Source of the DNA: an uncultured Bacteroidales bacterium | GTDB taxonomy: Bacteria > Bacteroidota > Bacteroidia > Bacteroidales > Paludibacteraceae | Direction of reading: 5' to 3' | Length of the DNA stretch: 64,000 nt | NCBI GenBank assembly: GCA_902780495.1 | Contig: CACZFM010000003.1 | Span: 1-64,000 of the forward strand | In this document: positions 1 to 64,000 of the stretch, in pieces | Position numbering within the stretch: position 1 is the first letter of the stretch | Layout of the letters: each line of letters begins with the position of its first letter | Made by a program: the position numbers and the translations under genes | Notes under the pieces: generated by a model | Databases searched by the model: none | The model's input: only the letters and a program-made list of their open reading frames with translations | Told to the model about the DNA's origin: nothing

Positions 1-2265
1 AATGGCGGTAATCATTACACTTTCATCGCAGCCGTTGTAATCCGGAACGGAGACAGTGCCATATTTTGTGTCCTTTATCGTAAGTGTATGGGGCGATGAA
101 GCAATCTTCAGTTTGTCGCTGTAATCACTATTGTAACTATCATTGAACATTTGTGTGAATCTTTCCAATTCGCCGCAAGGAACAAAAATATCTTCCAGGC
201 TGCTGCAACCATAGAAAGCATATCTTCCAATGCTTGTTACACTGTTTGGAATCGTGATGGAGGTCAGACTACGGCAACTTTCGAAAGCAAAATCTCCAAT
301 AGTGGTAACATCATCGCCTATGGTAATGGATTCAATGAAAGAGCCATAGGTGTAATTCTTCGACAAAGCTCCGTTTCCACTGATGGTCAAAGACATCGTA
401 GCTGTATCCAAGGTCCATATTAGCAGACTATCCTCGCCACATTTTCCCGTCAAGGCATAATCAAAGTTTGCTTCGAACGTTTGGTCTTCCGTCAGATAGA
501 CCGTGCGAGGATTGTCGGTATTTCCGTCCGACCATTTGACGAAACGGAAACCGCGATTGGGGCGGGCGGTAATCGTAATGCTTTCATCGCAACTACTATA
601 AGCCGGAATAAAGACATAGCCATTCGCCGCGCTCTTTCCCGTAAGCGTATAAGAGGATGGAATATATTTCATTCTACTATCAGCACCATCCATTTTTTTG
701 AATCTGTCCAATTCGCCGCAAGGAACAAAAATATCTTTCAAGTTGTCGCAATCATAGAAAGCCCTATATCCAATGCTCTGCACACTATTGGGAAGCGTGA
801 TTGAGGTCAGACCCGTGCAACCATTGAAAGCATAATCTCCAATGCTCGTCACACTATTCGGAATCGTTATTGAAGTCAGTTTGTTCATACCCTTACATAA
901 ACCATTCGGAATAACTTCCACTTCATCACCGAACACAAAAGACTCCACTTGAGAACCAAAGTTATATGCATTACAATTCTTGGCGTTCCACATCACAGAG
1001 GTCAGACTGGTGCCACTAGAGAAAGCATAATGTTCAATGCTCGTCACACTATTGGGAATCCTGATGGACGTCAGATTGCTACAATCAGAAAAAGCATACC
1101 TCCCAATAAATCTTGTGCCTTCTTTTATCTTGTATGAACTAAGCGTTTTATCAACCGCCTCCACTAAATACGTATCTACATAGCGGATATTGTCTATCAC
1201 CGAAAACAGAAGATTGCAACCAGAAAAAACGTTATTTCCAATGCTCGTCACACTATTGGGAATCGTGATAGAGGTCAAGCTACTGCAACCAGAGAAAGCC
1301 TCCTTTCCAATGCTCGTCACACTATTTCCTATCATTACGGAAGTCAGTTTGCTGCAATTCTCGAAAGCCCAATATCCAATGCTCGTCACAGTATTCGGAA
1401 TTGTGATTTCTCCTGTCGCAGCAGCAGAACATGCCAATAATTCTGTTTTTGTGCTGTCACGATAGACCAAATTTCCCTCCACATATCCGTTGAGACTTCT
1501 GGCACCCCATGGCGCACCTGTCGCGGTTCCCGAATAGACGATATTAGGTACATCACAGAAAGCAAAACTTCCAATGCTCGTCACACTATTCGGAATCGTT
1601 ACTGAGGTCAGACTGCTGCAACCAGAGAAAGCAGAACTTCCAATGCTCGTTACACCATTCGGAATCGTGATGGATGTCAGGCCTGTGCAGCCAGAGAAAG
1701 CAGAATTTCCAATGCTCGTCACACTATTCGGAATCGTGATGGAAGTCAGACCTGTACAAAGCCAGAAAGCAGAATTTCCAATGCTTGTCACACTGTTCGG
1801 AAGCGTGATCGAGGTCAGACCCGTGCAACCCTCGAAAGCCCTATATCCAATGCTCTGCACACTATTGGGAAGCGTGATCGAGGTCAGACCCGTGCAACCC
1901 TCGAAAGCAAAACTTCCAATGCTCGTCACACTATTCGGAATCGTGATGGATGTCAGACTGCTACAACCCAAGAAAGCCCAATCCCCAATGCTTGTCACAC
2001 TGTTCGGGATCGTGATCGAGGTCAGACCCGTGCAACCCTCGAAAGCAAAACTTCCAATGCTCGTCACACTATATGTACTTGCGCCGTAAGTAACACTATC
2101 AGGAAAAACAACACTACCACTATACTTGTCGTCTCCATTAGTAACTTGGGCTGTTACACTATTCCTATCAAGGTTATAGTACACCCCATCAATTTCCACA
2201 CGATCCGCCCAAACATGTGTGGCACAAAAAAGTGCCACACACAAGAATAAGATTGTTTTTTTCAT
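1..2265 (-). CDS. BspA-like leucine-rich repeat surface protein, C-terminus beyond the window
   Basis: The reading frame opens with a signal peptide (MKKTILFLCVALFCATHVWA) and runs without a stop to the left edge, so at least 755 residues are present and the C-terminus is missing. After a short N-terminal domain it is a chain of ~23-residue repeats of the form ITIPNSVTSIGxxAFxGCxxL, the treponemal/BspA class of leucine-rich repeat (LRR_5). Between repeat blocks lie segments like GFRFVKWSDGNTDNPRT, which resemble divergent InlB B-repeats, and modules ending in FVPCGEL. Known BspA proteins are exported and bind host proteins or other bacteria; that role here is inference. It sits 30 bases after the preceding gene with no promoter of its own, so it is probably co-transcribed. 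The repeats around 1560-2070 are nearly identical at DNA level, a setting for slippage or recombination. Confidence 0.9.
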   Translation of the reverse strand, partial: MKKTILFLCVALFCATHVWADRVEIDGVYYNLDRNSVTAQVTNGDDKYSGSVVFPDSVTYGASTYSVTSIGSFAFEGCTGLTSITIPNSVTSIGDWAFLGCSSLTSITIPNSVTSIGSFAFEGCTGLTSITLPNSVQSIGYRAFEGCTGLTSITLPNSVTSIGNSAFWLCTGLTSITIPNSVTSIGNSAFSGCTGLTSITIPNGVTSIGSSAFSGCSSLTSVTIPNSVTSIGSFAFCDVPNIVYSGTATGAPWGARSLNGYVEGNLVYRDSTKTELLACSAAATGEITIPNTVTSIGYWAFENCSKLTSVMIGNSVTSIGKEAFSGCSSLTSITIPNSVTSIGNNVFSGCNLLFSVIDNIRYVDTYLVEAVDKTLSSYKIKEGTRFIGRYAFSDCSNLTSIRIPNSVTSIEHYAFSSGTSLTSVMWNAKNCNAYNFGSQVESFVFGDEVEVIPNGLCKGMNKLTSITIPNSVTSIGDYAFNGCTGLTSITLPNSVQSIGYRAFYDCDNLKDIFVPCGELDRFKKMDGADSRMKYIPSSYTLTGKSAANGYVFIPAYSSCDESITITARPNRGFRFVKWSDGNTDNPRTVYLTEDQTFEANFDYALTGKCGEDSLLIWTLDTATMSLTISGNGALSKNYTYGSFIESITIGDDVTTIGDFAFESCRSLTSITIPNSVTSIGRYAFYGCSSLEDIFVPCGELERFTQMFNDSYNSDYSDKLKIASSPHTLTIKDTKYGTVSVPDYNGCDESVMITAI

Positions 2266-2295
2266 TGATTAACTCTCTCCGTAAGATAATTAAGC

Positions 2296-2757
2296 TTATA
2301 CCCCATATTTAGCAAACAATGCTTTCAGTTCCAGATAAAACGCTTTCGCTTCGTCTTCTGAATAGAAACAATTGCCGGCATACATATTAACGGGGGTAGC
2401 TAAACCGTGCTTTACACTCATCGTGCAGACATGAGATTTATTCTCTGCGTATACCCAATATAGTTGTTGTTGTACATTGCTCCTCTTAGGGTGACATAAT
2501 ACCTCAATGCAGGCTTTATGAGCAGCTAATGTACGTATTTCCATCATTAGTGCTGTGATTAATGTTTCGTTTACAGAGTCGCCATCTTCGTAGAAAACAT
2601 GATTGTCATAATTTCCATTTGTATAGACAGCCGTTTGAGAATCCTCGTTTGGCAAAATAGTAGCATTCATCCAATCACCGCAATTAGGAATAGATAAATG
2701 ATAATACTTTTTCCCTTGTACCATAGTTTGGGGCTTTGTAATTTGTAATTGTGACAT
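2296..2757 (-). CDS. hypothetical protein, 153 aa
   Basis: I do not recognise this family. The protein has no signal peptide or membrane segment and looks like a soluble alpha/beta protein. It has several cysteines (CGDW, CIEVLCHP, NCFYS) and a C-terminal helix rich in Glu and Ala (SEDEAKAFYLELKALFAKYG). It is the first gene after the promoter at 3120-3153 and lies behind a ~360-base folded leader. The BspA-like gene follows after 38 bases, so the two probably share a transcript. The ATG is preceded by an A/T-rich stretch without a Shine-Dalgarno motif, as is common in Bacteroidota. The reading frame looks real because of its length, its co-orientation and its ordinary amino-acid composition. 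Confidence 0.6.
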   Translation of the reverse strand: MSQLQITKPQTMVQGKKYYHLSIPNCGDWMNATILPNEDSQTAVYTNGNYDNHVFYEDGDSVNETLITALMMEIRTLAAHKACIEVLCHPKRSNVQQQLYWVYAENKSHVCTMSVKHGLATPVNMYAGNCFYSEDEAKAFYLELKALFAKYGV

Positions 2758-3117
2758 AATTTATTTGAATTAAATTGTTAATATTTGCCTCCAATCTACT
2801 ATGTGGGAGGGAGGCACTCCGGTACTATTTATCAGTGAATTACTTATCCTGTGTCTCACACCGAAACGGGGGATACCAAATGGTACTCCTTGAGACAGCA
2901 CAACACGCACCCATAGGATGCGTATGCACTATGTTATATAGGTGTGAAAAAAAGCCGTTAAAAAATCCAAGCAGAACAAACCTCCGCGAAGGGGCTATTC
3001 GCGAATGGGCATCATACCCCCCCCCGTCAGGCATTCGCAGGACTTATGTCGTCCCGAAATCACCATGCGCAATATGAGGTTAAGCGTAGGCATTTGTTAT
3101 TGCCTTCATTAAATTCG
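2758..3117 (-). ncRNA. long folded 5' leader or small RNA before the 153-aa gene
   Basis: About 360 bases separate the promoter from the first start codon, and they carry a series of complementary arms: 3001-3007 with 3032-3038 (7 bp, a run of nine G on the transcript in the loop), 2852-2858 with 2891-2897 (7 bp) enclosing TACC/GGTA at 2874-2885, 2905-2909 with 2919-2923, 3089-3092 with 3101-3104, and 2787-2792 with 2810-2815 (GCCTCC/GGAGGC) just before the gene. This could be a cis-regulatory leader or a separate ncRNA. I see no tmRNA, RNase P or SRP signature and no known riboswitch core. Confidence 0.4.
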
Positions 3118-3119
3118 GC

Positions 3120-3153
3120 TGCAAAGGTACAATAAAAATTGCATATATGCAAG
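3120..3153 (-). promoter_or_regulatory. Bacteroidales -7/-33 promoter
   Basis: On the minus strand TACCTTTGCA (3120-3129) is preceded by TTGCATATATGCAA (3139-3152). This is the standard arrangement of the order. It drives the folded leader and the genes to its left. Confidence 0.75.
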
Positions 3154-3218
3154 TTTTTTACTGTCTTTTTGTGAGGTGTGCAAGTTTTTCAGAGAAAAAC
3201 GTTTAAAGAATGAAAGAA

Positions 3219-3566
3219 TTAACGAATTAACGAGTCAAAAGGTACAAAAAAGCCGACATCTGTCGGCTTCGTTATTCTCGCTTTGCAATTACATCTTCTC
3301 CAACAATTCCGTTGTTGTCTGTTCCATACGACTAAACGCAAACCATTTCCCTCCAATTCTTGACGATGCGACTCCAACGTATAGAGACCCGGCTTAATTT
3401 TGTAAATCCCTGATGTCTGTTGTACTATGCGGCGAACGCTTGCAAACGGTGTTTTTGTGCGCCATTGACAATCTTCTATCTTGAAGATATTTTGATTGAT
3501 TTGGTTGAGTGTCGCAATGCCTCCCAACATTTCAATGGTTTCTATTACCGCTTGCGCTTGCGTCAT
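3219..3566 (-). CDS. HARE-HTH domain protein with a probable C-terminal frameshift
   Basis: Residues 1-70 (MTQAQAVIETIEMLGGIATL ... GIYKIKPGLYTLES) match the HARE-HTH winged-helix fold, a domain often found attached to restriction and other DNA-modifying systems. The final ~45 residues are Arg/Cys-rich and unlike a folded protein. In another frame the same DNA reads RMEQTTTELLEKM and stops at 3289, directly before the intrinsic terminator at 3245-3270, whereas the open frame runs through that terminator. I infer that a one-base change near 3330-3350 shifted the frame. The gene starts 12 bases after hicB and was probably part of the hicAB operon. It may act as an accessory DNA-binding protein; that is inference. 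Confidence 0.6.
   Translation of the reverse strand: MTQAQAVIETIEMLGGIATLNQINQNIFKIEDCQWRTKTPFASVRRIVQQTSGIYKIKPGLYTLESHRQELEGNGLRLVVWNRQQRNCWRRCNCKARITKPTDVGFFVPFDSLIR
3245..3270 (-). terminator. intrinsic terminator of the hicA-hicB-HARE operon
   Basis: A GCCGACA/TGTCGGC stem (3252-3267) is followed on the minus strand by six T. It lies inside the apparent extension of the HARE gene, which argues that the gene originally ended upstream, at 3289. Confidence 0.75.
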
Positions 3567-3578
3567 AAATGGCGAGTT

Positions 3579-3983
3579 TTAGCACACACCAACTTGCATG
3601 CACGTTTGACCGATTTGATGGATACCGCCAACAATACGTTCGCGTTGAGCAGGTTTCGGCCTGCGAGTACCACAAGCATATTGCGATAACATCGATTTGC
3701 TGATACCCGTTAATTGCGAGAGATAAGCAAACGATATAAATTCTTTGCACTCTTGAAGTACGGCAGACATATCTTTCACAAACGTAAAGGTAGCTTCTAC
3801 ATCATTGCCTGTACGTACTTTGTAGTTTGCGCGCATCTCATTAAAGACAGCCAAGAAATCACGCTCGGCCTCCTCAATCGTTGCGCCCTCTCCGAATACA
3901 CCAAACGGAAACTCCTCATTGCAATAAACGCTATACCAATTAGCGCCATTACTTTCTACATGTGCTTCGTAATTCTTTGCCAT
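3579..3983 (-). CDS. hicB: HicB-family antitoxin
   Basis: This 134-residue protein has the two-part HicB layout. The N-terminal half (YEAHVESNGANWYSVYCNEE, then GEGATIEEAERDFLAVFNEM) is the partially degraded RNase-H-like fold that covers the toxin. The C-terminal half (about residues 85-115, LSQLTGISKSMLSQYACGTR) is a helix-turn-helix for operator binding. The gene follows hicA by 12 bases in the order toxin then antitoxin, usual for hicAB. By family knowledge it neutralises HicA and represses the operon promoter at 4197-4229. The last few residues (CMQVGVC) are unusual but the domain is complete. Confidence 0.85.
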   Translation of the reverse strand: MAKNYEAHVESNGANWYSVYCNEEFPFGVFGEGATIEEAERDFLAVFNEMRANYKVRTGNDVEATFTFVKDMSAVLQECKEFISFAYLSQLTGISKSMLSQYACGTRRPKPAQRERIVGGIHQIGQTCMQVGVC

Positions 3984-3995
3984 AATGCTTCAGAT

Positions 3996-4184
3996 TTATG
4001 CGATGCCTGAATCGCGAATTATATTTTTCAATGTTCCGGGGGCCACTTCCTTACTTCCATGATTGCTTGTAGGAAAGTACTTGCCTGTTATCGGACTATA
4101 CCATTCCGGATGTCCTGCAATGGAATTTCCGGTAGGATAACAACCAAATTTCTTTAGCCTTTTGTGTAATTCGTTATACTTCAT
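3996..4184 (-). CDS. hicA: HicA-family mRNA interferase toxin
   Basis: The 62-residue product is a small dsRBD-like toxin. It shows the family pattern: an N-terminal helix (LHKRLKKFGC), a central strand pair around GHPEWYSPITGKYFPTSNHG with the likely catalytic histidine at residue 25, and a C-terminal KEVAPGTLKNIIRDSGI helix. HicA cleaves mRNA and tmRNA independently of the ribosome. It is the first gene of the hicA-hicB-HARE transcript and lies just downstream of a methylase remnant. Confidence 0.85.
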   Translation of the reverse strand: MKYNELHKRLKKFGCYPTGNSIAGHPEWYSPITGKYFPTSNHGSKEVAPGTLKNIIRDSGIA

Positions 4185-4196
4185 AACAAAATCCGC

Positions 4197-4229
4197 TGCA
4201 AAGATAATGCTTTTTTTTTGAATAGCAAA
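4197..4229 (-). promoter_or_regulatory. hicA promoter
   Basis: TATCTTTGCA (4197-4206, minus strand) with TTTTGC at 4225-4230, about 19 bases apart. It starts transcription roughly ten bases before the hicA ATG, where HicB repression would be expected. Confidence 0.7.
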
Positions 4230-4276
4230 ATATTTTTATAAAAAAATTGCTTTTTTGTGCTTTTGTGTTCATTTTA

Positions 4277-4423
4277 TTAAAAGAGCATAGCTCCTCCGCC
4301 AACAAACGGCTCAATGTAAGTGACATTCTCCCATTGGTCAAAGTCAGCAGGAAGCAGGGCTTCAAGTTGTTCAATGAGTTGTGTTTTACCACCAACCCAT
4401 TTGACGAATGGTTTAGCCTTCAT
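4277..4423 (-). pseudogene. N-terminal fragment of a Dam-type (D12 class) adenine methyltransferase
   Basis: The 48-residue product, MKAKPFVKWVGGKTQL ... YIEPFVGGGAMLF, is the very start of a D12-class N6-adenine DNA methyltransferase. It contains the SAM-binding motifs FVKWVGGK and EPFVGGGA. The chain stops directly after GGGAMLF, so the DPPY catalytic motif and the target-recognition domain are missing and it cannot methylate DNA. It still has an intact promoter upstream (4446-4480). The following bases belong to the hicA promoter. I infer that a recombination or insertion event replaced the rest of the gene with the toxin-antitoxin operon. The ATG at 4423 is chosen because homologues begin MKxKPFxKWxGGK. 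Confidence 0.8.
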
Positions 4424-4445
4424 AGAACATTGATTTTCATTTCGC

Positions 4446-4480
4446 TGCAAAATTACTGCTTTTTTTTGAGATATGCAAGA
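4446..4480 (-). promoter_or_regulatory. promoter of the methylase remnant
   Basis: TAATTTTGCA (4446-4455, minus strand) preceded by TTGCATATCTC at 4470-4480. The fragment is probably still transcribed. Confidence 0.65.
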
Positions 4481-4627
4481 AAATTTCAAATAATCGTTCC
4501 GTAGGATAAGAAAAATCAAAGATTTTTGGTTGAATGTTTATCCCGAAGTTCAACATGGAAGTGCAAAGTTGGTTAGGCAAAAAAACAGGTTAATTAGCCG
4601 TGCAGAAATAAAAAACGTAGACTATTA

Positions 4628-4661
4628 TTTGCATATTCCACAAAAAAACACTACCTTTGCA
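4628..4661 (+). promoter_or_regulatory. flavodoxin gene promoter
   Basis: TTTG at 4628-4631 and TACCTTTGCA at 4652-4661, with a leader of about 75 bases before the ATG at 4742. Confidence 0.75.
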
Positions 4662-4741
4662 GCCGATTGGGCAAGGCACGCAGCAGGCAATCCATAATGG
4701 CAGCGTGTCCGCAATGAAAGACAGATAAACACATAACAGAT

Positions 4742-5230
4742 ATGAAACGCATCGTATTGGCACTGCTTTGTGCCGCATGTATGACAAGTATGGAAGCAAA
4801 AACATTAGTGGCATATTTCTCAGCCACAGGCACCACCAAAGCCGCAGCAGAACAATTGAGCAAACAACATAATGCCCGTCTGTGGGAGATTGAACCGGCA
4901 GAGAAATACACAGCCGACGACCTCAATTGGCGCAACAGCAAGTCTCGCTCATCCATAGAGATGAACGATCCGGACGAACGTCCGACAATCAAACAATGTA
5001 CGGACGTCACACCGTATGACACGATTTATGTCGGTTTCCCCATCTGGTGGGGTATATGCCCGCGCATCATCAACTCGTGGCTGGATAACAACCTGTCGCA
5101 GTTGGAAGGCAAGACCCTCATTCCGTTCGCAACCAGCGGTAGCAGCAGTATAGAAGAAGCAGAAGCCTATCTGAAACGAACCTATCCCACGCTGAAATGG
5201 CAGAAAGGGATGTTACTTAACAGACGATAA
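4742..5230 (+). CDS. exported flavodoxin-fold protein
   Basis: Residues 1-19 look like a signal peptide (MKRIVLALLCAACMTSMEA). The rest is a flavodoxin fold: the FMN phosphate loop FSATGTTKAAAE at 26-37, the aromatic flavin-stacking loop VGFPIWWG at 97-104, and a third FMN loop ATSGSSS at 130-136. At 162 residues it is normal for the short Flavodoxin_4 type. Such proteins carry electrons or act as NAD(P)H-linked reductases. A periplasmic or lipid-anchored form is common in Bacteroidales, but the partner is not visible here. The gene stands alone and converges on the MATE gene with a 52-base gap that lacks a clear terminator. Confidence 0.85.
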   Translation: MKRIVLALLCAACMTSMEAKTLVAYFSATGTTKAAAEQLSKQHNARLWEIEPAEKYTADDLNWRNSKSRSSIEMNDPDERPTIKQCTDVTPYDTIYVGFPIWWGICPRIINSWLDNNLSQLEGKTLIPFATSGSSSIEEAEAYLKRTYPTLKWQKGMLLNRR

Positions 5231-5282
5231 ATCTACACACCCATGCAAGGCAATTTCACCTATCGATAGGTCTTCCACGGAC

Positions 5283-6626
5283 TCAGTCCATGTGAAGTTT
5301 GCGGCGAGAGGCTAAAAGGACAATAACCGCCGTAATCGCAGAAATAGTGTCGCTGACAGGAATCGCCCACCAAACACCATTCAACGGGTCATCAAACAAC
5401 AAAGGCATCCAAAGCGCCAAAGGAATCAAATACAACACCTGACGCGTAAGACTCAGAAAAATAGCCTTGCCCGCCTTGCCGATAGACGTAAAGAGGTTAC
5501 CTGTCACCATCTGGAAACCAATGATGAGCATGGTGGAACAGATAATACGCATCGGCGTAATGGTCTGACTGATAAGCGTATCGTCGTGCGTGAAAAGTTC
5601 GGTGACAAACTTCGGGAAACATTCACCCAGCACAAACACAATCGCCATCACTCCCGTTGCGTAAAGGCACGTGAGATAGAAAGACTGCAACATACGGTCG
5701 TTTTTCCGCGCTCCGTAGTTGTATCCAGCAATCGGCTGCATACCCTGGTTAAGCCCCATAATCATCATGGCAAAGACAAACGTGATGCGGTTGATGATAC
5801 CATACGAGGCAATCGCCATATCACCGCCGAAGTTCTTGAGTTGGTTGTTGATGATAATCACCACAAAACAGTGGGCGATATTATACAAGAACGGGGATAG
5901 TCCAATTGCCAATGCACGGTGGGTGATATGCCTATTAAGGCGCCATATACCCCGATGGAAACGAACAAGTTCGTTTTTGTCAAAGAACTTGGTAATCTGC
6001 CAAACCACCGCAACCGCCTGGCTGAGAACCGTTGCCAACGCCGCGCCACGTACACCCATATCCAGCCCGAAAATAAAGATAGGGTCCAGAATGATGTTGA
6101 TGATCACCGCCACAATGGTTGCAGTCATAGAGAACCGCGGATGACCTGCCGAACGCAGCAAGGCATTGAGTCCGAAATAGATATGCGTGAGGATATTTCC
6201 GTAGAGGATAATCTCCATATAATCGTGGGCGTACCTGAGCGTGTCGGGACTGGCACCGAAAGCCATTAGAATAGGGTCGAGCCATATAAGCCCGACCACC
6301 ATCACAAGTGATGAAAGGATGATATTCATCACGATAACATTCCCCAGCACCCGATTGGCTTTCTCGTAGTCCTTTTCGCCCAGATAGATAGCCAATAGCG
6401 AAGAGGCTCCCACGCCGACCAGACTTCCGAATGCGGCACAGATATCCATGAACGGCTTTGCCACCGTGAGCGCGCCCAACGCCAATGCTCCACAACCATG
6501 CCCGATATACACCGAATCGACAATGTTGTACAGCGATGTAGCCGTCATCGCAATGATGGCGGGCAATGCGTACTGAAAGAGCAGTTTATGTACAGGCGCT
6601 GTGCCGAGTTCGGAGGTGCGGGTCAT
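5283..6626 (-). CDS. MATE-family multidrug exporter
   Basis: This 447-residue inner-membrane protein has twelve hydrophobic segments in two six-helix halves. It opens with TSELGTAPVHKLLFQYALPA and contains the MATE signatures IVDSVYIGHGCGALALGALT and LNQGMQPIAGYNYGA. It is closest in feel to the MepA/DinF-like branch. MATE proteins expel cationic drugs or metabolites in exchange for Na+ or H+. It starts 2 bases after mrp ends, so it is the last gene of a long minus-strand run from holB. Substrate cannot be told from sequence. Confidence 0.93.
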   Translation of the reverse strand: MTRTSELGTAPVHKLLFQYALPAIIAMTATSLYNIVDSVYIGHGCGALALGALTVAKPFMDICAAFGSLVGVGASSLLAIYLGEKDYEKANRVLGNVIVMNIILSSLVMVVGLIWLDPILMAFGASPDTLRYAHDYMEIILYGNILTHIYFGLNALLRSAGHPRFSMTATIVAVIINIILDPIFIFGLDMGVRGAALATVLSQAVAVVWQITKFFDKNELVRFHRGIWRLNRHITHRALAIGLSPFLYNIAHCFVVIIINNQLKNFGGDMAIASYGIINRITFVFAMMIMGLNQGMQPIAGYNYGARKNDRMLQSFYLTCLYATGVMAIVFVLGECFPKFVTELFTHDDTLISQTITPMRIICSTMLIIGFQMVTGNLFTSIGKAGKAIFLSLTRQVLYLIPLALWMPLLFDDPLNGVWWAIPVSDTISAITAVIVLLASRRKLHMD

Positions 6627-6628
6627 GA

Positions 6629-7669
6629 TTATTTCAGTTTGGCGGCAATCTCTTCAAACGCTTTTGCGGCAGGATGTCCCATTTGCAGGGCGACAGGCAT
6701 TCCTTCATCCCCTGCTTCGCGGATAGACTGCACGAGCGGTATCTGCCCCAACAGAGGCACATCCAATTCTTCCGCCAACCGTTTGCCACCGTCTTTGCCA
6801 AAGATATAATATCTATTTTCCGGCAGTTCGGCAGGCGTGAACCAAGCCATGTTTTCAATTATACCCAACACCGGTACGTTTATCTTCTCATTGCGGAACA
6901 TATCCACCCCTTTTCGTGCATCCGTCAATGCGACCGGCTGCGGTGTGGTGACCACGACCGCCCCCGTGAGAGGCAAGACTTGCAACAAGGTAAGATGGAT
7001 ATCACTGGTGCCGGGTGGCATGTCTATCAGGAAATAATCCAAGTCGCCCCAATCGGCATCCTGCACCAACTGTTTGACGGCGTTGGAAGCCATTCCTCCG
7101 CGCCAGATAACCGCTTGCGAGGGGTCGACAAAGAAACCGATGCTCAGCATCTTCACCCCATATTGCTCAATGGGCTGAATGAGCGTACGGCCGTTCACCT
7201 CCACCGAAACAGGTCGGCAATCCTCGGTGTGAAACATCTTCGGCTGACTGGGACCATGTATATCCGCATCCAACAATCCTACACGGAAGCCCGCCTGCGC
7301 CAGTGCAACAGCCAAGTTAGCGGCTACAGTGGATTTCCCCACCCCGCCTTTTCCAGAATGGACGGCAATAACCTGAGCGGCATGAAGAGAAGGTTCTTCG
7401 TGCCGTTCAGGTGCAAGACGCTGTTGACGGAACTTTGTATGGATATGCACGGCAGCGTTTTCATCCACATAGGTCTGCACCGCCACTTCCGCAGCGCGAA
7501 CAAGCGACTTGATGAAAGGGTCATTGTCCTTGTCAAAAATCAAAGAGAAAGACACCTCCAAGCCCGATATGCGGATGTCGTCTTCCAACATCCCCGCCTC
7601 CACAAGGTCCTTACCTGTACCGGGATAGCGCACATGACGAAGCGCATCAATAATTTGCTTCGGATACAT
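6629..7669 (-). CDS. mrp: Mrp/NBP35-type P-loop ATPase, Fe-S carrier
   Basis: Residues 1-85 form a DUF59 (MIP18-like) domain. Residues 100-346 are a ParA/MinD-type NTPase with the deviant Walker A GKGGVGKST at 106-114 and a switch region DADIHGPSQPKM. Family members bind and transfer Fe-S clusters to apoproteins in the cytoplasm. The usual CxxC near the C-terminus is replaced here: after NMAWFTPAELPENRYY there is no cysteine pair. I recall the same from other Bacteroidetes Mrp proteins, so it is probably a lineage trait rather than damage. It sits between fba and the MATE gene, with gaps of 21 and 2 bases. Confidence 0.92.
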   Translation of the reverse strand: MYPKQIIDALRHVRYPGTGKDLVEAGMLEDDIRISGLEVSFSLIFDKDNDPFIKSLVRAAEVAVQTYVDENAAVHIHTKFRQQRLAPERHEEPSLHAAQVIAVHSGKGGVGKSTVAANLAVALAQAGFRVGLLDADIHGPSQPKMFHTEDCRPVSVEVNGRTLIQPIEQYGVKMLSIGFFVDPSQAVIWRGGMASNAVKQLVQDADWGDLDYFLIDMPPGTSDIHLTLLQVLPLTGAVVVTTPQPVALTDARKGVDMFRNEKINVPVLGIIENMAWFTPAELPENRYYIFGKDGGKRLAEELDVPLLGQIPLVQSIREAGDEGMPVALQMGHPAAKAFEEIAAKLK

Positions 7670-7690
7670 TATTCCCTACAGACAGTTTAT

Positions 7691-8692
7691 TTACTCTGCT
7701 TTATGGTCGGAGCCCAGCACATTGATGATTTTGTGCTTGTAGAGTTCCTCCATCAAATCGCGTGCGGGTCCGCAATACTTACGCGGGTCAAACTCACCCG
7801 GTTTTTCGGCAAACACTTTGCGTACGGCTGCGGTGAAAGCGAGACGAGAATCGGAGTCGATATTGATTTTGCAGACAGCCGACTTGGCAGCCTTGCGAAG
7901 TTGCTCCTCCGGAATACCTACTGCATCCGGCAATTTACCACCATTGGCGTTGATGATATCAACATACTCCTGCGGAACAGAAGATGAGCCGTGCAGCACG
8001 ATTGGGAATCCGGGCAGTTTCTCCATCACTGCATCCAACACATCGAATGCCAAGGGAGGAGGAACCAGACGGCCGGTCTTCGGGTCACGAGTGCATTGTT
8101 CGGGTTTGAACTTATAAGCACCGTGGCTTGTTCCGATGGAGATAGCCAGACTGTCGCAGCCGGTACGGGTGGCGAAATCAATCACCTCTTCGGGTTTGGT
8201 GTAGTGGCTTTCTTCAGCTACCACTTCATCCTCTACGCCGGCAAGAACACCGAGTTCAGCCTCCACGGTAACATCATACTGATGCGCATATTCCACCACT
8301 TTCTTGGTGAGAGCGATATTCTCTTCATAAGGCAGGCTGGAACCATCAATCATGACGCTTGAGAAGCCAAAGTCCACACAACTTTTGCAGATTTCGAAGC
8401 TGTCGCCGTGGTCAAGGTGCAAGCAAATCTGGGGTTTCTCCCAACCCAGTTCTTTTGCATACTCCACAGCACCCTGCGCCATGTAACGCAGCAACGTTTG
8501 GTTGGCATAGTTGCGCGCGCCCTTGCTGACCTGCAGGATAACAGGACTTTTGGTCTCTGCAGCTGCCTTAATAATGGCCTGAAGCTGCTCCATATTGTTA
8601 AAGTTGAAAGCGGGAATAGCATATCCGCCCTTAATGGCTTTGGCAAACATATCCTTGGTGTTCACCAATCCGAGTTCTTTGTAACTTACCAT
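7691..8692 (-). CDS. fba: class II fructose-bisphosphate aldolase
   Basis: The 333-residue enzyme cleaves fructose-1,6-bisphosphate to dihydroxyacetone phosphate and glyceraldehyde-3-phosphate in glycolysis and gluconeogenesis. Visible class II features are the zinc site HLDHGDSFE (catalytic Asp94, His95), the TSHGAYKF segment with the second zinc ligand, and the phosphate loop HGSSSVPQEYV, which carries the third. The start MVSYKELGLVNTKDMF is typical. It is in a co-oriented run between the OPT transporter and mrp, with short gaps, and shows nothing damaged. Confidence 0.96.
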   Translation of the reverse strand: MVSYKELGLVNTKDMFAKAIKGGYAIPAFNFNNMEQLQAIIKAAAETKSPVILQVSKGARNYANQTLLRYMAQGAVEYAKELGWEKPQICLHLDHGDSFEICKSCVDFGFSSVMIDGSSLPYEENIALTKKVVEYAHQYDVTVEAELGVLAGVEDEVVAEESHYTKPEEVIDFATRTGCDSLAISIGTSHGAYKFKPEQCTRDPKTGRLVPPPLAFDVLDAVMEKLPGFPIVLHGSSSVPQEYVDIINANGGKLPDAVGIPEEQLRKAAKSAVCKINIDSDSRLAFTAAVRKVFAEKPGEFDPRKYCGPARDLMEELYKHKIINVLGSDHKAE

Positions 8693-8732
8693 AATTGAAA
8701 GAATTTGTTAAAGGTTAAATATTGAGATTATC

Positions 8733-10691
8733 TTATTTGTCGATTTTTCTACTTGCCAGATAGAAATAGGTGATGAGGGCAATATATGCCACAATAGCCG
8801 CTATCTGCGCACCCACTGAAGCCGCCCATTCAGAAAGATACCAATCGGCACCACAGAATTTGATAACTGCCGAAACAACGCCCATCAATGCCCCTCCGGC
8901 AATGAAACCGGAAGCAATCAAAGTGCCCTTTTGGTTGCGTTTTTCCGCAAGTTCTTCGGCCTTCTCACCATCTTTGGCCTTCTTGCGTGCCACGAAATAT
9001 GCCACCGTTCCGCCAATGAGCAACGGAAGGTTGAGGTGCAAAGGAATAAACATACCCAGCGCAAACGGCAATACAGGCACACCTACAAAATTAAGAATCA
9101 ATGCAAGCACAGCACCCGCAAGATAAAGCATCCACGGTGCGCCTTGACCGGACATCAACGGTTCGATGACTGCTGCCATCGCATTCGCCTGCGGAGCCAC
9201 CAATGCATTATCCCCCACAAAACCATACGTCTTGTTGAGAATAATCATCACACCGCCCACAGTAGCCGCACTCACCAGCGTTCCGAGGAATTTCCATGCT
9301 TCCTGCTTCTGCGGCGTAGTGCCGATCCAGTAACCTATTTTCAAGTCTGTAATAAAACCACCTGCCATCGAAAGTGCCGTGCAAACGACACCACCGATAA
9401 CCATAGCTGCCACCATACCGCTGGAACCTTTCATTCCCACAGCAACAAAAACAACCGAAGCGATAATCAAGGTCATCAGAGTCATGCCGCTGACAGGATT
9501 ACTTCCCACAATAGCAATGGCATTGGCCGCCACTGTGGTAAAGAGGAAGGCAATGACCGTAACAACAATCCATGCTACCAAAGCCTGCGTGAAGTTATGC
9601 AATACGCCCACCCAGAAGAAAACGAGCACAATCACCAACGCTGCAACAATGGCAATCAGCAAGAAACGCATGGTGAGGTCACGCTCCGTACGCAGAACAC
9701 CTTCCGCCACCGCTTTCCCTTTGCCGCCGAACTCTTTTTTCACCAGTCCTACGGCACCGGCAATGACACCCCAATTCTTAACGATACCGATGAGCCCCGC
9801 CATAGCGATGGCACCGATACCGATATTGCGACCGAAACCGGTGTAAAGCATTTGCGGATCCATGTCTCCCATGCCCGTAGCGCCAAGCAAAGGAAGAACC
9901 ACCCACCATGTAAAGAACGAGCCACAGCAGATAATAGCGGCATACTTGAGACCGATGATATAGCCCAAACCCAATACTGCTGCAGAGGTATTGACAGCCA
10001 AAACGGTTTTGAATTTCATCGCCACAGCTTCACCCCATGCCGTCATGCGCGTGGAAAGGAAGTCTGTCCAAACGCCAAAAGTAGAAACCACGAAATCATA
10101 CAATCCGCCGACAGCAGCCGCCCAGATAAGCGGTTTGGCCTGATTGCCCCCTTGTTCGCCGGATACAAGCACCTGCGTGGTAGCAGTGGCTTCCGGGAAC
10201 GGATATTCGCCGTGTTTCTCCTGCACAAAGAACTTCCGGAACGGAATGAGAAACAAGATGCCCAAGCATCCACCCAAAAGCGATGAAAGGAACACTTGCA
10301 TGAAATTGACCGTAATATCCGGATATTTTGCCTGCAAGATATACAGCGCAGGCAAGGTGAAGATAGCTCCTGCCACAATTACGCCCGAACTGGCACCGAT
10401 GGACTGAATGATGACATTCTCGCCCAATGCACTCTTACGGCGCAATGCGGACGACACCCCCACAGCAATAATTGCAATAGGAATCGCCGCCTCAAAAACT
10501 TGGCCGACTTTCAGCCCCAGATAAGCCGCTGCTGCCGAAAAAACGATTGCCATCAAGACACCCAAACTGACACTGTACCAGGTCACCTCAGGATATTGCT
10601 TCTCCGGACGAAGAATGGGTTCGTACTTCTCTCCGGGACGGAGTTTGCGTCCCGCGTTTTCAGGTAATTGAATAGGTTGATTTTCTTCCAT
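8733..10691 (-). CDS. OPT-family oligopeptide or metal-chelate transporter
   Basis: This 652-residue polytopic membrane protein has about 15 hydrophobic segments and the OPT motifs TWYSVSLGVLMAIVFSAAAA and GENVIIQSIGASSG. The soluble loop VKKEFGGKGKAVAEGVLRTE lies in mid-protein. Bacterial OPT proteins import small peptides or metal chelates, driven by protons; the substrate cannot be read from sequence. The cytosolic N-terminus (about 35 residues, PGEKYEPILRPEKQYPEVT) is conserved in the family. The gene lies 19 bases after trmB and 40 before fba. Confidence 0.92.
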   Translation of the reverse strand: MEENQPIQLPENAGRKLRPGEKYEPILRPEKQYPEVTWYSVSLGVLMAIVFSAAAAYLGLKVGQVFEAAIPIAIIAVGVSSALRRKSALGENVIIQSIGASSGVIVAGAIFTLPALYILQAKYPDITVNFMQVFLSSLLGGCLGILFLIPFRKFFVQEKHGEYPFPEATATTQVLVSGEQGGNQAKPLIWAAAVGGLYDFVVSTFGVWTDFLSTRMTAWGEAVAMKFKTVLAVNTSAAVLGLGYIIGLKYAAIICCGSFFTWWVVLPLLGATGMGDMDPQMLYTGFGRNIGIGAIAMAGLIGIVKNWGVIAGAVGLVKKEFGGKGKAVAEGVLRTERDLTMRFLLIAIVAALVIVLVFFWVGVLHNFTQALVAWIVVTVIAFLFTTVAANAIAIVGSNPVSGMTLMTLIIASVVFVAVGMKGSSGMVAAMVIGGVVCTALSMAGGFITDLKIGYWIGTTPQKQEAWKFLGTLVSAATVGGVMIILNKTYGFVGDNALVAPQANAMAAVIEPLMSGQGAPWMLYLAGAVLALILNFVGVPVLPFALGMFIPLHLNLPLLIGGTVAYFVARKKAKDGEKAEELAEKRNQKGTLIASGFIAGGALMGVVSAVIKFCGADWYLSEWAASVGAQIAAIVAYIALITYFYLASRKIDK

Positions 10692-10710
10692 AATATATTC
10701 AGTTTATAGA

Positions 10711-11499
10711 TTATTTTGAGACTTGGTAGTTACGCCCGTAAGAGCGGTACGTATCTTTCTCTATTTCAATATCCGGTTCCTCCCATGCAGTTTTCGGGAC
10801 AAGTGACCAACACAAGTATTTGATAGTCAATCCACGGTCAAGCCACTGCTTTTCATAGTGGGTCTGCAACGCCCTTGCATTGTGCAAGTTCTCAGTCTGC
10901 TGCTGTGTAAGCCCCCCTTGCGGAAGCATATCCGCATAAAGGTTATCTGTATCGGAGATGACCGGATAATTATTCTCCTGCAACATGGCTCGTGTATAGG
11001 TGTAAAGGAAAGGACTATCCGTTTTGAGATGAATCAGCCCGGCTGGGCGTAACAATTGCTGATAACGTTGCATGAACCAAGTGGAAGTAAGACGTTTGGT
11101 GACTTTTTTCATTTGCGGGTCAGGAAAAGTAATCCAGATTTCATCCACCTCATCCGACATGAAGAAACGAGGAAGCAATTCTATATTGGTTCTCAGGAAA
11201 GCGACATTCGACATGCCGGCATCAAAAGCCTGCCGTGCCCCATGCCACATCCGTGCCCCCTTGATATCAACACCTATAAAATTCTTCTCCGGATACTGCA
11301 CAGCCAGACCGACCGTATAATCCCCATGGCCACACCCCAATTCAAGCACCAAAGGGTTGGCATTGCGAAAGTAATTCTCCCGCCAATGTCCCGCCATCTT
11401 TACCACTGCGTTTTCTGCCTCCATCTCTTTCATGGAACACTGGAAAACATTTGGCAGGATGTCCATATCGGCAAACTTTTTCAGTTTATTCTTTCCCAT
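10711..11499 (-). CDS. trmB: tRNA (guanine-N7-)-methyltransferase
   Basis: TrmB transfers a methyl group from SAM to N7 of G46 in the tRNA variable loop. The Rossmann-type SAM site is visible as LVLELGCGHGDYTVGLA with NFIGVDIKGARMW after it, and the family motif IWITFPDPQMKKVTKRLT carries the catalytic Asp. At 262 residues it is somewhat longer than the E. coli enzyme, mainly through its N-terminus (KLKKFADMDILPNVFQ), which is usual in Bacteroidota. It lies 5 bases downstream of gldH. Confidence 0.94.
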   Translation of the reverse strand: MGKNKLKKFADMDILPNVFQCSMKEMEAENAVVKMAGHWRENYFRNANPLVLELGCGHGDYTVGLAVQYPEKNFIGVDIKGARMWHGARQAFDAGMSNVAFLRTNIELLPRFFMSDEVDEIWITFPDPQMKKVTKRLTSTWFMQRYQQLLRPAGLIHLKTDSPFLYTYTRAMLQENNYPVISDTDNLYADMLPQGGLTQQQTENLHNARALQTHYEKQWLDRGLTIKYLCWSLVPKTAWEEPDIEIEKDTYRSYGRNYQVSK

Positions 11500-11504
11500 G
11501 GTGG

Positions 11505-11957
11505 TTATTTGGTCCTTTTAACTTCTACTGAAAGATCTGTAATGCCCTGTAGCGACGGAGTGCGCATACCGTGACGGATGTATAAATGCCGTTCGCCGAG
11601 TTGTTTGAAACGGATACTGCTTTCATACAAGACAGGCATGGAGATATGTCCGTTACCACGGTCGCCCAACCATATACCCCTATCGTCTGCCAAATAGAAT
11701 TCAATAGTGTCAGTTATCAACGAATCAGTCTCCCCTAAAAAGAGCCACATGTTCTGATAGGGATAATTATCCGTGTGACGAAGGTGAAGCAGAATATCAT
11801 AGTTCTCAACCGTATCAGGCACTACTAACGAATAGGCCAACACCGAATCCTTGTCCCATCCTAACGGATTAACATCATGGCTCTCTATATAGGCAGTGTC
11901 CGAACAAGCGGCTATCAAACTACTGAGCAGAAGGAGTATCAGATTTCTTGTTTTCAT
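11505..11957 (-). CDS. gldH: GldH-family gliding-motility lipoprotein
   Basis: The 150-residue lipoprotein begins MKTRNLILLLLSSLIAACSD, with an AAC lipobox placing the lipidated cysteine at residue 18. The body shows the GldH pattern: WDKDSVLAYSLVVPDTVENY, LHLRHTDNYPYQNMWLFL and LYIRHGMRTPSLQGI. GldH is needed for gliding in Flavobacterium, and it is retained in non-gliding Bacteroidales where its role is unclear. The frame is open further upstream, but that extension lies inside ricT. The ATG at 11957 gives a proper signal peptide and a 38-base overlap with ricT, so the two are translationally coupled. The ricT-gldH neighbourhood recurs in the phylum. Confidence 0.9.
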   Translation of the reverse strand: MKTRNLILLLLSSLIAACSDTAYIESHDVNPLGWDKDSVLAYSLVVPDTVENYDILLHLRHTDNYPYQNMWLFLGETDSLITDTIEFYLADDRGIWLGDRGNGHISMPVLYESSIRFKQLGERHLYIRHGMRTPSLQGITDLSVEVKRTK

Positions 11958-12945
11958 TGTTCTTCCGATGTTTGTCACGCTGTTGCATATCCCGCGGTCC
12001 GCGGTTGTCTCGGCGATCCCGCATAGGACGTTGGCGGCGTTTTTTGTCAAAACGAGTGAGGTCATCCTGACCCACGACATTCTGATAACCAAGGTCTGCT
12101 TCTTTGTCTTGCATTTTCTCTGTGCCGTTATTACCCAAAGAATATCCCAACTTTTTCGCTTCCTCATAGAGCGGAACTTCGTAATTAAGACAGCATTTAA
12201 GTTTTGCACACTGTCCCGCCAACTTTTGCGGATTGGGTGAAATATTTTGCAAGCGCGCGGCTCCCGTTGCAACAGAAGTAAAATTGGTCATCCATGTAGA
12301 ACAGCATAACTCACGTCCACAAGGGCCTGTACCGCCGATGCGTCCGGCTTCCTGTCTGGCACCTATCTGCTTCATCTCAATGCGTATACGGAACGATTCG
12401 GCATACACTTTGATGAGTTGGCGGAAATCCACTCGTCCGTCTGCGATGTAATAGAATATAGCTTTGGAGCCATCCCCCTGGTACTCCACATCCCCAATCT
12501 TCATTTCCAAGCCAAGAGACTTAGCCAACTGACGGGCACGAATCATTGTGGCTTGTTCTTTCTTGTGCGCCTCTTCTGCATCATGCAAATCTTTTTCTGT
12601 GGGATAACGTAATACCGGACGGATGTCATAACGACTCATATCTATATGGTTCTTTTTCATCTGTACCAGAACCAATCTTCCTGTTAGCACCACCTCTCCA
12701 AGATCATGCCCCGGATTAGCCCCGACAACCACCTTCTGCCCCTTCTCCAAAGGCAAATGGCTCTGGTTAAGATAGTAGCCTTTACGGGTATTCTTGAATT
12801 GCACCTCCACAAAATCTGTTTCCTGTACATTCTCCGGCAGATCACTCAAGTAGTCCACAACAGGCAACATATGTGCCGAATTGCGACGGCAAGACTTTTC
12901 CGAGAAATGGCAAGCATCCTGATTTAAAGTAAATTCGTGGTTCAT
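11920..12945 (-). CDS. PSP1-domain protein, RicT/YaaT-like
   Basis: The 341-residue protein has the PSP1 C-terminal domain (about residues 100-190) and the cysteine-rich signature GRIGGTGPCGRELCCSTWM followed by GQCAKLKCCLNYE. In Bacillus subtilis RicT uses such cysteines in an Fe-S-bearing complex that stimulates RNA maturation. The tail after residue 290 is very basic (KKRRQRPMRDRRDNRGPRD) and suggests RNA contact. It lies 23 bases after holB, as in firmicutes where yaaT sits by holB, and overlaps gldH. An RNA-related role is inferred from homology only. Confidence 0.9.
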   Translation of the reverse strand: MNHEFTLNQDACHFSEKSCRRNSAHMLPVVDYLSDLPENVQETDFVEVQFKNTRKGYYLNQSHLPLEKGQKVVVGANPGHDLGEVVLTGRLVLVQMKKNHIDMSRYDIRPVLRYPTEKDLHDAEEAHKKEQATMIRARQLAKSLGLEMKIGDVEYQGDGSKAIFYYIADGRVDFRQLIKVYAESFRIRIEMKQIGARQEAGRIGGTGPCGRELCCSTWMTNFTSVATGAARLQNISPNPQKLAGQCAKLKCCLNYEVPLYEEAKKLGYSLGNNGTEKMQDKEADLGYQNVVGQDDLTRFDKKRRQRPMRDRRDNRGPRDMQQRDKHRKNNENKKSDTPSAQ

Positions 12946-12968
12946 AAATATATGTCCAATGTTTATGT

Positions 12969-14084
12969 CTATTTTTTTATATGTACAATCATCTTCAGAC
13001 AGAGGTCGAAGAATATAATTTTTGCATTTCCATTTTGCGCTATCTGTTGTTCAGCCAAAGACAACTCTTCCGTCAATAATTCCACATTGCCACTATGAAT
13101 AAACGGACAGAATTTTTCCGAAAACGCAGCTTCGTCTGTGGTCTGGTAATTCATTTCGGGATGAGCAAGATTACGAATATAGTTTTCGCGCACCTGACGG
13201 AGAGCATATTGCAAGAATGCTTTCTGTCGCTCCCGCCCAACCTTGGCATCCGCCATTTCCAGACTCCATTTCCGCAGTTCTTGCAAAGCGGTATAATCTC
13301 GCTGATGCCCCACCTTCCAAGCATTGCGCATCAATGCGATAAAATCTGCAAGAAACTGTTTGTTCTGCCCATTATCTTCAGCAATGCGTTTGGCTGTCAG
13401 GTAACTGCCGGCAGCTATGTGGGCTATATCCGGTGAGAAATGTGCGGCAAGTTCTTCTTCCGATAGTGCCGGCACCCGAATCTGCTGCACACGGCTTATG
13501 ATAGTAGAAAGCAACTGGTCGGGATGTTCTGACACCAACAAGAACACCGTATCTTGAGGGGGCTCTTCCAGTAATTTGAGCAATTTATTCGCACAAACCT
13601 GATTCATCTTTTCCGGTTGCCAGACAATCATCACTTTGTAGCCTTCCCCAAACGCCTTAAGCGACAATTTACGGAGAATTTCACTGCTTTCCTTCTCGTA
13701 AATCATGCCCTGCTTGGTTTCTACGCCCATCGTTTTGTACCAATCGTCCAGCGAAAAATAGTGTTGGGTTAGCAATGTCTGCCGAAACAGATCCATGAAA
13801 TCATTGCACACATCGCCGGCATCCGTTTTAACGATCGGGAACGCAAAATGCAAGTCAGGATGTTGCAAGTTCTGATACTGCAAACAGGTGGGGCACACCC
13901 CGCAAGAATCCGTATCTGTTCGATGAGGGCAGTTAAGATATTGCGCATAGGCGACAGCCAACTGCAATTTCCCCACACCTTCCGGTCCTACCAATATCTG
14001 GGCATGTGGAATACGCCCTTCCTGCACAGAAAGACGCAGACGCTGTTTAACAGACTCTTGACCTATTATATCTCTAAATTGCAT
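12969..14084 (-). CDS. holB: DNA polymerase III delta' subunit
   Basis: The 371-residue clamp-loader subunit begins MQFRDIIGQESVKQRLRLSV, typical of delta'. It has a P-loop GPEGVGKLQLA, a zinc module with four cysteines (CPHRTDTDSCGVCPTC) and a sensor region LLKLLEEPPQDTVFLLV. It works with DnaX and delta to load the sliding clamp. The C-terminal third is the collar domain. This is the first gene of the minus-strand run holB-ricT-gldH-trmB-OPT-fba-mrp-MATE. I do not see a convincing -7 element before it; the A/T-rich bases 14085-14140 presumably hold a weaker promoter. Confidence 0.92.
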   Translation of the reverse strand: MQFRDIIGQESVKQRLRLSVQEGRIPHAQILVGPEGVGKLQLAVAYAQYLNCPHRTDTDSCGVCPTCLQYQNLQHPDLHFAFPIVKTDAGDVCNDFMDLFRQTLLTQHYFSLDDWYKTMGVETKQGMIYEKESSEILRKLSLKAFGEGYKVMIVWQPEKMNQVCANKLLKLLEEPPQDTVFLLVSEHPDQLLSTIISRVQQIRVPALSEEELAAHFSPDIAHIAAGSYLTAKRIAEDNGQNKQFLADFIALMRNAWKVGHQRDYTALQELRKWSLEMADAKVGRERQKAFLQYALRQVRENYIRNLAHPEMNYQTTDEAAFSEKFCPFIHSGNVELLTEELSLAEQQIAQNGNAKIIFFDLCLKMIVHIKK

Positions 14085-14152
14085 TTTCTATCTCACCTTT
14101 CTGCAAAAAAATGCATGTTTTTACGATAAAATTGCATTTTTTTACAAAAATA

Positions 14153-14186
14153 TTTGGTTATCTCAATTATTTGCACTACCTTTGCA
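14153..14186 (+). promoter_or_regulatory. tRNA promoter
   Basis: TTTG at 14153-14156 and TACCTTTGCA at 14177-14186, spaced 20 bases. Transcription should begin about 20 bases before the mature tRNA 5' end. Confidence 0.8.
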
Positions 14187-14211
14187 GCCCGATTGAGAAA
14201 ATCGTGTATAT

Positions 14212-14283
<72 letters not shown>

Positions 14284-14286
14284 CAA

Positions 14287-14311
14287 AGAGAGGTCATCTC
14301 TCTCTTTTTTT
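14287..14311 (+). terminator. intrinsic terminator of the tRNA gene
   Basis: AGAGAG and CTCTCT arms with a short loop, then seven T. The converging phosphate-permease gene ends at 14310, so the hairpin may slow both transcripts. Confidence 0.8.
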
Positions 14312-15368
14312 ACCCAATCATCATTATACCATATACCAAAGCACCTATCATGGCAGAAACAGGGATAGTAATTATCCATGCTGTCACCAAATCGATGCTG
14401 ACTCCCCACCGAACTGCATTCATCCTTTTCACAGATCCGACACCCATGATACTGCCTGATATGACATGGGTCGTGGATACGGGTATTCCCAAGTTTTGGG
14501 TCACAAACAAGGTAATAGCACCGGCGGCCTGTGAGCAAAATCCCTCATAAGGTGTTATTTTAGTTATTTTGTTACCCATCGTTTTGATAATTTTCCATCC
14601 ACCGGACATTGTACCGATGGCAATGGCTGTGATACACGCAATCGGAATCCACGACGGTGCCCCCGTAAAATTGTGTCCGATTTCTCCTGCGCACGTTACG
14701 GTGTCCGGCAGTAACCAGGTAGGCAAATGCTCAAAACCGTATTTCGCCCCAAACGCTGTCAGTGCACAGGCGATAACACCTATTTCTTTTTGACTGTCGT
14801 TCAAACCATGACCGATGCTCAGGCAAGCGCTCGAAACCAGTTGCAGTCGCTTGAACCACACATCTGCTTTATGCGGTTTTACGCGGCGGAAACACCAATA
14901 CAAGAATACCGTGATAATATTACCGGCAATAAAGCCTATCAGAGGAGCCACAATGATAAACAGGCAAATCATTCCCACTGTGGACCAATGCACAGCAGCT
15001 ATTCCCTTGCTGCAAATGGCGGCCCCCATCAATCCGCCTATCAATGTGTGACTGGACGAGGATGGAATGCCTCGCCACCAGGTAAGCAGACTCCAAATAA
15101 TAGCCGCAGCCAAACCGGCGATAATAATCGGCAACGTTACCCATTCTGCTTCCACCACACGCTGAACCGTATTGGCGATATTGAAGCCTAATAGATATTC
15201 GGCAATAAAGAATGCCACAAAGTTGAAAAATGCAGCCCAAACAACTGCCACCACAGGTTTCAGCACTTTGGTAGAAACCACAGTGGCGATAGAATTAGCC
15301 GAGTCGTGGAAGCCGTTGATGAAGTCAAAGGCAATGGCCAGCAGGATAATCGTAATTAAATAGCCCAT
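14310..15368 (-). CDS. PiT-family inorganic phosphate permease
   Basis: This 352-residue inner-membrane protein has the duplicated PiT signature: FDFINGFHDSANSIATVVST near the N-terminus and NLGIPVSTTHVISGSIMGVG near the C-terminus. Hydrophobic segments flank a loop that contains GHGLNDSQKEIGVI. It imports metal-phosphate or phosphate with protons. A TTG at 15377 would overlap the preceding stop and extend the protein by three residues; I prefer the ATG at 15368, because homologues begin at this hydrophobic segment. It lies directly after the DUF47 gene, its usual accessory partner. Confidence 0.92.
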   Translation of the reverse strand: MGYLITIILLAIAFDFINGFHDSANSIATVVSTKVLKPVVAVVWAAFFNFVAFFIAEYLLGFNIANTVQRVVEAEWVTLPIIIAGLAAAIIWSLLTWWRGIPSSSSHTLIGGLMGAAICSKGIAAVHWSTVGMICLFIIVAPLIGFIAGNIITVFLYWCFRRVKPHKADVWFKRLQLVSSACLSIGHGLNDSQKEIGVIACALTAFGAKYGFEHLPTWLLPDTVTCAGEIGHNFTGAPSWIPIACITAIAIGTMSGGWKIIKTMGNKITKITPYEGFCSQAAGAITLFVTQNLGIPVSTTHVISGSIMGVGSVKRMNAVRWGVSIDLVTAWIITIPVSAMIGALVYGIMMIG

Positions 15369-15373
15369 TGTTA

Positions 15374-16024
15374 TCAAGCATACTTAACGATGATGGTTTT
15401 CAATGTTTTTCCCACATGGTTGGCACAGTCGGTAGCCTCCTCCATGTTGTGCATGATTTCTTTAATTTTGATCAGCTCTTTCGTATCCTGCTCTGACTCG
15501 AACAATTCCTTTACGAAATTATCATACACATCATCGCCCTCGTGCTCCAAATCGTGCAGTTTGGCGCATTGTTCCAAAGCAATGGCAGGTTTCTTGTTAA
15601 TCGTTTTCAGTTCTCCGCACGCCACTTCAATGGCCTTGGCACCTTCCAATATAATCTCGGCCATGTGCATTGCCGTATTGGGCATTTGCTTAGGCTGATA
15701 GAGAATGAGGCGCTTGGCGGAAGCATTGATGTAATCCATCACATCATCCAAATCGTCGCACAACTGGTGCATATCTTCACGGTCGAAAGGCGACACAAAC
15801 GCATCGTTCAATTGGTCGAAAATCGTAATAATGATATTGTCGCATTCCGTCTCAATGGCTTTAATCTTGGTGTAGAGTTCTATCTGCCTGTCGTGCGAGG
15901 TGGTAGAAACCAGTTCTGTAAAGAGGTCTGCGGCCGCCACTATACGGGAGGACATCTGTTTGTACTCAGGGAAAAACTTCTCCTCCTGGGGAAGAAAAAC
16001 CGAAAAAAATCTATTTAATGACAT
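15374..16024 (-). CDS. DUF47 (PhoU-like) phosphate transport regulator
   Basis: The 216-residue helical protein starts SLNRFFSVFLPQEEKFFPEY and contains the DUF47 motifs TSHDRQIELYTKIKAIETEC and FDREDMHQLCDDLDDVMDYI. The Asp/Glu-rich helices are thought to bind metal as in PhoU. Members sit next to Pit transporters and are thought to gate them. Here the downstream pit gene follows immediately. A -7 element (TAATTTTG near 16057-16064) precedes it, so DUF47-pit is its own operon. Confidence 0.92.
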   Translation of the reverse strand: MSLNRFFSVFLPQEEKFFPEYKQMSSRIVAAADLFTELVSTTSHDRQIELYTKIKAIETECDNIIITIFDQLNDAFVSPFDREDMHQLCDDLDDVMDYINASAKRLILYQPKQMPNTAMHMAEIILEGAKAIEVACGELKTINKKPAIALEQCAKLHDLEHEGDDVYDNFVKELFESEQDTKELIKIKEIMHNMEEATDCANHVGKTLKTIIVKYA

Positions 16025-16145
16025 TGTGTTTGTTAATTATACATTTCACCGCGACAAAATTACTACTTTTTTTTGAAACACACAACAATCTCGATATTAT
16101 TTTGTTTTTTTTATTAAAAAATTTCGTCATTCCATAAATTTGTTG

Positions 16146-16155
16146 TATCTTTGCG
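16146..16155 (+). promoter_or_regulatory. probable mdh promoter
   Basis: TATCTTTGCG matches the -7 consensus 60 bases before the mdh ATG. A clear TTTG at -33 is not seen, only TTTC near 16122, so this is less certain than the others. Confidence 0.5.
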
Positions 16156-16214
16156 GGTTGAAACGTAATTTATTGCGACTAATAAAACGAACAAAAACAA
16201 AATTATAAAAGATT

Positions 16215-17156
16215 ATGTCAAAAGTAACAGTTGTGGGTGCAGGTAATGTAGGAGCTACTTGCGCCAATGTTTTGGCCGTAAACGAAGTGGCCAACCAAGT
16301 TTGTCTGATTGATATCAAAGAAGGTCTCGCCGAGGGTAAGGCAATGGACATTATGCAGACCGCCCAGCTGATGGGCTTTGACACCATTGTGGAAGGTGTC
16401 ACCAATGACTATAGCAGCACTGCAGGTTCGGATGTAGTTATCATCACCAGTGGTCTTCCTCGCAAACCGGGTATGACCCGCGAAGAACTTATCGGAGTCA
16501 ATGCCGGTATCGTAAAAAGTGTCTGCGACCAGATTCTGAAATACTCGCCAAATGCTATTCTGGTTGTTGTTTCCAACCCCATGGACACGATGGCTTACTT
16601 GACACTTCATGCGCTGGGTCTCCCCAGAAACCGCGTCATTGGTATGGGTGGAGCGTTGGATAGTGCACGCCTTAAATACTTTATGAGCAAAGCACTGAAA
16701 TGCAACGCCAACGATGTGGACGGATTTGTTATCGGCGGACATGGCGACACCACGATGGTTCCTCTAACCAGCTGCATGACCTACAAAGGTATGAATATCA
16801 GCAATTTCCTCAGCAAGGAAGATATCGAAGAAGTGGTAAAATCAACCATGGTAGGCGGCGCAACCCTTACCGGTCTGCTCGGTACCAGTGCCTGGATGGC
16901 TCCCGGAGCTGCAGCTGCCAGCGTAGCTGAGTCCATTATTAAAGACCAGAAGAAGATGATTCCTTGCTCTGCTTCTTTGGAAGGCGAATACGGCATGAAG
17001 GACATCACGATTGGTGTTCCCTGCATCATCGGCAAAAACGGTATTGAGAAAGTGCTTGAACTCAATATCTCGCAAGAGGAGATGGAAAAATTCCGCGCCA
17101 GTGAGGCTGCCGTGCGCAAGACCACGGAAGTACTTAAGGAAATGAAACTCTTCTAA
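16215..17156 (+). CDS. mdh: malate dehydrogenase, LDH-like type
   Basis: The 313-residue NAD-dependent enzyme interconverts malate and oxaloacetate. The nucleotide-binding loop VVGAGNVGATCA is at residues 6-17, the adenine-specific acid is in CLIDIKEG, the substrate arginines are in GLPRKPGMTREE, and the catalytic histidine is in GGHGDTTMVP. It has the compact shape of the LDH-like malate dehydrogenases of Bacteroidota. In these anaerobes it feeds the reductive branch to fumarate, succinate and propionate. It is followed after 30 bases by the SPT-like gene and may be co-transcribed with it. Confidence 0.96.
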   Translation: MSKVTVVGAGNVGATCANVLAVNEVANQVCLIDIKEGLAEGKAMDIMQTAQLMGFDTIVEGVTNDYSSTAGSDVVIITSGLPRKPGMTREELIGVNAGIVKSVCDQILKYSPNAILVVVSNPMDTMAYLTLHALGLPRNRVIGMGGALDSARLKYFMSKALKCNANDVDGFVIGGHGDTTMVPLTSCMTYKGMNISNFLSKEDIEEVVKSTMVGGATLTGLLGTSAWMAPGAAAASVAESIIKDQKKMIPCSASLEGEYGMKDITIGVPCIIGKNGIEKVLELNISQEEMEKFRASEAAVRKTTEVLKEMKLF

Positions 17157-17186
17157 TCTACCTTTTCCTATTCCAAGACCCCATTT

Positions 17187-18365
17187 ATGAATCTCTTTCA
17201 AAAATGCCATATAGACCTGTTGGATGAAATACGGAATAAGAATGTCTATCCCTATTTCCATTGTCTTGAGTCACGGCAGGCACCGGTGGTCTATATGGAA
17301 GGAAAACGGAAAATCATGCTCGGCAGCAACAATTACCTCGGGTTCACGGAAGATCCTGAGGTAATTGAGGCCGGCATCCGTGCGTTGGAGAAATATGGAA
17401 CGGGCGTTAGCGGAAGCCGGTTCCTGAACGGAACACTTGACTTGCATCTCGAACTGGAGAAAGCCCTCGCGCACTTCACCGGATATGAAGAAGCCATGAC
17501 CTGTTCCACGGGTTTCCAAACCAATCTGGCAATCATCTCTTCCATTTGCGGAAAAGATGACTATATCCTGAACGACCGCGAGAACCACGCTTCCATTTAC
17601 GATGCCTGCAAACTGACATACTCCACTGTTTTGCGCTACAAGCATTCCGACATGGAGGATTTGGAGAAGAAGCTCCAATCCATCCCCGAAACAGCCGGAA
17701 TTCTGATAGTGACCGATGGTGTATTCTCCATGCGGGGTGACATCTGCCGACTGCCCGAAATATGCCGTCTGGCAGAGAAGTACGGTGCCCGCGTGATGGT
17801 GGATGATGCCCACGGTTTTGGCGTTATCGGTAACGGAGGACGCGGAACCGCTGACTTTTTTGGTTTGCAGGACAAGGTGGATATCACCATGCTCACTTTC
17901 TCCAAATCGCTGGCCAGCATAGGAGGATGTATGTTGGCAAGTCATAAAGTGACGGACTATATCCGCCATGTCAGCCGTCCGTTTATTTTCTCGGCAAGTA
18001 TCACGCCGAGCAGTGCCGCCACTGCGCTGGCTGCGTTGCACAAACTGGAAAAGGACCCCGAACGGCCCAAACGCCTGATGGATATTGCCCACTATTTCCA
18101 GACACGACTATTGGATGCAGGTATCGACATCATCAAAGCCCCGACACCGATTGTACCCATCTTCACCTATCATACTCTTGACACTCTCTATTACGGCAAA
18201 CGCCTCTTTGATAAAGGAGTGTATGTCAATCCCGTCATAGCGCCGGCATGTGTGGAAGGCGAATGTTTGTTGCGCACGACCTTGATGGCCACGCACACAC
18301 GGGAATTGGTGGATGAGGCGGTTACAATCATTGCCGACGTCCTGAAAGAAGGTGCCTACTATTAA
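17187..18365 (+). CDS. serine palmitoyltransferase-like PLP enzyme (alpha-oxoamine synthase)
   Basis: The 392-residue enzyme belongs to the fold type I alpha-oxoamine synthases, which condense an amino acid with an acyl-CoA. The PLP lysine is Lys240 in TFSKSLASIGG, the ring-stacking His134 is in ENHASIYDA, and the Asp pair is in MVDDAHGFGVIG. The segments GSRFLNGTLDLH and VYVNPVIAPAC with LMATHT match, from memory, the Bacteroides serine palmitoyltransferase more than Kbl or BioF. The direct neighbour is a short-chain reductase, three bases away, as expected if the product is 3-ketosphinganine. Alternatives are 2-amino-3-ketobutyrate CoA ligase or a BioF paralogue; the absence of tdh or bio genes nearby argues mildly against these. 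Confidence 0.8.
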   Translation: MNLFQKCHIDLLDEIRNKNVYPYFHCLESRQAPVVYMEGKRKIMLGSNNYLGFTEDPEVIEAGIRALEKYGTGVSGSRFLNGTLDLHLELEKALAHFTGYEEAMTCSTGFQTNLAIISSICGKDDYILNDRENHASIYDACKLTYSTVLRYKHSDMEDLEKKLQSIPETAGILIVTDGVFSMRGDICRLPEICRLAEKYGARVMVDDAHGFGVIGNGGRGTADFFGLQDKVDITMLTFSKSLASIGGCMLASHKVTDYIRHVSRPFIFSASITPSSAATALAALHKLEKDPERPKRLMDIAHYFQTRLLDAGIDIIKAPTPIVPIFTYHTLDTLYYGKRLFDKGVYVNPVIAPACVEGECLLRTTLMATHTRELVDEAVTIIADVLKEGAYY

Positions 18366-18368
18366 GGT

Positions 18369-19166
18369 ATGGACAAACATACGCCCAAAACGATTGTTCT
18401 CACAGGTGGTTCCAGCGGCATCGGACTGGTCACTGCGCAACTGTTTGCCGCCAAAGGTTGGAAAGTCTTTTCGCTTTCGCGCACTGAAACACCCGCAGAA
18501 GGTGTGACGCACATCACCTGTGATGTCACCGGCGAACAGTCTGTGAACGATGCCATACAACAAGTCCTAACTTGCACCGACCGTATTGATGTCGCGCTCA
18601 GCAACGCCGGATACGGCATTTCCGGACCTGTCGAGTTCACCGAACTGGCAGATGCCAAACGGCAGTTTGATGTCAATTTCTTCGGAGCCGTGACCTTCGT
18701 AAAAGCAGTGCTACCCCAAATGCGCAAGCAGCAGGGTGGCACTATTCTCTTCACCAGCAGTGTGGCGGCAGTCCTTAGTGTGCCCTATCAGAGTTTCTAT
18801 AGTGCCAGTAAAGCCGCCATCAATGCGATGGCATTGGCGCTCGCCAATGAAGTGCGACCATTCGGTATTCGTGTCAGTTGTTTGATGCCGGGGGACGTGG
18901 CAACAGGTTTCACGGCGGCTCGTAGTAAGTCACAAGGCGGCGAAAGTGTGTACACCCGTTCACAGAGTGCTGTTTCTGCCATGGAAAAAGATGAACAGGC
19001 AGGCATGACACCGCATAAAATGGCACAAATGCTGTGGCGGATGGCGAACAAGAAAAACCCTGCACCGTTCTATATCGGCGGGGCTTTGTATCGAATCTTC
19101 GGATTTTTGGATTGGCTGTTGCCCAAACGCCTTGTCAATTGGATTGAGGGGCGGATGTACGCATAG
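18369..19166 (+). CDS. short-chain dehydrogenase/reductase, candidate 3-ketosphinganine reductase
   Basis: The 265-residue protein is a classical SDR. The cofactor loop TGGSSGIGLVTAQLF starts at residue 12, NAGYGISG follows at 79-86, and the catalytic Ser is in LFTSSVAAV with YSASK at 144-148. The loop and the SRT after the second strand suggest NADP(H). A hydrophobic C-terminus (GGALYRIFGFLDWLLPKRLV) could rest on the membrane, as in ketosphinganine reductases. It starts three bases after the SPT-like stop and is surely co-transcribed with it. The function is inferred from that pairing; many SDRs have other substrates. Its end overlaps the converging TPR gene by 32 bases. Confidence 0.85.
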   Translation: MDKHTPKTIVLTGGSSGIGLVTAQLFAAKGWKVFSLSRTETPAEGVTHITCDVTGEQSVNDAIQQVLTCTDRIDVALSNAGYGISGPVEFTELADAKRQFDVNFFGAVTFVKAVLPQMRKQQGGTILFTSSVAAVLSVPYQSFYSASKAAINAMALALANEVRPFGIRVSCLMPGDVATGFTAARSKSQGGESVYTRSQSAVSAMEKDEQAGMTPHKMAQMLWRMANKKNPAPFYIGGALYRIFGFLDWLLPKRLVNWIEGRMYA

Positions 19167-20520
19167 CCTCTTGTTCTTTTTGAAGAGCCTCTCTCAATGC
19201 CTGTTTCGCGGAACTCTGCAGAGCTTCGCGTTCTTTTTCTTTGGTCAGCAACTGTTGGGCCAGCGCTGAGCGGTCTTGCGGATTGGTTTCGCCGTATTGC
19301 TTGCGCAGACGGTCTATTTCCGCCGTTAATTGCTCCAACACACGCTGCTCTTCTTCATAGGTCTGGTACGATTGTCGGGCTTCTTCGCTCAGGAATTGGT
19401 CATAACGGGTATAACAGACCTCATTATTCAGCACAAAATGTATGGCAGGTTCTTGCTGCGGTTGAGGCATTGCCTCCTCATGCCGCTTGGTCTCAATAAT
19501 AGGCAGCGTGTCCCGCTCGATAAGAGTCATCGTTGCGTATGCCAACAAACTGTCGGAACGAATGCCCGACCAATAGCGCGGGGTCTCTTCGTGACGGAAA
19601 CGGTAAACCGTTACCGAATCCGCTGAACAGAAACGGTCGGATGCAAAATACCCGCAACCCGTGGACTCGTCCACTGCATACAAATAGTCGTTGGCAGAGG
19701 AATTAAACGGATAACCTATGTTCTCACTCCGTAAATATGTATCTGTCGCCGAATTATATTGTGTCATGTATATATCCCATCCGCCCAAACCGGCTGTATC
19801 AATCGCACCGTAGTACAGCGTCACACCATCGCTCAAGAAGAACGGATAGTTCTGCGCATCCGTGAAGTTGACGTTTTCACTCAGCGTATCAGCCTTTGTC
19901 CATGCGTCCAACAGGCGGTAACGGCCCACCAGAAGGCTACCGTTGTCAGTAGGCGCGCCACACACTTCGCGGTCCTGGCGTTGGTTGAGATAGCACACTC
20001 CGCCATCCGTATCCATACGCAGACTGCCGGCATCGGCACTCAGGTGATAGGCGGACAGCAACTCTGCTTTGCCTACACGGACAGAATCGATGATACCTAT
20101 CCGGCGCACACGTTTCAAGTAGCGCCGTTGTTGGCGGGCGATACGCAGCTGTTCCTCTATGCGGGCGATACGGTCCGTGGATGTGGCTTTCTCCAAATAG
20201 TCCTCATATTCGCGAATAGCCTCATCGGGCATACCTATTTTCATATAACTCTCACCCATAAAGAAATGGCAAAGCACAAAGCGCTCACCGGATTGGTGGA
20301 AATAGCCTATTGCTTCCCAATGGTTACCGGTCTCCTGAAGGCAACGGGCATAACGGTAGGTATATAGCGCATTCTTGGGCGATTGCCGAACTAGTTGCCC
20401 GTACAGTTTGCCGGCCTGCACGTAATCACCGTCTCCGAACAACGCATCCGCCTTGGCGGCCGACTGACCCATTGCAACGGTAGAGACCCAAACAAGTACT
20501 ATTATTAGGATTTTTTTCAT
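19135..20520 (-). CDS. exported TPR protein with a beta-propeller-like middle and coiled-coil tail
   Basis: The 461-residue protein has a signal peptide (MKKILIIVLVWVSTVAMGQ). Residues 20-135 form tetratricopeptide repeats (AGKLYGQLVRQSPKNALYTY and following). Residues ~150-330 hold blade-like segments such as YPFFLSDGVTLYYGAIDTAG and GGWDIYMTQYNSATDT, like WD40/PD40 repeats. Residues ~370-455 are a Glu/Gln-rich coiled coil. The order resembles the front part of PorE/OmpA-type envelope proteins of the phylum, but there is no OmpA domain here. A periplasmic scaffold role is possible; I know of no assigned function. It is monocistronic behind a promoter interleaved with that of the LD-carboxypeptidase gene. 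Confidence 0.75.
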   Translation of the reverse strand: MKKILIIVLVWVSTVAMGQSAAKADALFGDGDYVQAGKLYGQLVRQSPKNALYTYRYARCLQETGNHWEAIGYFHQSGERFVLCHFFMGESYMKIGMPDEAIREYEDYLEKATSTDRIARIEEQLRIARQQRRYLKRVRRIGIIDSVRVGKAELLSAYHLSADAGSLRMDTDGGVCYLNQRQDREVCGAPTDNGSLLVGRYRLLDAWTKADTLSENVNFTDAQNYPFFLSDGVTLYYGAIDTAGLGGWDIYMTQYNSATDTYLRSENIGYPFNSSANDYLYAVDESTGCGYFASDRFCSADSVTVYRFRHEETPRYWSGIRSDSLLAYATMTLIERDTLPIIETKRHEEAMPQPQQEPAIHFVLNNEVCYTRYDQFLSEEARQSYQTYEEEQRVLEQLTAEIDRLRKQYGETNPQDRSALAQQLLTKEKEREALQSSAKQALREALQKEQEAMRTSAPQSN

Positions 20521-20538
20521 TTGTTTTCCAAAAAACGC

Positions 20539-20590
20539 TGCAAAATTACTACTTTATTTTGATATGTGCAAAAAAAGTCGTACTTTTGCA
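20539..20590. promoter_or_regulatory. interleaved divergent promoters
   Basis: Leftward: TAATTTTGCA (20539-20548) with its -33 element as CAAA at 20569-20572 on the plus strand. Rightward: TACTTTTGCA (20581-20590) with TTTG at 20558-20561. Each -33 element lies within the spacer of the other promoter, so polymerase can hold only one side at a time. Confidence 0.75.
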
Positions 20591-20612
20591 ACCGAATTCT
20601 ATTTTTTCTGCT

Positions 20613-21569
20613 ATGAATAGTCCGCTTCATTTTCATATCCTTTCGCCTTCGGGCAAGATTGAACCGCAGTATATTGACGGTGCAACCCGTCGGTTGGAGG
20701 ATTGGGGATTCACTGTCTCGGAGGGCGTTTATGCCCGCACATCGTTCGGACGGTTTGCCGGAACATGCGAACAGAGGCTGGAGGATTTGAAGGCGGCACT
20801 GCAGGATAACTCTATTGATTATATCCTGTGCGCGCGCGGGGGCTATGGGTTGCAGCAGATTATCGACCGCATCGCTCCGTTCACGCTCCATCGGCCTTTG
20901 CCTGCCATCATAGGCTTTTCTGACATCACTTGCCTGCATAACCTGATGGCATTGCGCGGTGTCCCGTCGCTGCATGGACTGATGTGCAAGCATCTGGCAG
21001 AGCCGGAAGGGGGCGAAACATGTCTCCGATATTGGCGGCAGGCGGTAACAAAGCAACCGGTCGAATATAGCATTCCTGCCCATCCGCTCAACCGGACTGG
21101 AATGGCAGAGGGCATTCTCGTCGGCGGCAACTTGAGTGTGTTGTATGGATTGCAGGGAACGCCTTATGCGTTGGCGGAAATACTCCGCCGCAATAATGAG
21201 AAGGGCGTAAAGACATTGCTTTTCATTGAAGATATTGCCGAACGGCATTATCATATCGACCGCATGATGCAGAATCTTCGCTTAAGTGGTGTCTTGGCGG
21301 GCATTAGCGGCTTGGTAGTCGGACAGTTCTCGGATTGTGAGGACGATCCGTCCATGCAGGAAACGGTGTATGACACTATTTTGTCAGCGGTGAAGGGCTA
21401 TGACTATCCTGTTTTGTTTGATTTTCCGGCAGGCCATGTGCCGTATAATGTACCGTTCTGGCTCGGCACCCGCACACAAATCTCTGTCTCCGCACATCAG
21501 TCTGACCCCGCGCCTCAATCTGTCTCTGTACCTCAAGACCGTTTAGCATCTTTGTTCCGCCAGTTCTGA
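20613..21569 (+). CDS. ldcA: LD-carboxypeptidase, S66 family
   Basis: The 318-residue enzyme removes the terminal D-alanine from murein tetrapeptides during cell-wall recycling. The catalytic triad of the family is visible: Ser103 in GFSDIT, Glu206 in FIEDIAE and His275 in AGHVPYNVP, with the substrate loop CARGGYGLQQI at 73-83. No signal peptide is seen, consistent with a cytosolic recycling enzyme. The frame is open for 18 more codons upstream, but these overlap the promoter; the ATG at 20613 comes ~20 bases after the expected transcription start. The last residues (SVSVPQDRLASLFRQF) are low-complexity, and a 21-base tandem repeat begins just before the stop codon. Confidence 0.92.
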   Translation: MNSPLHFHILSPSGKIEPQYIDGATRRLEDWGFTVSEGVYARTSFGRFAGTCEQRLEDLKAALQDNSIDYILCARGGYGLQQIIDRIAPFTLHRPLPAIIGFSDITCLHNLMALRGVPSLHGLMCKHLAEPEGGETCLRYWRQAVTKQPVEYSIPAHPLNRTGMAEGILVGGNLSVLYGLQGTPYALAEILRRNNEKGVKTLLFIEDIAERHYHIDRMMQNLRLSGVLAGISGLVVGQFSDCEDDPSMQETVYDTILSAVKGYDYPVLFDFPAGHVPYNVPFWLGTRTQISVSAHQSDPAPQSVSVPQDRLASLFRQF

Positions 21570-21656
21570 TCCTTGTCCCGCCGGTTCTGATCCTTGTCCC
21601 GCCGGTTCTGATCCTTGTCCCGCTAATTCCAATCTTTGTCCCACCTATTCCACTCT
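21552..21656 (+). repeat. 21-bp tandem repeat, about five copies
   Basis: Units of the form TTGTCCCGCCGGTTCTGATCC repeat five times; copies 2 and 3 are identical and the outer ones diverged. The array starts inside the last codons of ldcA and continues past its stop. Because 21 bases is seven codons, loss of the stop would add in-frame heptapeptides. It also creates a meaningless open frame on the other strand. Confidence 0.85.
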
Positions 21657-21707
21657 CTGCGGGCTGCAGTCCCGCATTTTGTTGCTGTAATTCTGCTGTG
21701 AACATTA

Positions 21708-21762
21708 GGCTATTATTAGGTTATTATTGGGTGATTATTGGGTTATTAATAGGTTATTAAGC
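21708..21762 (+). repeat. 11-bp tandem repeat, five copies
   Basis: Five units of the type GGTTATTATTG follow each other, each with one to three differences. They lie in the ldcA-phosphoesterase gap, 45 bases after the 21-bp array. The remaining gap to 21850 is low-complexity with CTAG-containing words (GACCTAGT twice). Confidence 0.8.
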
Positions 21763-21851
21763 CTACCTCGTCCCACCTATCCTGACCTAGTTATACATAG
21801 TTCGACCTAGTCTAACTAAAACACTAGTCCTGCTACTCTCACTAGTCTAAC

Positions 21852-21912
21852 AATAAATCCGCAAAAAATGTGGATTTATTTGTACAATTCAAAAAAAAGC
21901 ACTACCTTTGCA
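21852..21912 (+). promoter_or_regulatory. inverted repeat and promoter of the phosphoesterase gene
   Basis: AATAAATCC (21852-21860) pairs with GGATTTATT (21872-21880), then TACCTTTGCA follows at 21903-21912. The right arm and the TTTG after it occupy the -33 region, so the hairpin could end ldcA transcripts or serve as an operator. Confidence 0.6.
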
Positions 21913-21946
21913 GCCAAATTGCTAATCATATCCATATACCTACAAT

Positions 21947-23602
21947 ATGAAAAACATCTTCTTCTCGGTGCTGCTGATGGCCACCGCAACACTCACAACA
22001 AACGCTCAAGACATCGCGCTCATTGCGGACCCGCATGTCATGGCTCCCGAACTGGTTATCACCCGAGGCGGACAAGCCTATAACGCGGATATCGCCAATA
22101 ACCGGAAGTTGCTGGAACAAAGCGCAGAGATATTTACCGCCATCGTTGATTCCCTCCTCGCTGAACAACCGGCACTGGTGCTCATCCCCGGTGACCTGAC
22201 CAAAGACGGCGAGATGGTAAGCCATCAGTTAGTGGCTAATCAACTGGCACGCCTCACCCAACAAGGTATCCGCGTACTGGTTGTTCCGGGTAACCACGAT
22301 GTGGACAGCCATGCCGCATATCAATACAACGGCGACAGCCGTACCGCCGTTGCCGCATGTTCGGCACAGGAGTTTGCTACTCTCTATAATGATTACGGCT
22401 ACGGCGAAGCCCTCCAACGCGACCCGTCTTCGCTAAGTTATGTGGCAGAACCCATTCAGGGGCTGCGCGTATTGGCACTGGACACACGCACCGGCGAACT
22501 GCCTGACGCTTCGCTGCAATGGGCCCTCAAACAAGCCGACTTAGCACACAAAGAAGGCAAACGCACCATCGCCATGATGCACCACCAACTGCTGCACCAT
22601 TTTGACGGACAAGAGACCGTAATGGCATCCTCTCTTGTGCAAAACGATGAGGCTATCCGCGACAGCCTGATTGCCCATCAAGTAGGCATCGTGATGACCG
22701 GTCATTTCCATTTCAACGATATATCTACATATGTTGCCGCAAACGGTCTGGACAGTATCACGGAGATCTCTACCGGTTCTTCCATCACATACCCCTGTTC
22801 GTTCCGTTGGATGACATTGGAAGAACAAAGCCTTACTATCGCCACCCGCTATGTGAACCGGATAGGCACAGTGGACGATCTTCTGTCCTATAGCCGCACC
22901 TGGATGGCTACGCATGTGCCCGTGGTGGTGGAAAGTCTAATCGGCTCAATATGGGACAAAGCAGAAACTATGCTGTTAGAGAAAGCGGGTTCTATACAAG
23001 GTCTGGACGAGGCACTTATCCGACATTTCCTTGACAGCGTTCCGGCAACTACAGAAGGCAAAGTGGCCCTCTTTAACGAGTATTTAGGAGAAGACCTGAC
23101 CAAAGTGGTGCTGATTCATAGTGAAGGTAACGAAAATGAGAACGAAAACAACACCGACCAACTGCAGCAAGACCTGCAAGATGACTTCAGTAATATTATT
23201 GCCGCCATCACCAACGATGGGTTTGACGGGGTATGGAAAGACCTTTTCTTCTATAAAATAACCGAACGTCAGGCATTGTCGCTGGCCGCTCCTGTTATCT
23301 GGCAAAAGATACAGCCTATTGTACAAAGCATTCTGGGCGACATCAGCTATATGCGCACTGCGGATGAAGGCGGCGACCCTATTGCCAACCCGCAGGCACG
23401 TGTGACGAACGATCTCTTTGTAGGTCTGCTATTCCCCGAAGTGCCGAAAGATAAGACAACCGACCTGGATGCTACATCCAAGCCGGTGTCCAATGGTGTC
23501 GCCTATGATATACTCGGTCGCCCTGTGTCTGCAACCACCGAGCACGGCGTTTATATACAAGACGGAAAAGTATCGGTTACTTTGCCTTGTCGGCATCCAT
23601 AA
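21947..23602 (+). CDS. secreted calcineurin-like metallophosphoesterase with a degenerate sorting tail
   Basis: The 551-residue protein has a signal peptide ([20 protein letters not shown]). All five metal motifs of the calcineurin-like family are present: [34 protein letters not shown] and TGHFHFND. Residues ~310-500 form a helical domain of unknown role. The end, [20 protein letters not shown] then QDGKV, resembles a type IX secretion sorting domain (YDLxGR ... GIYI), but the basic end is odd (VTLPCRHP). The last 26 bases overlap the 3' end of recA on the other strand. It probably hydrolyses phosphate esters outside the cell or in the periplasm; the substrate is not known. Confidence 0.85.
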
Positions 23603-24584
23603 TCTTCTGTTCGATTTCGTCTGCCAAATCGGGATTCTCTTTCAGGAGATTCTTGACAGCCTCACGGCCTTGTGCCAGTTTGGTGCCATCGTAGCTATAG
23701 AACGAACCCGATTTAGTCAGGATACCCTTTTCTACACCCATATCCACGAGTTCGCCAACGCGGGAAATACCTTCACCGAACATCAGGTCAAACTCTGCCT
23801 TGCGGAACGGAGGTGCCACTTTATTCTTCACCACTTTCACGCGCACCTGATTACCGATGACATTATCACCATCCTTAATGGCAGTCACCTTGCGGATATC
23901 CAAACGCACAGAGGCATAGAACTTAAGGGCATTACCACCGGTGGTGGTTTCCGGATTGCCGAACATGATACCTATCTTTTCGCGCAATTGGTTGATAAAG
24001 ATACAGGTGGTTTGTGTCTTATTGATGGTAGCTGTCAGTTTGCGCAGTGCCTGTGACATCAAGCGTGCCTGCAGTCCGACTTTGTTATCTCCCATATCAC
24101 CTTCAATCTCCGCTTTCGGAGTTAAGGCTGCCACAGAGTCTATCACCACTAAATCCACGGCACTGGAGCGAATCAACTCATCGGCAATATCCAATGCCTG
24201 CTCACCGCAGTCGGGTTGCGCAATCAGCAGATTCTCTACATCCACGCCCAGCTTCTCGGCATAGAAACGGTCAAAGGCATGTTCTGCATCGATGATGGCA
24301 GCAATACCGCCCTGCCGCTGCACTTCCGCCATGGCGTGAATAGCCAGTGTGGTCTTACCGGAAGACTCCGGACCATAAATTTCAATGACGCGTCCACGCG
24401 GATAACCGCCGACACCCAGAGCCATATTCAGTCCGACACTTCCTGTCGAAATAACGGGAATATCCTCTACTTTATCTTCACCGAGGCGCATGATAGCACC
24501 CTTGCCGAAGTCCTTATCAATCTTTTGCATTGCAATCTGCAGGGCTTTCAGTTTCTCTGCAGACGGCTGAATTTTCTGTTCCAT
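23577..24584 (-). CDS. recA: recombinase RecA
   Basis: The 335-residue protein is a full-length RecA. Walker [10 protein letters not shown] is at 71-79, the MAW-type signature [14 protein letters not shown] is present, and the L2 loop region lies around [13 protein letters not shown]. It coats single-stranded DNA, drives strand exchange and triggers LexA-type self-cleavage. The acidic C-terminal tail is short ([15 protein letters not shown]). The ATG at 24584 fits known RecA starts; the open frame further up lies in the intergenic gap. It lies 26 bases after the second BspA-like gene without a visible promoter between them, so it may be read through from that gene. Confidence 0.97.
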
Positions 24585-24610
24585 ATTCGTGTATTTAGTT
24601 GTGTAAAAAA

Positions 24611-26407
24611 TTACTCTTGCGGAGCACGCTTGCAATCCTTGAAGCAGTTCTTGCCCAGCGTTACATATTCATCCAATTCGGGAATTACCATACTGATGCA
24701 TCCGTTGAAAGCATCGTGTCCGATGGTTTCCAAGTCAAGCCCTTGTTGCGGCCATGTCACTTTCTTCAGCTGCTTGCACTCAAAGAACGCATAGGGACCA
24801 ATCTCACGGATATATTCCGGAATATGCAGTTCTTCCAGACTGCGGCATCCCGAGAAGGTGGCTTCACCGATTTTTAGGAGACGGTCATTGAGACGAACAC
24901 GGTGCAGATTGATGCATCCTTCAAAAGTATGGTCACCCAGTTCCTCCAGCGTCTCATAGAATTCGATTTCGCTTAGGCGGATACAGCCATAGAATGCGCG
25001 GTCCTGAATGGTGTAGAGACGTTGATTGGGGGTGACTGTTTCCAGATTCTGACAACCCTCAAAAGCACTCTTTCCAATGCGGAAGAGCATCTTCGGGCAG
25101 TCCAGTTTCTCAAGCAGCAAGCAACCCTTGAACGCCTCATCGTCAATCGAATAGAGGTTGTCGGGCAGTGTGACAGACAGGATATGCGAGCATTCGCGGA
25201 ACACACCCTGACGGAGGGTAATGATTTTCTCAGGGATATCCACTCTTTCTATCTTCAGACAGCCGGCAAAGGCCTCTTCGCCCAACTCTTCCAGTCCGGC
25301 AGGCAGGTTCACGCGCTCCAACTCCGAGCAACCGGCAAAGGCACCATCCTCAATGGTTACAACCGATTCGGGGATGGCCATCTCTTTCAGCGCATGGCAG
25401 GAGAAGAAGCAGGCCTTCGGGATAATGGTAATGGCCGAACCCAAAGTCTGTTGCTCCAAGTTGCCGCAGGCATAGAAAGCACCGGCATCGATCTCTTTCA
25501 GAGAGGCAGGAAGTTGTGCCTGCTTCAGGTTTTCACAACCATAGAAGGCATACATACCTACGCGCTCCACCGATGCCGGAATGGTTACAGACATCAGTTT
25601 CTCGCACTTGTAGAACGCGGCTGTCGGTATTTCGGCAATACCTTCGGGAAGGGTGATATTCTTCAATTTGTTGCACCCTGCAAAAGCCCGGCAGGCCAAC
25701 AAATGAATCGGTTTCTTTACTTTGAAGATATTCTTATCCGTCACCATGTCGGGTTTGGAAGCAAACAAGCATCCGTCCACAATCAGTTTGCCACCACGCC
25801 ATTTCTTCTCGTTGTTATAGAGAGCAGTATTGGTCAGCACATCCTGTCCGACCCATCTGATGGAAGCGGGAACATTGATTTTCTCCAGACTCTTGCAGCC
25901 TTGGAACATGTTATGGTCGATGATGGTGAGACCATTGTGCAACACCACATTCGTCACGGTCTTGTTGCCCTCGAAAGCGCCGATAGCCATCAGGCGCACT
26001 TCTTGAGGAACCACATACTTGGGTTTGATTTTCTTGTCTGTAGCCACCAGGACGCCATCCAAGATGAGCGCGCCGTTGTTCCACAACTCCTTGTTGGTCA
26101 GCACGCCTGTTCCGTCAAAAGCCGAGCGATAAACATGCTGCAAGGTGGGAGGAAGAACCACGGATGTAAGACGGCGACAGCCTTTGAAGGCTTTGTCGTC
26201 AATCTCCGTCACCGTGTACGTGCGGTCGCCCACCGTGATGGTTTCGGGAATCAGGATATCCCCTTCCGCGGCAGGTGTGGAAATGACAGATGCCGTAGCA
26301 TCGGAAGCATTCAACTGATAGTTGATGTCATCTACTTGCGCAGTCTGCTGCTGTGCAAAAATAGCCAGGCTTGTAAGTGCCAGAATGAAAGTCAAAAAGT
26401 GTTTCAT
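24611..26407 (-). CDS. BspA-like leucine-rich repeat protein
   Basis: The 598-residue exported protein has a signal peptide ([20 protein letters not shown]) and about 20 LRR_5 repeats from residue ~60 to the end ([20 protein letters not shown] and similar), ending [14 protein letters not shown]. Unlike the protein at the left edge, its repeats are well diverged at DNA level and there are no B-repeat or C-terminal sorting modules. Such proteins mediate adhesion or protein contact; that is inference here. It has its own promoter (26456-26489) and lies upstream of recA in the same direction. Confidence 0.9.
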
Positions 26408-26455
26408 TGTAACTGATATTTGTACGGTTAATTTATTCTATTTAACAAATGCGGG

Positions 26456-26549
26456 TGCAAAGGTACGCAAATATTTTCAAATATGCAAATGAATAGGACA
26501 TTTTTTGTTCCTAAATTTGCAAATCCCGAAAAAAAGCAGTACTTTTGCA
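26456..26549. promoter_or_regulatory. back-to-back promoters of the BspA-like and flavoprotein genes
   Basis: Leftward: TACCTTTGCA (26456-26465) with its -33 TTTG at 26486-26489. Rightward: TTTG at 26516-26519 and TACTTTTGCA at 26540-26549. The rightward start gives a leader of only about ten bases before the ATG at 26566. Confidence 0.75.
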
Positions 26550-26565
26550 GTGCTTTTCAGGAAGT

Positions 26566-28044
26566 ATGGAAACGAGACAACTCATATTGACCCCCGAAGG
26601 GGCAAAAGAAATAGAGCAGCAATACCGGATTGTTAAACGGTCGGTGGATGCCCGTCAGCGCGACTTGAAAGTTCTGCTGACCGTACTTGTGGATGCGCAA
26701 GGATGTATGGTGCCCAAGGACGCTCCTGTTCCGTTGTATGAAGCCCCTGTTTTCCAACATGTGCAGGACGGCGGCAAGGGAACCGTGAAGATTGTAGGGG
26801 CCGGGCCGGCAGGACTGTTTGCCGCACTCACTCTGTTGGAACATGGCTACAAACCCATCATCTACGAACGAGGAAAAGATGTCTCTTCCCGCAAACGGGA
26901 CATTGCGTTGCTCAATCAGAACAAGGGTCTGAACACCGAATCCAACTATTGCTTCGGTGAGGGAGGTGCCGGCACATTCTCGGACGGCAAACTGTTCTCT
27001 CGCAGCAAGAAGCGCGGCAATATGCAGCGTGTGATGGAGTTGTTCCACTACTTTGGTGCCGATGATAATATCCTATACGAAGCCCACGCTCACATCGGCA
27101 GTGACAAGTTATCGGGCATTATCCGCCGGATGCGGGAATGTATTGTGGAGCACGGCGGAGAAGTGTATTTCGACACGAAATGGAATATTCGGAATGAAGA
27201 TGGCAAAACGCCTGTTATCCTGGCTATCGGGCATTCCGCCCACGACACTTACCGTGAACTGGCGGCTGCAGGCGTACAGTTGGAAGCCAAAGGCTGTGCC
27301 ATGGGCGTACGCGTGGAGCATCCGCAAAGCCTTATCAACCGCCTGATGTACCACCTGAAAGGCAAATCGGACGAACAGCAACGGCAACTGACAGCATTGA
27401 TAGGAAATGCCGCTTACCAACTGGTGACACAGGTGGACGGACAGGGTGTCTATTCCTTCTGTATGTGTCCGGGCGGACATATTGTGCCTGCAGGCAGCGA
27501 CCCGGACGGGTGTGTGGTGAACGGCATGAGTGCCAGCCACCGCAATTCACCGTATGCCAATTCGGGCATCGTGGTGGAACTGCATCCTGCCGGCAGTGCA
27601 TTGGAGGCTTTGAACTATCAGGAACATCTGGAGCACCTTGCCAAAGCACATGGCGGCACGGAAGCACAGGCGCCGGCACAACGGCTGAAAGATTTTGTGG
27701 AGGGTAAAGCCTGTAAAGACCTGCCTTCATGCTCCTACCTGCCGGGCATTGTTCCATCCCGACTGGACGAATGGTTGCCACGCGAGATAGGCGAACGGCT
27801 CCGACAGGGCTTCCGCGATTTCGACAGGAAATATCCGGGCTTTGTCACCAACGATGCCGTTGTTGTGGGCGTAGAAAGCCGCAGCAGCAGTCCGGTGCGC
27901 ATTGTGCGTAACGATGCCATGCAGAGCGTAAGCCATCCCTGGCTCTATCCCTGTGGCGAAGGAGCGGGATATGCAGGCGGCATCACCAGTTCGGCAATGG
28001 ATGGCATCCGGGCAGCAAACAGTATTTGTGAAGCATTCCAATGA
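26566..28044 (+). CDS. FAD-dependent oxidoreductase of the COG2509 type
   Basis: The 492-residue protein has a preceding ~75-residue domain (KEIEQQYRIVKRSVDARQRD), then a Rossmann FAD-binding loop IVGAGPAGLFAALTLLEHGY at about residue 87. The family signature NYCFGEGGAGTFSDGKL and a C-terminal GEGAGYAGGITSSAMDGI follow. It is a cytosolic flavoprotein; the family has no settled reaction, though the N-terminal domain resembles an RNA-binding or thiamine-like fold. The longer TTG start at 26545 falls on the promoter and is rejected. Its stop overlaps the start of tcdA by four bases (ATGA), so the two are coupled, which hints at a link to tRNA modification. Confidence 0.85.
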   Translation: METRQLILTPEGAKEIEQQYRIVKRSVDARQRDLKVLLTVLVDAQGCMVPKDAPVPLYEAPVFQHVQDGGKGTVKIVGAGPAGLFAALTLLEHGYKPIIYERGKDVSSRKRDIALLNQNKGLNTESNYCFGEGGAGTFSDGKLFSRSKKRGNMQRVMELFHYFGADDNILYEAHAHIGSDKLSGIIRRMRECIVEHGGEVYFDTKWNIRNEDGKTPVILAIGHSAHDTYRELAAAGVQLEAKGCAMGVRVEHPQSLINRLMYHLKGKSDEQQRQLTALIGNAAYQLVTQVDGQGVYSFCMCPGGHIVPAGSDPDGCVVNGMSASHRNSPYANSGIVVELHPAGSALEALNYQEHLEHLAKAHGGTEAQAPAQRLKDFVEGKACKDLPSCSYLPGIVPSRLDEWLPREIGERLRQGFRDFDRKYPGFVTNDAVVVGVESRSSSPVRIVRNDAMQSVSHPWLYPCGEGAGYAGGITSSAMDGIRAANSICEAFQ

Positions 28045-28766
28045 CACACGCTATGCAATTTGAACGAACCATACAACTGATTGGCGAAGAGCCTTTCCGG
28101 CAACTGCAGGCAGCCAGGGTGCTGCTGGTGGGTGTGGGAGGCGTTGGCGGATGGTGTGCCGAGGCGCTGGTGCGAACCGGTATCAGCCATCTGACGTTGA
28201 TTGATATGGATACCGTGGCAGAGAGTAATCTCAACCGTCAATTGGTGGCCACCCGCAGCAACATCGGCAGAAACAAGGTAGAAGAGATGCGTTCCAGACT
28301 CCTCTGCATTTGTCCCGAAGCGGACATACAGGCCATTGCTGCCAAGTACGACACCGACGGGATGCTGGATGACGGCACCGCCCGCACACCCATTGACCTG
28401 ACGCGGTTTGACTACATCGTAGATGCCATTGATATGCCGGACTGCAAGATGCGCCTTATCCATGATGCCACCCATGCGGCTGATACGGACGGGCACTTCC
28501 CCATCCTCTTTTCTTCGATGGGTGCAGGGCGCAAAACGGATACGGCTCCTATACGGGTGACCGAGTTCTGGAAGGTGGAAGGATGTCCGTTGGCACGCGC
28601 ATTACGTACCAAGATGCGCAAAAGCGGACTGCTGCCCGGCAGGAAATTCTTATGTGTGTCTTCTCCCGAAATCAGTGGAACAAGCGGCACCGTTGCTCCG
28701 GTGGTCGGTATATTCGGTTTCACACTGGCTAATCTGGTGATTCGCGCTATTACAGGCTTGGATTAA
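28041..28766 (+). CDS. tcdA: tRNA threonylcarbamoyladenosine dehydratase
   Basis: TcdA (CsdL) uses ATP to cyclise t6A37 of ANN-decoding tRNAs to ct6A. The 241-residue protein has an E1-like ATP loop GVGGVGGWCAEALVRTG (from residue 31), the Asp/Asn-rich segment DMDTVAESNLNRQLVA and the adenylation DAIDMPDCK motif, and ends with a hydrophobic helix. The start ATGACACACGCT overlaps the upstream stop; an ATG four codons later is equally good. The stop meets the topB stop on the other strand. Confidence 0.9.
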   Translation: MTHAMQFERTIQLIGEEPFRQLQAARVLLVGVGGVGGWCAEALVRTGISHLTLIDMDTVAESNLNRQLVATRSNIGRNKVEEMRSRLLCICPEADIQAIAAKYDTDGMLDDGTARTPIDLTRFDYIVDAIDMPDCKMRLIHDATHAADTDGHFPILFSSMGAGRKTDTAPIRVTEFWKVEGCPLARALRTKMRKSGLLPGRKFLCVSSPEISGTSGTVAPVVGIFGFTLANLVIRAITGLD

Positions 28767-30742
28767 AACGGCTCGGCATACGTACAGCCTTCGCGCCAAC
28801 GGGAACAGCCGTAGCGGGTTCGTCCACGCACAATGGTTCCGCGGCGGCATACAGGGCAAAGCATACCCGCTTTATTGGTCTTCACCTCCATCACCACTTC
28901 CGAAGTCATTTGTTTGAGTTCTGAGAGGAACTGTTGCGCGGTGTAATCGCCACGCTCTATTTCGCGCAGTTTCTTCTCCCATAGTCCGGTCAGTTCCGCT
29001 GATTTCAACAGAGGAGAGATGATGGTATGTATCAGGTTGATACCCACTTCCGTGGCGCGCAGCGACTTACGTTCTTTCTGTATGTATTTGCGCTGATAGA
29101 GTTTCTCAATGATGGCGGCACGGGTGGAAGGGCGGCCTATTCCATTCTCTTTCATGGCATCACGCAACTCCTCGTTCTCCACCGTTTTTCCTGCCGTTTC
29201 CATGGCCCGCAGCAAAGTGGCTTCGGTGTAGTATTTGGGCGGCTGGGTAGTTTTCTCCTGCAACTGCGGCACATGCGGACCGGACTCACCTTTGGTGAAC
29301 GATGGCAGGGTCTTGGCTTCGTCCTGTTCTTCCTCGTCCGCCGGTTTATCTTTTGCATACACTTCCCGCCATCCTGCAGAAAGGATTTCGCGTCCTGTCA
29401 CTTTGAAAACGATGGATTCGCCTGTCAGCGTGCCGTCTGTTGCCGCTTGCGGAACAGAGGCGAGAACGGTGGTATTCGCCACCTCACATTCGGGGTAGAA
29501 AGCGGCTATAAAGCGCAGTGCCACAAGGTCGAACACTTTGCGTTCGTCTTCTGTCAGGTTGTTCGGGCGCTGACCGGTAGGAATGATGGCATGGTGGTCG
29601 GTCACTTTGCTGTTGTCGAACACCTTTTTTGACATAGGCAGAACACCCGCGGGTATTTTCTTGCCTTTGGCGGCTTTGGCATCCGCTTTCAAGGACAGCA
29701 ATGGTGTCGTTTGCGGAAACCAATCTTTTATGCCCTGAAGGGTGGCAGGCACTTTCGGATAAATATCTTCACTGAGGAAAGTGGTATCCACACGCGGATA
29801 GGTGGTGATACGCTTTTCGTAGAGCGATTGGATAAGTTTGAGCGTGTCGTCTGCCGAGAAGGAGTATTTCTTGTTGCACTCCACTTGCAGGCTCGTCAGG
29901 TCGAACAAACGCGGTGCATATTCCAGGGCGCGTTTTTTCTCCACCGAGTTGATGGTCAGCGGTTGGTTTTTGATACTATCCGCCAACTGCTGCCCTTGTT
30001 CGACGGTGGTGATGGCATATTCGTCTTCCTCCACCGGCAGTTGGGCGGAAAAGAGTGTATCGCGGTAGGTCGTTTTCAGTTCCCAATAGGTGCGTGGCAC
30101 AAAGTTCTCTATCTCCTTCTGCCGTTTGACAATCAGTGCCAATGTGGGAGTCTGTACGCGACCTATACTCAGCACCTGCCTGTCTCGGCCTGTACCTTGT
30201 GCGTATTTGATGGTGTAAGCACGCGTGGCATTCATTCCCAGCAACCAATCACCGATGGCGCGCATCAGCCCTGCTTCGTACAGCCGTTGGTAGTCGCTCT
30301 GGTCTTTCAGGCGTTGAAAACCTTCACGTATGGCATCCTCCGTCAGCGAACTGACCCAAAGGCGCTTGACGGGAACATGGCAACCGGCTTTCTGATAGAC
30401 CCAACGCTGAATCAGTTCTCCTTCTTGTCCGGCATCACCGCAATTGATGATTTCCGAACATTGGGCTATCAGGTTTTTGAGGATACCGAATTGTTTCTGC
30501 ACGCCTTTGTCATCTGCCACTTTGATACTGAATCGTTCGGGAATCATGGGCAGTGAACTGAGGTTCCATCCTTTCCAGGCGTCGGTATATTCTTGCGGGT
30601 CAAGCAGTGCGCAGAGGTGTCCGAATGTCCAACTGACCCAGTATCCGTTACCTTCCATATAGCCATCGTGCGGGGTATTGGCACCCAGCACGGAAGCAAT
30701 ATACTTGCCCACAGACGGTTTTTCAGCTACACAAAGTATCAT
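28763..30742 (-). CDS. topB: DNA topoisomerase III
   Basis: The 659-residue type IA enzyme relaxes and decatenates DNA. It begins with a TOPRIM domain (MILCVAEKPSVGKYIASVLG) and the acidic triad region CGDAGQEGEL at 101-110; SIGRVQTPTLALIVKRQ follows and the catalytic Tyr315 lies in RITTYPRVDTTFL. The end (MLCPVCRRGTIVRGRTRYGC) is one zinc-finger-like module with three or four cysteines. Accessory TopB copies are common on mobile elements, but gene context here is core-like. The ATG at 30742 lies only a few bases after the expected transcription start, so the mRNA is probably leaderless. Confidence 0.94.
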   Translation of the reverse strand: MILCVAEKPSVGKYIASVLGANTPHDGYMEGNGYWVSWTFGHLCALLDPQEYTDAWKGWNLSSLPMIPERFSIKVADDKGVQKQFGILKNLIAQCSEIINCGDAGQEGELIQRWVYQKAGCHVPVKRLWVSSLTEDAIREGFQRLKDQSDYQRLYEAGLMRAIGDWLLGMNATRAYTIKYAQGTGRDRQVLSIGRVQTPTLALIVKRQKEIENFVPRTYWELKTTYRDTLFSAQLPVEEDEYAITTVEQGQQLADSIKNQPLTINSVEKKRALEYAPRLFDLTSLQVECNKKYSFSADDTLKLIQSLYEKRITTYPRVDTTFLSEDIYPKVPATLQGIKDWFPQTTPLLSLKADAKAAKGKKIPAGVLPMSKKVFDNSKVTDHHAIIPTGQRPNNLTEDERKVFDLVALRFIAAFYPECEVANTTVLASVPQAATDGTLTGESIVFKVTGREILSAGWREVYAKDKPADEEEQDEAKTLPSFTKGESGPHVPQLQEKTTQPPKYYTEATLLRAMETAGKTVENEELRDAMKENGIGRPSTRAAIIEKLYQRKYIQKERKSLRATEVGINLIHTIISPLLKSAELTGLWEKKLREIERGDYTAQQFLSELKQMTSEVVMEVKTNKAGMLCPVCRRGTIVRGRTRYGCSRWREGCTYAEPF

Positions 30743-30748
30743 TTCGGC

Positions 30749-30758
30749 TGCAAAATTA
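30749..30758 (-). promoter_or_regulatory. topB promoter
   Basis: TAATTTTGCA on the minus strand, with the -33 TTTG of AAATCTTTGTA-type sequence further right. It lies seven bases before the topB start codon, which implies a leaderless or nearly leaderless message. Confidence 0.7.
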
Positions 30759-30779
30759 CTACAAAGATTTGGAATATAC

Positions 30780-30990
30780 AAATAAAAACGTGCAAAAGCC
30801 GCAGAAAGCTTGTTTTAGGAGACTTGGGCACGTTTTTATTTGTTGTTCGCACAAGGGTACGAACGTACTACATTTTTTTCAATACGTCAAAGATCACATT
30901 TAGTTTGTTAGGGGCATCTACTACTATACCGCTTGAGTGGGGGACGATAGATGCGGATTCGTACTTGGGTTAACTTGATTTCGAAATCAG
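30780..30990 (-). ncRNA. candidate small RNA with own promoter and terminator, ~205 nt
   Basis: TACCTTTGCA at 30992-31001 starts a minus-strand transcript. A perfect 14-bp palindrome, TGATTTCGAAATCA, lies at its 5' end (30976-30989). Inside, GTACGAA/TTCGTAC (30857-30863 with 30958-30964) encloses GCATCTA/TAGATGC (30914-30920 with 30948-30954). The 3' end is a 10-bp stem, AAAAACGTGC/GCACGTTTTT (30784-30793 with 30828-30837), followed by a T-rich tail. No reading frame of note is present. Size and shape would suit a 6S-like or regulatory RNA, but I cannot match a family. Confidence 0.5.
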
Positions 30991-31001
30991 GTGCAAAGGT
31001 A

Positions 31002-31278
31002 CAACATTTTGAAGCGGCATTGTCCGAGTTTGGCAGAATTTGTCCGAATTCGTCCTAATTTTTCTCAATTCGTCGTTTCTTGTCCGTTTTGTATCAGATT
31101 TCGATGAAGGCGTGTAATTAACAATTGAAAAGTGCGCCAGATACTAATTGAAAAGTATCCCACTTAGAGAATCGGGTGCAAAGGTGCAACTATTTTTTTT
31201 AGATATGCAAGAAAATATGAAAAAGCTATTTTTTCGTTAAAGGGTTATGTAGGAGGAGGACTCCACTTGGGCGTTTGT
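31002..31278. other. gap with repeat debris and no gene
   Basis: The gap holds words such as TTTGTCCGAATTCGTCC repeated loosely (31020-31085), then two copies of ATTGAAAAGT (31122-31160) separated by GCGCCAGATACTA, reminiscent of the repeat-rich ends of some insertion sequences. A weak -7 element (CACCTTTGCA, 31177-31186, minus strand) lies at the right. I see no transposase remnant. Confidence 0.4.
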
Positions 31279-31875
31279 TTACTTATTTCTTACGATTTCA
31301 ACGGTGTTTAAGCCGTTTTTCGAGCCGGCGACATATGAGACATTCGTCATTTGTAATTTGTCATTTGACATTTGTGATTTGAGATTGTCTAAGTACATGG
31401 GCTTGCCGATGATGAAGCACGCGGCATCGAAAGTATCACCGACCTGCAGTTTGGCATTCTCCGCCTCAACGACCGTGAAATGTGCGTCGCCTTCATAGCG
31501 GAAGACGCACCGCCTGTTCGGCAGCCAGGTCACCTCTACCCTGTCGCCTTTTTGCAGGTCGTTGATGTGTACGCCCTCGCCTTCAAAATCCTCACTTTCA
31601 ATATCCGTGCGCATGGCAAGCGACGCCCGATATGCCTCCCAATCGGCAAAACCGAGAAACTGCGCGAGCAGGCAGAGCGTTGTTCTGCGCGTGGTGTCTG
31701 CTCCGTCGATGTAGCCCCAGAGACGCTTGAGGGTTGTTGGAGAAAGGTTCTCGTGGAGCCGCTCCCAAATGACGCCAGCAAGGAACTCAAAGTCATACGG
31801 CGTGCGGATCTTGCGCTTCACTTCGCGCTCAATATCCATCCGCAGGGTTGCTATTTCCGGAAAGTATTTATTCAT
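31279..31875 (-). CDS. putative regulator of the LSPTTLKRLWGYI family
   Basis: The 198-residue protein belongs to a family I know only from Bacteroidota. Its N-terminal helical half carries the hallmark NLSPTTLKRLWGYIDGADTT and LAQFLGFADWEAY, and the C-terminal half is a small beta domain (VEVTWLPNRRCVFRYEGDAH, AENAKLQVGDTF, PMYLDNL). It is a paralogue of the protein at 43923-44519. Between NLKSQ and SYVAG it has extra residues MSNDKLQMTNV, encoded by a simple (CATTTGTNATTTGT)-like DNA repeat that the paralogue lacks. A DNA-binding role is suspected from the helical domain. The ATG at 31875 follows the -7 element at once; the mRNA is leaderless. Confidence 0.75.
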   Translation of the reverse strand: MNKYFPEIATLRMDIEREVKRKIRTPYDFEFLAGVIWERLHENLSPTTLKRLWGYIDGADTTRRTTLCLLAQFLGFADWEAYRASLAMRTDIESEDFEGEGVHINDLQKGDRVEVTWLPNRRCVFRYEGDAHFTVVEAENAKLQVGDTFDAACFIIGKPMYLDNLKSQMSNDKLQMTNVSYVAGSKNGLNTVEIVRNK

Positions 31876-31881
31876 ATCGGG

Positions 31882-31913
31882 TGCAAAGTTACAATATTTT
31901 TTTGATATATGCA
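31882..31913 (-). promoter_or_regulatory. promoter of the regulator gene
   Basis: TAACTTTGCA (31882-31891) with TTGCATATATC upstream on the minus strand. The start codon is seven bases from the element, so the message should be leaderless. Confidence 0.75.
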
Positions 31914-31927
31914 AATATTTATATAAA

Positions 31928-31963
31928 AATAAGGCAGGCTGACACAAACCCACCTGCCTTATT
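31928..31963 (-). terminator. intrinsic terminator after the 95-aa lipoprotein gene
   Basis: Eleven-base arms AATAAGGCAGG/CCTGCCTTATT (31928-31938 and 31953-31963), perfect, followed on the minus strand by a T-rich tail. It separates the lipoprotein operon from the regulator gene. The GCAGG/CCTGC core recurs in hairpins at 37.8, 38.7, 39.1 and 39.8 kb. Confidence 0.75.
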
Positions 31964-31967
31964 CGGA

Positions 31968-32255
31968 TTATTCGAACAAATCGTCCATACCGCCTAATGC
32001 GTTAAGAACATCGCCGGCTTTTTCCATTGTTTTTTCCGTCAAGACTTCGCTGGCCTCAAGAAGGCGTTCTTGCTGTTCTTCTGTCCAGTCTTCGTCATTG
32101 GGATATTTCTTTTCCATTTGTGCCAACACTTTGGCGGCTTTGATGGTATTGCCTTTCTCACAAGCCTTCTCGTAATCCCTAAGAAGTGATTCCTGGTTGG
32201 TACATGCGGTCAATAGTGCAACTAATGCCACAAATGCTAAATGTTTCAGTTTCAT
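31968..32255 (-). CDS. small lipoprotein, 95 aa
   Basis: The start MKLKHLAFVALVALLTACTN has a clear lipobox (LTAC), so the mature part is anchored by its cysteine. The rest is helical and charged (DYEKACEKGNTIKAAKVLAQ, EEQQERLLEASEVLTEKTME), like a single TPR hairpin. I do not know the family. The ATG at 32255 is chosen because it begins the signal peptide; the upstream MITEKT extension would bury it. It is the last gene of a three-gene operon (33451, 32788, 32255) with gaps of 36 and 14 bases. Confidence 0.7.
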   Translation of the reverse strand: MKLKHLAFVALVALLTACTNQESLLRDYEKACEKGNTIKAAKVLAQMEKKYPNDEDWTEEQQERLLEASEVLTEKTMEKAGDVLNALGGMDDLFE

Positions 32256-32269
32256 AGTCTTTTCTGTTA

Positions 32270-32788
32270 TCAAAGTTGGAAGATTACATAAATAGCGTAC
32301 ACAAAGACTGCCAGTTTAAGCAGCGTATCCGACAAATAAGCGCAGGTGGCAGAGGTAGCGCACTTCAAAGCCATTGCTGCTCCCTGCTTGTTAGTCAACT
32401 CCAGCAGAAATGCCAAAACAAACGGCAATAGAATAAAACCGACAATCATCATCGTTATCCGCAAAGCTGTGGACTCTGCCTGAGCCGTTCCCCAAACCAG
32501 CAAAAGACCGATAATGGAACCAATCGTCGTTCCCCAAGTAGCGCGTTTGCTGTACTCCTGCAGTTTCTTGGCTAATTTGACAAGGAACTTGGAAGCAATC
32601 ATACTAGCCACAGCCAGTGCGGCAATAATGGCAAAGGTACCCCATTCAATAGGGATGTCCAGACACAAGATGGCAAGCAATGTTGCGATTACAACTGCAA
32701 TCGGTCCGGGAACTTTGTTGATAAAACACCCCAGGAAACCGAAACATAAACACAGGCCTACTAAGACCCACCATAAAATAGTTAACAT
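32270..32788 (-). CDS. DUF456 membrane protein
   Basis: The 172-residue inner-membrane protein has four to six hydrophobic helices and the Gly/Pro-rich loop FLGCFINKVPGPIAVVIATL typical of DUF456, with a second small-residue stretch GTTIGSIIGLLLVWG. The family function is unknown. Here it lies between two lipoprotein genes in one operon, which suggests an envelope-related task for all three. Confidence 0.75.
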   Translation of the reverse strand: MLTILWWVLVGLCLCFGFLGCFINKVPGPIAVVIATLLAILCLDIPIEWGTFAIIAALAVASMIASKFLVKLAKKLQEYSKRATWGTTIGSIIGLLLVWGTAQAESTALRITMMIVGFILLPFVLAFLLELTNKQGAAMALKCATSATCAYLSDTLLKLAVFVYAIYVIFQL

Positions 32789-32824
32789 AATAATGAAAAT
32801 TTAGAGTTAATAATTAATATTTTG

Positions 32825-33451
32825 TTAAAATAAAGCGTTCAATAGTTCTTTCTCTGCCTCAAGCAGTTTGCCAGCTGTTTCTGCCGCATCTTTCAGGTCT
32901 TGGACATCCTCATCGTCCATTATGGATTGAGTAGCAGACTTGAGACTCTCCTTTTTCAAAGGTTCCAATTCCAGTCCGGAGATCTCTACAGCAACCGTAT
33001 TGTCGAAAATCTCCTTTGCTCTTTCGTATTTCATATGTTTGTATGCCCATGTATTGCCGCTGACAGCCAATTCCGATTCCTCGTCCTCCTGAAGCAGTGC
33101 TTCCCAGTCACTACCATTCATTTCCAATGATTCCAATTCGACATCGTTGCTATTCAGTAATTTGCCGTAAGGACCTTTCAATTCGCGCTCAAAACAACTG
33201 CTATTTTTGATTTTCTCGAAAGGCGTGTTGGTAGCAATAGTCATTTTAACACGAACCTGCCAAGAATCATTGACTTTTACGAGGTTCACGTTGTACGTGT
33301 CACCTGCCAGTTTGAATAATTTTGCATGCTTGCCTTTTAAGATCAGGTTGGAAGCCGGCAATGATTTTGATTCCTCCGTTGGCTTTGGAGAAGATCCGCC
33401 ACATGCGCATAAGATAGATACACATGCGATTAATAACAAGATTTTTTTCAT
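32825..33451 (-). CDS. lipoprotein, 208 aa
   Basis: MKKILLLIACVSILCACGGS has a lipobox (LCAC), followed by a Ser/Pro/Glu-rich linker. Residues ~35-165 look like a beta-sandwich (LAGDTYNVNLVKVNDSWQVR, KMTIATNTPFEKI), and the C-terminus is an acidic helix (DDEDVQDLKDAAETAGKLLE). I do not recognise a family. It heads the operon with the DUF456 protein and the small lipoprotein, behind the promoter at 33515-33524. Confidence 0.75.
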   Translation of the reverse strand: MKKILLLIACVSILCACGGSSPKPTEESKSLPASNLILKGKHAKLFKLAGDTYNVNLVKVNDSWQVRVKMTIATNTPFEKIKNSSCFERELKGPYGKLLNSNDVELESLEMNGSDWEALLQEDEESELAVSGNTWAYKHMKYERAKEIFDNTVAVEISGLELEPLKKESLKSATQSIMDDEDVQDLKDAAETAGKLLEAEKELLNALF

Positions 33452-33514
33452 GATAAATTTGATTGTTTATTGTGCCTACTCTCTTTAGGATTTTCGGCTT
33501 TCTCCGTTTGACGG

Positions 33515-33524
33515 TGCAAAAGTA
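33515..33524 (-). promoter_or_regulatory. promoter of the lipoprotein-DUF456 operon
   Basis: TACTTTTGCA on the minus strand, with TTTG-like TTTGCG about 20 bases upstream. Confidence 0.65.
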
Positions 33525-33540
33525 CTGCTTTTTACCGACA

Positions 33541-33945
33541 TACGCAAAGTCCTTTTTAGTCCTTTTAATAAAATAGAGAAACGTAACAGATAAAGTATAC
33601 GTAGGGAATACGTAGGTGATACCCTCGGGAATAACTAAGAATCATTATGAATATACAAGAACAACTAACTCTGAATTTTCGAACAAAGAGTTCGAAAAAA
33701 GACCTATTGTATAAAAAATGGCATGGCAGTTTTGACAGTTTCTGTCTTTTTGTTTATTGGGAAGCATGAAAAGGTGTCATTTTGCTATTAATGTACACGA
33801 AATAACCCGCAAAACTTTTCATTATGCAAGAACCTGCCAAAAGTGTCAAAAGTGTCAGTGCTAAAAATTAATATGAACCAAACGGACGACTTATATGCAT
33901 TTGTAGAGAAAATGAGAGATTATTTGCATTTTTTTGCATAAAAAC
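33541..33945. other. gene-poor, A/T-rich gap with two tiny frames
   Basis: Nothing firm is coded here. A 40-residue frame at 33647-33769 (MNIQEQLTLNFRTKSSKKDL and on) and a 22-residue frame at 33873-33941 (MNQTDDLYAFVEKMRDYLHF) are on the plus strand. The second resembles the start of a family of small Bacteroides proteins beginning with such a helix and may be a decayed stump. Repeated AAAGTGTCA words lie at 33838-33857. Confidence 0.35.
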
Positions 33946-34030
33946 TTGCATATTCGGATTATTTGCATTACTTTTGCAGAAAATTTTCAATGAATATTAT
34001 AGATTGTATCTAAAATTTTCAATGAATATT
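33946..34030 (+). promoter_or_regulatory. promoter and paired direct repeats before the ATPase gene
   Basis: TTGC (33946-33949) and TACTTTTGCA (33969-33978) form the promoter. Directly after it AAAATTTTCAATGAATATT occurs twice (33980-33998 and 34012-34030), 32 bases apart, that is three helical turns. This is a plausible operator pair in the untranslated leader. Confidence 0.6.
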
Positions 34031-34065
34031 TGCAATACTATTTAAAGAATTTAAGTATTTTTTGT

Positions 34066-35205
34066 ATGTTTAAACGAATTTTATCGGTCAACGAGATCAT
34101 GGAGGAAATGAGCATTTTTCTCTTTGGAGCACGTCAAACAGGCAAGTCAACCTATTTGAAAAACGCCTTTCCTAATGCGATGTATATTGATCTTTTGGAT
34201 GCCTCTGTTCGGAGAATTTACAAGAATCAACCAAGTGTGCTATATGACCAGTTAGCAGAAAGTAACATCTCAACCGTCATTATTGATGAAATAACGGAGG
34301 TTCCGGACTTACTCAATGAGGTTCATCGTTTGATTTTCAAAACCGATATACGTTTTGTCATTTGCGCAAGCAGTGCTCGCAAGCTACGTCGAAAAGGAGC
34401 AAACACGTTAGGTGGTCGGGCATTTCCTTATTACCTACATCCTTTGGTAAGCGCAGAGATTCCTGAGTTGGACATTGACCGGGCAATTAATGTCGGCATG
34501 ATTCCAACCCACTATTTATCTAAACGTCCTCAGATATTATTGTCCGCATACATCGATGTATATCTGCAGCAAGAGATCAAAGCGGAAGCAATTGTTCGCA
34601 ATATTGATGCTTTCGAGCGTTTTATGGAAGTAGCGGCTCTTACGGATGGAGAAATAGTCAATTATTCCAATATAGCAAGTGATTGCGGCGTTAAATCAAA
34701 TACCATCAAAGAATACTTCTCCATATTGGAGGATACGTTGGTCGGCTATATGATACCTGCTTATCATAAATCTCTAAAACGCAAAGAAGTACAAGCGCCT
34801 AAATTCTACTATTTCGATGTCGGTATCGCCAATTACTTGCTGCATAGAAAAGATCTGCAACGCGGTACTCCCGAATATGGACATGCATTTGAACATTTTG
34901 TAATTCAGGAAATTATTGCATATCTTGGCTACAAGAACAGCGATGAAAAATTGTCATATTGGCATACATATACAGGAAATGAAGTAGATGCAATTATTGG
35001 AAACCGTGTCGCCATTGAGATTAAATCTGCTGATATGGTGCAACCCAAGCATCTCAAAGGTTTACGGGCCTTTGCAGAAGAATACCCTAATTTTGACCGG
35101 ATGATTGTTTCGTGGGACCCCATTAACCGCAAGACTGAAGATGGGATACGGATAATCTTTATCCGCGATTTTTTACAAGAGTTATGGTCGGGTAAACTTT
35201 TCTGA
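34066..35205 (+). CDS. AAA-type ATPase with C-terminal DUF4143 nuclease-like domain
   Basis: The 379-residue protein has a Walker A loop GARQTGKST at 21-29 and Walker B VIIDEITEVPD around residue 75 (AAA_14). A winged-helix linker (IASDCGVKSNTIKEYFSILE) follows, then a DUF4143 end with a PD-(D/E)xK core: EVDAIIGNRVAIEIKSADMV. The family is widespread and largely uncharacterised; it is linked to STAND-like or toxin-like roles without firm proof. It is the only plus-strand gene between 28.8 and 57 kb and is more A/T-rich than its neighbours, so it was probably acquired separately. The ATG at 34066 gives a normal family start. Confidence 0.85.
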   Translation: MFKRILSVNEIMEEMSIFLFGARQTGKSTYLKNAFPNAMYIDLLDASVRRIYKNQPSVLYDQLAESNISTVIIDEITEVPDLLNEVHRLIFKTDIRFVICASSARKLRRKGANTLGGRAFPYYLHPLVSAEIPELDIDRAINVGMIPTHYLSKRPQILLSAYIDVYLQQEIKAEAIVRNIDAFERFMEVAALTDGEIVNYSNIASDCGVKSNTIKEYFSILEDTLVGYMIPAYHKSLKRKEVQAPKFYYFDVGIANYLLHRKDLQRGTPEYGHAFEHFVIQEIIAYLGYKNSDEKLSYWHTYTGNEVDAIIGNRVAIEIKSADMVQPKHLKGLRAFAEEYPNFDRMIVSWDPINRKTEDGIRIIFIRDFLQELWSGKLF

Positions 35206-35211
35206 TTTTTG

Positions 35212-35553
35212 TTACGAAAAGATATTGTGCCTTGTTTTGGACGTTTTATTGTAGTTCATTAACAAGTCTTTGATACGCTTGCAATCGGACTTGTCCAAGC
35301 AGCGCGCAGTGAGTTTGCCTCCCACGGCTTGGATAGTGATGTCCGCTCCGATGAGATGCTGATCGATCACTACCCTACGGATAAACCGGAAAGCCAGCGT
35401 ATCCTCGTCCACACCGATGAGGATGCGGTTTCGCTTACTGACCGTGATGGTTTGTTCGTCGGTATCGACTTCAATATTCCACGGCGTGAGTATATCCGCC
35501 GCATGTCCATTAGCCAGCAATGAAGCTTCAGAGGAAGAAAAATGGTGTCTCAT
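35212..35553 (-). CDS. hypothetical protein, 113 aa, last gene of the TerB-channel operon
   Basis: The small soluble protein has a beta-rich centre (PWNIEVDTDEQTITVSKRNR, DEDTLAFRFIRRVVIDQ, GADITIQAVGG) and ends with a helix (KSDCKRIKDLLMNYNK). This pattern of strands with a final helix resembles bacterial PH-like domains, which is only a suggestion. It begins ten bases downstream of the YkvA-like gene and ends seven bases from the convergent ATPase gene. No signal peptide is present. Confidence 0.65.
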   Translation of the reverse strand: MRHHFSSSEASLLANGHAADILTPWNIEVDTDEQTITVSKRNRILIGVDEDTLAFRFIRRVVIDQHLIGADITIQAVGGKLTARCLDKSDCKRIKDLLMNYNKTSKTRHNIFS

Positions 35554-35563
35554 AGAGTTATGA

Positions 35564-36085
35564 TTATTTATTTATATATTTGTTAGCCCTTTGAATGATT
35601 TTAGTCACAGAATCCAATGCCTTTTCTTCAAACTCTCCAAAGATCTTTCGTAATTGATCTTTCGATACATTTTGGATATCTTCAGTAATACACGATGCAA
35701 GGGCAGTAACAGCAGCAGTTAATGCAGCCACATCATCTGCATAGCCCACTCCGGCGATAGCATCGGGTAGAAGATCAAGGGGAAGAATAAAATAACCGAG
35801 TGTACCAATTATCATAGCCTTTTCTTTCAAGTTTATATCTCCTGATTTTAGCAGATTAAACAACAAAAAGACAGGATAAAGAACAGTTGCTCCAATAGAT
35901 TTTCCGAATTTCCCGATTTTCTGCAATAACTCACTTTCCGAGAAATATTTCTCGTATATGTTTAAATTGGCAGTAATATCTTCCAACTTCACCTCAGAAA
36001 TAGAGGTCTTTATTTTATTTGCGCCATCTGATACCTTTTGTGAGGCGACAGCAGCCGTTTGTTTAATAGAATCAAGAAGTCCCAT
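35564..36085 (-). CDS. YkvA-like DUF1232 membrane-associated protein
   Basis: The 173-residue protein has the DUF1232 signature YFILPLDLLPDAIAGVGYADD at about residues 97-117, next to a hydrophobic stretch (GATVLYPVFLLFNLL). The N-terminal ~50 residues are helical and Ser/Lys-rich. The family has no assigned reaction; some members are tied to membrane or stress functions. It begins 5 bases after the channel gene, so the two are tightly coupled, which suggests it serves the channel. Confidence 0.8.
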   Translation of the reverse strand: MGLLDSIKQTAAVASQKVSDGANKIKTSISEVKLEDITANLNIYEKYFSESELLQKIGKFGKSIGATVLYPVFLLFNLLKSGDINLKEKAMIIGTLGYFILPLDLLPDAIAGVGYADDVAALTAAVTALASCITEDIQNVSKDQLRKIFGEFEEKALDSVTKIIQRANKYINK

Positions 36086-36090
36086 AGTAT

Positions 36091-37785
36091 TTAATTTTTA
36101 TATCCTTCGTACCCAATTGCCTTGATTTTGAGTTCAGGGTCAACAGGATTGTCAGTATGGTTGATATTTCGATTGATAGCGTGTGCAAGGGATTGAGCAA
36201 TTTGAATAGCACGTGCATCTCGGACGGTGACACTCCAAGCTACGCGAAGAGCGACGGCGTTCACCTTATGCTCCAGATGACGAGCGAAATAGGCAGAATT
36301 GGCATTTGCGTGATAGCGTTGACGGTCTGCCGAAAGAGAATAATCTCTCTCTAACAATGCTGCAAAGTCCTTATATAAAGCATCAAAAGAAGGAATATCA
36401 TTGAGCGTTATATTCGGGTCATCATACGTCTCATCACCTTTCTTGGCTCCGTATGTAAAATGGAACTGCGTTGGATAAGCCGGTTCGCTTCCTCCGCTGG
36501 CAGCAAGGATGGAGAATACCCATTTGTCTTCGCTATCCACCAGCCGGTCGAGATCTGTCATGCATTCCTCACGACCGATTGTACCATCGTTTTTGTAGAG
36601 ATAGAAAGAGTTATAGGGGCGTGTCTCCCCCACCTCGCGGCTTACATAATTGAAGCCGCCTATTTTAGCCAAATAATATGCCCACCATCCGATAATCGGG
36701 TCCACAATATTGCTGGGTGAGAAAATGGTCACTTTGGAGTGACGGTCGATACACTGGCCATAGACGGTGTTTACCGGAAAATGCTCTACTGCCAACAAGT
36801 CTGTAACTCTCTCTTCTGGCGTTGCCGTGCTTGACAGATTGATCAATCGGAATTTGTCGGAGATAGCAACTGCATCTAAGATCTCGTCTTCTTTGAGTCC
36901 CAAACGAGCTTGAATCTCCACGATAGACACGTAGCGCGGAACAATCTGAAAGCCAGTAGGACGGTCGAGTTTACGTTCAAAAGCCAAGTGCAGACGTTCT
37001 GCCCAACCTTCGGATTTCTCTTTGCGCTCATCTTTCTCCATTACTTCGGAGAAAGCGGAGCCGATCAATCCTGCCGGCACGGCAAAGATCGCAATACCGA
37101 GTACGCCAATAATACATGCGATAATACGGCCAGTAATCGTAATTGGCGGAGTATCAGCAAAGCCTCCCGGGTCGCCGATATACTGCGCAAACGCCCAAAG
37201 GACAGATGTCCAGCCGTTGTGATAAACCTCCGGCTGCGCCTCATGCTCAACGAAGAAAAGGATGAAAGAGAGAATGAGCGTGATGATGGTCAGGAACTGA
37301 ACGGACACCCACATCTCATCTTTCTTTGCACGCAGCGCACGTGAGAGCACATTGAAGGCCTTCAAGTAGCGGAATACGCGCATCAGGCGGGCGATACGGA
37401 GTGCTTTAAGAGCCACGTATGGTACCGGCATAAAGAAATGCAGGTAGAAGGGGTACGTGGAGAGGATGTCTATCAACCCGTAGAACGAGAAACAGTAACG
37501 TACTCTACCAAAAAATCCTTTATATTTGTCGTCGATAAGGTCGGCACACCAGATACGAAGAGAGACTTCAATAGTAAAGAAAGCTGTAGTGAAATAATCC
37601 ACTACTTTCAACCACAATCCGTATTTCTCGACGATTCCGTCGTAGGTAGAGAGGAAAACCTCTACCGTAGAAAGGATAATCAGACCTATAATGGTATAAT
37701 CGACGTAATTATGCCATTGTTTGGTGTGCAGATCATCATCAAAGACGCGCGCCAACTCGCGTTTGAATGCTTGTATTTTAGTCAT
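36091..37785 (-). CDS. voltage-gated-type ion channel with unusual pore and a large novel C-terminal domain
   Basis: The 564-residue protein has six transmembrane segments: S1 29-46, S2 62-80, S3 100-117, S4 126-152 with regularly spaced arginines (ALRIARLMRVFRYLKAF), S5 160-180 and S6 221-247. The pore loop at 191-212 reads FAQYIGDPGGFAD where a K+ channel has TVGYGD. Selectivity therefore cannot be assumed, although the YIGD core keeps part of the pattern. Residues 250-564 are a large cytosolic domain that is neither RCK nor cyclic-nucleotide binding as far as I can see (motifs WWAYYLAKIGGFNYVSREVG, FHFTYGAKKGDETYDDPN). It may be a sensor that gates the pore. It is the largest gene of the operon and is coupled to a YkvA-like gene. 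Confidence 0.8.
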   Translation of the reverse strand: MTKIQAFKRELARVFDDDLHTKQWHNYVDYTIIGLIILSTVEVFLSTYDGIVEKYGLWLKVVDYFTTAFFTIEVSLRIWCADLIDDKYKGFFGRVRYCFSFYGLIDILSTYPFYLHFFMPVPYVALKALRIARLMRVFRYLKAFNVLSRALRAKKDEMWVSVQFLTIITLILSFILFFVEHEAQPEVYHNGWTSVLWAFAQYIGDPGGFADTPPITITGRIIACIIGVLGIAIFAVPAGLIGSAFSEVMEKDERKEKSEGWAERLHLAFERKLDRPTGFQIVPRYVSIVEIQARLGLKEDEILDAVAISDKFRLINLSSTATPEERVTDLLAVEHFPVNTVYGQCIDRHSKVTIFSPSNIVDPIIGWWAYYLAKIGGFNYVSREVGETRPYNSFYLYKNDGTIGREECMTDLDRLVDSEDKWVFSILAASGGSEPAYPTQFHFTYGAKKGDETYDDPNITLNDIPSFDALYKDFAALLERDYSLSADRQRYHANANSAYFARHLEHKVNAVALRVAWSVTVRDARAIQIAQSLAHAINRNINHTDNPVDPELKIKAIGYEGYKN

Positions 37786-37803
37786 TGTTCAGTTGTTTTG
37801 TGA

Positions 37804-37829
37804 GCAGGGGAACGATCAAACTCCCCTGC
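37804..37829. repeat. intergenic hairpin of the GCAGG...CCTGC set
   Basis: GCAGGGGA pairs with TCCCCTGC across ten bases. The same sequence, including the loop CGATCAAACTCCCCTGCCCTG, recurs at 38724-38749. No T-run follows in either direction, so this is an mRNA-processing or stability element rather than a terminator. Confidence 0.6.
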
Positions 37830-37850
37830 CCTGTTAATGCCTAATAGGCA

Positions 37851-38096
37851 CTATGATTTTTCGCGCTTAAGTGATTCACGAGCGCTTTCAATCTGGCGTT
37901 TCAGTGAATCGATAGCACTGTCATGGCGTGCAGCGGCGTCGATTTTAGATTTGCGATAAGATGCCTTGCTCGACGGCGAGGAGGTTCCCTTAATTAATGA
38001 AGCATAGCGTTCGTTGTCACGTTTCTTGGCTTCTTTTTCTCTGTCAAGACTTGCACGCAAGTCAATGATTCTCTTGCGATAATACTCTTTACTCAT
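37851..38096 (-). CDS. small coiled-coil protein, 81 aa
   Basis: The product is almost entirely helical and very charged: EYYRKRIIDLRASLDREKEA, then a Ser/Lys-rich turn (GTSSPSSKASYRKSKID), then IDSLKRQIESARESLKREKS. It looks like an antiparallel coiled-coil hairpin. It resembles short WXG-like or tape-measure-like helices only in shape; I do not recognise it. It lies between the GIY-YIG-like gene (20-base gap) and the channel gene in the operon. Confidence 0.65.
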   Translation of the reverse strand: MSKEYYRKRIIDLRASLDREKEAKKRDNERYASLIKGTSSPSSKASYRKSKIDAAARHDSAIDSLKRQIESARESLKREKS

Positions 38097-38116
38097 AATG
38101 ATTCATTTAGATTTTG

Positions 38117-38707
38117 TTATTTCAGTTTTCTTTTGTCCATTACATATTCCCGCCATTGATCGCCGAGAGCGGGATTACCATCTACATTTAGCGGATACTT
38201 ACCGGACATGATACATATTGACTCAATACATTCCACTAATTTGCCTTCGTTTTCATCAAATGCACGCCACTCAAAGTAACAGTCCTTGAGAATATCTGTA
38301 ATCTGTTGCTCTTTGGATTTATCATATTTGCTGTCAATACACAATCCATAAAGAGTGTGGCGAATCGTTGAAATATGTACATTTCCTTTGCTATGTTGGC
38401 GAAAACGATGGTAGCCATTATTGCTCTTGCCAAAATATAGAGCGTAATACGTTTTTCCATCTATTTCACGTGAAGCAACTTGTTTCATTAACTCCGCTAA
38501 ATCCTTGTACTTTTTGCTTTGCTCTTTAAGTACATGCATAACAACAGAGTTCTCCTCAAACCACCACCGATAAACAATAGGCATGTGGGATAGATCCTTA
38601 GTTGTAATGCTGTCCACTTTATGGATTAGCATCTCACTATAGACTCTATCTACGACGTTTCTGCAACTCTCAGCCAAAAGGCTGTAATATGATTGTTCGT
38701 TCTTCAT
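38117..38707 (-). CDS. GIY-YIG nuclease-fold protein, 196 aa
   Basis: The N-terminal 80 residues are helical. Residues 87-180 look like a GIY-YIG domain: YYALYFGKSNNGYHRFRQH carries the two tyrosine/glycine strands and the catalytic-type arginine (101 or 103), LVECIESICI carries a glutamate (159 or 162), and the end KYPLNVDGNP supplies the usual PLN. Such domains cut DNA in repair, homing and restriction. All key residues seem present, so activity is plausible. The call rests on motif shape, not a search. It follows a duplicated-motif gene after a 60-base gap with a hairpin. Confidence 0.6.
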   Translation of the reverse strand: MKNEQSYYSLLAESCRNVVDRVYSEMLIHKVDSITTKDLSHMPIVYRWWFEENSVVMHVLKEQSKKYKDLAELMKQVASREIDGKTYYALYFGKSNNGYHRFRQHSKGNVHISTIRHTLYGLCIDSKYDKSKEQQITDILKDCYFEWRAFDENEGKLVECIESICIMSGKYPLNVDGNPALGDQWREYVMDKRKLK

Positions 38708-38723
38708 GTTTTTCTTTTTTTGT

Positions 38724-38749
38724 AAGCAGAGGAGCGATCAAACTCCCCT
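38724..38749. repeat. intergenic hairpin, near-copy of 37804-37829
   Basis: GCAGAGGAG pairs with CTCCCCTGC with one mismatch. The loop and right arm are identical to the copy at 37.8 kb, which shows duplication of the spacer with the operon's genes. Confidence 0.6.
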
Positions 38750-38767
38750 GCCCTGTTGGACTACGAT

Positions 38768-39085
38768 TTATGCGCGACCTGCAGCGGAAATAGTACCGCT
38801 GTTGTCTGCCAACTCAGTGTCCTTTGCATTAGCAACCTGAACGCCAATACCGTACATCTCAGCAATCTTCTTCTCGAAGTTACCTACCTGCATGTTACCA
38901 ACGATCTTCAGTTCGCCACCGGCTTTACCCTCTGCGCGGATAGATGCCAACGTAGCATCGTCATCAGCAAATGCGCCCTTGCAAGTAGCGCTCTTGTAAA
39001 CGCGGAGAGATGCTCCAAATGCTTTCTTGAAATCAGCCTTGAGGGTCTTAACCTTCATGTTACCCTTTAATGCAATTTCTGCCAT
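38768..39085 (-). CDS. duplicated-motif protein A, 105 aa
   Basis: The protein consists of two copies of a ~50-residue unit: GNMKVKTLKADFKKAFGASL then RVYKSA ... DDATLASIR, and IVGNMQVGNFEKKIAEMYGI then GVQVANAKDTELADNSGTIS. The pattern is short strand, helix with xxFGxx, strand, then DxxTLASIR, which could form a ubiquitin-like or other small alpha/beta fold. The same unit, twice each, makes up the proteins at 39809-40201 and 40231-40578. I know no assigned function. It is a middle gene of the operon. Confidence 0.75.
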   Translation of the reverse strand: MAEIALKGNMKVKTLKADFKKAFGASLRVYKSATCKGAFADDDATLASIRAEGKAGGELKIVGNMQVGNFEKKIAEMYGIGVQVANAKDTELADNSGTISAAGRA

Positions 39086-39105
39086 AATTGTAAGAATTTA
39101 AAGTT

Positions 39106-39148
39106 AATAAATGATCATTTATTGCCTGCAACATAAAGGACTGCAGGC
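39106..39148. repeat. 18-bp palindrome and hairpin in an operon gap
   Basis: AATAAATGATCATTTATT (39106-39123) is a perfect palindrome. It is followed by GCCTGCA/TGCAGGC arms (39124-39130 with 39142-39148). The pair fills the gap between the PD-(D/E)xK-like and duplicated-motif genes. Confidence 0.55.
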
Positions 39149-39185
39149 TTGTCCTATTATTTGCATTCGTCTTTTTACACGTACA

Positions 39186-39746
39186 TTATATATATATTGT
39201 TAGTTCCACATGTTCAGACGGAGAATATAATTTAACATGGTCGGTCTTTTTGATGATTTTTGCAACGCATTCATCTATATGCTCGCTGCAATCCATGACT
39301 ACCATGAACTTGTAGTACGGGGCAACAGAAGGGATGTCGCTTTTCTTTTTGCCATTCAATAGGTGGTCTATATCTTCTAAAATACCCTCTTCTTGTGCCG
39401 CTCCAAAAGAAGTGACATTGACTGGAATATTGCATTTGACCTCAGCAATAATCTTCTTATCTTTACCGTCATACTGGACATCAAAACCATTGGCATTAGC
39501 GTGCTGGGAATCAACATCTTTCAGTATTTGTTCTCTTTCTGATTTTGTTAAGAAGCCGTCGGCATATAATTTCTCTATAAAATCCCGGGTCGTGCGCAAA
39601 GTAATGATATTATTAATACAACTGAGCAACTTCTTGAGCTCAATCAAATCTCGCCCTGATAGTTTGGAATACAGGTCTTTTACTCCGAATTTATCGAAGA
39701 AGTTGTTGAAGTTTTGCTTCAAATCATTGTCTCTGCTATATGCCAT
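39186..39746 (-). CDS. PD-(D/E)xK-like nuclease-fold protein, 186 aa
   Basis: The N-terminal 80 residues are helical (NFNNFFDKFGVKDLYSKLSG, LLSCINNIITLRTTRDFIEK). From residue 85 a strand pair carries FDVQYDGKDKKIIAEVKCNI, with Asp89 and Glu102-x-Lys104 in the spacing of a PD-(D/E)xK core. The C-terminal strand-helix-strand (YKFMVVMDCSEHID) would complete the fold. Restriction-like and repair nucleases share this fold, but it is also found in inactive proteins. The ATG at 39746 is preferred; the longer start lies in the hairpin gap. The order with two duplicated-motif genes on one side and one on the other is noteworthy. Confidence 0.6.
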   Translation of the reverse strand: MAYSRDNDLKQNFNNFFDKFGVKDLYSKLSGRDLIELKKLLSCINNIITLRTTRDFIEKLYADGFLTKSEREQILKDVDSQHANANGFDVQYDGKDKKIIAEVKCNIPVNVTSFGAAQEEGILEDIDHLLNGKKKSDIPSVAPYYKFMVVMDCSEHIDECVAKIIKKTDHVKLYSPSEHVELTIYI

Positions 39747-39771
39747 ATTGATTAGATTTTGATACTTGTAA

Positions 39772-39797
39772 GCAGGCGGACAGCCAAGCCCACCTGC
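39772..39797. repeat. intergenic hairpin of the GCAGG...CCTGC set
   Basis: GCAGGCGG pairs with CCACCTGC with one mismatch, loop of ten bases. It shares the arms of the hairpins at 31.9, 37.8 and 38.7 kb but not their loop. Confidence 0.5.
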
Positions 39798-39808
39798 CTG
39801 AATAGAGG

Positions 39809-40201
39809 TTACTTCCATTCTCCTTTCTTGCAGCCATTCTTTTCACATTCTGCATTAAAAGAAGCCAAAGTCTTTTCATCATCCTTACCAGATGTGTAGT
39901 ATCGTTTACCTTCTTTTGTTGTATAGCATACTTGTGCATACAAACCAAATGCGGTATCGAACTCTTGCTCTAGACTTTTGATTTTTTTGTTTCCGCTGAT
40001 AGAAATTGTACCTCCTGAATCTCCACGACGAACAGAAGCTAATGTTTTATCATTATCAATATTTGTAATGGTTCCACCTTTAGCTACTGTCTCGCGCATG
40101 TAGCTGTAGTATATGCCTAAGCGAAGATAAGGAAATTGCTCATTAAATTCCTTGCGCAGCGTACCAATTTTCTTGTTGCCACTAACTGAAATTGTTGCCA
40201 T
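39809..40201 (-). CDS. duplicated-motif protein B, 130 aa
   Basis: Two units are seen: SVSGNKKIGTLRKEFNEQFP ... DNDKTLASVR and SISGNKKIKSLEQEFDTAFG ... DDEKTLASF. These are the clearest copies of the ~50-residue unit shared with the proteins at 38768-39085 and 40231-40578. Insertions between the strands make this the longest member. The C-terminus is Cys/Lys-rich (ECEKNGCKKGEWK). Soluble, cytoplasmic, no catalytic pattern seen; a binding or scaffold role is likely. Confidence 0.75.
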   Translation of the reverse strand: MATISVSGNKKIGTLRKEFNEQFPYLRLGIYYSYMRETVAKGGTITNIDNDKTLASVRRGDSGGTISISGNKKIKSLEQEFDTAFGLYAQVCYTTKEGKRYYTSGKDDEKTLASFNAECEKNGCKKGEWK

Positions 40202-40230
40202 AATAATATAAATTAAAGTGGTTATACAAT

Positions 40231-40578
40231 TTATTTAGCGTATTTAGCTTTCAGCGACTCCATGTCTGCTTTGGTAGCCTGCTTGGGGATATCGGGCAGT
40301 TTAGCCAAAGTCATCTGATCAAGAGCGAGAACCCAGTCGTCAGCAGAAGCCACTTGTACTTTGAGACCGAAATTGTCAAGCAAATCTTTCTCAAAGCCAC
40401 CGACAGTCTTGCTGCCACGGCACTCGTACGAACCGGTAGCCGTAGCTATATCTGCTACTTTCTCAGCACCGGTCAGACGTTTGTTGCCCTGATAAACACG
40501 AAGAGTTCCGCCAAATTCCTCTTTGAATCGGCTGCACAAGGTTGACACCAACAGGCGTCCATCTATTTTAATTTCCAT
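40231..40578 (-). CDS. duplicated-motif protein C, 115 aa
   Basis: The first unit is IDGRLLVSTLCSRFKEEFGG then TLRVYQGNKRLTGAEKVADI. The second is CRGSKTVGGFEKDLLDNFGL then KVQVASADDWVLALDQMTLA. A Lys-rich helix (KADMESLKAKYAK) ends the protein. It is the most diverged of the three duplicated-motif proteins. It lies 29 bases after the TerB-like gene and 29 bases before protein B. Confidence 0.75.
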   Translation of the reverse strand: MEIKIDGRLLVSTLCSRFKEEFGGTLRVYQGNKRLTGAEKVADIATATGSYECRGSKTVGGFEKDLLDNFGLKVQVASADDWVLALDQMTLAKLPDIPKQATKADMESLKAKYAK

Positions 40579-40607
40579 AATACCAAATTATTAAAAGTTA
40601 AACATTA

Positions 40608-41024
40608 TTAATCAGCCATATTGATAGCCAGATCCGGCTCGGTCTTCACCATGTCGGCAAGCATGAGAATAGCATCCTCATCCTCAATACCGAGTGCTTC
40701 GGCGATAATAAGCAGGTTGCTAACCTCTGCACGGCTCAACTCGCTGTCGGCAAGAAGCATCTGCATAGCAGCTTCGAATACGATACCGATTTCCTCGTCA
40801 TCCACAGCTTCTGCTGCATCTTTCAACACAGCATTTGCCTGATTCTCGGAAAGGCCGTTCAAGCCCTTGACACATTTATTGACAGCCCCTTTGAACTTAG
40901 CTTCGTCCAGTTCGAGAGCCTCTGCGATTTCTTCTACGGTAATTTCCTCTGCGGGATCATATACACCGTCTGCCCAGATAGCAGCTGCAATGATAGCAGC
41001 AATATTTTCAAGACTTGTTTTCAT
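40608..41024 (-). CDS. TerB-like helical protein, 138 aa
   Basis: The all-helical acidic protein has the TerB pattern of two metal-binding-like halves: AAIIAAAIWADGVYDPAEE near the start and MLLADSELSRAEVSNLLIIA near the end, followed by EALGIEDEDAILMLADMV. TerB belongs to the tellurite-resistance Ter family, which is widely linked with membrane stress, phage inhibition and colicin resistance. In many genomes TerB domains accompany membrane proteins and nucleases, as they do here. No TerC, TerD or TerZ gene is present, so this is not a classical ter operon. Confidence 0.7.
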   Translation of the reverse strand: MKTSLENIAAIIAAAIWADGVYDPAEEITVEEIAEALELDEAKFKGAVNKCVKGLNGLSENQANAVLKDAAEAVDDEEIGIVFEAAMQMLLADSELSRAEVSNLLIIAEALGIEDEDAILMLADMVKTEPDLAINMAD

Positions 41025-41033
41025 AATTCCTCC

Positions 41034-41171
41034 TTATTTGAATAAGCGTTTAATACGGTTGATGAGACTACCTTGTGCTTTGCGGGCTTTCGCCATGCGT
41101 GCGCAAATCTCCTTACCTTCTTTGGTACGTTTGTCGACTGTTCCGTCGGCTTTTTTCTTTACTGTTGCCAT
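41034..41171 (-). CDS. small basic protein 1, 45 aa
   Basis: The product starts MATVKKKADGTVDKRTKEGK and continues EICARMAKARKAQGSLINRI, ending KRLFK. It is strongly basic. It is a paralogue of the next gene, sharing ADGTVDKRTKEGKxICARMAKAR. It might bind nucleic acid or the membrane surface. It lies nine bases before the TerB-like gene. The reading frame is accepted, despite its size, because the twin gene next to it is conserved at protein level but differs in codons. Confidence 0.7.
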   Translation of the reverse strand: MATVKKKADGTVDKRTKEGKEICARMAKARKAQGSLINRIKRLFK

Positions 41172-41180
41172 AACGATTGA

Positions 41181-41315
41181 TTATTTAGATTTTTTTTGAA
41201 GTTTACGAGCTCTTGCTGCTGCTCGACGTGCCTTTGCCATACGGGCGCAAATAGCTTTACCCTCTTTGGTTCTTTTGTCCACCGTTCCATCGGCGTTTTT
41301 TCTTACACAAGCCAT
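41181..41315 (-). CDS. small basic protein 2, 44 aa
   Basis: It begins MACVRKNADGTVDKRTKEGK, continues AICARMAKARRAAARARKLQ and ends KKSK. It shares about two thirds of its residues with the 45-residue neighbour, and many differences between them are at third codon positions, which supports coding. The C-terminal half is a basic helix. No family is known to me. Confidence 0.7.
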   Translation of the reverse strand: MACVRKNADGTVDKRTKEGKAICARMAKARRAAARARKLQKKSK

Positions 41316-41366
41316 AATTGTGATGTTTTTAGGATTAATAATTAGATTTATAGAGTACTTTGGTAC

Positions 41367-42296
41367 TTATTCCAAAACGATAAACTCAGTACGGCGATTC
41401 TCGGGAGCCATCGGGTCTTCGGTATTCTTCAACTCGGAAGAGCCTTTACCCACTGCCTCCAGACGGGAAGCATCAATACCTTCGTGCTCAATCAAGAATT
41501 CCACGGCTGCTTGTGCACGAGCCTCAGAGAGTTTCTGGTTGAAAGCAGCATCGCCCTCTGCAGAGGTATGACCTTCCAGACGCAGACGGAGTTCCGGATT
41601 CTTCTCCAGAACTTTAGCCAGGTCATGAAGTACAAACTGGGCGCTCTCGCTCAGGTCTGCTTTGCCCTTTACAAACTCAGCAGCGTTGAAGTTCTTCTCA
41701 ATCTCCTCGATTTGCTGGATATAGAGCGTGTCATGCACAACCACTACTTTCTCTACTTCTACAATCTGCGGTTCAGCAGGTTTCTGGCATCCTTTAGCCA
41801 AAAGAAGAATAATCAATATAGCAATAATTGCAAGTGCCGCTAAGCAGATCCACAACCATTTATTGGATTTCTTACCCGGCATAGGCGGTACATAACCATT
41901 CAGGTATTCCAGACGATAACCGCCTTTTGCACCGAAACCTTTATCGGCTGCTTCAAACTTAGCTACCTCGATATCATATTGCTTTGCGTGATTAACGATA
42001 CCCTCGAAATTCTCTTTGGGCCACAACTTAAGCAAAATTAACTGCGTACCATCTTGCAAATGGAGAATTTCGTTTTTCTCCGCAAACCAAAGACCTTGGT
42101 TGCTTTCATTTTTCTTCTTCCACTCTTCGGGAGTGCAGAATAACGATTTCCAGGAACCTCCGTCTTGCAAAGCCAAGGGGAAGGCCTTCTCCAAATCGGC
42201 CTTCGTTGCATGAGGATACATTACTAAATAGGCATTTACAATACCTAATACCGTACGGTTTTGCGCTTTACCGTAAACGCGAACTTTACTTGGCAT
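41367..42296 (-). CDS. inner-membrane-anchored OmpA-domain protein
   Basis: The 309-residue protein has a cytoplasmic N-terminal domain (residues 1-140, VYGKAQNRTVLGIVNAYLVM, WKSLFCTPEEWKKKNESNQG) that I do not recognise, one transmembrane helix (146-167, KWLWICLAALAIIAILIILL), and a periplasmic OmpA C-terminal domain (204-309) with LRLEGHTSAEGDAAFNQKLS and ENRRTEFIV. OmpA domains bind peptidoglycan. The topology is that of a signal bridge from cell wall to cytoplasm, as with MotB or ZorB. It is the first large gene of the operon. The ATG at 42296 is chosen since it begins a regular domain. Confidence 0.85.
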   Translation of the reverse strand: MPSKVRVYGKAQNRTVLGIVNAYLVMYPHATKADLEKAFPLALQDGGSWKSLFCTPEEWKKKNESNQGLWFAEKNEILHLQDGTQLILLKLWPKENFEGIVNHAKQYDIEVAKFEAADKGFGAKGGYRLEYLNGYVPPMPGKKSNKWLWICLAALAIIAILIILLLAKGCQKPAEPQIVEVEKVVVVHDTLYIQQIEEIEKNFNAAEFVKGKADLSESAQFVLHDLAKVLEKNPELRLRLEGHTSAEGDAAFNQKLSEARAQAAVEFLIEHEGIDASRLEAVGKGSSELKNTEDPMAPENRRTEFIVLE

Positions 42297-42327
42297 AATA
42301 ATAAAATTTAAAAGGTTAATATGTTGT

Positions 42328-42489
42328 TTACTTTCGTTTCCTTCTCCCGGTAAGAACAGACAGAACACTCTGCCCTATCTTACGTTCGAGACCTTGTTTG
42401 GTCGTCGGGATGCCTGTTTTGCGAGCGATTTTCGTCTTTAAACCGCTGATTCCAACAGCGCGTTTTAGTGAGAATGACAATCCTTTCAT
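42328..42489 (-). CDS. small basic protein 3, 53 aa
   Basis: MKGLSFSLKRAVGISGLKTK is followed by IARKTGIPTTKQGLERKIGQ and a basic end GRRKRK. The protein is strongly cationic with a possible amphipathic helix. It is unrelated in sequence to the two smaller basic proteins. As the first gene behind the promoter at 42517-42526 it heads the 14-gene operon. The longer open frame up to 42702 runs through the promoter and the ncRNA terminator and is rejected. Confidence 0.6.
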   Translation of the reverse strand: MKGLSFSLKRAVGISGLKTKIARKTGIPTTKQGLERKIGQSVLSVLTGRRKRK

Positions 42490-42516
42490 GTTCGTAATAT
42501 TAATATTTTTTTCGCC

Positions 42517-42526
42517 TGCAAAATTA
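42517..42526 (-). promoter_or_regulatory. promoter of the 14-gene operon
   Basis: TAATTTTGCA on the minus strand, 28 bases before the first ATG. The -33 element is poor (TATATCGCA). It is the only -7 match I found between 35.2 and 42.5 kb in this direction. Confidence 0.6.
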
Positions 42527-42602
42527 CTACTTTTTTGCGATATATTCCTGGTCCTTTTTGGTCCTTTTGCGTTCAGCACTTGCTCATGTCCGTTTTTTGT
42601 AG

Positions 42603-42612
42603 TACTTTTGCA
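42603..42612 (+). promoter_or_regulatory. plus-strand promoter facing the ncRNA
   Basis: TACTTTTGCA with TTGC at 42580-42583 as a weak -33. It points into the ncRNA region and would give an antisense transcript; no gene lies downstream on the plus strand. Confidence 0.5.
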
Positions 42613-42635
42613 CTGCTTTTTGGCAAGTGTCCACG

Positions 42636-42846
42636 CACAAAAAAGCACGAACGGTTCTTGTTCATGCTCTGTGGTCCTAGGAAAACCAGTAAATACCAAC
42701 AAGAAACGCCCGTGCTACGCAAGGACGTTTGCTCGATTTGTTCTTAGGTATTTACACGCGTTGAAATTTCCTAGGTTTCAGAGCCGTGCCGAACAAAAAG
42801 CAAACGCTATCAATCAATATGTCTATGCGCAGGTTTTCACCTTTGC
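42636..42846 (-). ncRNA. strongly folded candidate ncRNA, ~210 nt, with own promoter and terminator
   Basis: From the promoter at 42850-42859 the minus-strand transcript first forms a hairpin AGGT-GAAA-ACCT near 42826-42845. A long interrupted stem follows: CTCTG/CAGAG (42667-42671 with 42779-42783), CCTAGGAAA/TTTCCTAGG (42676-42684 with 42767-42775) and GTAAATACC/GGTATTTAC (42689-42697 with 42747-42755), enclosing AAACG/CGTTT. It ends at an intrinsic terminator, AGCACGAAC/GTTCATGCT (42644-42652 with 42660-42668), with six T. The two perfect 9-bp helices in line are hard to explain by chance. The family is unknown to me; an elongated rod with internal loops is reminiscent of 6S RNA in outline only. 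Confidence 0.6.
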
Positions 42847-42849
42847 GGG

Positions 42850-42883
42850 TGCAAAGGTACGAAAAATATTTGAAATAAACAAA
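42850..42883 (-). promoter_or_regulatory. promoter of the candidate ncRNA
   Basis: TACCTTTGCA (42850-42859) and TTTG (42880-42883) on the minus strand, 20 bases apart, a consensus pair. It starts 50 bases after the kinase gene ends. Confidence 0.75.
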
Positions 42884-42907
42884 TAATTGTTAAATTATTC
42901 GCAAATT

Positions 42908-43939
42908 TTACTCCATTTGCAGGAGTTCATTCATCAAAAGAGTCGTTTTTTGCGTCCAGATATCAAAAATCTGTGCCCTGCGTAGTTCATCATCAGGGTA
43001 TAGGTTCATCAGCGAATCACGGACAATCCATCCGGATTGAATCACTGAAGAAACAGCGATCGAAATACGCGAAGCAGGTGGCAATTCCACTCCTGTGTAC
43101 TCTGCCGGAAGATTATACAAAACGCAGAATGAATCCATAGGCATTTGCTCTGCAGCTGCAGCCGCTTGACGGATCGCCGCATGGTGTTGCGCCAAAGCTG
43201 CATTAACGCTTTCAAACATTTGTTGTTCCTCGCGTTCAGCCGCATAGCGTTCATTATGTGCCGAATAGAAGAACCATACGGAAACTGCTAACAATCCCAA
43301 GGACAGCACGACAGGGAATGTGCGGAGTATTTGACGAGTAATTGCATAGCGGCGCGGATAAATTGTCTCTATAATCTCTTTCGTGCGCGCGTTTTCCTTA
43401 TTTATTTCTTCTTGTGAGGCGAAAACACTATCATCCGTCTCGCTTAAGCCGAAATCAATGAGTTTGACATTGTTGCCATTACGCGTGATGAGAATATTAT
43501 CACCTTTCAGGTCACGATGGGTCAGTTGGTGGGCGTGGAGGTATTCCAATGCTTCTTGCAACTGTTTGACAACGCGTTCTCTGTTTTTTAGGGAAGGCTT
43601 TGTTTGAAGCCAATGAGTAAGTGTTTGACCTTCAATATACTCCTGTACAATACACTCTCCTAACCCACCCACGGGTTCGAGGGAATAGGTAGTAGCTATA
43701 TTGGGATGAGATAACGCAATACCAAATCGAAACTCGCGTTGCTGAATCTGGCGGTATTCTGTGAGCGAACGATGTTCCGGTCGTAAAGCCTTAATCAAGA
43801 ATCTTCTATCGTATCGTACACCGCTGTATATGAGGCAGTTCTTCCGCTCTTGAAGAAGCGTCAGATCAGACCATTCATTATTCCATGTATCAGAAACAAT
43901 GAAGCCGGAAGAACTGGAAGTATCAAAGTTTGCGGACAT
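42908..43939 (-). CDS. membrane-anchored Ser/Thr protein kinase with a shortened C-lobe
   Basis: The 343-residue protein carries a Hanks-type kinase core: Lys50 in RFLIKALRPE, HRDLKGDNIL at 141-150 and IDFGLSE at 161-167. A transmembrane helix at 207-226 (RTFPVVLSLGLLAVSVWFFY) and a periplasmic domain of about 110 residues follow. Only ~40 residues separate DFG from the membrane, so the APE motif, helix F and the rest of the C-lobe are missing, and the glycine-rich loop is degenerate. It may be an atypical kinase or a pseudokinase. Its start overlaps the regulator gene by 17 bases, so the two are coupled. Confidence 0.8.
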   Translation of the reverse strand: MSANFDTSSSSGFIVSDTWNNEWSDLTLLQERKNCLIYSGVRYDRRFLIKALRPEHRSLTEYRQIQQREFRFGIALSHPNIATTYSLEPVGGLGECIVQEYIEGQTLTHWLQTKPSLKNRERVVKQLQEALEYLHAHQLTHRDLKGDNILITRNGNNVKLIDFGLSETDDSVFASQEEINKENARTKEIIETIYPRRYAITRQILRTFPVVLSLGLLAVSVWFFYSAHNERYAAEREEQQMFESVNAALAQHHAAIRQAAAAAEQMPMDSFCVLYNLPAEYTGVELPPASRISIAVSSVIQSGWIVRDSLMNLYPDDELRRAQIFDIWTQKTTLLMNELLQME

Positions 43940-44519
43940 AAGTAAGACCGTGCCGTTTGCCGGCTACGTAGGTTTTAGGGGATTGAGTCTCTTGGACTAA
44001 GTTATCCAGATACATGGGGCGGTTAAACAAGAAACATACTGCATTACACGTATCGCCAACATGCAACTTGCTGTTTTCGGCTTCTACAATCGTAAAACGA
44101 TTACCTCCCTCATAACGCAAGACAGCGCGTCTGTTAGGTCTCCATGCTACTTCCAGACATTCACGTATTTGCAATTCGTCTGCGCGAATGCCTTTACCGG
44201 AGAACGATTCACTCTCTTCTTCATTACGGGTGGAAAGAGATTCTACATATTCTTCCCATGAGGCATATCCCAATAAACGGCAGAGGATACAAAGCGTTGT
44301 ATGACGCGGAGTCTCCGCACCATTTATATACCCCCACAAACGTTTGAGCGTCGTTGGAGACAAGTATTCGTGGCACGTTTCCCAAATACGCATATTAAGC
44401 CAATCGAAATCAGCAGGCGTACGCATTTGTCGTCCCATAAGACGCTCAATATCTGCACGAAGTGATACTATTTCAGGAGATTGTTTTGTCAATAGTATTA
44501 TTTTTTGTGGAGATCTCAT
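43923..44519 (-). CDS. putative regulator of the LSPTTLKRLWGYI family
   Basis: This 198-residue paralogue of the protein at 31279-31875 has YLSPTTLKRLWGYINGAETP, LCRLLGYASWEEYVESL, EVAWRPNRRAVLRYEGGNRF and MYLDNLVQ. The N-terminal half is helical and probably binds DNA or a partner. The C-terminal half is a small beta domain. Its start overlaps the antitoxin-like gene (ATGA) and its end overlaps the kinase gene, so the three proteins are made together. The family appears restricted to Bacteroidota in my experience and has no assigned function. Confidence 0.75.
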   Translation of the reverse strand: MRSPQKIILLTKQSPEIVSLRADIERLMGRQMRTPADFDWLNMRIWETCHEYLSPTTLKRLWGYINGAETPRHTTLCILCRLLGYASWEEYVESLSTRNEEESESFSGKGIRADELQIRECLEVAWRPNRRAVLRYEGGNRFTIVEAENSKLHVGDTCNAVCFLFNRPMYLDNLVQETQSPKTYVAGKRHGLTYVRKL

Positions 44520-44761
44520 ACATGGCCAAGACGTGTTAGCATATCGTCTAACGACTCGTTTGGTAACATCTTATATCTCGGCCCTTTTTCTGCTTCGTCT
44601 AGTCGACGGAAGTATTCCTCTTTTGTCATCAACGTGGGGTCTGTCGTCATCTGTTTAGCCAGACGACGGACATATTTGACAACTTTGTCGTACATTGTAT
44701 CATCCTCTGCTATAAGAGCCAAGTTACGGTATAATTCTGCGTTCAGTTGTAAAGCGGTAAT
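44516..44761 (-). CDS. antitoxin-like small protein, probable ATT start codon
   Basis: The body (MYDKVVKYVRRLAKQMTTDP ... LPNESLDDMLTRLGHV) matches small Bacteroidales proteins that usually begin MTALQLNAELYRxLxxIAED and pair with RelE/ParE-like toxins. That N-terminus is present in frame, but its first codon is ATT (44761-44759), five bases after a perfect AGGAGG. From there it is 81 residues. The first standard alternative start is a TTG at 44722, which would remove the conserved segment. No toxin gene is adjacent; instead the next gene, overlapping by four bases, is the regulator. ATT either serves as a rare start or reflects a G-to-T change in ATG. Confidence 0.65.
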   Translation of the reverse strand: MTALQLNAELYRNLALIAEDDTMYDKVVKYVRRLAKQMTTDPTLMTKEEYFRRLDEAEKGPRYKMLPNESLDDMLTRLGHV

Positions 44762-44766
44762 AATAG

Positions 44767-44795
44767 CCTCCTTTCAACTTTGCGGTGCAAAGTTA
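44767..44795 (-). promoter_or_regulatory. promoter and strong ribosome binding site
   Basis: TAACTTTGCA (44786-44795) is followed 14 bases later by AGGAGG (44772-44767). A perfect Shine-Dalgarno is rare in this genome and decides the ATT start at 44761. Confidence 0.65.
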
Positions 44796-44813
44796 TTGCT
44801 TTTTATTTGGGCC

Positions 44814-44857
44814 AAGGGTATGGTAAGGGTATGCTAAGGGTATGGTGAGGGTATGGT
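44814..44857 (-). repeat. four 11-bp tandem repeats overlapping the -33 region
   Basis: Plus-strand units AAGGGTATGGT, AAGGGTATGCT, AAGGGTATGGT and GAGGGTATGGT adjoin the promoter at 44786-44795. The first unit covers the place of the -33 element. Copy-number change could alter the strength of the kinase operon. Confidence 0.8.
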
Positions 44858-44863
44858 GAGGAA

Positions 44864-45223
44864 CTATGAGGCAAAAGGCCAAAACGGGAGGTGGAAAAAG
44901 CGGTAGGCAAGAAACGTATAAAGCGCCACCAGAAAAATAGCTATAAGCGAAGCACAAAACCCCTTACCGGAAATAAGATGCTTGCGCACAAACACATACC
45001 ACAAGACCGGTATCCCTACCCCCGCAAACGGATAGACAGCCGCAGCCACCGCCACCAACAACGAGGAAAGAAAGACCTCCTCCACCGTGCCACGCACCCA
45101 GACATCGCCATTACGCAACATCCCATACGCCTTCCTGACAGGGAAGACCGCCACTCCCCACAAAAGGAGAGCAGCAGCCAAACGCCATGTCAGTATATAA
45201 GACAGGAAAGCCATACGCCCCAA
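44864..45223 (-). CDS. small membrane protein, 119 aa
   Basis: Four hydrophobic helices are seen (YILTWRLAAALLLWGVAVF, VFLSSLLVAVAAAVYPF, GIPVLWYVFV, ASLIAIFLVALYTFLAYRFF). No family is recognised and no catalytic residues stand out. It starts 15 bases after the M3 peptidase gene and is the last gene of the malQ-ileS run. The ATG at 45223 or one three codons later could be used. Confidence 0.65.
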   Translation of the reverse strand: MGRMAFLSYILTWRLAAALLLWGVAVFPVRKAYGMLRNGDVWVRGTVEEVFLSSLLVAVAAAVYPFAGVGIPVLWYVFVRKHLISGKGFCASLIAIFLVALYTFLAYRFFHLPFWPFAS

Positions 45224-45237
45224 GCGTGCGTTTCCGC

Positions 45238-47319
45238 TTATTCGATAAAGCCTTTGCGACGGAGCAGATACTGCGGGTCGGCAGGTTTGCCACGGAACTC
45301 ATCGTACAGTTCCTGTGCATCACGTGTGCCGCCCTGCTCAAGCAGATGGCGGAAACGCTTTGCCACTTTCGGATTGAGGATGTCACCCGTCTCGCAGAAA
45401 GCCGCAAACGCATCGGCATCCAGAACAGCCGACCAAGTGTAACTGTAATAACCCGACTCGTAGCCCGTGGTGAAGATATGGTTGAAGAAGGTAGAACGAT
45501 AGCGGACAATAATCTCCGGAATCATCTGCATCTTCGCCATCGAAGCTGCCTCAAACGCCTCAACATCCAAGTCATCGGCAGAAGTGAGTTCGTGGTAATC
45601 CATATCCAAGATAGAAGCAGAAAGCAGTTCGGTCTCTACAAAACCCTGGTTGAACTTGCCTGCAGCATTGATTTTGGCAATCAGACTGTCGGGCATCACT
45701 TCACCTGTTTGGAAATGGAACGCGTAGGTTTTGAGAATATCGGGCTGGTAGCAATAGTTCTCCATGAACTGTGAGGGCAGTTCGACAAAGTCACGCGGCG
45801 TGCGTGTACCGCTGAGGGACTTGTAATGTGCCTTAGAGAGCAGTCCGTGGAGGGCATGGCCGAACTCATGGAACAAGGTCTCGACATCATCCATAGAGAG
45901 GAGAGAGGGATTGCCCTGTGTGGGTTTATTGAAATTGCCGACATTGATGATAACGGGACGATGGTCCACTCCGTCAGCATCCACATACTGGCTTGAAATC
46001 TCGTTCATCCAAGCACCGGCGCGCTTTCCGGCACGCGGGAAATAGTCGGTATAGAGAATACCGATGAGCGAGCCGTCCTTGTCCGTAACGCGGAAGACTT
46101 CCACCTCCGGATTGTAAACAGGCATATCGTCCATCTTCTCGAAATTCAGTCCGTAGAGGCTATGCGCCAACATGAAAGCCCCCTTGCGCACGTTGCCGAG
46201 TTCGAAATACGGTTTGACGGCTTCTTCATCCAGCGCGTACTTCTGCTGACGCAGTTTTTCGGCATAATACCACCAGTCGTACGGTTGCAGTTTCTCACCC
46301 GGAAGGTCCTGTTCCAGAAGTTCTTGCAGTGCTTCCGCTTCACGTTTTGCTGCGCGAAGGCTGGGTTCCCAAACCGACTGCAAGAAAGCGTCCACCGTTT
46401 TGGAGTCGTGCGCCATGCAGTCCTGAAGGATATAATCAGCGGGATTGTCAAAGCCAAAGAGTTTGGCCTTTTCGATACGCAACGCCATCGTACGGCGGAT
46501 AATCTCCTTGTTATCATACTGGTTGTTGCGATTGCCACGGATGGTGTATGCCTCCAACAGTTCACGGCGCAACTCACGGTCTTCGCAGTACTGCAGCACC
46601 GGAGTGAAACTGGTGCGCTTGGGCATAAAGAGCCACGCGTCCGGACGACCTGCCGCCACCGCCTCTTCCTTGGCAGCAGCCTTGGCACTTTCAGGCAGAC
46701 CGGCAAGACGGTTCTCGTCGGTGATGAAAATCTTGATACTATTCGTCTCGCTGACACCGTTCTGAGCAAACTTGAGCGAGAGGAGACCTAACTCCTGATT
46801 GATTTCCTTGAGGCGTTCCTTCTGCTCCGGCTCCAAGTTGGCACCGTTGCGCGCAAAAGATTTGTAGGTCTCGGTGACAAGCCGCATCTGCTCAGGATTG
46901 AGGCCAAGCGACTCACGTTGGTCGTACACCGCCTTGATACGGGCAAAGAGAGCTTCGTTGAGGATGATACCATCGCTCAGTTCACTCAACATAGGCTGAA
47001 TCTGCTCTGCCAGAGCGTTCATTTGGTCGTTACCATCGGCATCAAGGATGTTATAGAAAATACCACTGATACTATCCAGCATACCACCCGTACGGTCGAG
47101 GGCAACAATAGTGTTTTCAAACGACGGTTCTTCGGGATTGGAAACGATAGCATCTATCTCCGCTTTGTTGGCAGCCACAGCCGCCTCGAAAGTGGGCAGA
47201 TAGGTTTCCATACTGATTTTGTCAAAGGCAGGGACACTGAACGTGGTAGCCTGCTTTCCTGATTGATTACATGCCATAAGCAATAGCGCACCCAGCGCAA
47301 GGATTGAGGTTTTCTTCAT
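45238..47319 (-). CDS. M3-family oligopeptidase (Dcp-like), lipoprotein
   Basis: The 693-residue metallopeptidase has the zinc motif HEFGHALHGLLS in its C-terminal half and the further glutamate in the matching helix. Its length and N-terminal half (YLPTFEAAVAANKAEIDAIV, DSISGIFYNILDADGNDQMN) are those of dipeptidyl carboxypeptidase. The start MKKTSILALGALLLMACNQS is a lipoprotein signal, so it works on peptides at the periplasmic side. It follows the AsmA-like gene after 14 bases. Confidence 0.93.
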   Translation of the reverse strand: MKKTSILALGALLLMACNQSGKQATTFSVPAFDKISMETYLPTFEAAVAANKAEIDAIVSNPEEPSFENTIVALDRTGGMLDSISGIFYNILDADGNDQMNALAEQIQPMLSELSDGIILNEALFARIKAVYDQRESLGLNPEQMRLVTETYKSFARNGANLEPEQKERLKEINQELGLLSLKFAQNGVSETNSIKIFITDENRLAGLPESAKAAAKEEAVAAGRPDAWLFMPKRTSFTPVLQYCEDRELRRELLEAYTIRGNRNNQYDNKEIIRRTMALRIEKAKLFGFDNPADYILQDCMAHDSKTVDAFLQSVWEPSLRAAKREAEALQELLEQDLPGEKLQPYDWWYYAEKLRQQKYALDEEAVKPYFELGNVRKGAFMLAHSLYGLNFEKMDDMPVYNPEVEVFRVTDKDGSLIGILYTDYFPRAGKRAGAWMNEISSQYVDADGVDHRPVIINVGNFNKPTQGNPSLLSMDDVETLFHEFGHALHGLLSKAHYKSLSGTRTPRDFVELPSQFMENYCYQPDILKTYAFHFQTGEVMPDSLIAKINAAGKFNQGFVETELLSASILDMDYHELTSADDLDVEAFEAASMAKMQMIPEIIVRYRSTFFNHIFTTGYESGYYSYTWSAVLDADAFAAFCETGDILNPKVAKRFRHLLEQGGTRDAQELYDEFRGKPADPQYLLRRKGFIE

Positions 47320-47333
47320 GGTATAATATTGTT

Positions 47334-50300
47334 TTATTTGGTTTTTCTTTCCATATTCGCCTCCAAGGCCGAACGAATCATCTTACGTATGTCCTTGGAC
47401 TGCACTTCCAGTTGTTTGGTGCGGACAGGTATAAAGTCCTTCGCATAAATACACTTCTCCAGTTTGATGTCCAAGTTATCGAACGAACCGCTGACTCCGA
47501 CACCGAGGTAAAGCGGACGCAAGACATTGACATGGTAGTCGAACGTCATATCCAGATAATGCTGTCCGCCCACAGCCGCCAACCATCTGTCGCACGAAAT
47601 CAAGAAAGGATAGATGGTGAGCTGCCGCTTGTAGAGACTCAACTCCACGGAAAGGGAATCAATCTTGTTCTCCGTGGACTTTTTGAACGTAAGGAGTTTG
47701 GCTATCTTGGTGAAGGTTTCACCGTCCAACAAAGTCAGGTCCTTTGCCGAGAGAGAGCTGGCACCCCGTATGGTGGAGGGCTTGAGCTGGTAGTGCGAAT
47801 TCAGGTACGTCTCCGCCGCAAGATGGAAATTGGCTTCTCCTTTGAACGAACGCAACATCGGCAACAAGGAGTCCACCTGCGGAATCATATCAATCAGTGA
47901 GGCGATATTGATATCCGTCATGTGGTAATCAAAGCCGGCAAAGATATGATTGCGCCGAGGCGTCTTATACATAGCCGTCAGCTGCATTTTAGCCGCCTCG
48001 CAGACAAAGCCCACTTCCTCCATGATAAGTATGCCGTCGCGCACATAGATATGTCCGCCCAAATTTCGAACCGACTGCCCGAATGCTTCCGCCACGTCGA
48101 TTTTCGTCTCAATACTCAAATCCACACCTTTCGGCACGATGAACGGATTACCCTCCTTACTGATAAGAAGACCTTCCGCCTGTTCGTCCGAATCGACACG
48201 TGCATTCAGTTCCTCTTCATCGTTTCCAAAGCCGGAGACATAACTCATCAACGCGTTAATATCCGCCCGTGAGGAGTTGAAATACAGCTGTCCCGTCAAG
48301 AGGCTCTTGCCTTCCAGCCAGGGACCGATGTTATGCACTTCACCCGTGAGAGAGAAATCGGAACGTCCCATCTCAATACGGCTTGAGTTGATGAGGAATT
48401 CCCTGTTATTGTAAGTAAAGTCGATGACCGGTACGTGCACTTCGTCCTCAATGGCCGATGTACGCGCCAATGCTTTATACACCTTGCAGTCCAAACGCGG
48501 CCGCCACTCCAGCAGGATATTCTCCTTGTTATTCGTACGCCGTGCCGAAGCTTTGACGGTAAGCGAGCCGGTGGAAAGGTCGGCAAGCGTACCACAAACG
48601 GCTTTCATCTCCGAAAGGGATAACGCAGCGGCAATAGAGGGTTGCGTTTTGTCACGCCGTCCGCCGCGGATACTCGCCTCTATACCGGGATTCGCCACCG
48701 CCAAAGAGATGGTGTCCATCACCGCATCCAGATTGGCCATCTTTATTTTTGCCGTCATTACAGGAATACCCGTGGTGTCCTTGGTGTCATACTCTACGTA
48801 AGCGCACAAGTCAGGGCGTTGCAAACGGGCGGTTGCAGGCGTGGATTTTCCCGTTGAATCCGTCATATTATAGACTCCTTCCAGATGAGAAGAGCGGATA
48901 TCCAAATCGGCACATATAAGGTCAGAAGAAGACAGAATATCATTAACACAAAGGTCTATGTCGGTTTCGCCCATTGCCACCGAACCCATCGGCAACATAG
49001 AGGCATCCAGCTTATCCACTTTCAGACAAGCAGAGAGGAAGTCGGTTTTCTTCCGTTCGTTGTTCTTCGCCGGCAAATCAAACACCAGTTTGCCCTCAGG
49101 AACAGAGAAACGGAGGCTATCTGTGTCCAGACTGAGATTCTGTACCAGAAGTTCACCATGGGTGGTTCCCCTCTTGAGGCGCATGTTTGTCAAGTCAGAG
49201 AGACGGATTCGGGTCTTCAAATCCACGTTGCTGAAAGTGGCTTGTACAGGATAGCGTTCCGGCAAGAAAGAAGCAAAGTCAGACAAGCGGATTTTTCCGT
49301 TGAAAGCGAGGTCAAGAAGCATATCGCCCATCAAATCACTGACAGTGCCTTTGGCAGAAAGAACGGTTTGTCCGGTACGAAAGGACAGATTGTGTACAGC
49401 AACCGCAGAAGACTGCATGTTCATCAAATCAATGCCCGCCGTGACAGAAGCGTTGATGTCCTGCAAACGGAGAGGAACGGATTTGTAAGAAGCCTCTCCG
49501 TCGGTCAGCGTCAATGTGGCTTCTACTTGAGGGAACAAAGTGGAATCTGCATAAGCGCCATGCACTGAAGCTGAAAGCATCGCCTCAGCGTCCATGGTCA
49601 GTTCAGCAGGGATAAGGCGCTGATACGGTACAGGGAGACGCTTGCGGAGAGTGGCAAGACCGATGACATTCGATTTCAACTTCAAATCCATACCTATGGT
49701 GTCCAGTTGCGTCATAGTAACCACACCGTTCATGGCCATCTGCAATTCCTCCCAACCAAGCGACAAATCCTTGATTTCAACGGAAATATTCTGCAAGTCC
49801 TCATCTGCCGTACCGGCAGCGGAAAGGGACACACTGAGATTCCGCAAATCCAGCGAATCGCGACGGTCCAAGAAAGTGAGCGTACGCGTATTCATCGCTA
49901 TTTTATCAATCGTAACCAAGAACGGCAACGAAAGTGCAGTGGTATCATCTGTATCGTCATCGGAAAGGCGGAACAATTCATCCGGCTCAAAGTTGGTATG
50001 CCCGACCGAATCGATGTAGGCATTCAGCACCACGTCCAGCAATTCGACAGAAGTCACAGCCAATTCTCCATCATCCAGGTATCGGTCCACATCAATCCCC
50101 ATATACACACGGGGAGCCGCCAACAAGGTATCGGACTGTGCCCCGGGTTGAGGATTCAAAATATACAATCCCTCAACCTCCAAGCCAAAGTGCGGGAAGG
50201 TGTGGAACAATGTCAAATTCACCGTCCCGATATGATGGGGTGTGAGCAGGATACTGTCACCAACCTGTTGCACCAGAGGAGTCAATTTCTTCGGGGTAAA

Positions 50301-50402
50301 GACCGTATGACACAATACCGAGACACCTATTACCGTCACCAGCAACAAGAGACCCAGCAAAGATGCCAAGGTGATGCCTGTAATCTTGAGAAATTTCTTC
50401 AT
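47334..50402 (-). CDS. AsmA-family envelope protein, 1022 aa
   Basis: One N-terminal transmembrane helix (ITGITLASLLGLLLLVTVIG) anchors a long periplasmic region rich in beta strands. The AsmA-like start PHHIGTVNLTLFHTFPHFGL with following repeats is typical, as is the C-terminal GASSLSAKDLTLLDGETFTK then IAKLLTFK. By current knowledge of the AsmA/TamB group it may form a groove for lipid transport between membranes. It is co-oriented and close to the lipoprotein gene (6 bases) and M3 peptidase. Full length, no defect. Confidence 0.88.
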   Translation of the reverse strand: MKKFLKITGITLASLLGLLLLVTVIGVSVLCHTVFTPKKLTPLVQQVGDSILLTPHHIGTVNLTLFHTFPHFGLEVEGLYILNPQPGAQSDTLLAAPRVYMGIDVDRYLDDGELAVTSVELLDVVLNAYIDSVGHTNFEPDELFRLSDDDTDDTTALSLPFLVTIDKIAMNTRTLTFLDRRDSLDLRNLSVSLSAAGTADEDLQNISVEIKDLSLGWEELQMAMNGVVTMTQLDTIGMDLKLKSNVIGLATLRKRLPVPYQRLIPAELTMDAEAMLSASVHGAYADSTLFPQVEATLTLTDGEASYKSVPLRLQDINASVTAGIDLMNMQSSAVAVHNLSFRTGQTVLSAKGTVSDLMGDMLLDLAFNGKIRLSDFASFLPERYPVQATFSNVDLKTRIRLSDLTNMRLKRGTTHGELLVQNLSLDTDSLRFSVPEGKLVFDLPAKNNERKKTDFLSACLKVDKLDASMLPMGSVAMGETDIDLCVNDILSSSDLICADLDIRSSHLEGVYNMTDSTGKSTPATARLQRPDLCAYVEYDTKDTTGIPVMTAKIKMANLDAVMDTISLAVANPGIEASIRGGRRDKTQPSIAAALSLSEMKAVCGTLADLSTGSLTVKASARRTNNKENILLEWRPRLDCKVYKALARTSAIEDEVHVPVIDFTYNNREFLINSSRIEMGRSDFSLTGEVHNIGPWLEGKSLLTGQLYFNSSRADINALMSYVSGFGNDEEELNARVDSDEQAEGLLISKEGNPFIVPKGVDLSIETKIDVAEAFGQSVRNLGGHIYVRDGILIMEEVGFVCEAAKMQLTAMYKTPRRNHIFAGFDYHMTDINIASLIDMIPQVDSLLPMLRSFKGEANFHLAAETYLNSHYQLKPSTIRGASSLSAKDLTLLDGETFTKIAKLLTFKKSTENKIDSLSVELSLYKRQLTIYPFLISCDRWLAAVGGQHYLDMTFDYHVNVLRPLYLGVGVSGSFDNLDIKLEKCIYAKDFIPVRTKQLEVQSKDIRKMIRSALEANMERKTK

Positions 50403-50408
50403 ATCCTA

Positions 50409-50855
50409 CTATTTTTTTGTCATCGTGTATGTGCAACCATCGTCTGTTATCTTCATCGTATTCCCGCTGAAATCGAGAATCTCCACCACATAAGGGTAAA
50501 TAATCTCCGTCTCAGTCTCCATCTCAGAGGCATTGATGAGAATAATACGATAGCCGTCACTTATTCTCCAGCCGAACCATCCGTTGCCGTGATAGGATTC
50601 AGTCAACAAATCGTTCTCTTCCACTTCATCCCCTTCATCTACCTGGTAGCCCCACTTGCCGTAGTCCTGACAAGGTTCATCCTGAAAGACGAAGATTAAT
50701 TTGTCTCCTGCTTGGGCGCCGGGTTGCTGCGAGGGTGCCTCCCAACGACCAATCAATTCGGCCTCTGCAACCTCTACTTTCTTTTTCTTTTCACAGCCGG
50801 CAATGACCAATGCCAATACAACAAGCGGCAACAAGAGCCATAGTGTACGTTTCAT
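50409..50855 (-). CDS. lipocalin-like lipoprotein, 148 aa
   Basis: MKRTLWLLLPLVVLALVIAG leads to a lipobox cysteine (AGC), then a short Lys/Glu linker. The mature part begins LIGRWEAPSQQ and ends MKITDDGCTYTMTKK, as in the small lipocalin-like proteins of Bacteroidales that open with (L/I)xGxW. It may bind a small ligand; no more can be said. It lies between ileS (5 bases) and the AsmA-like gene. Confidence 0.75.
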   Translation of the reverse strand: MKRTLWLLLPLVVLALVIAGCEKKKKVEVAEAELIGRWEAPSQQPGAQAGDKLIFVFQDEPCQDYGKWGYQVDEGDEVEENDLLTESYHGNGWFGWRISDGYRIILINASEMETETEIIYPYVVEILDFSGNTMKITDDGCTYTMTKK

Positions 50856-50860
50856 ATTTC

Positions 50861-53800
50861 TTATGCTTTAGTTATTCGGAGTTGAACATTCATATCTTCG
50901 ATGGTGACAGGTTCCTCCACCGCATCCACCATGCGGATATCGGTAGCAAGCACCTGGTTGGCGATATACTCTCCATAGTGCTCCACGGCCGCAGCAATCG
51001 CGTCGTTGCGCACAAACTCAATGCGGATACGGTCGGTTATCTCCAGGCCCGAAGACTTACGGAGATTCTGAATACGGTTAATCAGTTCGCGTGCTATTCC
51101 CTCTTCGCGCAACGCATCCGTGAGTTCGATATCAAGCGCAATAGTCAAGTCGCCGTTGGTCTGTACGAGCCAGCCCGGCATATCTTCGGTAAGGATTTCC
51201 ACATCCTCTGCCACCAGTTCGTAGCCATTGAGGGTGAACGTCCCCTGTTGCTCGAAAGCGGATATATCGTCCTGCGACATGGCAGCGATAGCGGCCGCCA
51301 GTTCTTTCATCCGTCCGCCCACTTTCTTACCCAACACTTTGAAGGCAGGTTTGATTTTCTTGACGAGACGAATCTCCGATTGGTCAGCCATCGTGACTAC
51401 CAATTCCTTGATATTCACCTCTGACTTGATGAGATTCTCTGCTCTTTGGAGGGCTTCCAACGACTGGCGGTCATGCACAGGCACCAGTGCTTTCTGCAGA
51501 GGCTGACGGACGTTCTTTTCTGCCTTCTTACGCAAGGCAAGAATAGTGGAGGTGGTCTGTTGTGCCAATGCCATAGAGCGTTCCAAATCAAGGTCTATAC
51601 AACTTTCGTCCACTTCCGGCCAAGTGCTCAAATGCACGGTTTCACCGACTAAATCACGATAGAGACGGTCAGCATAGAACGGAGCATTGGGCGCCATTAG
51701 TTGTGCTACGACGCAAAGACAGGTATAAAGCGTGTCATACGCTGCCTGCTTGTCCTCATCCATCTTGCCACCCCAGAAACGTTTACGGTTGAGACGGACA
51801 TACCAGTTACTGAGGTCGTCCTGTACAAAATCGGATATAGCGCGTCCGGCTTTGGTAGGCTCATACGCCTCGTATGCTGCGGTGACCTCCTTGATAAGTG
51901 AATTGAGTTTCGAAAGTATCCACCTGTCTATCTCCGAGTAGGCAGAGATAGGCTTTGCCTGTCGGTCGGCCTGGTATTGCCAGCCATCCACATTGGCATA
52001 CAAAGCGAAGAAACTATAGGTGTTATAGAGCGTTCCGAAGAACTTGCGCCGAACTTCGTCCACACCTTCAGGGTCGAACTTAAGATTTTCCCAAGGTGAT
52101 GAGTTGGTAAGCATATACCAACGTACGGCATCCGCACCATAGGTAGCCAGCGCGCCAAAGGGATCTACGGCATTGCCCAAGCGTTTGGACATCTTGTTGC
52201 CTTTCTTATCCAAGACAAGGCCGTTGGATATGACATTCTTATACGCCACACTTCCCTCAATCATGGTATGAATGGCATGTAAGGTAAAGAACCAACCACG
52301 CGTCTGATCCACTCCTTCGGAGATGAAGTCGGCAGTACGTGGCAAGTCTTGGTTCTCAAAAGGATAGTGATTCTGGGCATAAGGCATAGCACCCGAATCG
52401 AACCATACGTCAATCAGGTCCAGTTCCCGCTTCATCGGTTTGCCGGATGGCGAAACAAGGATGATGCTATCCACATAAGGCCGATGCAAGTCAATGACAG
52501 ACGGGTCGTAGTTGGCGGCTGAATAATCGCCCACCTTGAACTTGGGCCAAGGATTGGCTTTCATAAAGCCCGCCTTGACGGATTTGTCGATTTCCGCAAA
52601 CAATTCTGCAACAGAACCTATGCAAATCTCTTCTTTTCCGTCCTCTGTGCGCCAAATAGGTAATGGTGTCCCCCAATAACGCGAACGGCTAAGATTCCAA
52701 TCGTTAAGGTTCTCTAACCATTTACCAAACCGTCCTGTTCCCGTAGATTCGGGTTGCCAGTTGATGGTATTGTTGAGGCGAATCATCTCCTCACGCGCTT
52801 TGGTGGAACGGATAAACCAAGAGTCTAAGGGATAATAAAGAACCGGTTTGTCAGTACGCCAACAATGCGGATAGGTGTGCACGTGCTTTTCTGTGCGGAA
52901 CATGCGGCCATCCTGCTTCATTTCCAAGCAGAGATGAAGGTCCAATGTCTCCGCCTTGGCAGCGGCATCTTCATCGTACTTGCCATCCACAGTGAACTGC
53001 GGGTCATAGGCATTCTTCACCCAACGGCCTGCATAACGCTCGTAGAGCGAGGCATTGACATTCTGTTTGTACCAAGTCTCATCCAGTTCTTCGGGCAGCC
53101 AGTATTTGCCTGTGAAGTCCACCATCGGACGCGGTCCTTGTTCTTTGGTCTGCATATACAATCCGGGTACACCGGCAGCATCCGCCACTTTCTTGTCGTC
53201 CGCACCAAAGGTGGGAGCGATATGGACGATACCTGTACCGTCTTCGGTGGTGACGTAGTCACCGGGGATGATACGGAAGGCTCCTTCTCCAGGATTCACC
53301 CAAGGGAAGAGTTGGTCGTAATGCAACCCGACAAGTTCCTGTCCTTTGCCACGCCAGATGATAACCGGCTCAAGTTGGTTGCCATCGGCATCCGTGGCAC
53401 AGAGTTCTTTCTTATAAGCATCCAAACGTGCCTCGGCAAGAATGATGCTATATCCGTCTTGTTGCACTTCCACATAATCAATCTTCGGTCCCACACAAAG
53501 GGCGGTATTAGAAGGGAGTGTCCAAGGTGTGGTGGTCCAAGCTATGACATAGCGATCGGTGCCGGTGATACGGAAACGGACCGTGCAAGTGAGGTCTTTC
53601 ACGTCACGATAACAACCGGGTTGGTTGAGTTCGTGACTGCTCAGTCCCGTTCCTGCAGCAGGTGAATAAGGCTGAATGGTATAACCTTTATACAAATAGC
53701 CTTTCTTGTACAATTCACTCAGTAGATACCAGAGACTTTCGATATACTTGTTGTCGTAGGTGATATATGGATTGTCCAAATCGACCCAATAGCCCATTTT

Positions 53801-54211
53801 CTTGGTGAGGTCGGTCCATTCCGCCGTATATTTCATCACTTCCTTTCGGCAAGCGGCATTGTATTCGTCCACCGATATTTTTTTACCGATATCCTCTTTG
53901 GTGATACCGAGCATTTTCTCCACGCCCAGTTCCACGGGCAATCCGTGCGTATCCCATCCGGCTTTGCGGCGCACCTCAAAGCCACGCATGGTCTTGTAAC
54001 GGCAGAACGTATCCTTGATGGTACGGGCCAAGACGTGGTGGATACCGGGTTTCCCGTTAGCGGAAGGAGGTCCCTCGAAGAAAAGGAATGGTGTATGCCC
54101 CTCACGGGTCTTAACCGATTGTGTGAACAAGTCTTCTGATTCCCATTGTGCGAGAATCCCGTCAGCAACCTGACTAAGGTTGAGTTGTTTATACTCTTTG
54201 AACTTTTTCAT
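50861..54211 (-). CDS. ileS: isoleucyl-tRNA synthetase
   Basis: The 1116-residue class I synthetase attaches isoleucine to tRNA-Ile. It has PSANGKPGIHHVLARTIKD as the HIGH-type motif near residue 55 and KMSKRLGN as KMSKS, an editing domain between them, and no C-terminal zinc finger. The wording of the N-terminal motif (GxHHV) and the length fit the eukaryote-like type 2 IleRS, which is the usual form in Bacteroidota and tends to be mupirocin-tolerant. Its start base is shared with the stop of malQ, so translation may be coupled. Confidence 0.95.
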   Translation of the reverse strand: MKKFKEYKQLNLSQVADGILAQWESEDLFTQSVKTREGHTPFLFFEGPPSANGKPGIHHVLARTIKDTFCRYKTMRGFEVRRKAGWDTHGLPVELGVEKMLGITKEDIGKKISVDEYNAACRKEVMKYTAEWTDLTKKMGYWVDLDNPYITYDNKYIESLWYLLSELYKKGYLYKGYTIQPYSPAAGTGLSSHELNQPGCYRDVKDLTCTVRFRITGTDRYVIAWTTTPWTLPSNTALCVGPKIDYVEVQQDGYSIILAEARLDAYKKELCATDADGNQLEPVIIWRGKGQELVGLHYDQLFPWVNPGEGAFRIIPGDYVTTEDGTGIVHIAPTFGADDKKVADAAGVPGLYMQTKEQGPRPMVDFTGKYWLPEELDETWYKQNVNASLYERYAGRWVKNAYDPQFTVDGKYDEDAAAKAETLDLHLCLEMKQDGRMFRTEKHVHTYPHCWRTDKPVLYYPLDSWFIRSTKAREEMIRLNNTINWQPESTGTGRFGKWLENLNDWNLSRSRYWGTPLPIWRTEDGKEEICIGSVAELFAEIDKSVKAGFMKANPWPKFKVGDYSAANYDPSVIDLHRPYVDSIILVSPSGKPMKRELDLIDVWFDSGAMPYAQNHYPFENQDLPRTADFISEGVDQTRGWFFTLHAIHTMIEGSVAYKNVISNGLVLDKKGNKMSKRLGNAVDPFGALATYGADAVRWYMLTNSSPWENLKFDPEGVDEVRRKFFGTLYNTYSFFALYANVDGWQYQADRQAKPISAYSEIDRWILSKLNSLIKEVTAAYEAYEPTKAGRAISDFVQDDLSNWYVRLNRKRFWGGKMDEDKQAAYDTLYTCLCVVAQLMAPNAPFYADRLYRDLVGETVHLSTWPEVDESCIDLDLERSMALAQQTTSTILALRKKAEKNVRQPLQKALVPVHDRQSLEALQRAENLIKSEVNIKELVVTMADQSEIRLVKKIKPAFKVLGKKVGGRMKELAAAIAAMSQDDISAFEQQGTFTLNGYELVAEDVEILTEDMPGWLVQTNGDLTIALDIELTDALREEGIARELINRIQNLRKSSGLEITDRIRIEFVRNDAIAAAVEHYGEYIANQVLATDIRMVDAVEEPVTIEDMNVQLRITKA

Positions 54212-56802
54212 TATCTGATTCGGGTCAAATTTCTCATTTCTTCATTAAATCCATCCTCTTTGAGCAATTTCTCCAGCGTGAGGTGCATCCGATAGTTCCA
54301 GAAGTGTTTGGGATTACTGGGCACATTGATACGGTCAGCATGTGCATCGGGCAAGCGGAGTTGGCCGTCCATCGCGAACCAGTCCTGCAAGGGCAGAATA
54401 ACCCACATGGCAGGTGAATAGAGGTGCTGTACAAGGATGGAACGTGCCACATCGGGTGTCAATTCATAGGGTGCCTCACCCCAATAGCCGAGTTGGTCGT
54501 TATAGAAACGCTGTGTCACATTGCGGTCTTCCTCCCACCACGCACGAAGCGGATTGGTGTCATGCGTACCTGTGGTGCAGACACTGAGATAGGGAGCATC
54601 GGCAGGGTGCGCGAACTGAATCTGCGGATTCTTCGGCATACGCTGAATTTCCAAGGAGAGAATGCGCAGGCGGTGCATCACATCCGGCACACAAGCAGGC
54701 ACCATGCCAAGGTCTTCGCCGCAGCAGAGCATTCCTGTAGAATGGATGAGTGTCGGCAGTTTCTTCATTGCAGACTGCCACCAGAAATCGTTGTGGCGGC
54801 GGTAGAAATAGTCATTGTATATATCTGCCAGCACACGGCGTTGGTCGTCATAGAGTTCGCGATAACTGAAACTCTGGAACATGGACACACGGGGATGGAG
54901 CATTTCCGGACGAGTCTGGTCGCGCACAAAGAGCACTTCCGCGTGCAACAGATACAATCCGTCGCGCAATGCATTCCGGCGGTTCTCGTCAATGCCGAGT
55001 TGTTCACCTTGATTGTCAAAATAGGCTTCAATCTTGCGCTGTGTGTCAAATTCAGGACGGAAGAAATAGACATATCCGTCATTGGTCTGGAGGAAGACAT
55101 TCTTGGCAATATCTATATTCTCGCCAAACACATCCCACAGGAAATTGGAGCGGATGTAAGGTTTGGTCATGCGGTCTTCGTCCAATTTGACACCCATGTT
55201 CCAGAGGTCTTGCAACGAATAGGGCAAGGCAGGCTGGAAGTGTCCGCACAGCCCCCATACATCGGTCTTGCGCATCTGCCAGATACGGAAGAAGCCAAGG
55301 ATATGGTCAATACGGTATGCATCAAAATAGTCCTGCATCTTCTGGAAGCGGCGGCGCCACCACGCGTAGTTATCTTCCGCCATCTTGTCCCAGTTATAGG
55401 TAGGGAAGCCCCAGTTCTGACCGGAGATGGAGAAATCGTCAGGCGGCGCACCGGCAGAGGCATTCAGATTGAAGAGTTCGGGCTGCTCGTGCGCATCCAC
55501 CGAAAGCGGAGAGATGCCAATAGGTATATCGCCTTTCAGTGCCACGCCAAGGCTGTGCACGTATGCAACGGCTTCGCGCAACTGCTTGTCGGCATGGTAT
55601 TGCAAGAAGCAGTAGAAAGCCTCCGGATGTTTGTCGCGCTTGGAGAGAAACTTGGCATACGGCATAAGCCAATCGCTGTTCTTGTTCACGAAAGCTCGGT
55701 AACTTTCCGTCTCTTGCAATGCTTTTGCCTCGCGTTTATAGAGCGAGAGGAAGAACTTCATCTTGAGGTCATAGACATGCTGATAATCGGCAATCGTTCC
55801 GGCGTTGAGTTCCTGTTGCTCCGCTTCATAGCGTTTCTTTTCAGGAGCCGTCAGTTTGCCCATGGCAGGGATATTCAGATAAACGGGATGCAACGCAAAG
55901 ACACTGACTGCATTGTAAGGATAGGAATCCAGATTGGTATGCGTCAGGGTGGTGTCGTTAATCGGCAGCATCTGAATCATCTTCAGTCCGGTAAGTTGTG
56001 CCCATTCACCAAGCGTTTTAAGGTCACTGTATTCACCGATACCGAAGTCTTTCTCCGTGCGCAGCGAGAAGAGAGGTACAGCCACACCGGCTCCGCGAAA
56101 ATGCGGCTGCGTACGGCGGAAAGCACGGTCGTTCTGCATGATACTCATATTTTTCTGCATCCCCCATATCTGGCGGTTTTCACCCCACTCCAGGTCTTGC
56201 ACGGCACCTGTCTGCAGGTCGTAGATGCAGTATTTGTACTCGATGACGCCTGTTTCTTTCACCAGCACACTGTTTTCGAATTTCGGGAACGCGCTGTCTT
56301 TCAGGCGCAACATGCGTTCGGGGTTCCAGTCTCCCAGTTCGGGCACATTACCCATTACGCCAACGCCCTGCGAGGGCAGTATCTGCGGCAGGTCGATGGA
56401 GAAAAGGATATTGCGTTTGGCGGCACGCCCTTTCGGTGCGTTCTCCGGACGGCGCAAGAAGAGTGCTTTTTGAAAGGCCGTTGTGCGGAACGGCTGGTCT
56501 CCATCTTCATGCTGCCAGAAATCGCGGACGGTGATATTGTTTCCAAGTCCTTTCAGGCTGATGCGGCGTGGTTCACCGGCTTCGTAGATATACGCTCCGT
56601 CACCGATGCGGATGGCGTATTTGTATTCCAGCTCTTGAACAAAATCGCCAACCTCTTCCTTGCGTGTCCAGAAGTCGGGTCCCTGACAATTGAGCAGCAA
56701 GGGTGTTTGTTCTGTCCAGCCGAGGATGGATTCTTTCGTCTCAATAATGCACAAACTTTGTCCGTATTCGCAACGGTAGTTGATTTGGAAAGTCAAATTC
56801 AT
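54211..56802 (-). CDS. malQ: 4-alpha-glucanotransferase with two N-terminal starch-binding domains
   Basis: The 863-residue GH77 enzyme disproportionates maltodextrins. Residues ~1-110 and ~125-235 are two CBM20-type domains (FQINYRCEYGQSLCIIETKE; LFSIDLPQILPSQGVGVMGN). The catalytic domain follows, with the nucleophile in DAYRIDHILGFFRIW, the acid/base in CCGEDLGMVPACV and CTTGTHDTNPLRAWWEE after it. This tandem-CBM20 layout resembles plant DPE2 and is common in Bacteroidales glycogen operons. It has no signal peptide, so it acts in the cytoplasm. It heads the run malQ-ileS-lipoprotein-asmA-M3-membrane protein. Confidence 0.95.
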   Translation of the reverse strand: MNLTFQINYRCEYGQSLCIIETKESILGWTEQTPLLLNCQGPDFWTRKEEVGDFVQELEYKYAIRIGDGAYIYEAGEPRRISLKGLGNNITVRDFWQHEDGDQPFRTTAFQKALFLRRPENAPKGRAAKRNILFSIDLPQILPSQGVGVMGNVPELGDWNPERMLRLKDSAFPKFENSVLVKETGVIEYKYCIYDLQTGAVQDLEWGENRQIWGMQKNMSIMQNDRAFRRTQPHFRGAGVAVPLFSLRTEKDFGIGEYSDLKTLGEWAQLTGLKMIQMLPINDTTLTHTNLDSYPYNAVSVFALHPVYLNIPAMGKLTAPEKKRYEAEQQELNAGTIADYQHVYDLKMKFFLSLYKREAKALQETESYRAFVNKNSDWLMPYAKFLSKRDKHPEAFYCFLQYHADKQLREAVAYVHSLGVALKGDIPIGISPLSVDAHEQPELFNLNASAGAPPDDFSISGQNWGFPTYNWDKMAEDNYAWWRRRFQKMQDYFDAYRIDHILGFFRIWQMRKTDVWGLCGHFQPALPYSLQDLWNMGVKLDEDRMTKPYIRSNFLWDVFGENIDIAKNVFLQTNDGYVYFFRPEFDTQRKIEAYFDNQGEQLGIDENRRNALRDGLYLLHAEVLFVRDQTRPEMLHPRVSMFQSFSYRELYDDQRRVLADIYNDYFYRRHNDFWWQSAMKKLPTLIHSTGMLCCGEDLGMVPACVPDVMHRLRILSLEIQRMPKNPQIQFAHPADAPYLSVCTTGTHDTNPLRAWWEEDRNVTQRFYNDQLGYWGEAPYELTPDVARSILVQHLYSPAMWVILPLQDWFAMDGQLRLPDAHADRINVPSNPKHFWNYRMHLTLEKLLKEDGFNEEMRNLTRIR

Positions 56803-57238
56803 AGTAATATTGGGTTTTGTTAATATGCTATTTGTGGTTTTCGTTAATGTCTATTCTGGCAATGTATTAAATCGGCGGCAAAGATACTGCTTTTTTTTGA
56901 TATATGCAAGAAAAATCAGAGATTTTTGGTTGAAAGTTTAAAGCCATATTCATTCTCGGTCCGTTTTCGGTCCAATCTCGGTCCATTTTCGGTATCATAT
57001 TTTTTAATTGGTGTGTGTGTTTGACACATACCCCTCCATATATAAAGCAAAAAAAGGGGCAAATCTATCACCTGAAATGCAACTTTTTTGCATTTTTGTT
57101 GCATTTTCTTTGCAACGCAATGATTGTCAGCAACAGAGAAGATTACTGCCACTCATGAACAGGACGGATCTTTATATCCCAACCCTCATAAGTGGTGTCT
57201 TCATTCGTGTGGTCAGTCAATTGGGATTTGAGCAAGCG
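56803..57238. other. gap with malQ promoter and short repeats, no gene
   Basis: The left part holds the malQ promoter. At 56958-56995 CGGTCC(A/G)TTTT-type words repeat about four times. Runs of TTTTTGCAT-like sequence follow at 57080-57115. The right end (57221-57238) is the first part of the block repeated at 58.6 and 60.1 kb. I find no credible coding frame. Confidence 0.5.
56878..56909 (-). promoter_or_regulatory. malQ promoter
   Basis: TATCTTTGC (56878-56886) and TTGCATATATC (about 56899-56909) on the minus strand, with a leader of ~70 bases. Confidence 0.7.
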
Positions 57239-58435
57239 CTAATACAAGAAACCGAAGAGCCAGAGAGGAATTTTGTTGCCTAAAGCATATTCAATACCAT
57301 CGGCTGCAATGAAAGCATTAGGAATATCTGCAATCTGTTTGCCGTCTTTCGATTGACCGCCTACTTCAATAGTATATGTCCGGTCAATCAGGAAATCCCC
57401 CTGTTTAGCATATTCGACCTGGTGATGATAAGCCAATTGGTTCACGAAGAATGTTTCCCTCTCTGTGCCGGTTTCCACATTTGTAAGCGATAAAGCATGC
57501 AATAGATTACAGTTCTCCATATAAATCTTATCCGGCTTCTGCATTCGTTTGAGATTTTGCGCATCGCTATATAATAAATTTAGCAGTTTAGCTCTATTCA
57601 GATGTGCCAGATAAGTGACAATCGTATTCCTATTCAGTTCTGCCGTCTGCGCCATTTTGCTAATATCCACTGTAAACGGGACACCACTGCTGACAACAGA
57701 TAACAAACTACGCAACTTGCGTACATTAGCAATATCAACATTACCCAACTGCGGCAACTCAATCTCCAGAATGAGACTAACAACCTTCTGTACTTGTGTC
57801 AGATAATCTATGTTTTTCTCCAGGAAGAACGGATAATAGCCCTCATGCAAATAACTGTCAAAATATTTCAAAGGTTTGCACACCTTAAGCACATTTTCAG
57901 AAACACTCAAAGGGTGTTGTAAAAGTTCTTCCAAAGAGAGAACAGGGAAAGAAATATCTTCCTTAAAAAGCAGGTATTCGCGGAAGGAAAGCCCCTGCAT
58001 GTTATAACTCACACAGCGGCGCGACAGATCTGCTTCGGCATTGAGGATATTTAATAGCGAAGAGCCTGTAAAGATGATTTGCAAATCAGGAAAACCGTCA
58101 TAGATATTCTTAATTTCCCGACTCCATCCCTCGTATTTATGCACTTCATCAAAACACAAGCATTTACCACCTTTCTTATGGAATTCTTCTGCTAAGTCAA
58201 TCAAACTATGGCGCGAGAAATAGAGATGATCCAAACTGGCATACAAGGCAATCGTCGGATCTGTTCCGTATGTTTCCTTGATATGCTGTAGCAGCATGGT
58301 TGTTTTTCCGACACCACGTGCGCCCCGGATGGCAAGAAGCCTTGCCTCCCAATTAATTTCATCCATTAAACTGCGTTTGTACCGGGATTCAACATGTGAT
58401 AACAAACGCAAATGTTGTGCCTGTAACTGTTCCAT
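57239..58435 (-). CDS. AAA-type ATPase, DUF4143-like, copy 1
   Basis: The 398-residue protein has Walker A GARGVGKTTM (38-47), Walker B CLCFDEVHKYEGW and the AAA_14 segment IIFTGSSLLNI. A linker (FTVDISKMAQTAELNRNTIV) and a C-terminal nuclease-like part with DFLIDRTYTIEVGGQSK follow, ending KIPLWLFGFLY. The last eight residues are the same as in its paralogue at 58693-59898. The EVGGxSK wording replaces the usual ExK of DUF4143. These ATPases are common in Bacteroidales in several copies and have no firm function. It has its own promoter at 58493-58502. Confidence 0.85.
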   Translation of the reverse strand: MEQLQAQHLRLLSHVESRYKRSLMDEINWEARLLAIRGARGVGKTTMLLQHIKETYGTDPTIALYASLDHLYFSRHSLIDLAEEFHKKGGKCLCFDEVHKYEGWSREIKNIYDGFPDLQIIFTGSSLLNILNAEADLSRRCVSYNMQGLSFREYLLFKEDISFPVLSLEELLQHPLSVSENVLKVCKPLKYFDSYLHEGYYPFFLEKNIDYLTQVQKVVSLILEIELPQLGNVDIANVRKLRSLLSVVSSGVPFTVDISKMAQTAELNRNTIVTYLAHLNRAKLLNLLYSDAQNLKRMQKPDKIYMENCNLLHALSLTNVETGTERETFFVNQLAYHHQVEYAKQGDFLIDRTYTIEVGGQSKDGKQIADIPNAFIAADGIEYALGNKIPLWLFGFLY

Positions 58436-58492
58436 AATGAGTTAGTTTTTCATTTCTTAACCATAAGGATACGATTAATTTCATTTTTCGGC

Positions 58493-58502
58493 TGCAAAAT
58501 TA
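58493..58502 (-). promoter_or_regulatory. promoter of ATPase copy 1
   Basis: TAATTTTGCA on the minus strand, preceded by TTGCACAATTC in the -33 region. Confidence 0.65.
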
Positions 58503-58607
58503 CATAAAAATGCTGAATTGTGCAAGCATTTTTATAAAAAAATTGCTTATTCCATTAAGCAAGTGGCATTTTGTAGTATCTTACGGCAAAAATAAACGAA
58601 AAACAAC

Positions 58608-58684
58608 AAAATCCGCTTGCGATGGTGAGCAAGCGGAATAATAGGAAGAAGATCGTTTTATTGGTCTTTCCTTATTGGGATTTG
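58608..58684 (-). repeat. 3'-flank block of ATPase copy 2, repeated at 60.1 kb
   Basis: The block contains a hairpin CCGCTTGC/GCAAGCGG (58613-58620 with 58629-58636) that terminates leftward transcription, plus 45 bases (58640-58684) identical to 60103-60147. It directly follows the stop of the ATPase at 58693. Confidence 0.75.
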
Positions 58685-58692
58685 GGCAAGTG

Positions 58693-59898
58693 CTAATATA
58701 GAAATCCGAAGAGCCAGAGAGGAATCTTATTGACATCTCCAATTAAGGTATTGTCCACAGCCAAAAAACTATTCTGGATGTTTCGTATTTGCTTAAAAGT
58801 CTTTGAGGGACCACCTACTTCTATCGTATATTGTCTATCTATGAGGAAATCGCCGCTCGGAACCAACAGCACATCGATTCCGGAAGCATGAATTTGGTTA
58901 TAAAAGAAAGTTTCACGAATTGTTCCGATATTTGGCGAGGACGCTAAGGAATACATCAAATTAGAATTACCAAGATAGATCTTGTCCGGTTTACGAAGTG
59001 CGCCGATAGAGCGTGGTTGGCGGGAGAGTAACGCCAACAAGCCTGCTTTCTCGAGTGTATAAAGCATGCGTAGCCCTCCCTCACGATTGGTTTCTACCGC
59101 AGCGAATAATTCGGTCATATTGGGCGTCAAAGGCACTGCCTCAGCAAGAACCATGAGTAGCCGCTTCGTCTTCTGGATAGTTGCATAATTGACTTCCTCT
59201 ATAGCAGGCCAGTCACGCTCAAGAACAGTCCATATTGTCTCTTGCAGGCGCTGTTCAAAGCCATCACCTTCTTCTTTGTAGAACGGATAGCAACCACGAT
59301 TGAGGTAACTTTCAAAAAGCGGCTGGATGGTCAATTGTTCCGATATGTCAGAAGCAATATTGATAGAATTGGAGAGTACCTGCTCTAAAGTATAGGTAGG
59401 TAGAACAAGTCCATTCTCAATAGCGATGTACTCACGCAAGGACATGACTTGGAGGGTGTACAAGCGCACGCGGCGGGAGAGGTCAGCGGCTTTCGCGTTG
59501 ATTTGTAACATGCTACTGCCAGTAAAAACGATATGCATTTGTGGGAAATCATCATAGATGTTTTTTATCTCAGTCTGCCAATTTAGATAATGATGTATCT
59601 CGTCTAAAAACAAATGTGTACCACCATGCTGTTGATGATATTCTGCCAAATCATATAGAGAATGTGTTTGAAACCAACCATGGTCGGCACTGGCATACAA
59701 GACCGTTTGTCGATTCGGGAAATGCTCTTTGATATGCTGTAAGACCAAAGTGGTCTTGCCGACTCCTCGGTACCCCCGAATGCCAATAAGACGATTATCC
59801 CAATTTATTTGACCATACAAATACCGATGAAAGATAGTTGTGGTCATTAGCAAACGACTTGCCATTGCTTGCCGCAAAACAGAAATGTCTTCTACCAT
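58693..59898 (-). CDS. AAA-type ATPase, DUF4143-like, copy 2
   Basis: The 401-residue paralogue of the ATPase at 57239-58435 has Walker A GYRGVGKTTL (42-51), Walker B HLFLDEIHHYLNW and IVFTGSSMLQI, and DFLIDRQYTIEVGGPSK near the end, closing KIPLWLFGFLY. The two are alike throughout but clearly diverged, so the duplication is old, whereas their 3' flank is copied almost without change. It stands behind a consensus promoter. Role unknown; proposals for the family include anti-phage or toxin-type ATPases, which the sequence alone cannot settle. Confidence 0.85.
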   Translation of the reverse strand: MVEDISVLRQAMASRLLMTTTIFHRYLYGQINWDNRLIGIRGYRGVGKTTLVLQHIKEHFPNRQTVLYASADHGWFQTHSLYDLAEYHQQHGGTHLFLDEIHHYLNWQTEIKNIYDDFPQMHIVFTGSSMLQINAKAADLSRRVRLYTLQVMSLREYIAIENGLVLPTYTLEQVLSNSINIASDISEQLTIQPLFESYLNRGCYPFYKEEGDGFEQRLQETIWTVLERDWPAIEEVNYATIQKTKRLLMVLAEAVPLTPNMTELFAAVETNREGGLRMLYTLEKAGLLALLSRQPRSIGALRKPDKIYLGNSNLMYSLASSPNIGTIRETFFYNQIHASGIDVLLVPSGDFLIDRQYTIEVGGPSKTFKQIRNIQNSFLAVDNTLIGDVNKIPLWLFGFLY

Positions 59899-59923
59899 GT
59901 TTTCCTAAATTATTAAAAATCGC

Positions 59924-59957
59924 TGCAAAGATACTGCTTTTTTTTGATATATGCAAG
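59924..59957 (-). promoter_or_regulatory. promoter of ATPase copy 2
   Basis: TATCTTTGCA (59924-59933) with TTGCATATATC (59946-59956) on the minus strand. Confidence 0.7.
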
Positions 59958-59973
59958 TGTTTCATGCAAAAAT

Positions 59974-59995
59974 CGCCGCTCCAACGGCGTTTTTT
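59974..59995 (+). terminator. plus-strand terminator-like hairpin
   Basis: CGCCG and CGGCG arms with a six-base loop, then six T. No plus-strand gene precedes it, so it may be the leftover of a lost gene. Confidence 0.5.
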
Positions 59996-60072
59996 ATTTA
60001 TTTTTTCGCCTCTACAGCGTCTATTCTTATTCTTGGGGGTTCTATTTCAATCCGTTTTTCGGCAAAGACAAT

Positions 60073-60147
60073 AAAAAAATCCGCCTGCGGGGCAAGCGGA
60101 AGAATAGGAAGAAGATCGTTTTATTGGTCTTTCCTTATTGGGATTTG
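60073..60147 (-). repeat. orphan copy of the ATPase 3'-flank block
   Basis: A hairpin CCGCCTGC/GCAAGCGG (60081-60088 with 60092-60099) with seven T after it on the minus strand, plus the 45-base segment identical to 58640-58684. The match stops exactly where the ATPase coding region would begin. I infer that a third ATPase gene once stood to its right and was replaced. Confidence 0.7.
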
Positions 60148-60237
60148 AGCAAGCGGAAAATTCTGTCATCACTCATCATTCCGCCACATTGCATGGGCTC
60201 TTAAGTCTGCAAATTTGAGCGAAGAGATCTGTTGGGC

Positions 60238-60270
60238 AAAAAAAATCCGCTTGCCGTGATAAGCAAGCGG
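60238..60270 (-). terminator. intrinsic terminator of the 104-aa gene
   Basis: CCGCTTGC/GCAAGCGG (60247-60254 with 60263-60270) and eight T on the minus strand. The stem is the same as in the two ATPase-flank blocks. Confidence 0.8.
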
Positions 60271-60297
60271 ATAGAAAGAAAAAATTGTCTGTTTCAA

Positions 60298-60612
60298 CTA
60301 CTCACATACCGATTTGACGGGGATAATATAAGATTGTATTTCAGACCACTTGTAGTGTTGCCCGGCGTATTCGGACAAAAGGTACATTTGCCGAACTGTT
60401 CTGTACAAATGTATGTCCTCCGAAGTGATATATCCACCTTTTTGCAATAGTTCCAAACCAATAGTCTCTGTCTCGTAGTGGGAACGTGTCTCTCTGTTTA
60501 ACACAGACAACATTGCTTTTACACTTCTGAACAACCGGTCAAAAAGCCAATATAGAGTTGCAGAGGCGTCCTTTGTCTGAATAGCCAGATTCAAATAATC
60601 CTTATCTTTCAT
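60298..60612 (-). CDS. small helical protein, 104 aa, HEPN-like at most
   Basis: The protein is all-helical: YLNLAIQTKDASATLYWLFD, RLFRSVKAMLSVLNRETRSH, SEDIHLYRTVRQMYLLSEYA. The layout resembles a HEPN-type bundle, but the RxxxxH catalytic motif is not in the expected helix, so I do not call it. It lies 40 bases downstream of the caspase-like gene in the same direction and is followed by a strong terminator. It could be the last gene of that operon or a separate insert next to the orphan ATPase flank. Confidence 0.55.
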   Translation of the reverse strand: MKDKDYLNLAIQTKDASATLYWLFDRLFRSVKAMLSVLNRETRSHYETETIGLELLQKGGYITSEDIHLYRTVRQMYLLSEYAGQHYKWSEIQSYIIPVKSVCE

Positions 60613-60652
60613 TATCCCTGAAAATAATCAAACCGAGAACTAATACTACGTT

Positions 60653-62008
60653 TTATTTCAATTTCATATTTTTCCACATTGAGGCGGCTTTCGGAGAAGT
60701 GGCCACTACCGGCGTCTGCGGCTTTTCGTTCAACAAGAAAGCATCTTTCTTTACATTCTTGCTGATGTAAGTAGCCAAATCCTCGTAAGTTACATTACCT
60801 TCTGTTTCCTGCAATTTCTTGAGCAAATAATAAGTAAACAATCCGTGCTGCTTCTCTTCGTACGTCATAGCTGTTTCGTCACCACTGGAAGCAGAGAATA
60901 CAACCGCTTTTCCTTCGATTGTCTCTTTCTTTGCCTCACGTGCGACACCACGCGCAGCTATCAACATGCTACCCTCTTTGTTTGCGCCCGTAAAGCAAGC
61001 ATCCATAAAATAGGTGATACTTGCTGCCTTCGTGTCTGCTAACGTTTTATATAAACGATTCAAACTATAGCAAGTAGCGGTGTTAGTACCTTTGCCATCT
61101 ACAGGAATAATATACGCTTCATTTGTTTTCTCGTCAGGAATACCATGACCGCAATAATATACAATGGCACGACTTCCTTCGAAATTATTTAGCGCATAAC
61201 TCAACCAATCTACACCTCCGGATAAAACGCCGTATGTAGCATTTGGACAATAACGGATTTGACGCTCGGGAATACCTAATGTTTTAAGACAATACTCCTT
61301 GAATGTTTCACCATCATACGAAGCAAAGTTTACATTGTCAAGGAATTGGTATTCCTCATTAGCAACGATAAGAACATATGTGTCATCTGCTGCTTTTTTA
61401 GTTGTCGGGATATTTTGATCTACATCAGAAAGCACACGTTCTTTTTTAGGAGCGGCTGATTGCGATCCTCCTTGTGCAAGTTGAGTTTGACCATCTTCTA
61501 TGATTTTCCCAGTTTTTTCATCAATAAGCTTTCCATCTTCTGTATAGAATTTCTCGTCTTTAAAAGCAACAAAACCAGCATACTGAATCGGGTTAGATCC
61601 TTGTTGCTCTTTCTGATATTTCTTCTGGTCTATCTGCGCAATTTTGAATTTCTTTTCATCAATCCGCAAATAATAGTTTTCGCCAGCAGCCGCATTTACC
61701 GTAATTGAATAATCCGGTTGTTTTACTTTTACATCTTCATATGGTGCATTTCCTACATAGCCAGTAATAGTATGACTTCCAGGCTGGACTTCAATCTTAA
61801 AATATTGCAATGTAGCCACTATTCCGAATTTGTGACCATCAATATCAACCCAATGTTGCATCTGATAGTACTTTTTACCACCATAGACCGCAGCCATTGC
61901 TGCTCCGAAATCGAATGGGCGTAACAAATAAATGTGCGCAGTCTCTTCTGCAAACACTTGCCCAATGGTTAATAGGGCAATTAAAAGAGCTGATAATTTC
62001 TTTTTCAT
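60653..62008 (-). CDS. exported caspase-like (C14) protein with DUF2846-type N-terminus
   Basis: The 451-residue protein has a signal peptide (MKKKLSALLIALLTIGQVFA). Residues 21-125 resemble DUF2846 (IYLLRPFDFGAAMAAVYGGK ... VQPGSHTITGYVG). A linker with EDGKLIDEKTGKIIEDG follows, and residues 208-440 form a caspase domain with His288 in YYCGHGIP and Cys338 in YFMDACFTG, both catalytic residues present. Caspase-like proteins cut after basic or acidic residues; in bacteria they often serve in cell-death or defence modules, but this one is exported. It is the third gene of an operon with the LPP20-like and DUF4384 proteins. Confidence 0.88.
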   Translation of the reverse strand: MKKKLSALLIALLTIGQVFAEETAHIYLLRPFDFGAAMAAVYGGKKYYQMQHWVDIDGHKFGIVATLQYFKIEVQPGSHTITGYVGNAPYEDVKVKQPDYSITVNAAAGENYYLRIDEKKFKIAQIDQKKYQKEQQGSNPIQYAGFVAFKDEKFYTEDGKLIDEKTGKIIEDGQTQLAQGGSQSAAPKKERVLSDVDQNIPTTKKAADDTYVLIVANEEYQFLDNVNFASYDGETFKEYCLKTLGIPERQIRYCPNATYGVLSGGVDWLSYALNNFEGSRAIVYYCGHGIPDEKTNEAYIIPVDGKGTNTATCYSLNRLYKTLADTKAASITYFMDACFTGANKEGSMLIAARGVAREAKKETIEGKAVVFSASSGDETAMTYEEKQHGLFTYYLLKKLQETEGNVTYEDLATYISKNVKKDAFLLNEKPQTPVVATSPKAASMWKNMKLK

Positions 62009-62014
62009 AATAAA

Positions 62015-62857
62015 TCATTTTTTAATTGTTAATACTATTTCTTCTACTTGCGCTGTGGTGTCATACACCCGCAAGCCATGAAGCCATTTCTGAAATTTAG
62101 CGTTCTCCACTTCGGGCACAAACTCACCTTTGTTGCTCAATGAAATATGAAACTTCTTTTGTGAGAATACTACAATAAGTGTATTGTTTTCAACGCTTTT
62201 TGACGTTGTCAAAATCGTTTCTTCATCGTACGGATATTCAGGATCTTTCGTACAAAGAAAAAGATACTCTTTATTGCTTTTCACTTCGCGTGCGTTTCCA
62301 TCACCATTATCGTAAGGCATCATCACATTGACGATTTCGTTATCATCGTCACGAATAAAGACAGCCACATAGCCACTCGCAGCCGATTTAAATGACAACG
62401 AGAAACGGTCGTTATTCTTGAATAATGTGCTCTCAACACCTTTGTTCAATGGTGTAACCTGCAACTCAACAGTACTTTGTTTCTGTTCACGCACTTTACC
62501 ACACACTTCTGCATGAATAACCATCATATCGTTGCGATAGTTGACAATAACTTCCGGCTCTTTAGTATCGCTAATCCAAATACCACGCACTTCGTTTTCG
62601 CTATACGAGTTGAAACTGCTATTTGTCTTGCCGTCTTTTGTGTGCATGGCCGTAGTATTAGTCTGCGAAACGGTAGTGCCAAACTCATCCGCGATAGCTT
62701 TTAATCGAGCTTGAGTGATAGCAGTTTGTTTCGCCTCTGACAGTGTTTGTGTTTCAGGCACAACGTAATCCACCTCGCCACAGGCATTCACAATTCGTTG
62801 GGCATAAACAGCAATCCCCAAAGACATTAAAGCAAATATAACGAATCCTCGTTTCAC
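62015..62857 (-). CDS. exported DUF4384 protein, 280 aa
   Basis: A signal peptide (MKRGFVIFALMSLGIAVYAQ) is followed by an N-terminal domain with LSEAKQTAITQARLKAIADE, which resembles the LPP20/flagellar-assembly fold. The DUF4384 domain at about 130-220 reads VTPLNKGVESTLFKNNDRFS, LSFKSAASGYVAVFIRDDDN and MPYDNGDGNAREVKSNKEYL. DUF4384 often accompanies caspase-like peptidases in bacteria. The start codon is GTG (62857), sharing a base with the TAG of the preceding gene. It is 6 bases from the caspase-like gene. Confidence 0.82.
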   Translation of the reverse strand: MKRGFVIFALMSLGIAVYAQRIVNACGEVDYVVPETQTLSEAKQTAITQARLKAIADEFGTTVSQTNTTAMHTKDGKTNSSFNSYSENEVRGIWISDTKEPEVIVNYRNDMMVIHAEVCGKVREQKQSTVELQVTPLNKGVESTLFKNNDRFSLSFKSAASGYVAVFIRDDDNEIVNVMMPYDNGDGNAREVKSNKEYLFLCTKDPEYPYDEETILTTSKSVENNTLIVVFSQKKFHISLSNKGEFVPEVENAKFQKWLHGLRVYDTTAQVEEIVLTIKK

Positions 62858-63528
62858 TAGAAGCCTAATGCCTTGTCTAATTGTTCATGCAAATTAGTAC
62901 CTTTCTTCTCCAAATCCTCACGAATAGCCTTCTTTGCAGCTGCCTTTGCCATCTCTGCATTGTAAGCAATACGGACAAGCACTTCGTTGTTTTTGTTTTT
63001 AACGATACGGAAGCATTCCATAACAGGCATCGTACGTCCAATGGATTGAGAGATAAGGTTTTTACTTGCCATTACAGACTCTGTGATAGAGGCCGCTTCT
63101 TCGGGAGAAAGTTGCTTGTTGGCGACTGTGTTTTCAATCAACGCACTCACCTCCGTTTGAATTTGTCCGGCAAGATTCGTAATGGCCAACGAAGTAGCGG
63201 CAGTTTTTGCAGCATCATAATTCTCGCCTATAGATGAGGCTTCTCCCATAATATATTTCGGGAAATTGTATTCATCATACTCATATTGCATTTCAAAGGA
63301 ACGTTGTAATTGTTTCTCTAACGGAAGTGCCCCTGGTTTTACCTGCCAACCTTCTTTTGCAAGACGTTTGGCCTCCTTTTTCGTGTTTTTGTCCACTTTG
63401 GCTTTCAGTTCTGATTTCGCCATTTTGCGAGTTGCCTCACGCTCTTTTCGAAGTTGTTTGGCATCCTGTGCCATTGTAACACTACATGCAACGATTAAGG
63501 CCATTGCTACCATCAATAATTTTTTCAT
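62857..63528 (-). CDS. LPP20-like exported protein, 223 aa
   Basis: The start MKKLLMVAMALIVACSVTMA is either a lipoprotein signal (IVAC) or an ordinary one with cleavage after AQ. A Lys/Arg-rich helix (LRKEREATRKMAKSELKAKV) follows, then an LPP20-like domain (GEASSIGENYDAAKTAATSL, ITNLAGQIQTEVSALIENTV, MECFRIVKNKNNEVLVRIAY). It begins at the ATG at 63528; the open frame further up lies in the folded leader. It is the first gene of the operon with DUF4384 and caspase-like proteins. A role in the envelope is likely. Confidence 0.78.
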   Translation of the reverse strand: MKKLLMVAMALIVACSVTMAQDAKQLRKEREATRKMAKSELKAKVDKNTKKEAKRLAKEGWQVKPGALPLEKQLQRSFEMQYEYDEYNFPKYIMGEASSIGENYDAAKTAATSLAITNLAGQIQTEVSALIENTVANKQLSPEEAASITESVMASKNLISQSIGRTMPVMECFRIVKNKNNEVLVRIAYNAEMAKAAAKKAIREDLEKKGTNLHEQLDKALGF

Positions 63529-63605
63529 GTTGTTTGATGTTTTGATTAGTAATGTTTTTTTAATTTGTATTGATATTTTGTGTTGTACACATGTATACAT
63601 ATATA

Positions 63606-63918
63606 ATAAAAAACGCGAATAACTGTATGTTATCCGTGCTAGTGGTCGTAGGAAATACCTTGCTGTCAGGTAATATATAGTTACTCGCGCCGTGTATATA
63701 TCCACCAGCACACTAAAGGACATAACCATCCTATAGTGTGGGCGAGTTGTACACTCGTGAGCATCTACATTAACTTGTTTCTGAACAGCTTATGAAAGTT
63801 CCTACGTTTCTAGCATCAGATTACAAGCGTGTAAACGCTTTTTCAATATGTCTGCGCAACGCTTTGCGACTTTTCTCCTATTTTAACGTCTTGGGTTGAC
63901 GAGATTTTTTTCATTTCC
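63606..63918 (-). ncRNA. multi-helix leader RNA ending in an intrinsic-terminator-like hairpin
   Basis: The ~310-base transcript before the caspase operon has at least six helices: CGCAA/TTGCG (63855-63868), AAGCGT/ACGCTT (63825-63840), CGAGT/ACTCG (63743-63757), a 12-base stem with one mismatch (63709-63720 with 63729-63740), an 8-bp long-range pair CGTAGGAA/TTCCTACG (63647-63654 with 63799-63806), and CGCGAATAACT/AGTTACTCGCG (63614-63624 with 63679-63689) followed by six T on the minus strand. The last would stop transcription ~80 bases before the first gene, so this is either an attenuator or an independent ncRNA. No known riboswitch, tmRNA or RNase P core was recognised. Confidence 0.55.
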
Positions 63919-63920
63919 GC

Positions 63921-63954
63921 TGCAAAGGTAGTGCTTTTTTTTGAACTGACCAAA
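63921..63954 (-). promoter_or_regulatory. promoter of the leader RNA and caspase operon
   Basis: TACCTTTGCA (63921-63930) and TTTG (63951-63954) on the minus strand, 20 bases apart. Confidence 0.75.
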
Positions 63955-63965
63955 TATTTTTGGAA

Positions 63966-64000
63966 TAAAAAAGCGAAGAAGGTGTATTTCTCCGCTTTTT
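63966..64000. terminator. terminator-like hairpin at the right edge
   Basis: AAAAGCGAAGAA and TTTCTCCGCTTTT arms with a six-base loop and A/T runs on both sides. It probably ends a gene beyond the window. Confidence 0.6.

Follow-up and report, generated by a model that had tools for sequence, protein, structure and literature searches.

The block of minus-strand genes at 35212–42489 in an uncultured Bacteroidales bacterium (Paludibacteraceae; GCA_902780495.1, contig CACZFM010000003.1) places a TerB-like protein, an ion channel, predicted nucleases, and an OmpA-type membrane protein side by side, and raises the question of whether these genes form a single system and, if so, what that system might do. 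The window referred to below is the whole stretch of DNA analyzed, positions 1 to 64,000 of the contig. All 14 ORFs proposed in an earlier, sequence-only reading of this DNA were recovered in place. The intergenic gaps, given there as 5–100 bases, do reach 100; the lower bound did not hold, as the real minimum is −10, with one overlap. The genes of the proposed 14-gene operon were likewise confirmed, but not its start: genes for a helix-turn-helix (HTH)-type regulator and a kinase, together with a leader RNA, precede g1 (Table 1). HTH and kinase genes are adjacent in 40 of the 42 loci holding both and on that basis belong to the unit. Bacteroides-type promoters have −33 and −7 elements with the consensus TTTG-N20-TAnnTTTG. 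That reading had seen only one promoter (42517–42526); a full promoter, P1, also stands before the structured RNA.

The domain calls OmpA, Ion_trans, YkvA, TerB, and GIY-YIG all held in a Pfam scan of 20 window proteins, 16 of them system members. In g2, the OmpA domain (PF00691, E 4e-18) follows a single TM segment, and the N-terminal module (g2N) is matched by 1845 database proteins. The TerB match of g5 (E 3.6e-7) exceeds the Pfam cut-off of 24.4 bits. Three small proteins with a repeated motif (g6, g7, g9) do constitute one family, here named DUP. For g8, the suggested PD-(D/E)xK fold was not matched by any Pfam nuclease, while its D...EVKC signature is kept in 6/6 aligned sequences, the window's included. 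The HTH-type product has no Pfam match; the kinase match ends at profile position 147 of 263, and a TM segment was read in the sequence after it. Scanned flanking genes include those for IleRS, peptidase M3, an AsmA-like protein, and a topoisomerase.

Table 1. Coordinates of the system genes and regulatory features in the window; locus counts refer to the 95 other Bacteroidales loci described in the text.
Feature	Position	Strand	Remarks
HTH-type regulator gene, 198 aa	43923..44519	-	Assigned in 48/95 loci; name from sequence reading
Membrane protein kinase gene, 343 aa	42908..43939	-	PF00069, E 1.9e-21; assigned in 46/95 loci
Promoter P1, TTTG-N20-TACCTTTG	42852..42883	-	Exact match to the Bacteroides-type −33/−7 pattern
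Structured leader RNA, ending in terminator hairpin and U run	42639..42820	-	
Second −7 box, TAATTTTG	42519..42526	-	The promoter of the sequence-only reading (42517–42526)
g1, 53-aa basic protein	42328..42489	-	Family in 42/95 loci
g2, envelope bridge: VRVYGK N-module (predicted cytosolic), one TM, OmpA domain	41367..42296	-	
g3, 44-aa basic KRTKEGK protein	41181..41315	-	g3/g4 family in 55/95 loci
g4, 45-aa paralogue of g3	41034..41171	-	
g5, TerB-like protein	40608..41024	-	PF05099, 30.9 bits; family in 52/95 loci
g6, DUP repeat-motif protein	40231..40578	-	DUP family in 80/95 loci
g7, DUP repeat-motif protein	39809..40201	-	
g8, predicted PD-(D/E)xK nuclease, 210 aa	39186..39818	-	D...EVKC signature, sequence only
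g9, DUP protein, two beta-alpha-beta repeats, possibly ubiquitin-like	38768..39085	-	
g10, predicted GIY-YIG nuclease	38117..38707	-	PF20815 GIY_YIG_2, E 1.2e-13
g11, 81-aa conserved small protein	37851..38096	-	Family in 61/95 loci
g12, Kv-type channel with C-terminal amidohydrolase-like domain	36091..37785	-	Ion_trans, E 4.6e-21
g13, YkvA/DUF1232 membrane protein	35564..36085	-	PF06803, E 2.3e-13
g14, 113-aa protein without Pfam family	35212..35553	-	Family in 7/95 loci

Linkage was assessed with profile hits in 250 genomes of the family, independently of the 95-locus set introduced below. These genomes returned 30 hits for the channel, 48 for the bridge N-module (weak and partial ones included), and 58 for DUP. 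The channel lies within 10 kb of a DUP hit in 22 of 30 cases, of a bridge module in 16, and of either in 23; wherever a channel shares a contig with a bridge module (16/16) or a DUP hit (22/22), the two are within 10 kb. Seven of the 30 channels, 27 of the 48 bridge-module hits, and 14 of the 58 DUP hits stand apart. The usual scatter of homologues that would have spoken against a single system, as the sequence-only reading had framed it, is not what these hits show, and the data support the view that the 14 genes, plus the upstream ones, form one system. That they are chance neighbors with no joint function would fit the wide variation in gene content and the occurrence of some families alone; the invariable proximity, from the channel side, of same-contig pairs and the fusions between modules described below leave this reading exceedingly improbable.

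Members of these families turn up in differing combinations at 95 other, non-duplicate Bacteroidales loci. Since a bridge, channel, or DUP hit was the basis for choosing these loci, their counts are no independent evidence of linkage, and many of them end early at contig ends. Besides the families counted in Table 1, assignments comprise the bridge (87 loci), channel (57), a pyroglutamyl-peptidase-like gene (36), C8 (30), KAP (15), GIY-YIG (8), YkvA (7), and g8 (5); channel, bridge, and DUP occur together in 46. The pyroglutamyl-peptidase-like gene, so named from a motif and a candidate core part, lies ≤300 bp from the channel in 24 of the 33 loci with both and is absent from the window operon. 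Distribution is patchy, with the full channel present in 26 of the 250 family genomes. A bridge-module scan of named genomes yielded 104 relatives, of which the best 80 were kept; these relatives occur in records named Paludibacteraceae, Bacteroidaceae, Rikenellaceae, Alistipes, Muribaculaceae, Prevotella, Porphyromonas uenonis, and others.

Shared modules suggest how the parts might work together. Small domains of the C8, DUP, and g2N types are found on the bridge and again on PD-(D/E)xK nuclease-family, LRR, C14, and KAP proteins. Searching with unit profiles of the small modules and removing duplicate contigs, we found C8-g2N-OmpA fusions in seven cases, DUP-g2N-OmpA in three, and g2N-OmpA-DUP in one, together with fusions to nine LRR proteins and four C14 proteins, and two of the g3/g4 motif with DUP. 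Two further fusions involve the nuclease family C12, one with C8-C8-DUP and Pfam PDDEXK_4 (locus L087) and one with C8 (L043). A homologue of the g2 module forms the C-terminus of KAP ATPases (HMM score 18.6 bits in locus L121; hhalign E 8.8e-7 over 93 columns, from alignments of 3 and 4 sequences). No effector of the window operon itself bears a C8, DUP, or g2N module. The modules shared between bridge and likely effectors may act as adaptors that bind one another.

The DUP protein g9 is possibly ubiquitin-like. Its structure model (pLDDT 85) shows two beta-alpha-beta repeats, the best Foldseek match is a weak one to ISG15 (E 0.025), and one relative exceeds the PF14560 cut-off. A C-terminal GG is absent from the window DUP proteins, which end in AGRA, YAK, and EWK instead, and from all of the 22 aligned DUP rows listed out of 44. 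No E1, E2, or JAB partner has a Pfam match among the 20 window proteins scanned; for the other loci, the scope is the 25 of 54 Pfam families listed.

The sequence-only reading had likened the operon to Zorya, a likeness that shrinks to the OmpA domain: g2 matches the ZorB1 model (E 2.7e-6) over residues 237–305 only, which is the OmpA part. Both have an OmpA-type domain anchored by one TM and DNA-acting proteins in the operon; in contrast to Zorya, no ZorA-like motor was found in the window operon, and g2 begins with a large module in place of the short motor tail. ZorA, ZorC, and ZorD were not found in a PADLOC scan of 10 of the 14 proteins (all but four tiny ones), and Zorya membership was rejected for want of ZorA. 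With Ter systems, the locus shares the TerB domain of g5; no TerC, TerD, or TerY partner has a Pfam match among the 20 window proteins (16 of the system). A parallel is offered by effector-associated domains (EADs), which PMC7159879 describes as small domains repeated on core and effector proteins. The NTP-dependent conflict systems based on EADs (Kaur et al., 2020) resemble the present loci in having small non-enzymatic domains repeated across the operon and swappable effectors, with FGE-type, KAP, and kinase parts in some loci; the likeness here is one of module arrangement in related loci, not in the window effectors. They differ in that DUP, C8, and g2N lack a good Pfam family and the OmpA bridge and channel are frequent. 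The EAD-system cores MoxR, vWA, VMAP, and STAND were not seen in the proteins scanned. Our literature searches returned no recognized description of the operon or of its leader RNA.

Like Kv7/KCNQ, the channel g12 has a six-TM voltage-sensor and pore domain in a KCNQ-like body. K+ channels carry a selectivity filter motif of the TVGYG type; this is absent from g12, in which QYIGDPGG occupies the filter position, and QYIGDPG is exact in 53 of 65 channel sequences. Also unlike Kv7/KCNQ, g12 ends in an amidohydrolase-like domain, which we liken to the N-formylglutamate amidohydrolase/poly-gamma-glutamate hydrolase fold without HxxE. In Zn amidohydrolases, the HxxE motif supplies zinc ligands; it is found in none of the 65 channel sequences in the stretch aligned to residues 336–376, so that the domain is probably a binding domain.

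The content of the operon is exchanged in blocks. Nuclease, KAP, and LRR genes vary in presence between loci, and near relatives largely keep g1, the bridge, g11, and the channel while the operon middle differs. Protein identity alone was rejected as a sign of transfer, since purifying selection could explain it (g6 is 99% identical in protein where the surrounding DNA stretch is 81% identical), and silent-site comparison was used instead. Silent-site divergence (pS) from genome G393 is 0.15 for g9 and 0.21 for g11 versus 0.62 for g2 and 0.75 for IleRS; from G334, it is 0.11 for g6 and 0.23 for g3 versus 0.72 for the channel and 0.73 for IleRS. Single values are noisy in genes this short; the contrast between blocks indicates that parts of one operon differ in recent history and that cassettes recombine. 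The system also differs in genomic position: the peptidase M3 gene beside it is conserved in relatives, yet in none of six system-bearing relatives (7–15 kb examined) does the system lie there, other genes taking its place, and those six carry it elsewhere. Carriage by mobile elements is unsupported: viral contigs hold no bridge-module relative, plasmid matches to the channel never cover 80% of it (among the 10 matches listed, the TM part is covered), and the seven phage records matching g2 match the OmpA part only.

Swappable nuclease domains recall polymorphic toxins, and the loci also include LRR and lipoprotein-like genes; the system could on those grounds be a weapon or immunity locus directed against other bacteria and not phages. 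No toxin-delivery domain appears among the Pfam families listed for the window proteins or among the 25 of 54 listed for 56 interior representatives, and we consider such a role very unlikely.

The region between the kinase gene and g1 is conserved in other loci and encodes a structured RNA. RNAfold gives z −4.65 for 42490–42850, more stable than all 100 shuffles. A 47-pair structure was built from 10 sequences, and the window leader, itself a training sequence, scores 198 bits to the resulting R1 model. Support was drawn from a 70-sequence alignment (the window, seven system loci, and 61 other copies), which was analyst-chosen, fitted to the model, and inclusive of the training sequences, so that pair counts lean towards the structure: 41 of the 47 pairs show compensatory change on both sides, 91.1% of cells pair versus 73.2% when shuffled, and the covariation score is 0.563 versus 0.222 shuffled and at most 0.12 slid. 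A closing helix beyond the model also covaries. Seven core pairs of a putative 5′ pseudoknot (CGUUUGC/GCAAACG) are compatible in 96–100% of the 70 sequences, a match that covariation cannot turn into proof as the 5′ strand barely varies.

The leader scan took in the window and 89 of 102 loci and detected the RNA in 28 of the 89 (27 of 86 distinct loci); a diverged type was recovered by nhmmer only in three loci (L056, L059, L086). Of 26 loci counted, 24 have it ≤600 bp from their first system gene, mostly with a kinase or HTH gene before it; in L168, outside this count, it abuts a C9 gene. Beyond the system, the leader is present in 168 of the 250 family genomes (E up to 0.001) and 26 of 149 order-wide genomes (E up to 1e-6), these model E-values being rough. 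Other copies were taken from 101 leader rows of the 250-genome list, none below the G281 row except G000:C1, with eight known or apparent system copies omitted (G000:C3, G297, G301, G346, G320, G393, G391, G285); removal of seven minus-strand rows near contig ends left 94, of which at least two (L235, L236) are system-like. One of these copies has no gene behind it; among the other 93, the leader shares its strand with the first gene in 88, and the median gap is 67 bp. A T run follows the terminator hairpin at the leader end in 83 of the 94, and a −7 box occurs in the 100 bp upstream in 54 of 88 copies, compared with 104 of 1880 control 100-bp windows.

This layout, with a promoter before the RNA and a terminator before the gene, is that of an attenuator. 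Like attenuator and riboswitch leaders, the element combines promoter, structured RNA, terminator, and same-strand gene; unlike them, it matches no Rfam family (none of 4227 Rfam 15 models up to E 0.1 in window positions 34800–45300, and none up to E 0.5 at the leader in 14 other copies), and it stands in several copies per genome before unrelated genes, many of them restriction-modification genes. That it is instead a separate small RNA, such as an RNA antitoxin or guide-like partner, is suggested by the second −7 box after the terminator in the window and by the occurrence of RNA antitoxins beside defence genes, for which PMC12373285 gives RCd22, the RNA antitoxin of AbiF. However, a −7 box lies between terminator and gene in only 5 of 77 other copies, versus 54 of 88 upstream, which suggests that most of the genes behind the leader rely on read-through, and those genes are of many kinds. 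We regard a separate small RNA as unlikely and favor an attenuator.

Genes that follow the leader are enriched in restriction-modification functions. A methylase-type motif ([NDS]PP[YFW]) is found in 26 of 88 first genes (ORFs of at least 60 aa) and 2 of 113 controls (ORFs of at least 100 aa; p 6.8e-9). At E up to 1e-10, the 88 first genes gave PADLOC matches to 269 families and the first 88 controls to 50; these totals count families and not genes, and the greater length of the test proteins (38638 versus 27696 residues for 88 each) favors hits. Among the best 25 of each listed, mad2 has 16 members and type I, II, and III methylases up to 11, 10, and 8, versus at most 2 per family in controls. 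The idea that restriction-modification genes in general carry the leader was rejected, as it was found at none of the 30 best-scoring N6_Mtase loci (some with <1.5 kb upstream, at contig ends) and none of 40 control loci; it marks a subset of them. Signal-like starts occur in 20 of 88 leader-following genes and 18 of 113 controls. By reading, many small secreted or unannotated proteins also follow the leader.

This mixed company bears on whether the system is an envelope-stress or dormancy module, in which envelope-type parts would sense and repair ion or envelope imbalance and the nucleases would serve self-limitation only. TerB, YkvA, OmpA, and the channels are envelope-type parts, as are the C9, C13, and C17 genes, presumably lipoprotein-like and so named by reading; housekeeping genes flank the system, and the leader also heads non-defence genes. 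Yet conflict systems typically show swapped nuclease types, recombination in blocks, and fusions of modules to effectors, and presence is patchy across the family, which makes a stress module somewhat unlikely. Anti-phage defence explains the system best, in view of the leader's company with restriction-modification genes, the swapping of effectors, and the fusions of modules. We put at about one in two the probability that this is a co-inherited, modular Bacteroidales system, likely anti-phage and envelope-anchored, that unites adaptors, nucleases, channel, and attenuator RNA in a new conflict system. The proposal of the sequence-only reading, an envelope sensor linked to a nuclease or channel effector, seems likelier in light of the module fusions and leader RNA.

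In such a system, small adaptor domains would be displayed on the cytosolic side of a membrane bridge that is predicted to be anchored in the wall. Through them, exchangeable predicted nucleases and other effectors would be recruited, and an ion channel with a predicted sensor domain would stand alongside. The leader, as an attenuator, would hold expression of the operon down until read-through occurs. Signs of infection in the envelope or the cytosol may be perceived by the kinase, the OmpA bridge, and the amidohydrolase-like domain of the channel, upon which adaptor-bound nucleases would cut DNA and the channel would open, stopping the infection, possibly at the cell's cost. A wider, more tentative reading is that of an unrecognized immune regulon, in which one new class of attenuator RNA would stand before many unrelated defence operons, including restriction-modification systems, and read-through would switch them on, this envelope-anchored, adaptor-wired nuclease and ion-channel system being its most elaborate member; presence of the leader in about one third of system loci lowers its odds slightly.

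If the system is as proposed, it would add to prokaryotic defence a wall-to-cytosol bridge, a new pore filter, and a sensor derived from a degraded enzyme, as well as possibly ubiquitin-like adaptor domains. The leader RNA, in turn, would offer one point of access to the control of a subset of restriction-modification and other genes in gut Bacteroidales.

Where a locus carries both the six-TM channel and a gene that we presume, from a sequence motif, to be pyroglutamyl-peptidase-like, the two usually lie at most 300 bp apart (24 of 33 loci). The proximity is of interest because the C-terminal domain of the channel has a glutamyl-amide hydrolase fold. The pyroglutamyl-peptidase-like gene is found in L052, L078, L090, L096, L124, L125, and further loci; the operon of the window contains none. 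In some loci at least two channel genes are adjacent, and other loci carry a second, short channel family (chan2); L173, L174, L178, and L179 are cases in point.

Two AAA_14/DUF4143 ATPase genes occur in the window; the one that adjoins the operon, on the opposite strand, matches candidate PDC-S01 of the PADLOC defence-gene profiles.

Downstream of the structured leader RNA, two system-like loci (L235 and L236) carry a gene of 512-513 aa, and the product from L235 is similar to the PADLOC models of prokaryotic viperins (pVip, E 4.3e-15). In contigs of G079, G016, and G147, the distance from the contig start to the leader RNA is no more than a few hundred bases for several of its copies, which suggests that repeats or rearranging regions adjoin them. 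A second, weak match to the leader-RNA model in the window (31.6 bits, E 0.0095) is probably due to chance.

Coordinates of features in the window and in related loci
Sequence	Position	Strand	Feature
Window	34030-35205	+	AAA_14/DUF4143 ATPase gene adjoining the operon
Window	57239-58435	-	AAA_14/DUF4143 ATPase gene
Window	63609-63849	-	Weak leader-RNA model match
L235	2804-4345		Viperin-like gene
L045	8897-9505		DUP protein
L049	8310-11245		DUP protein

Proteins of the repeat-motif family DUP also occur outside operons of the window's type (L045, L049), either in tandem form or adjoining a GIY-YIG-like gene and a DnaQ-like exonuclease, the latter named by reading of its sequence. Long basic tails rich in Lys, Ala, Thr, and Pro are frequent on DUP proteins of the g7 type (L050, L054, L069, L104, L123, and others), some preceded by the motif of the small basic proteins g3/g4; by their appearance, these tails may bind nucleic acid.
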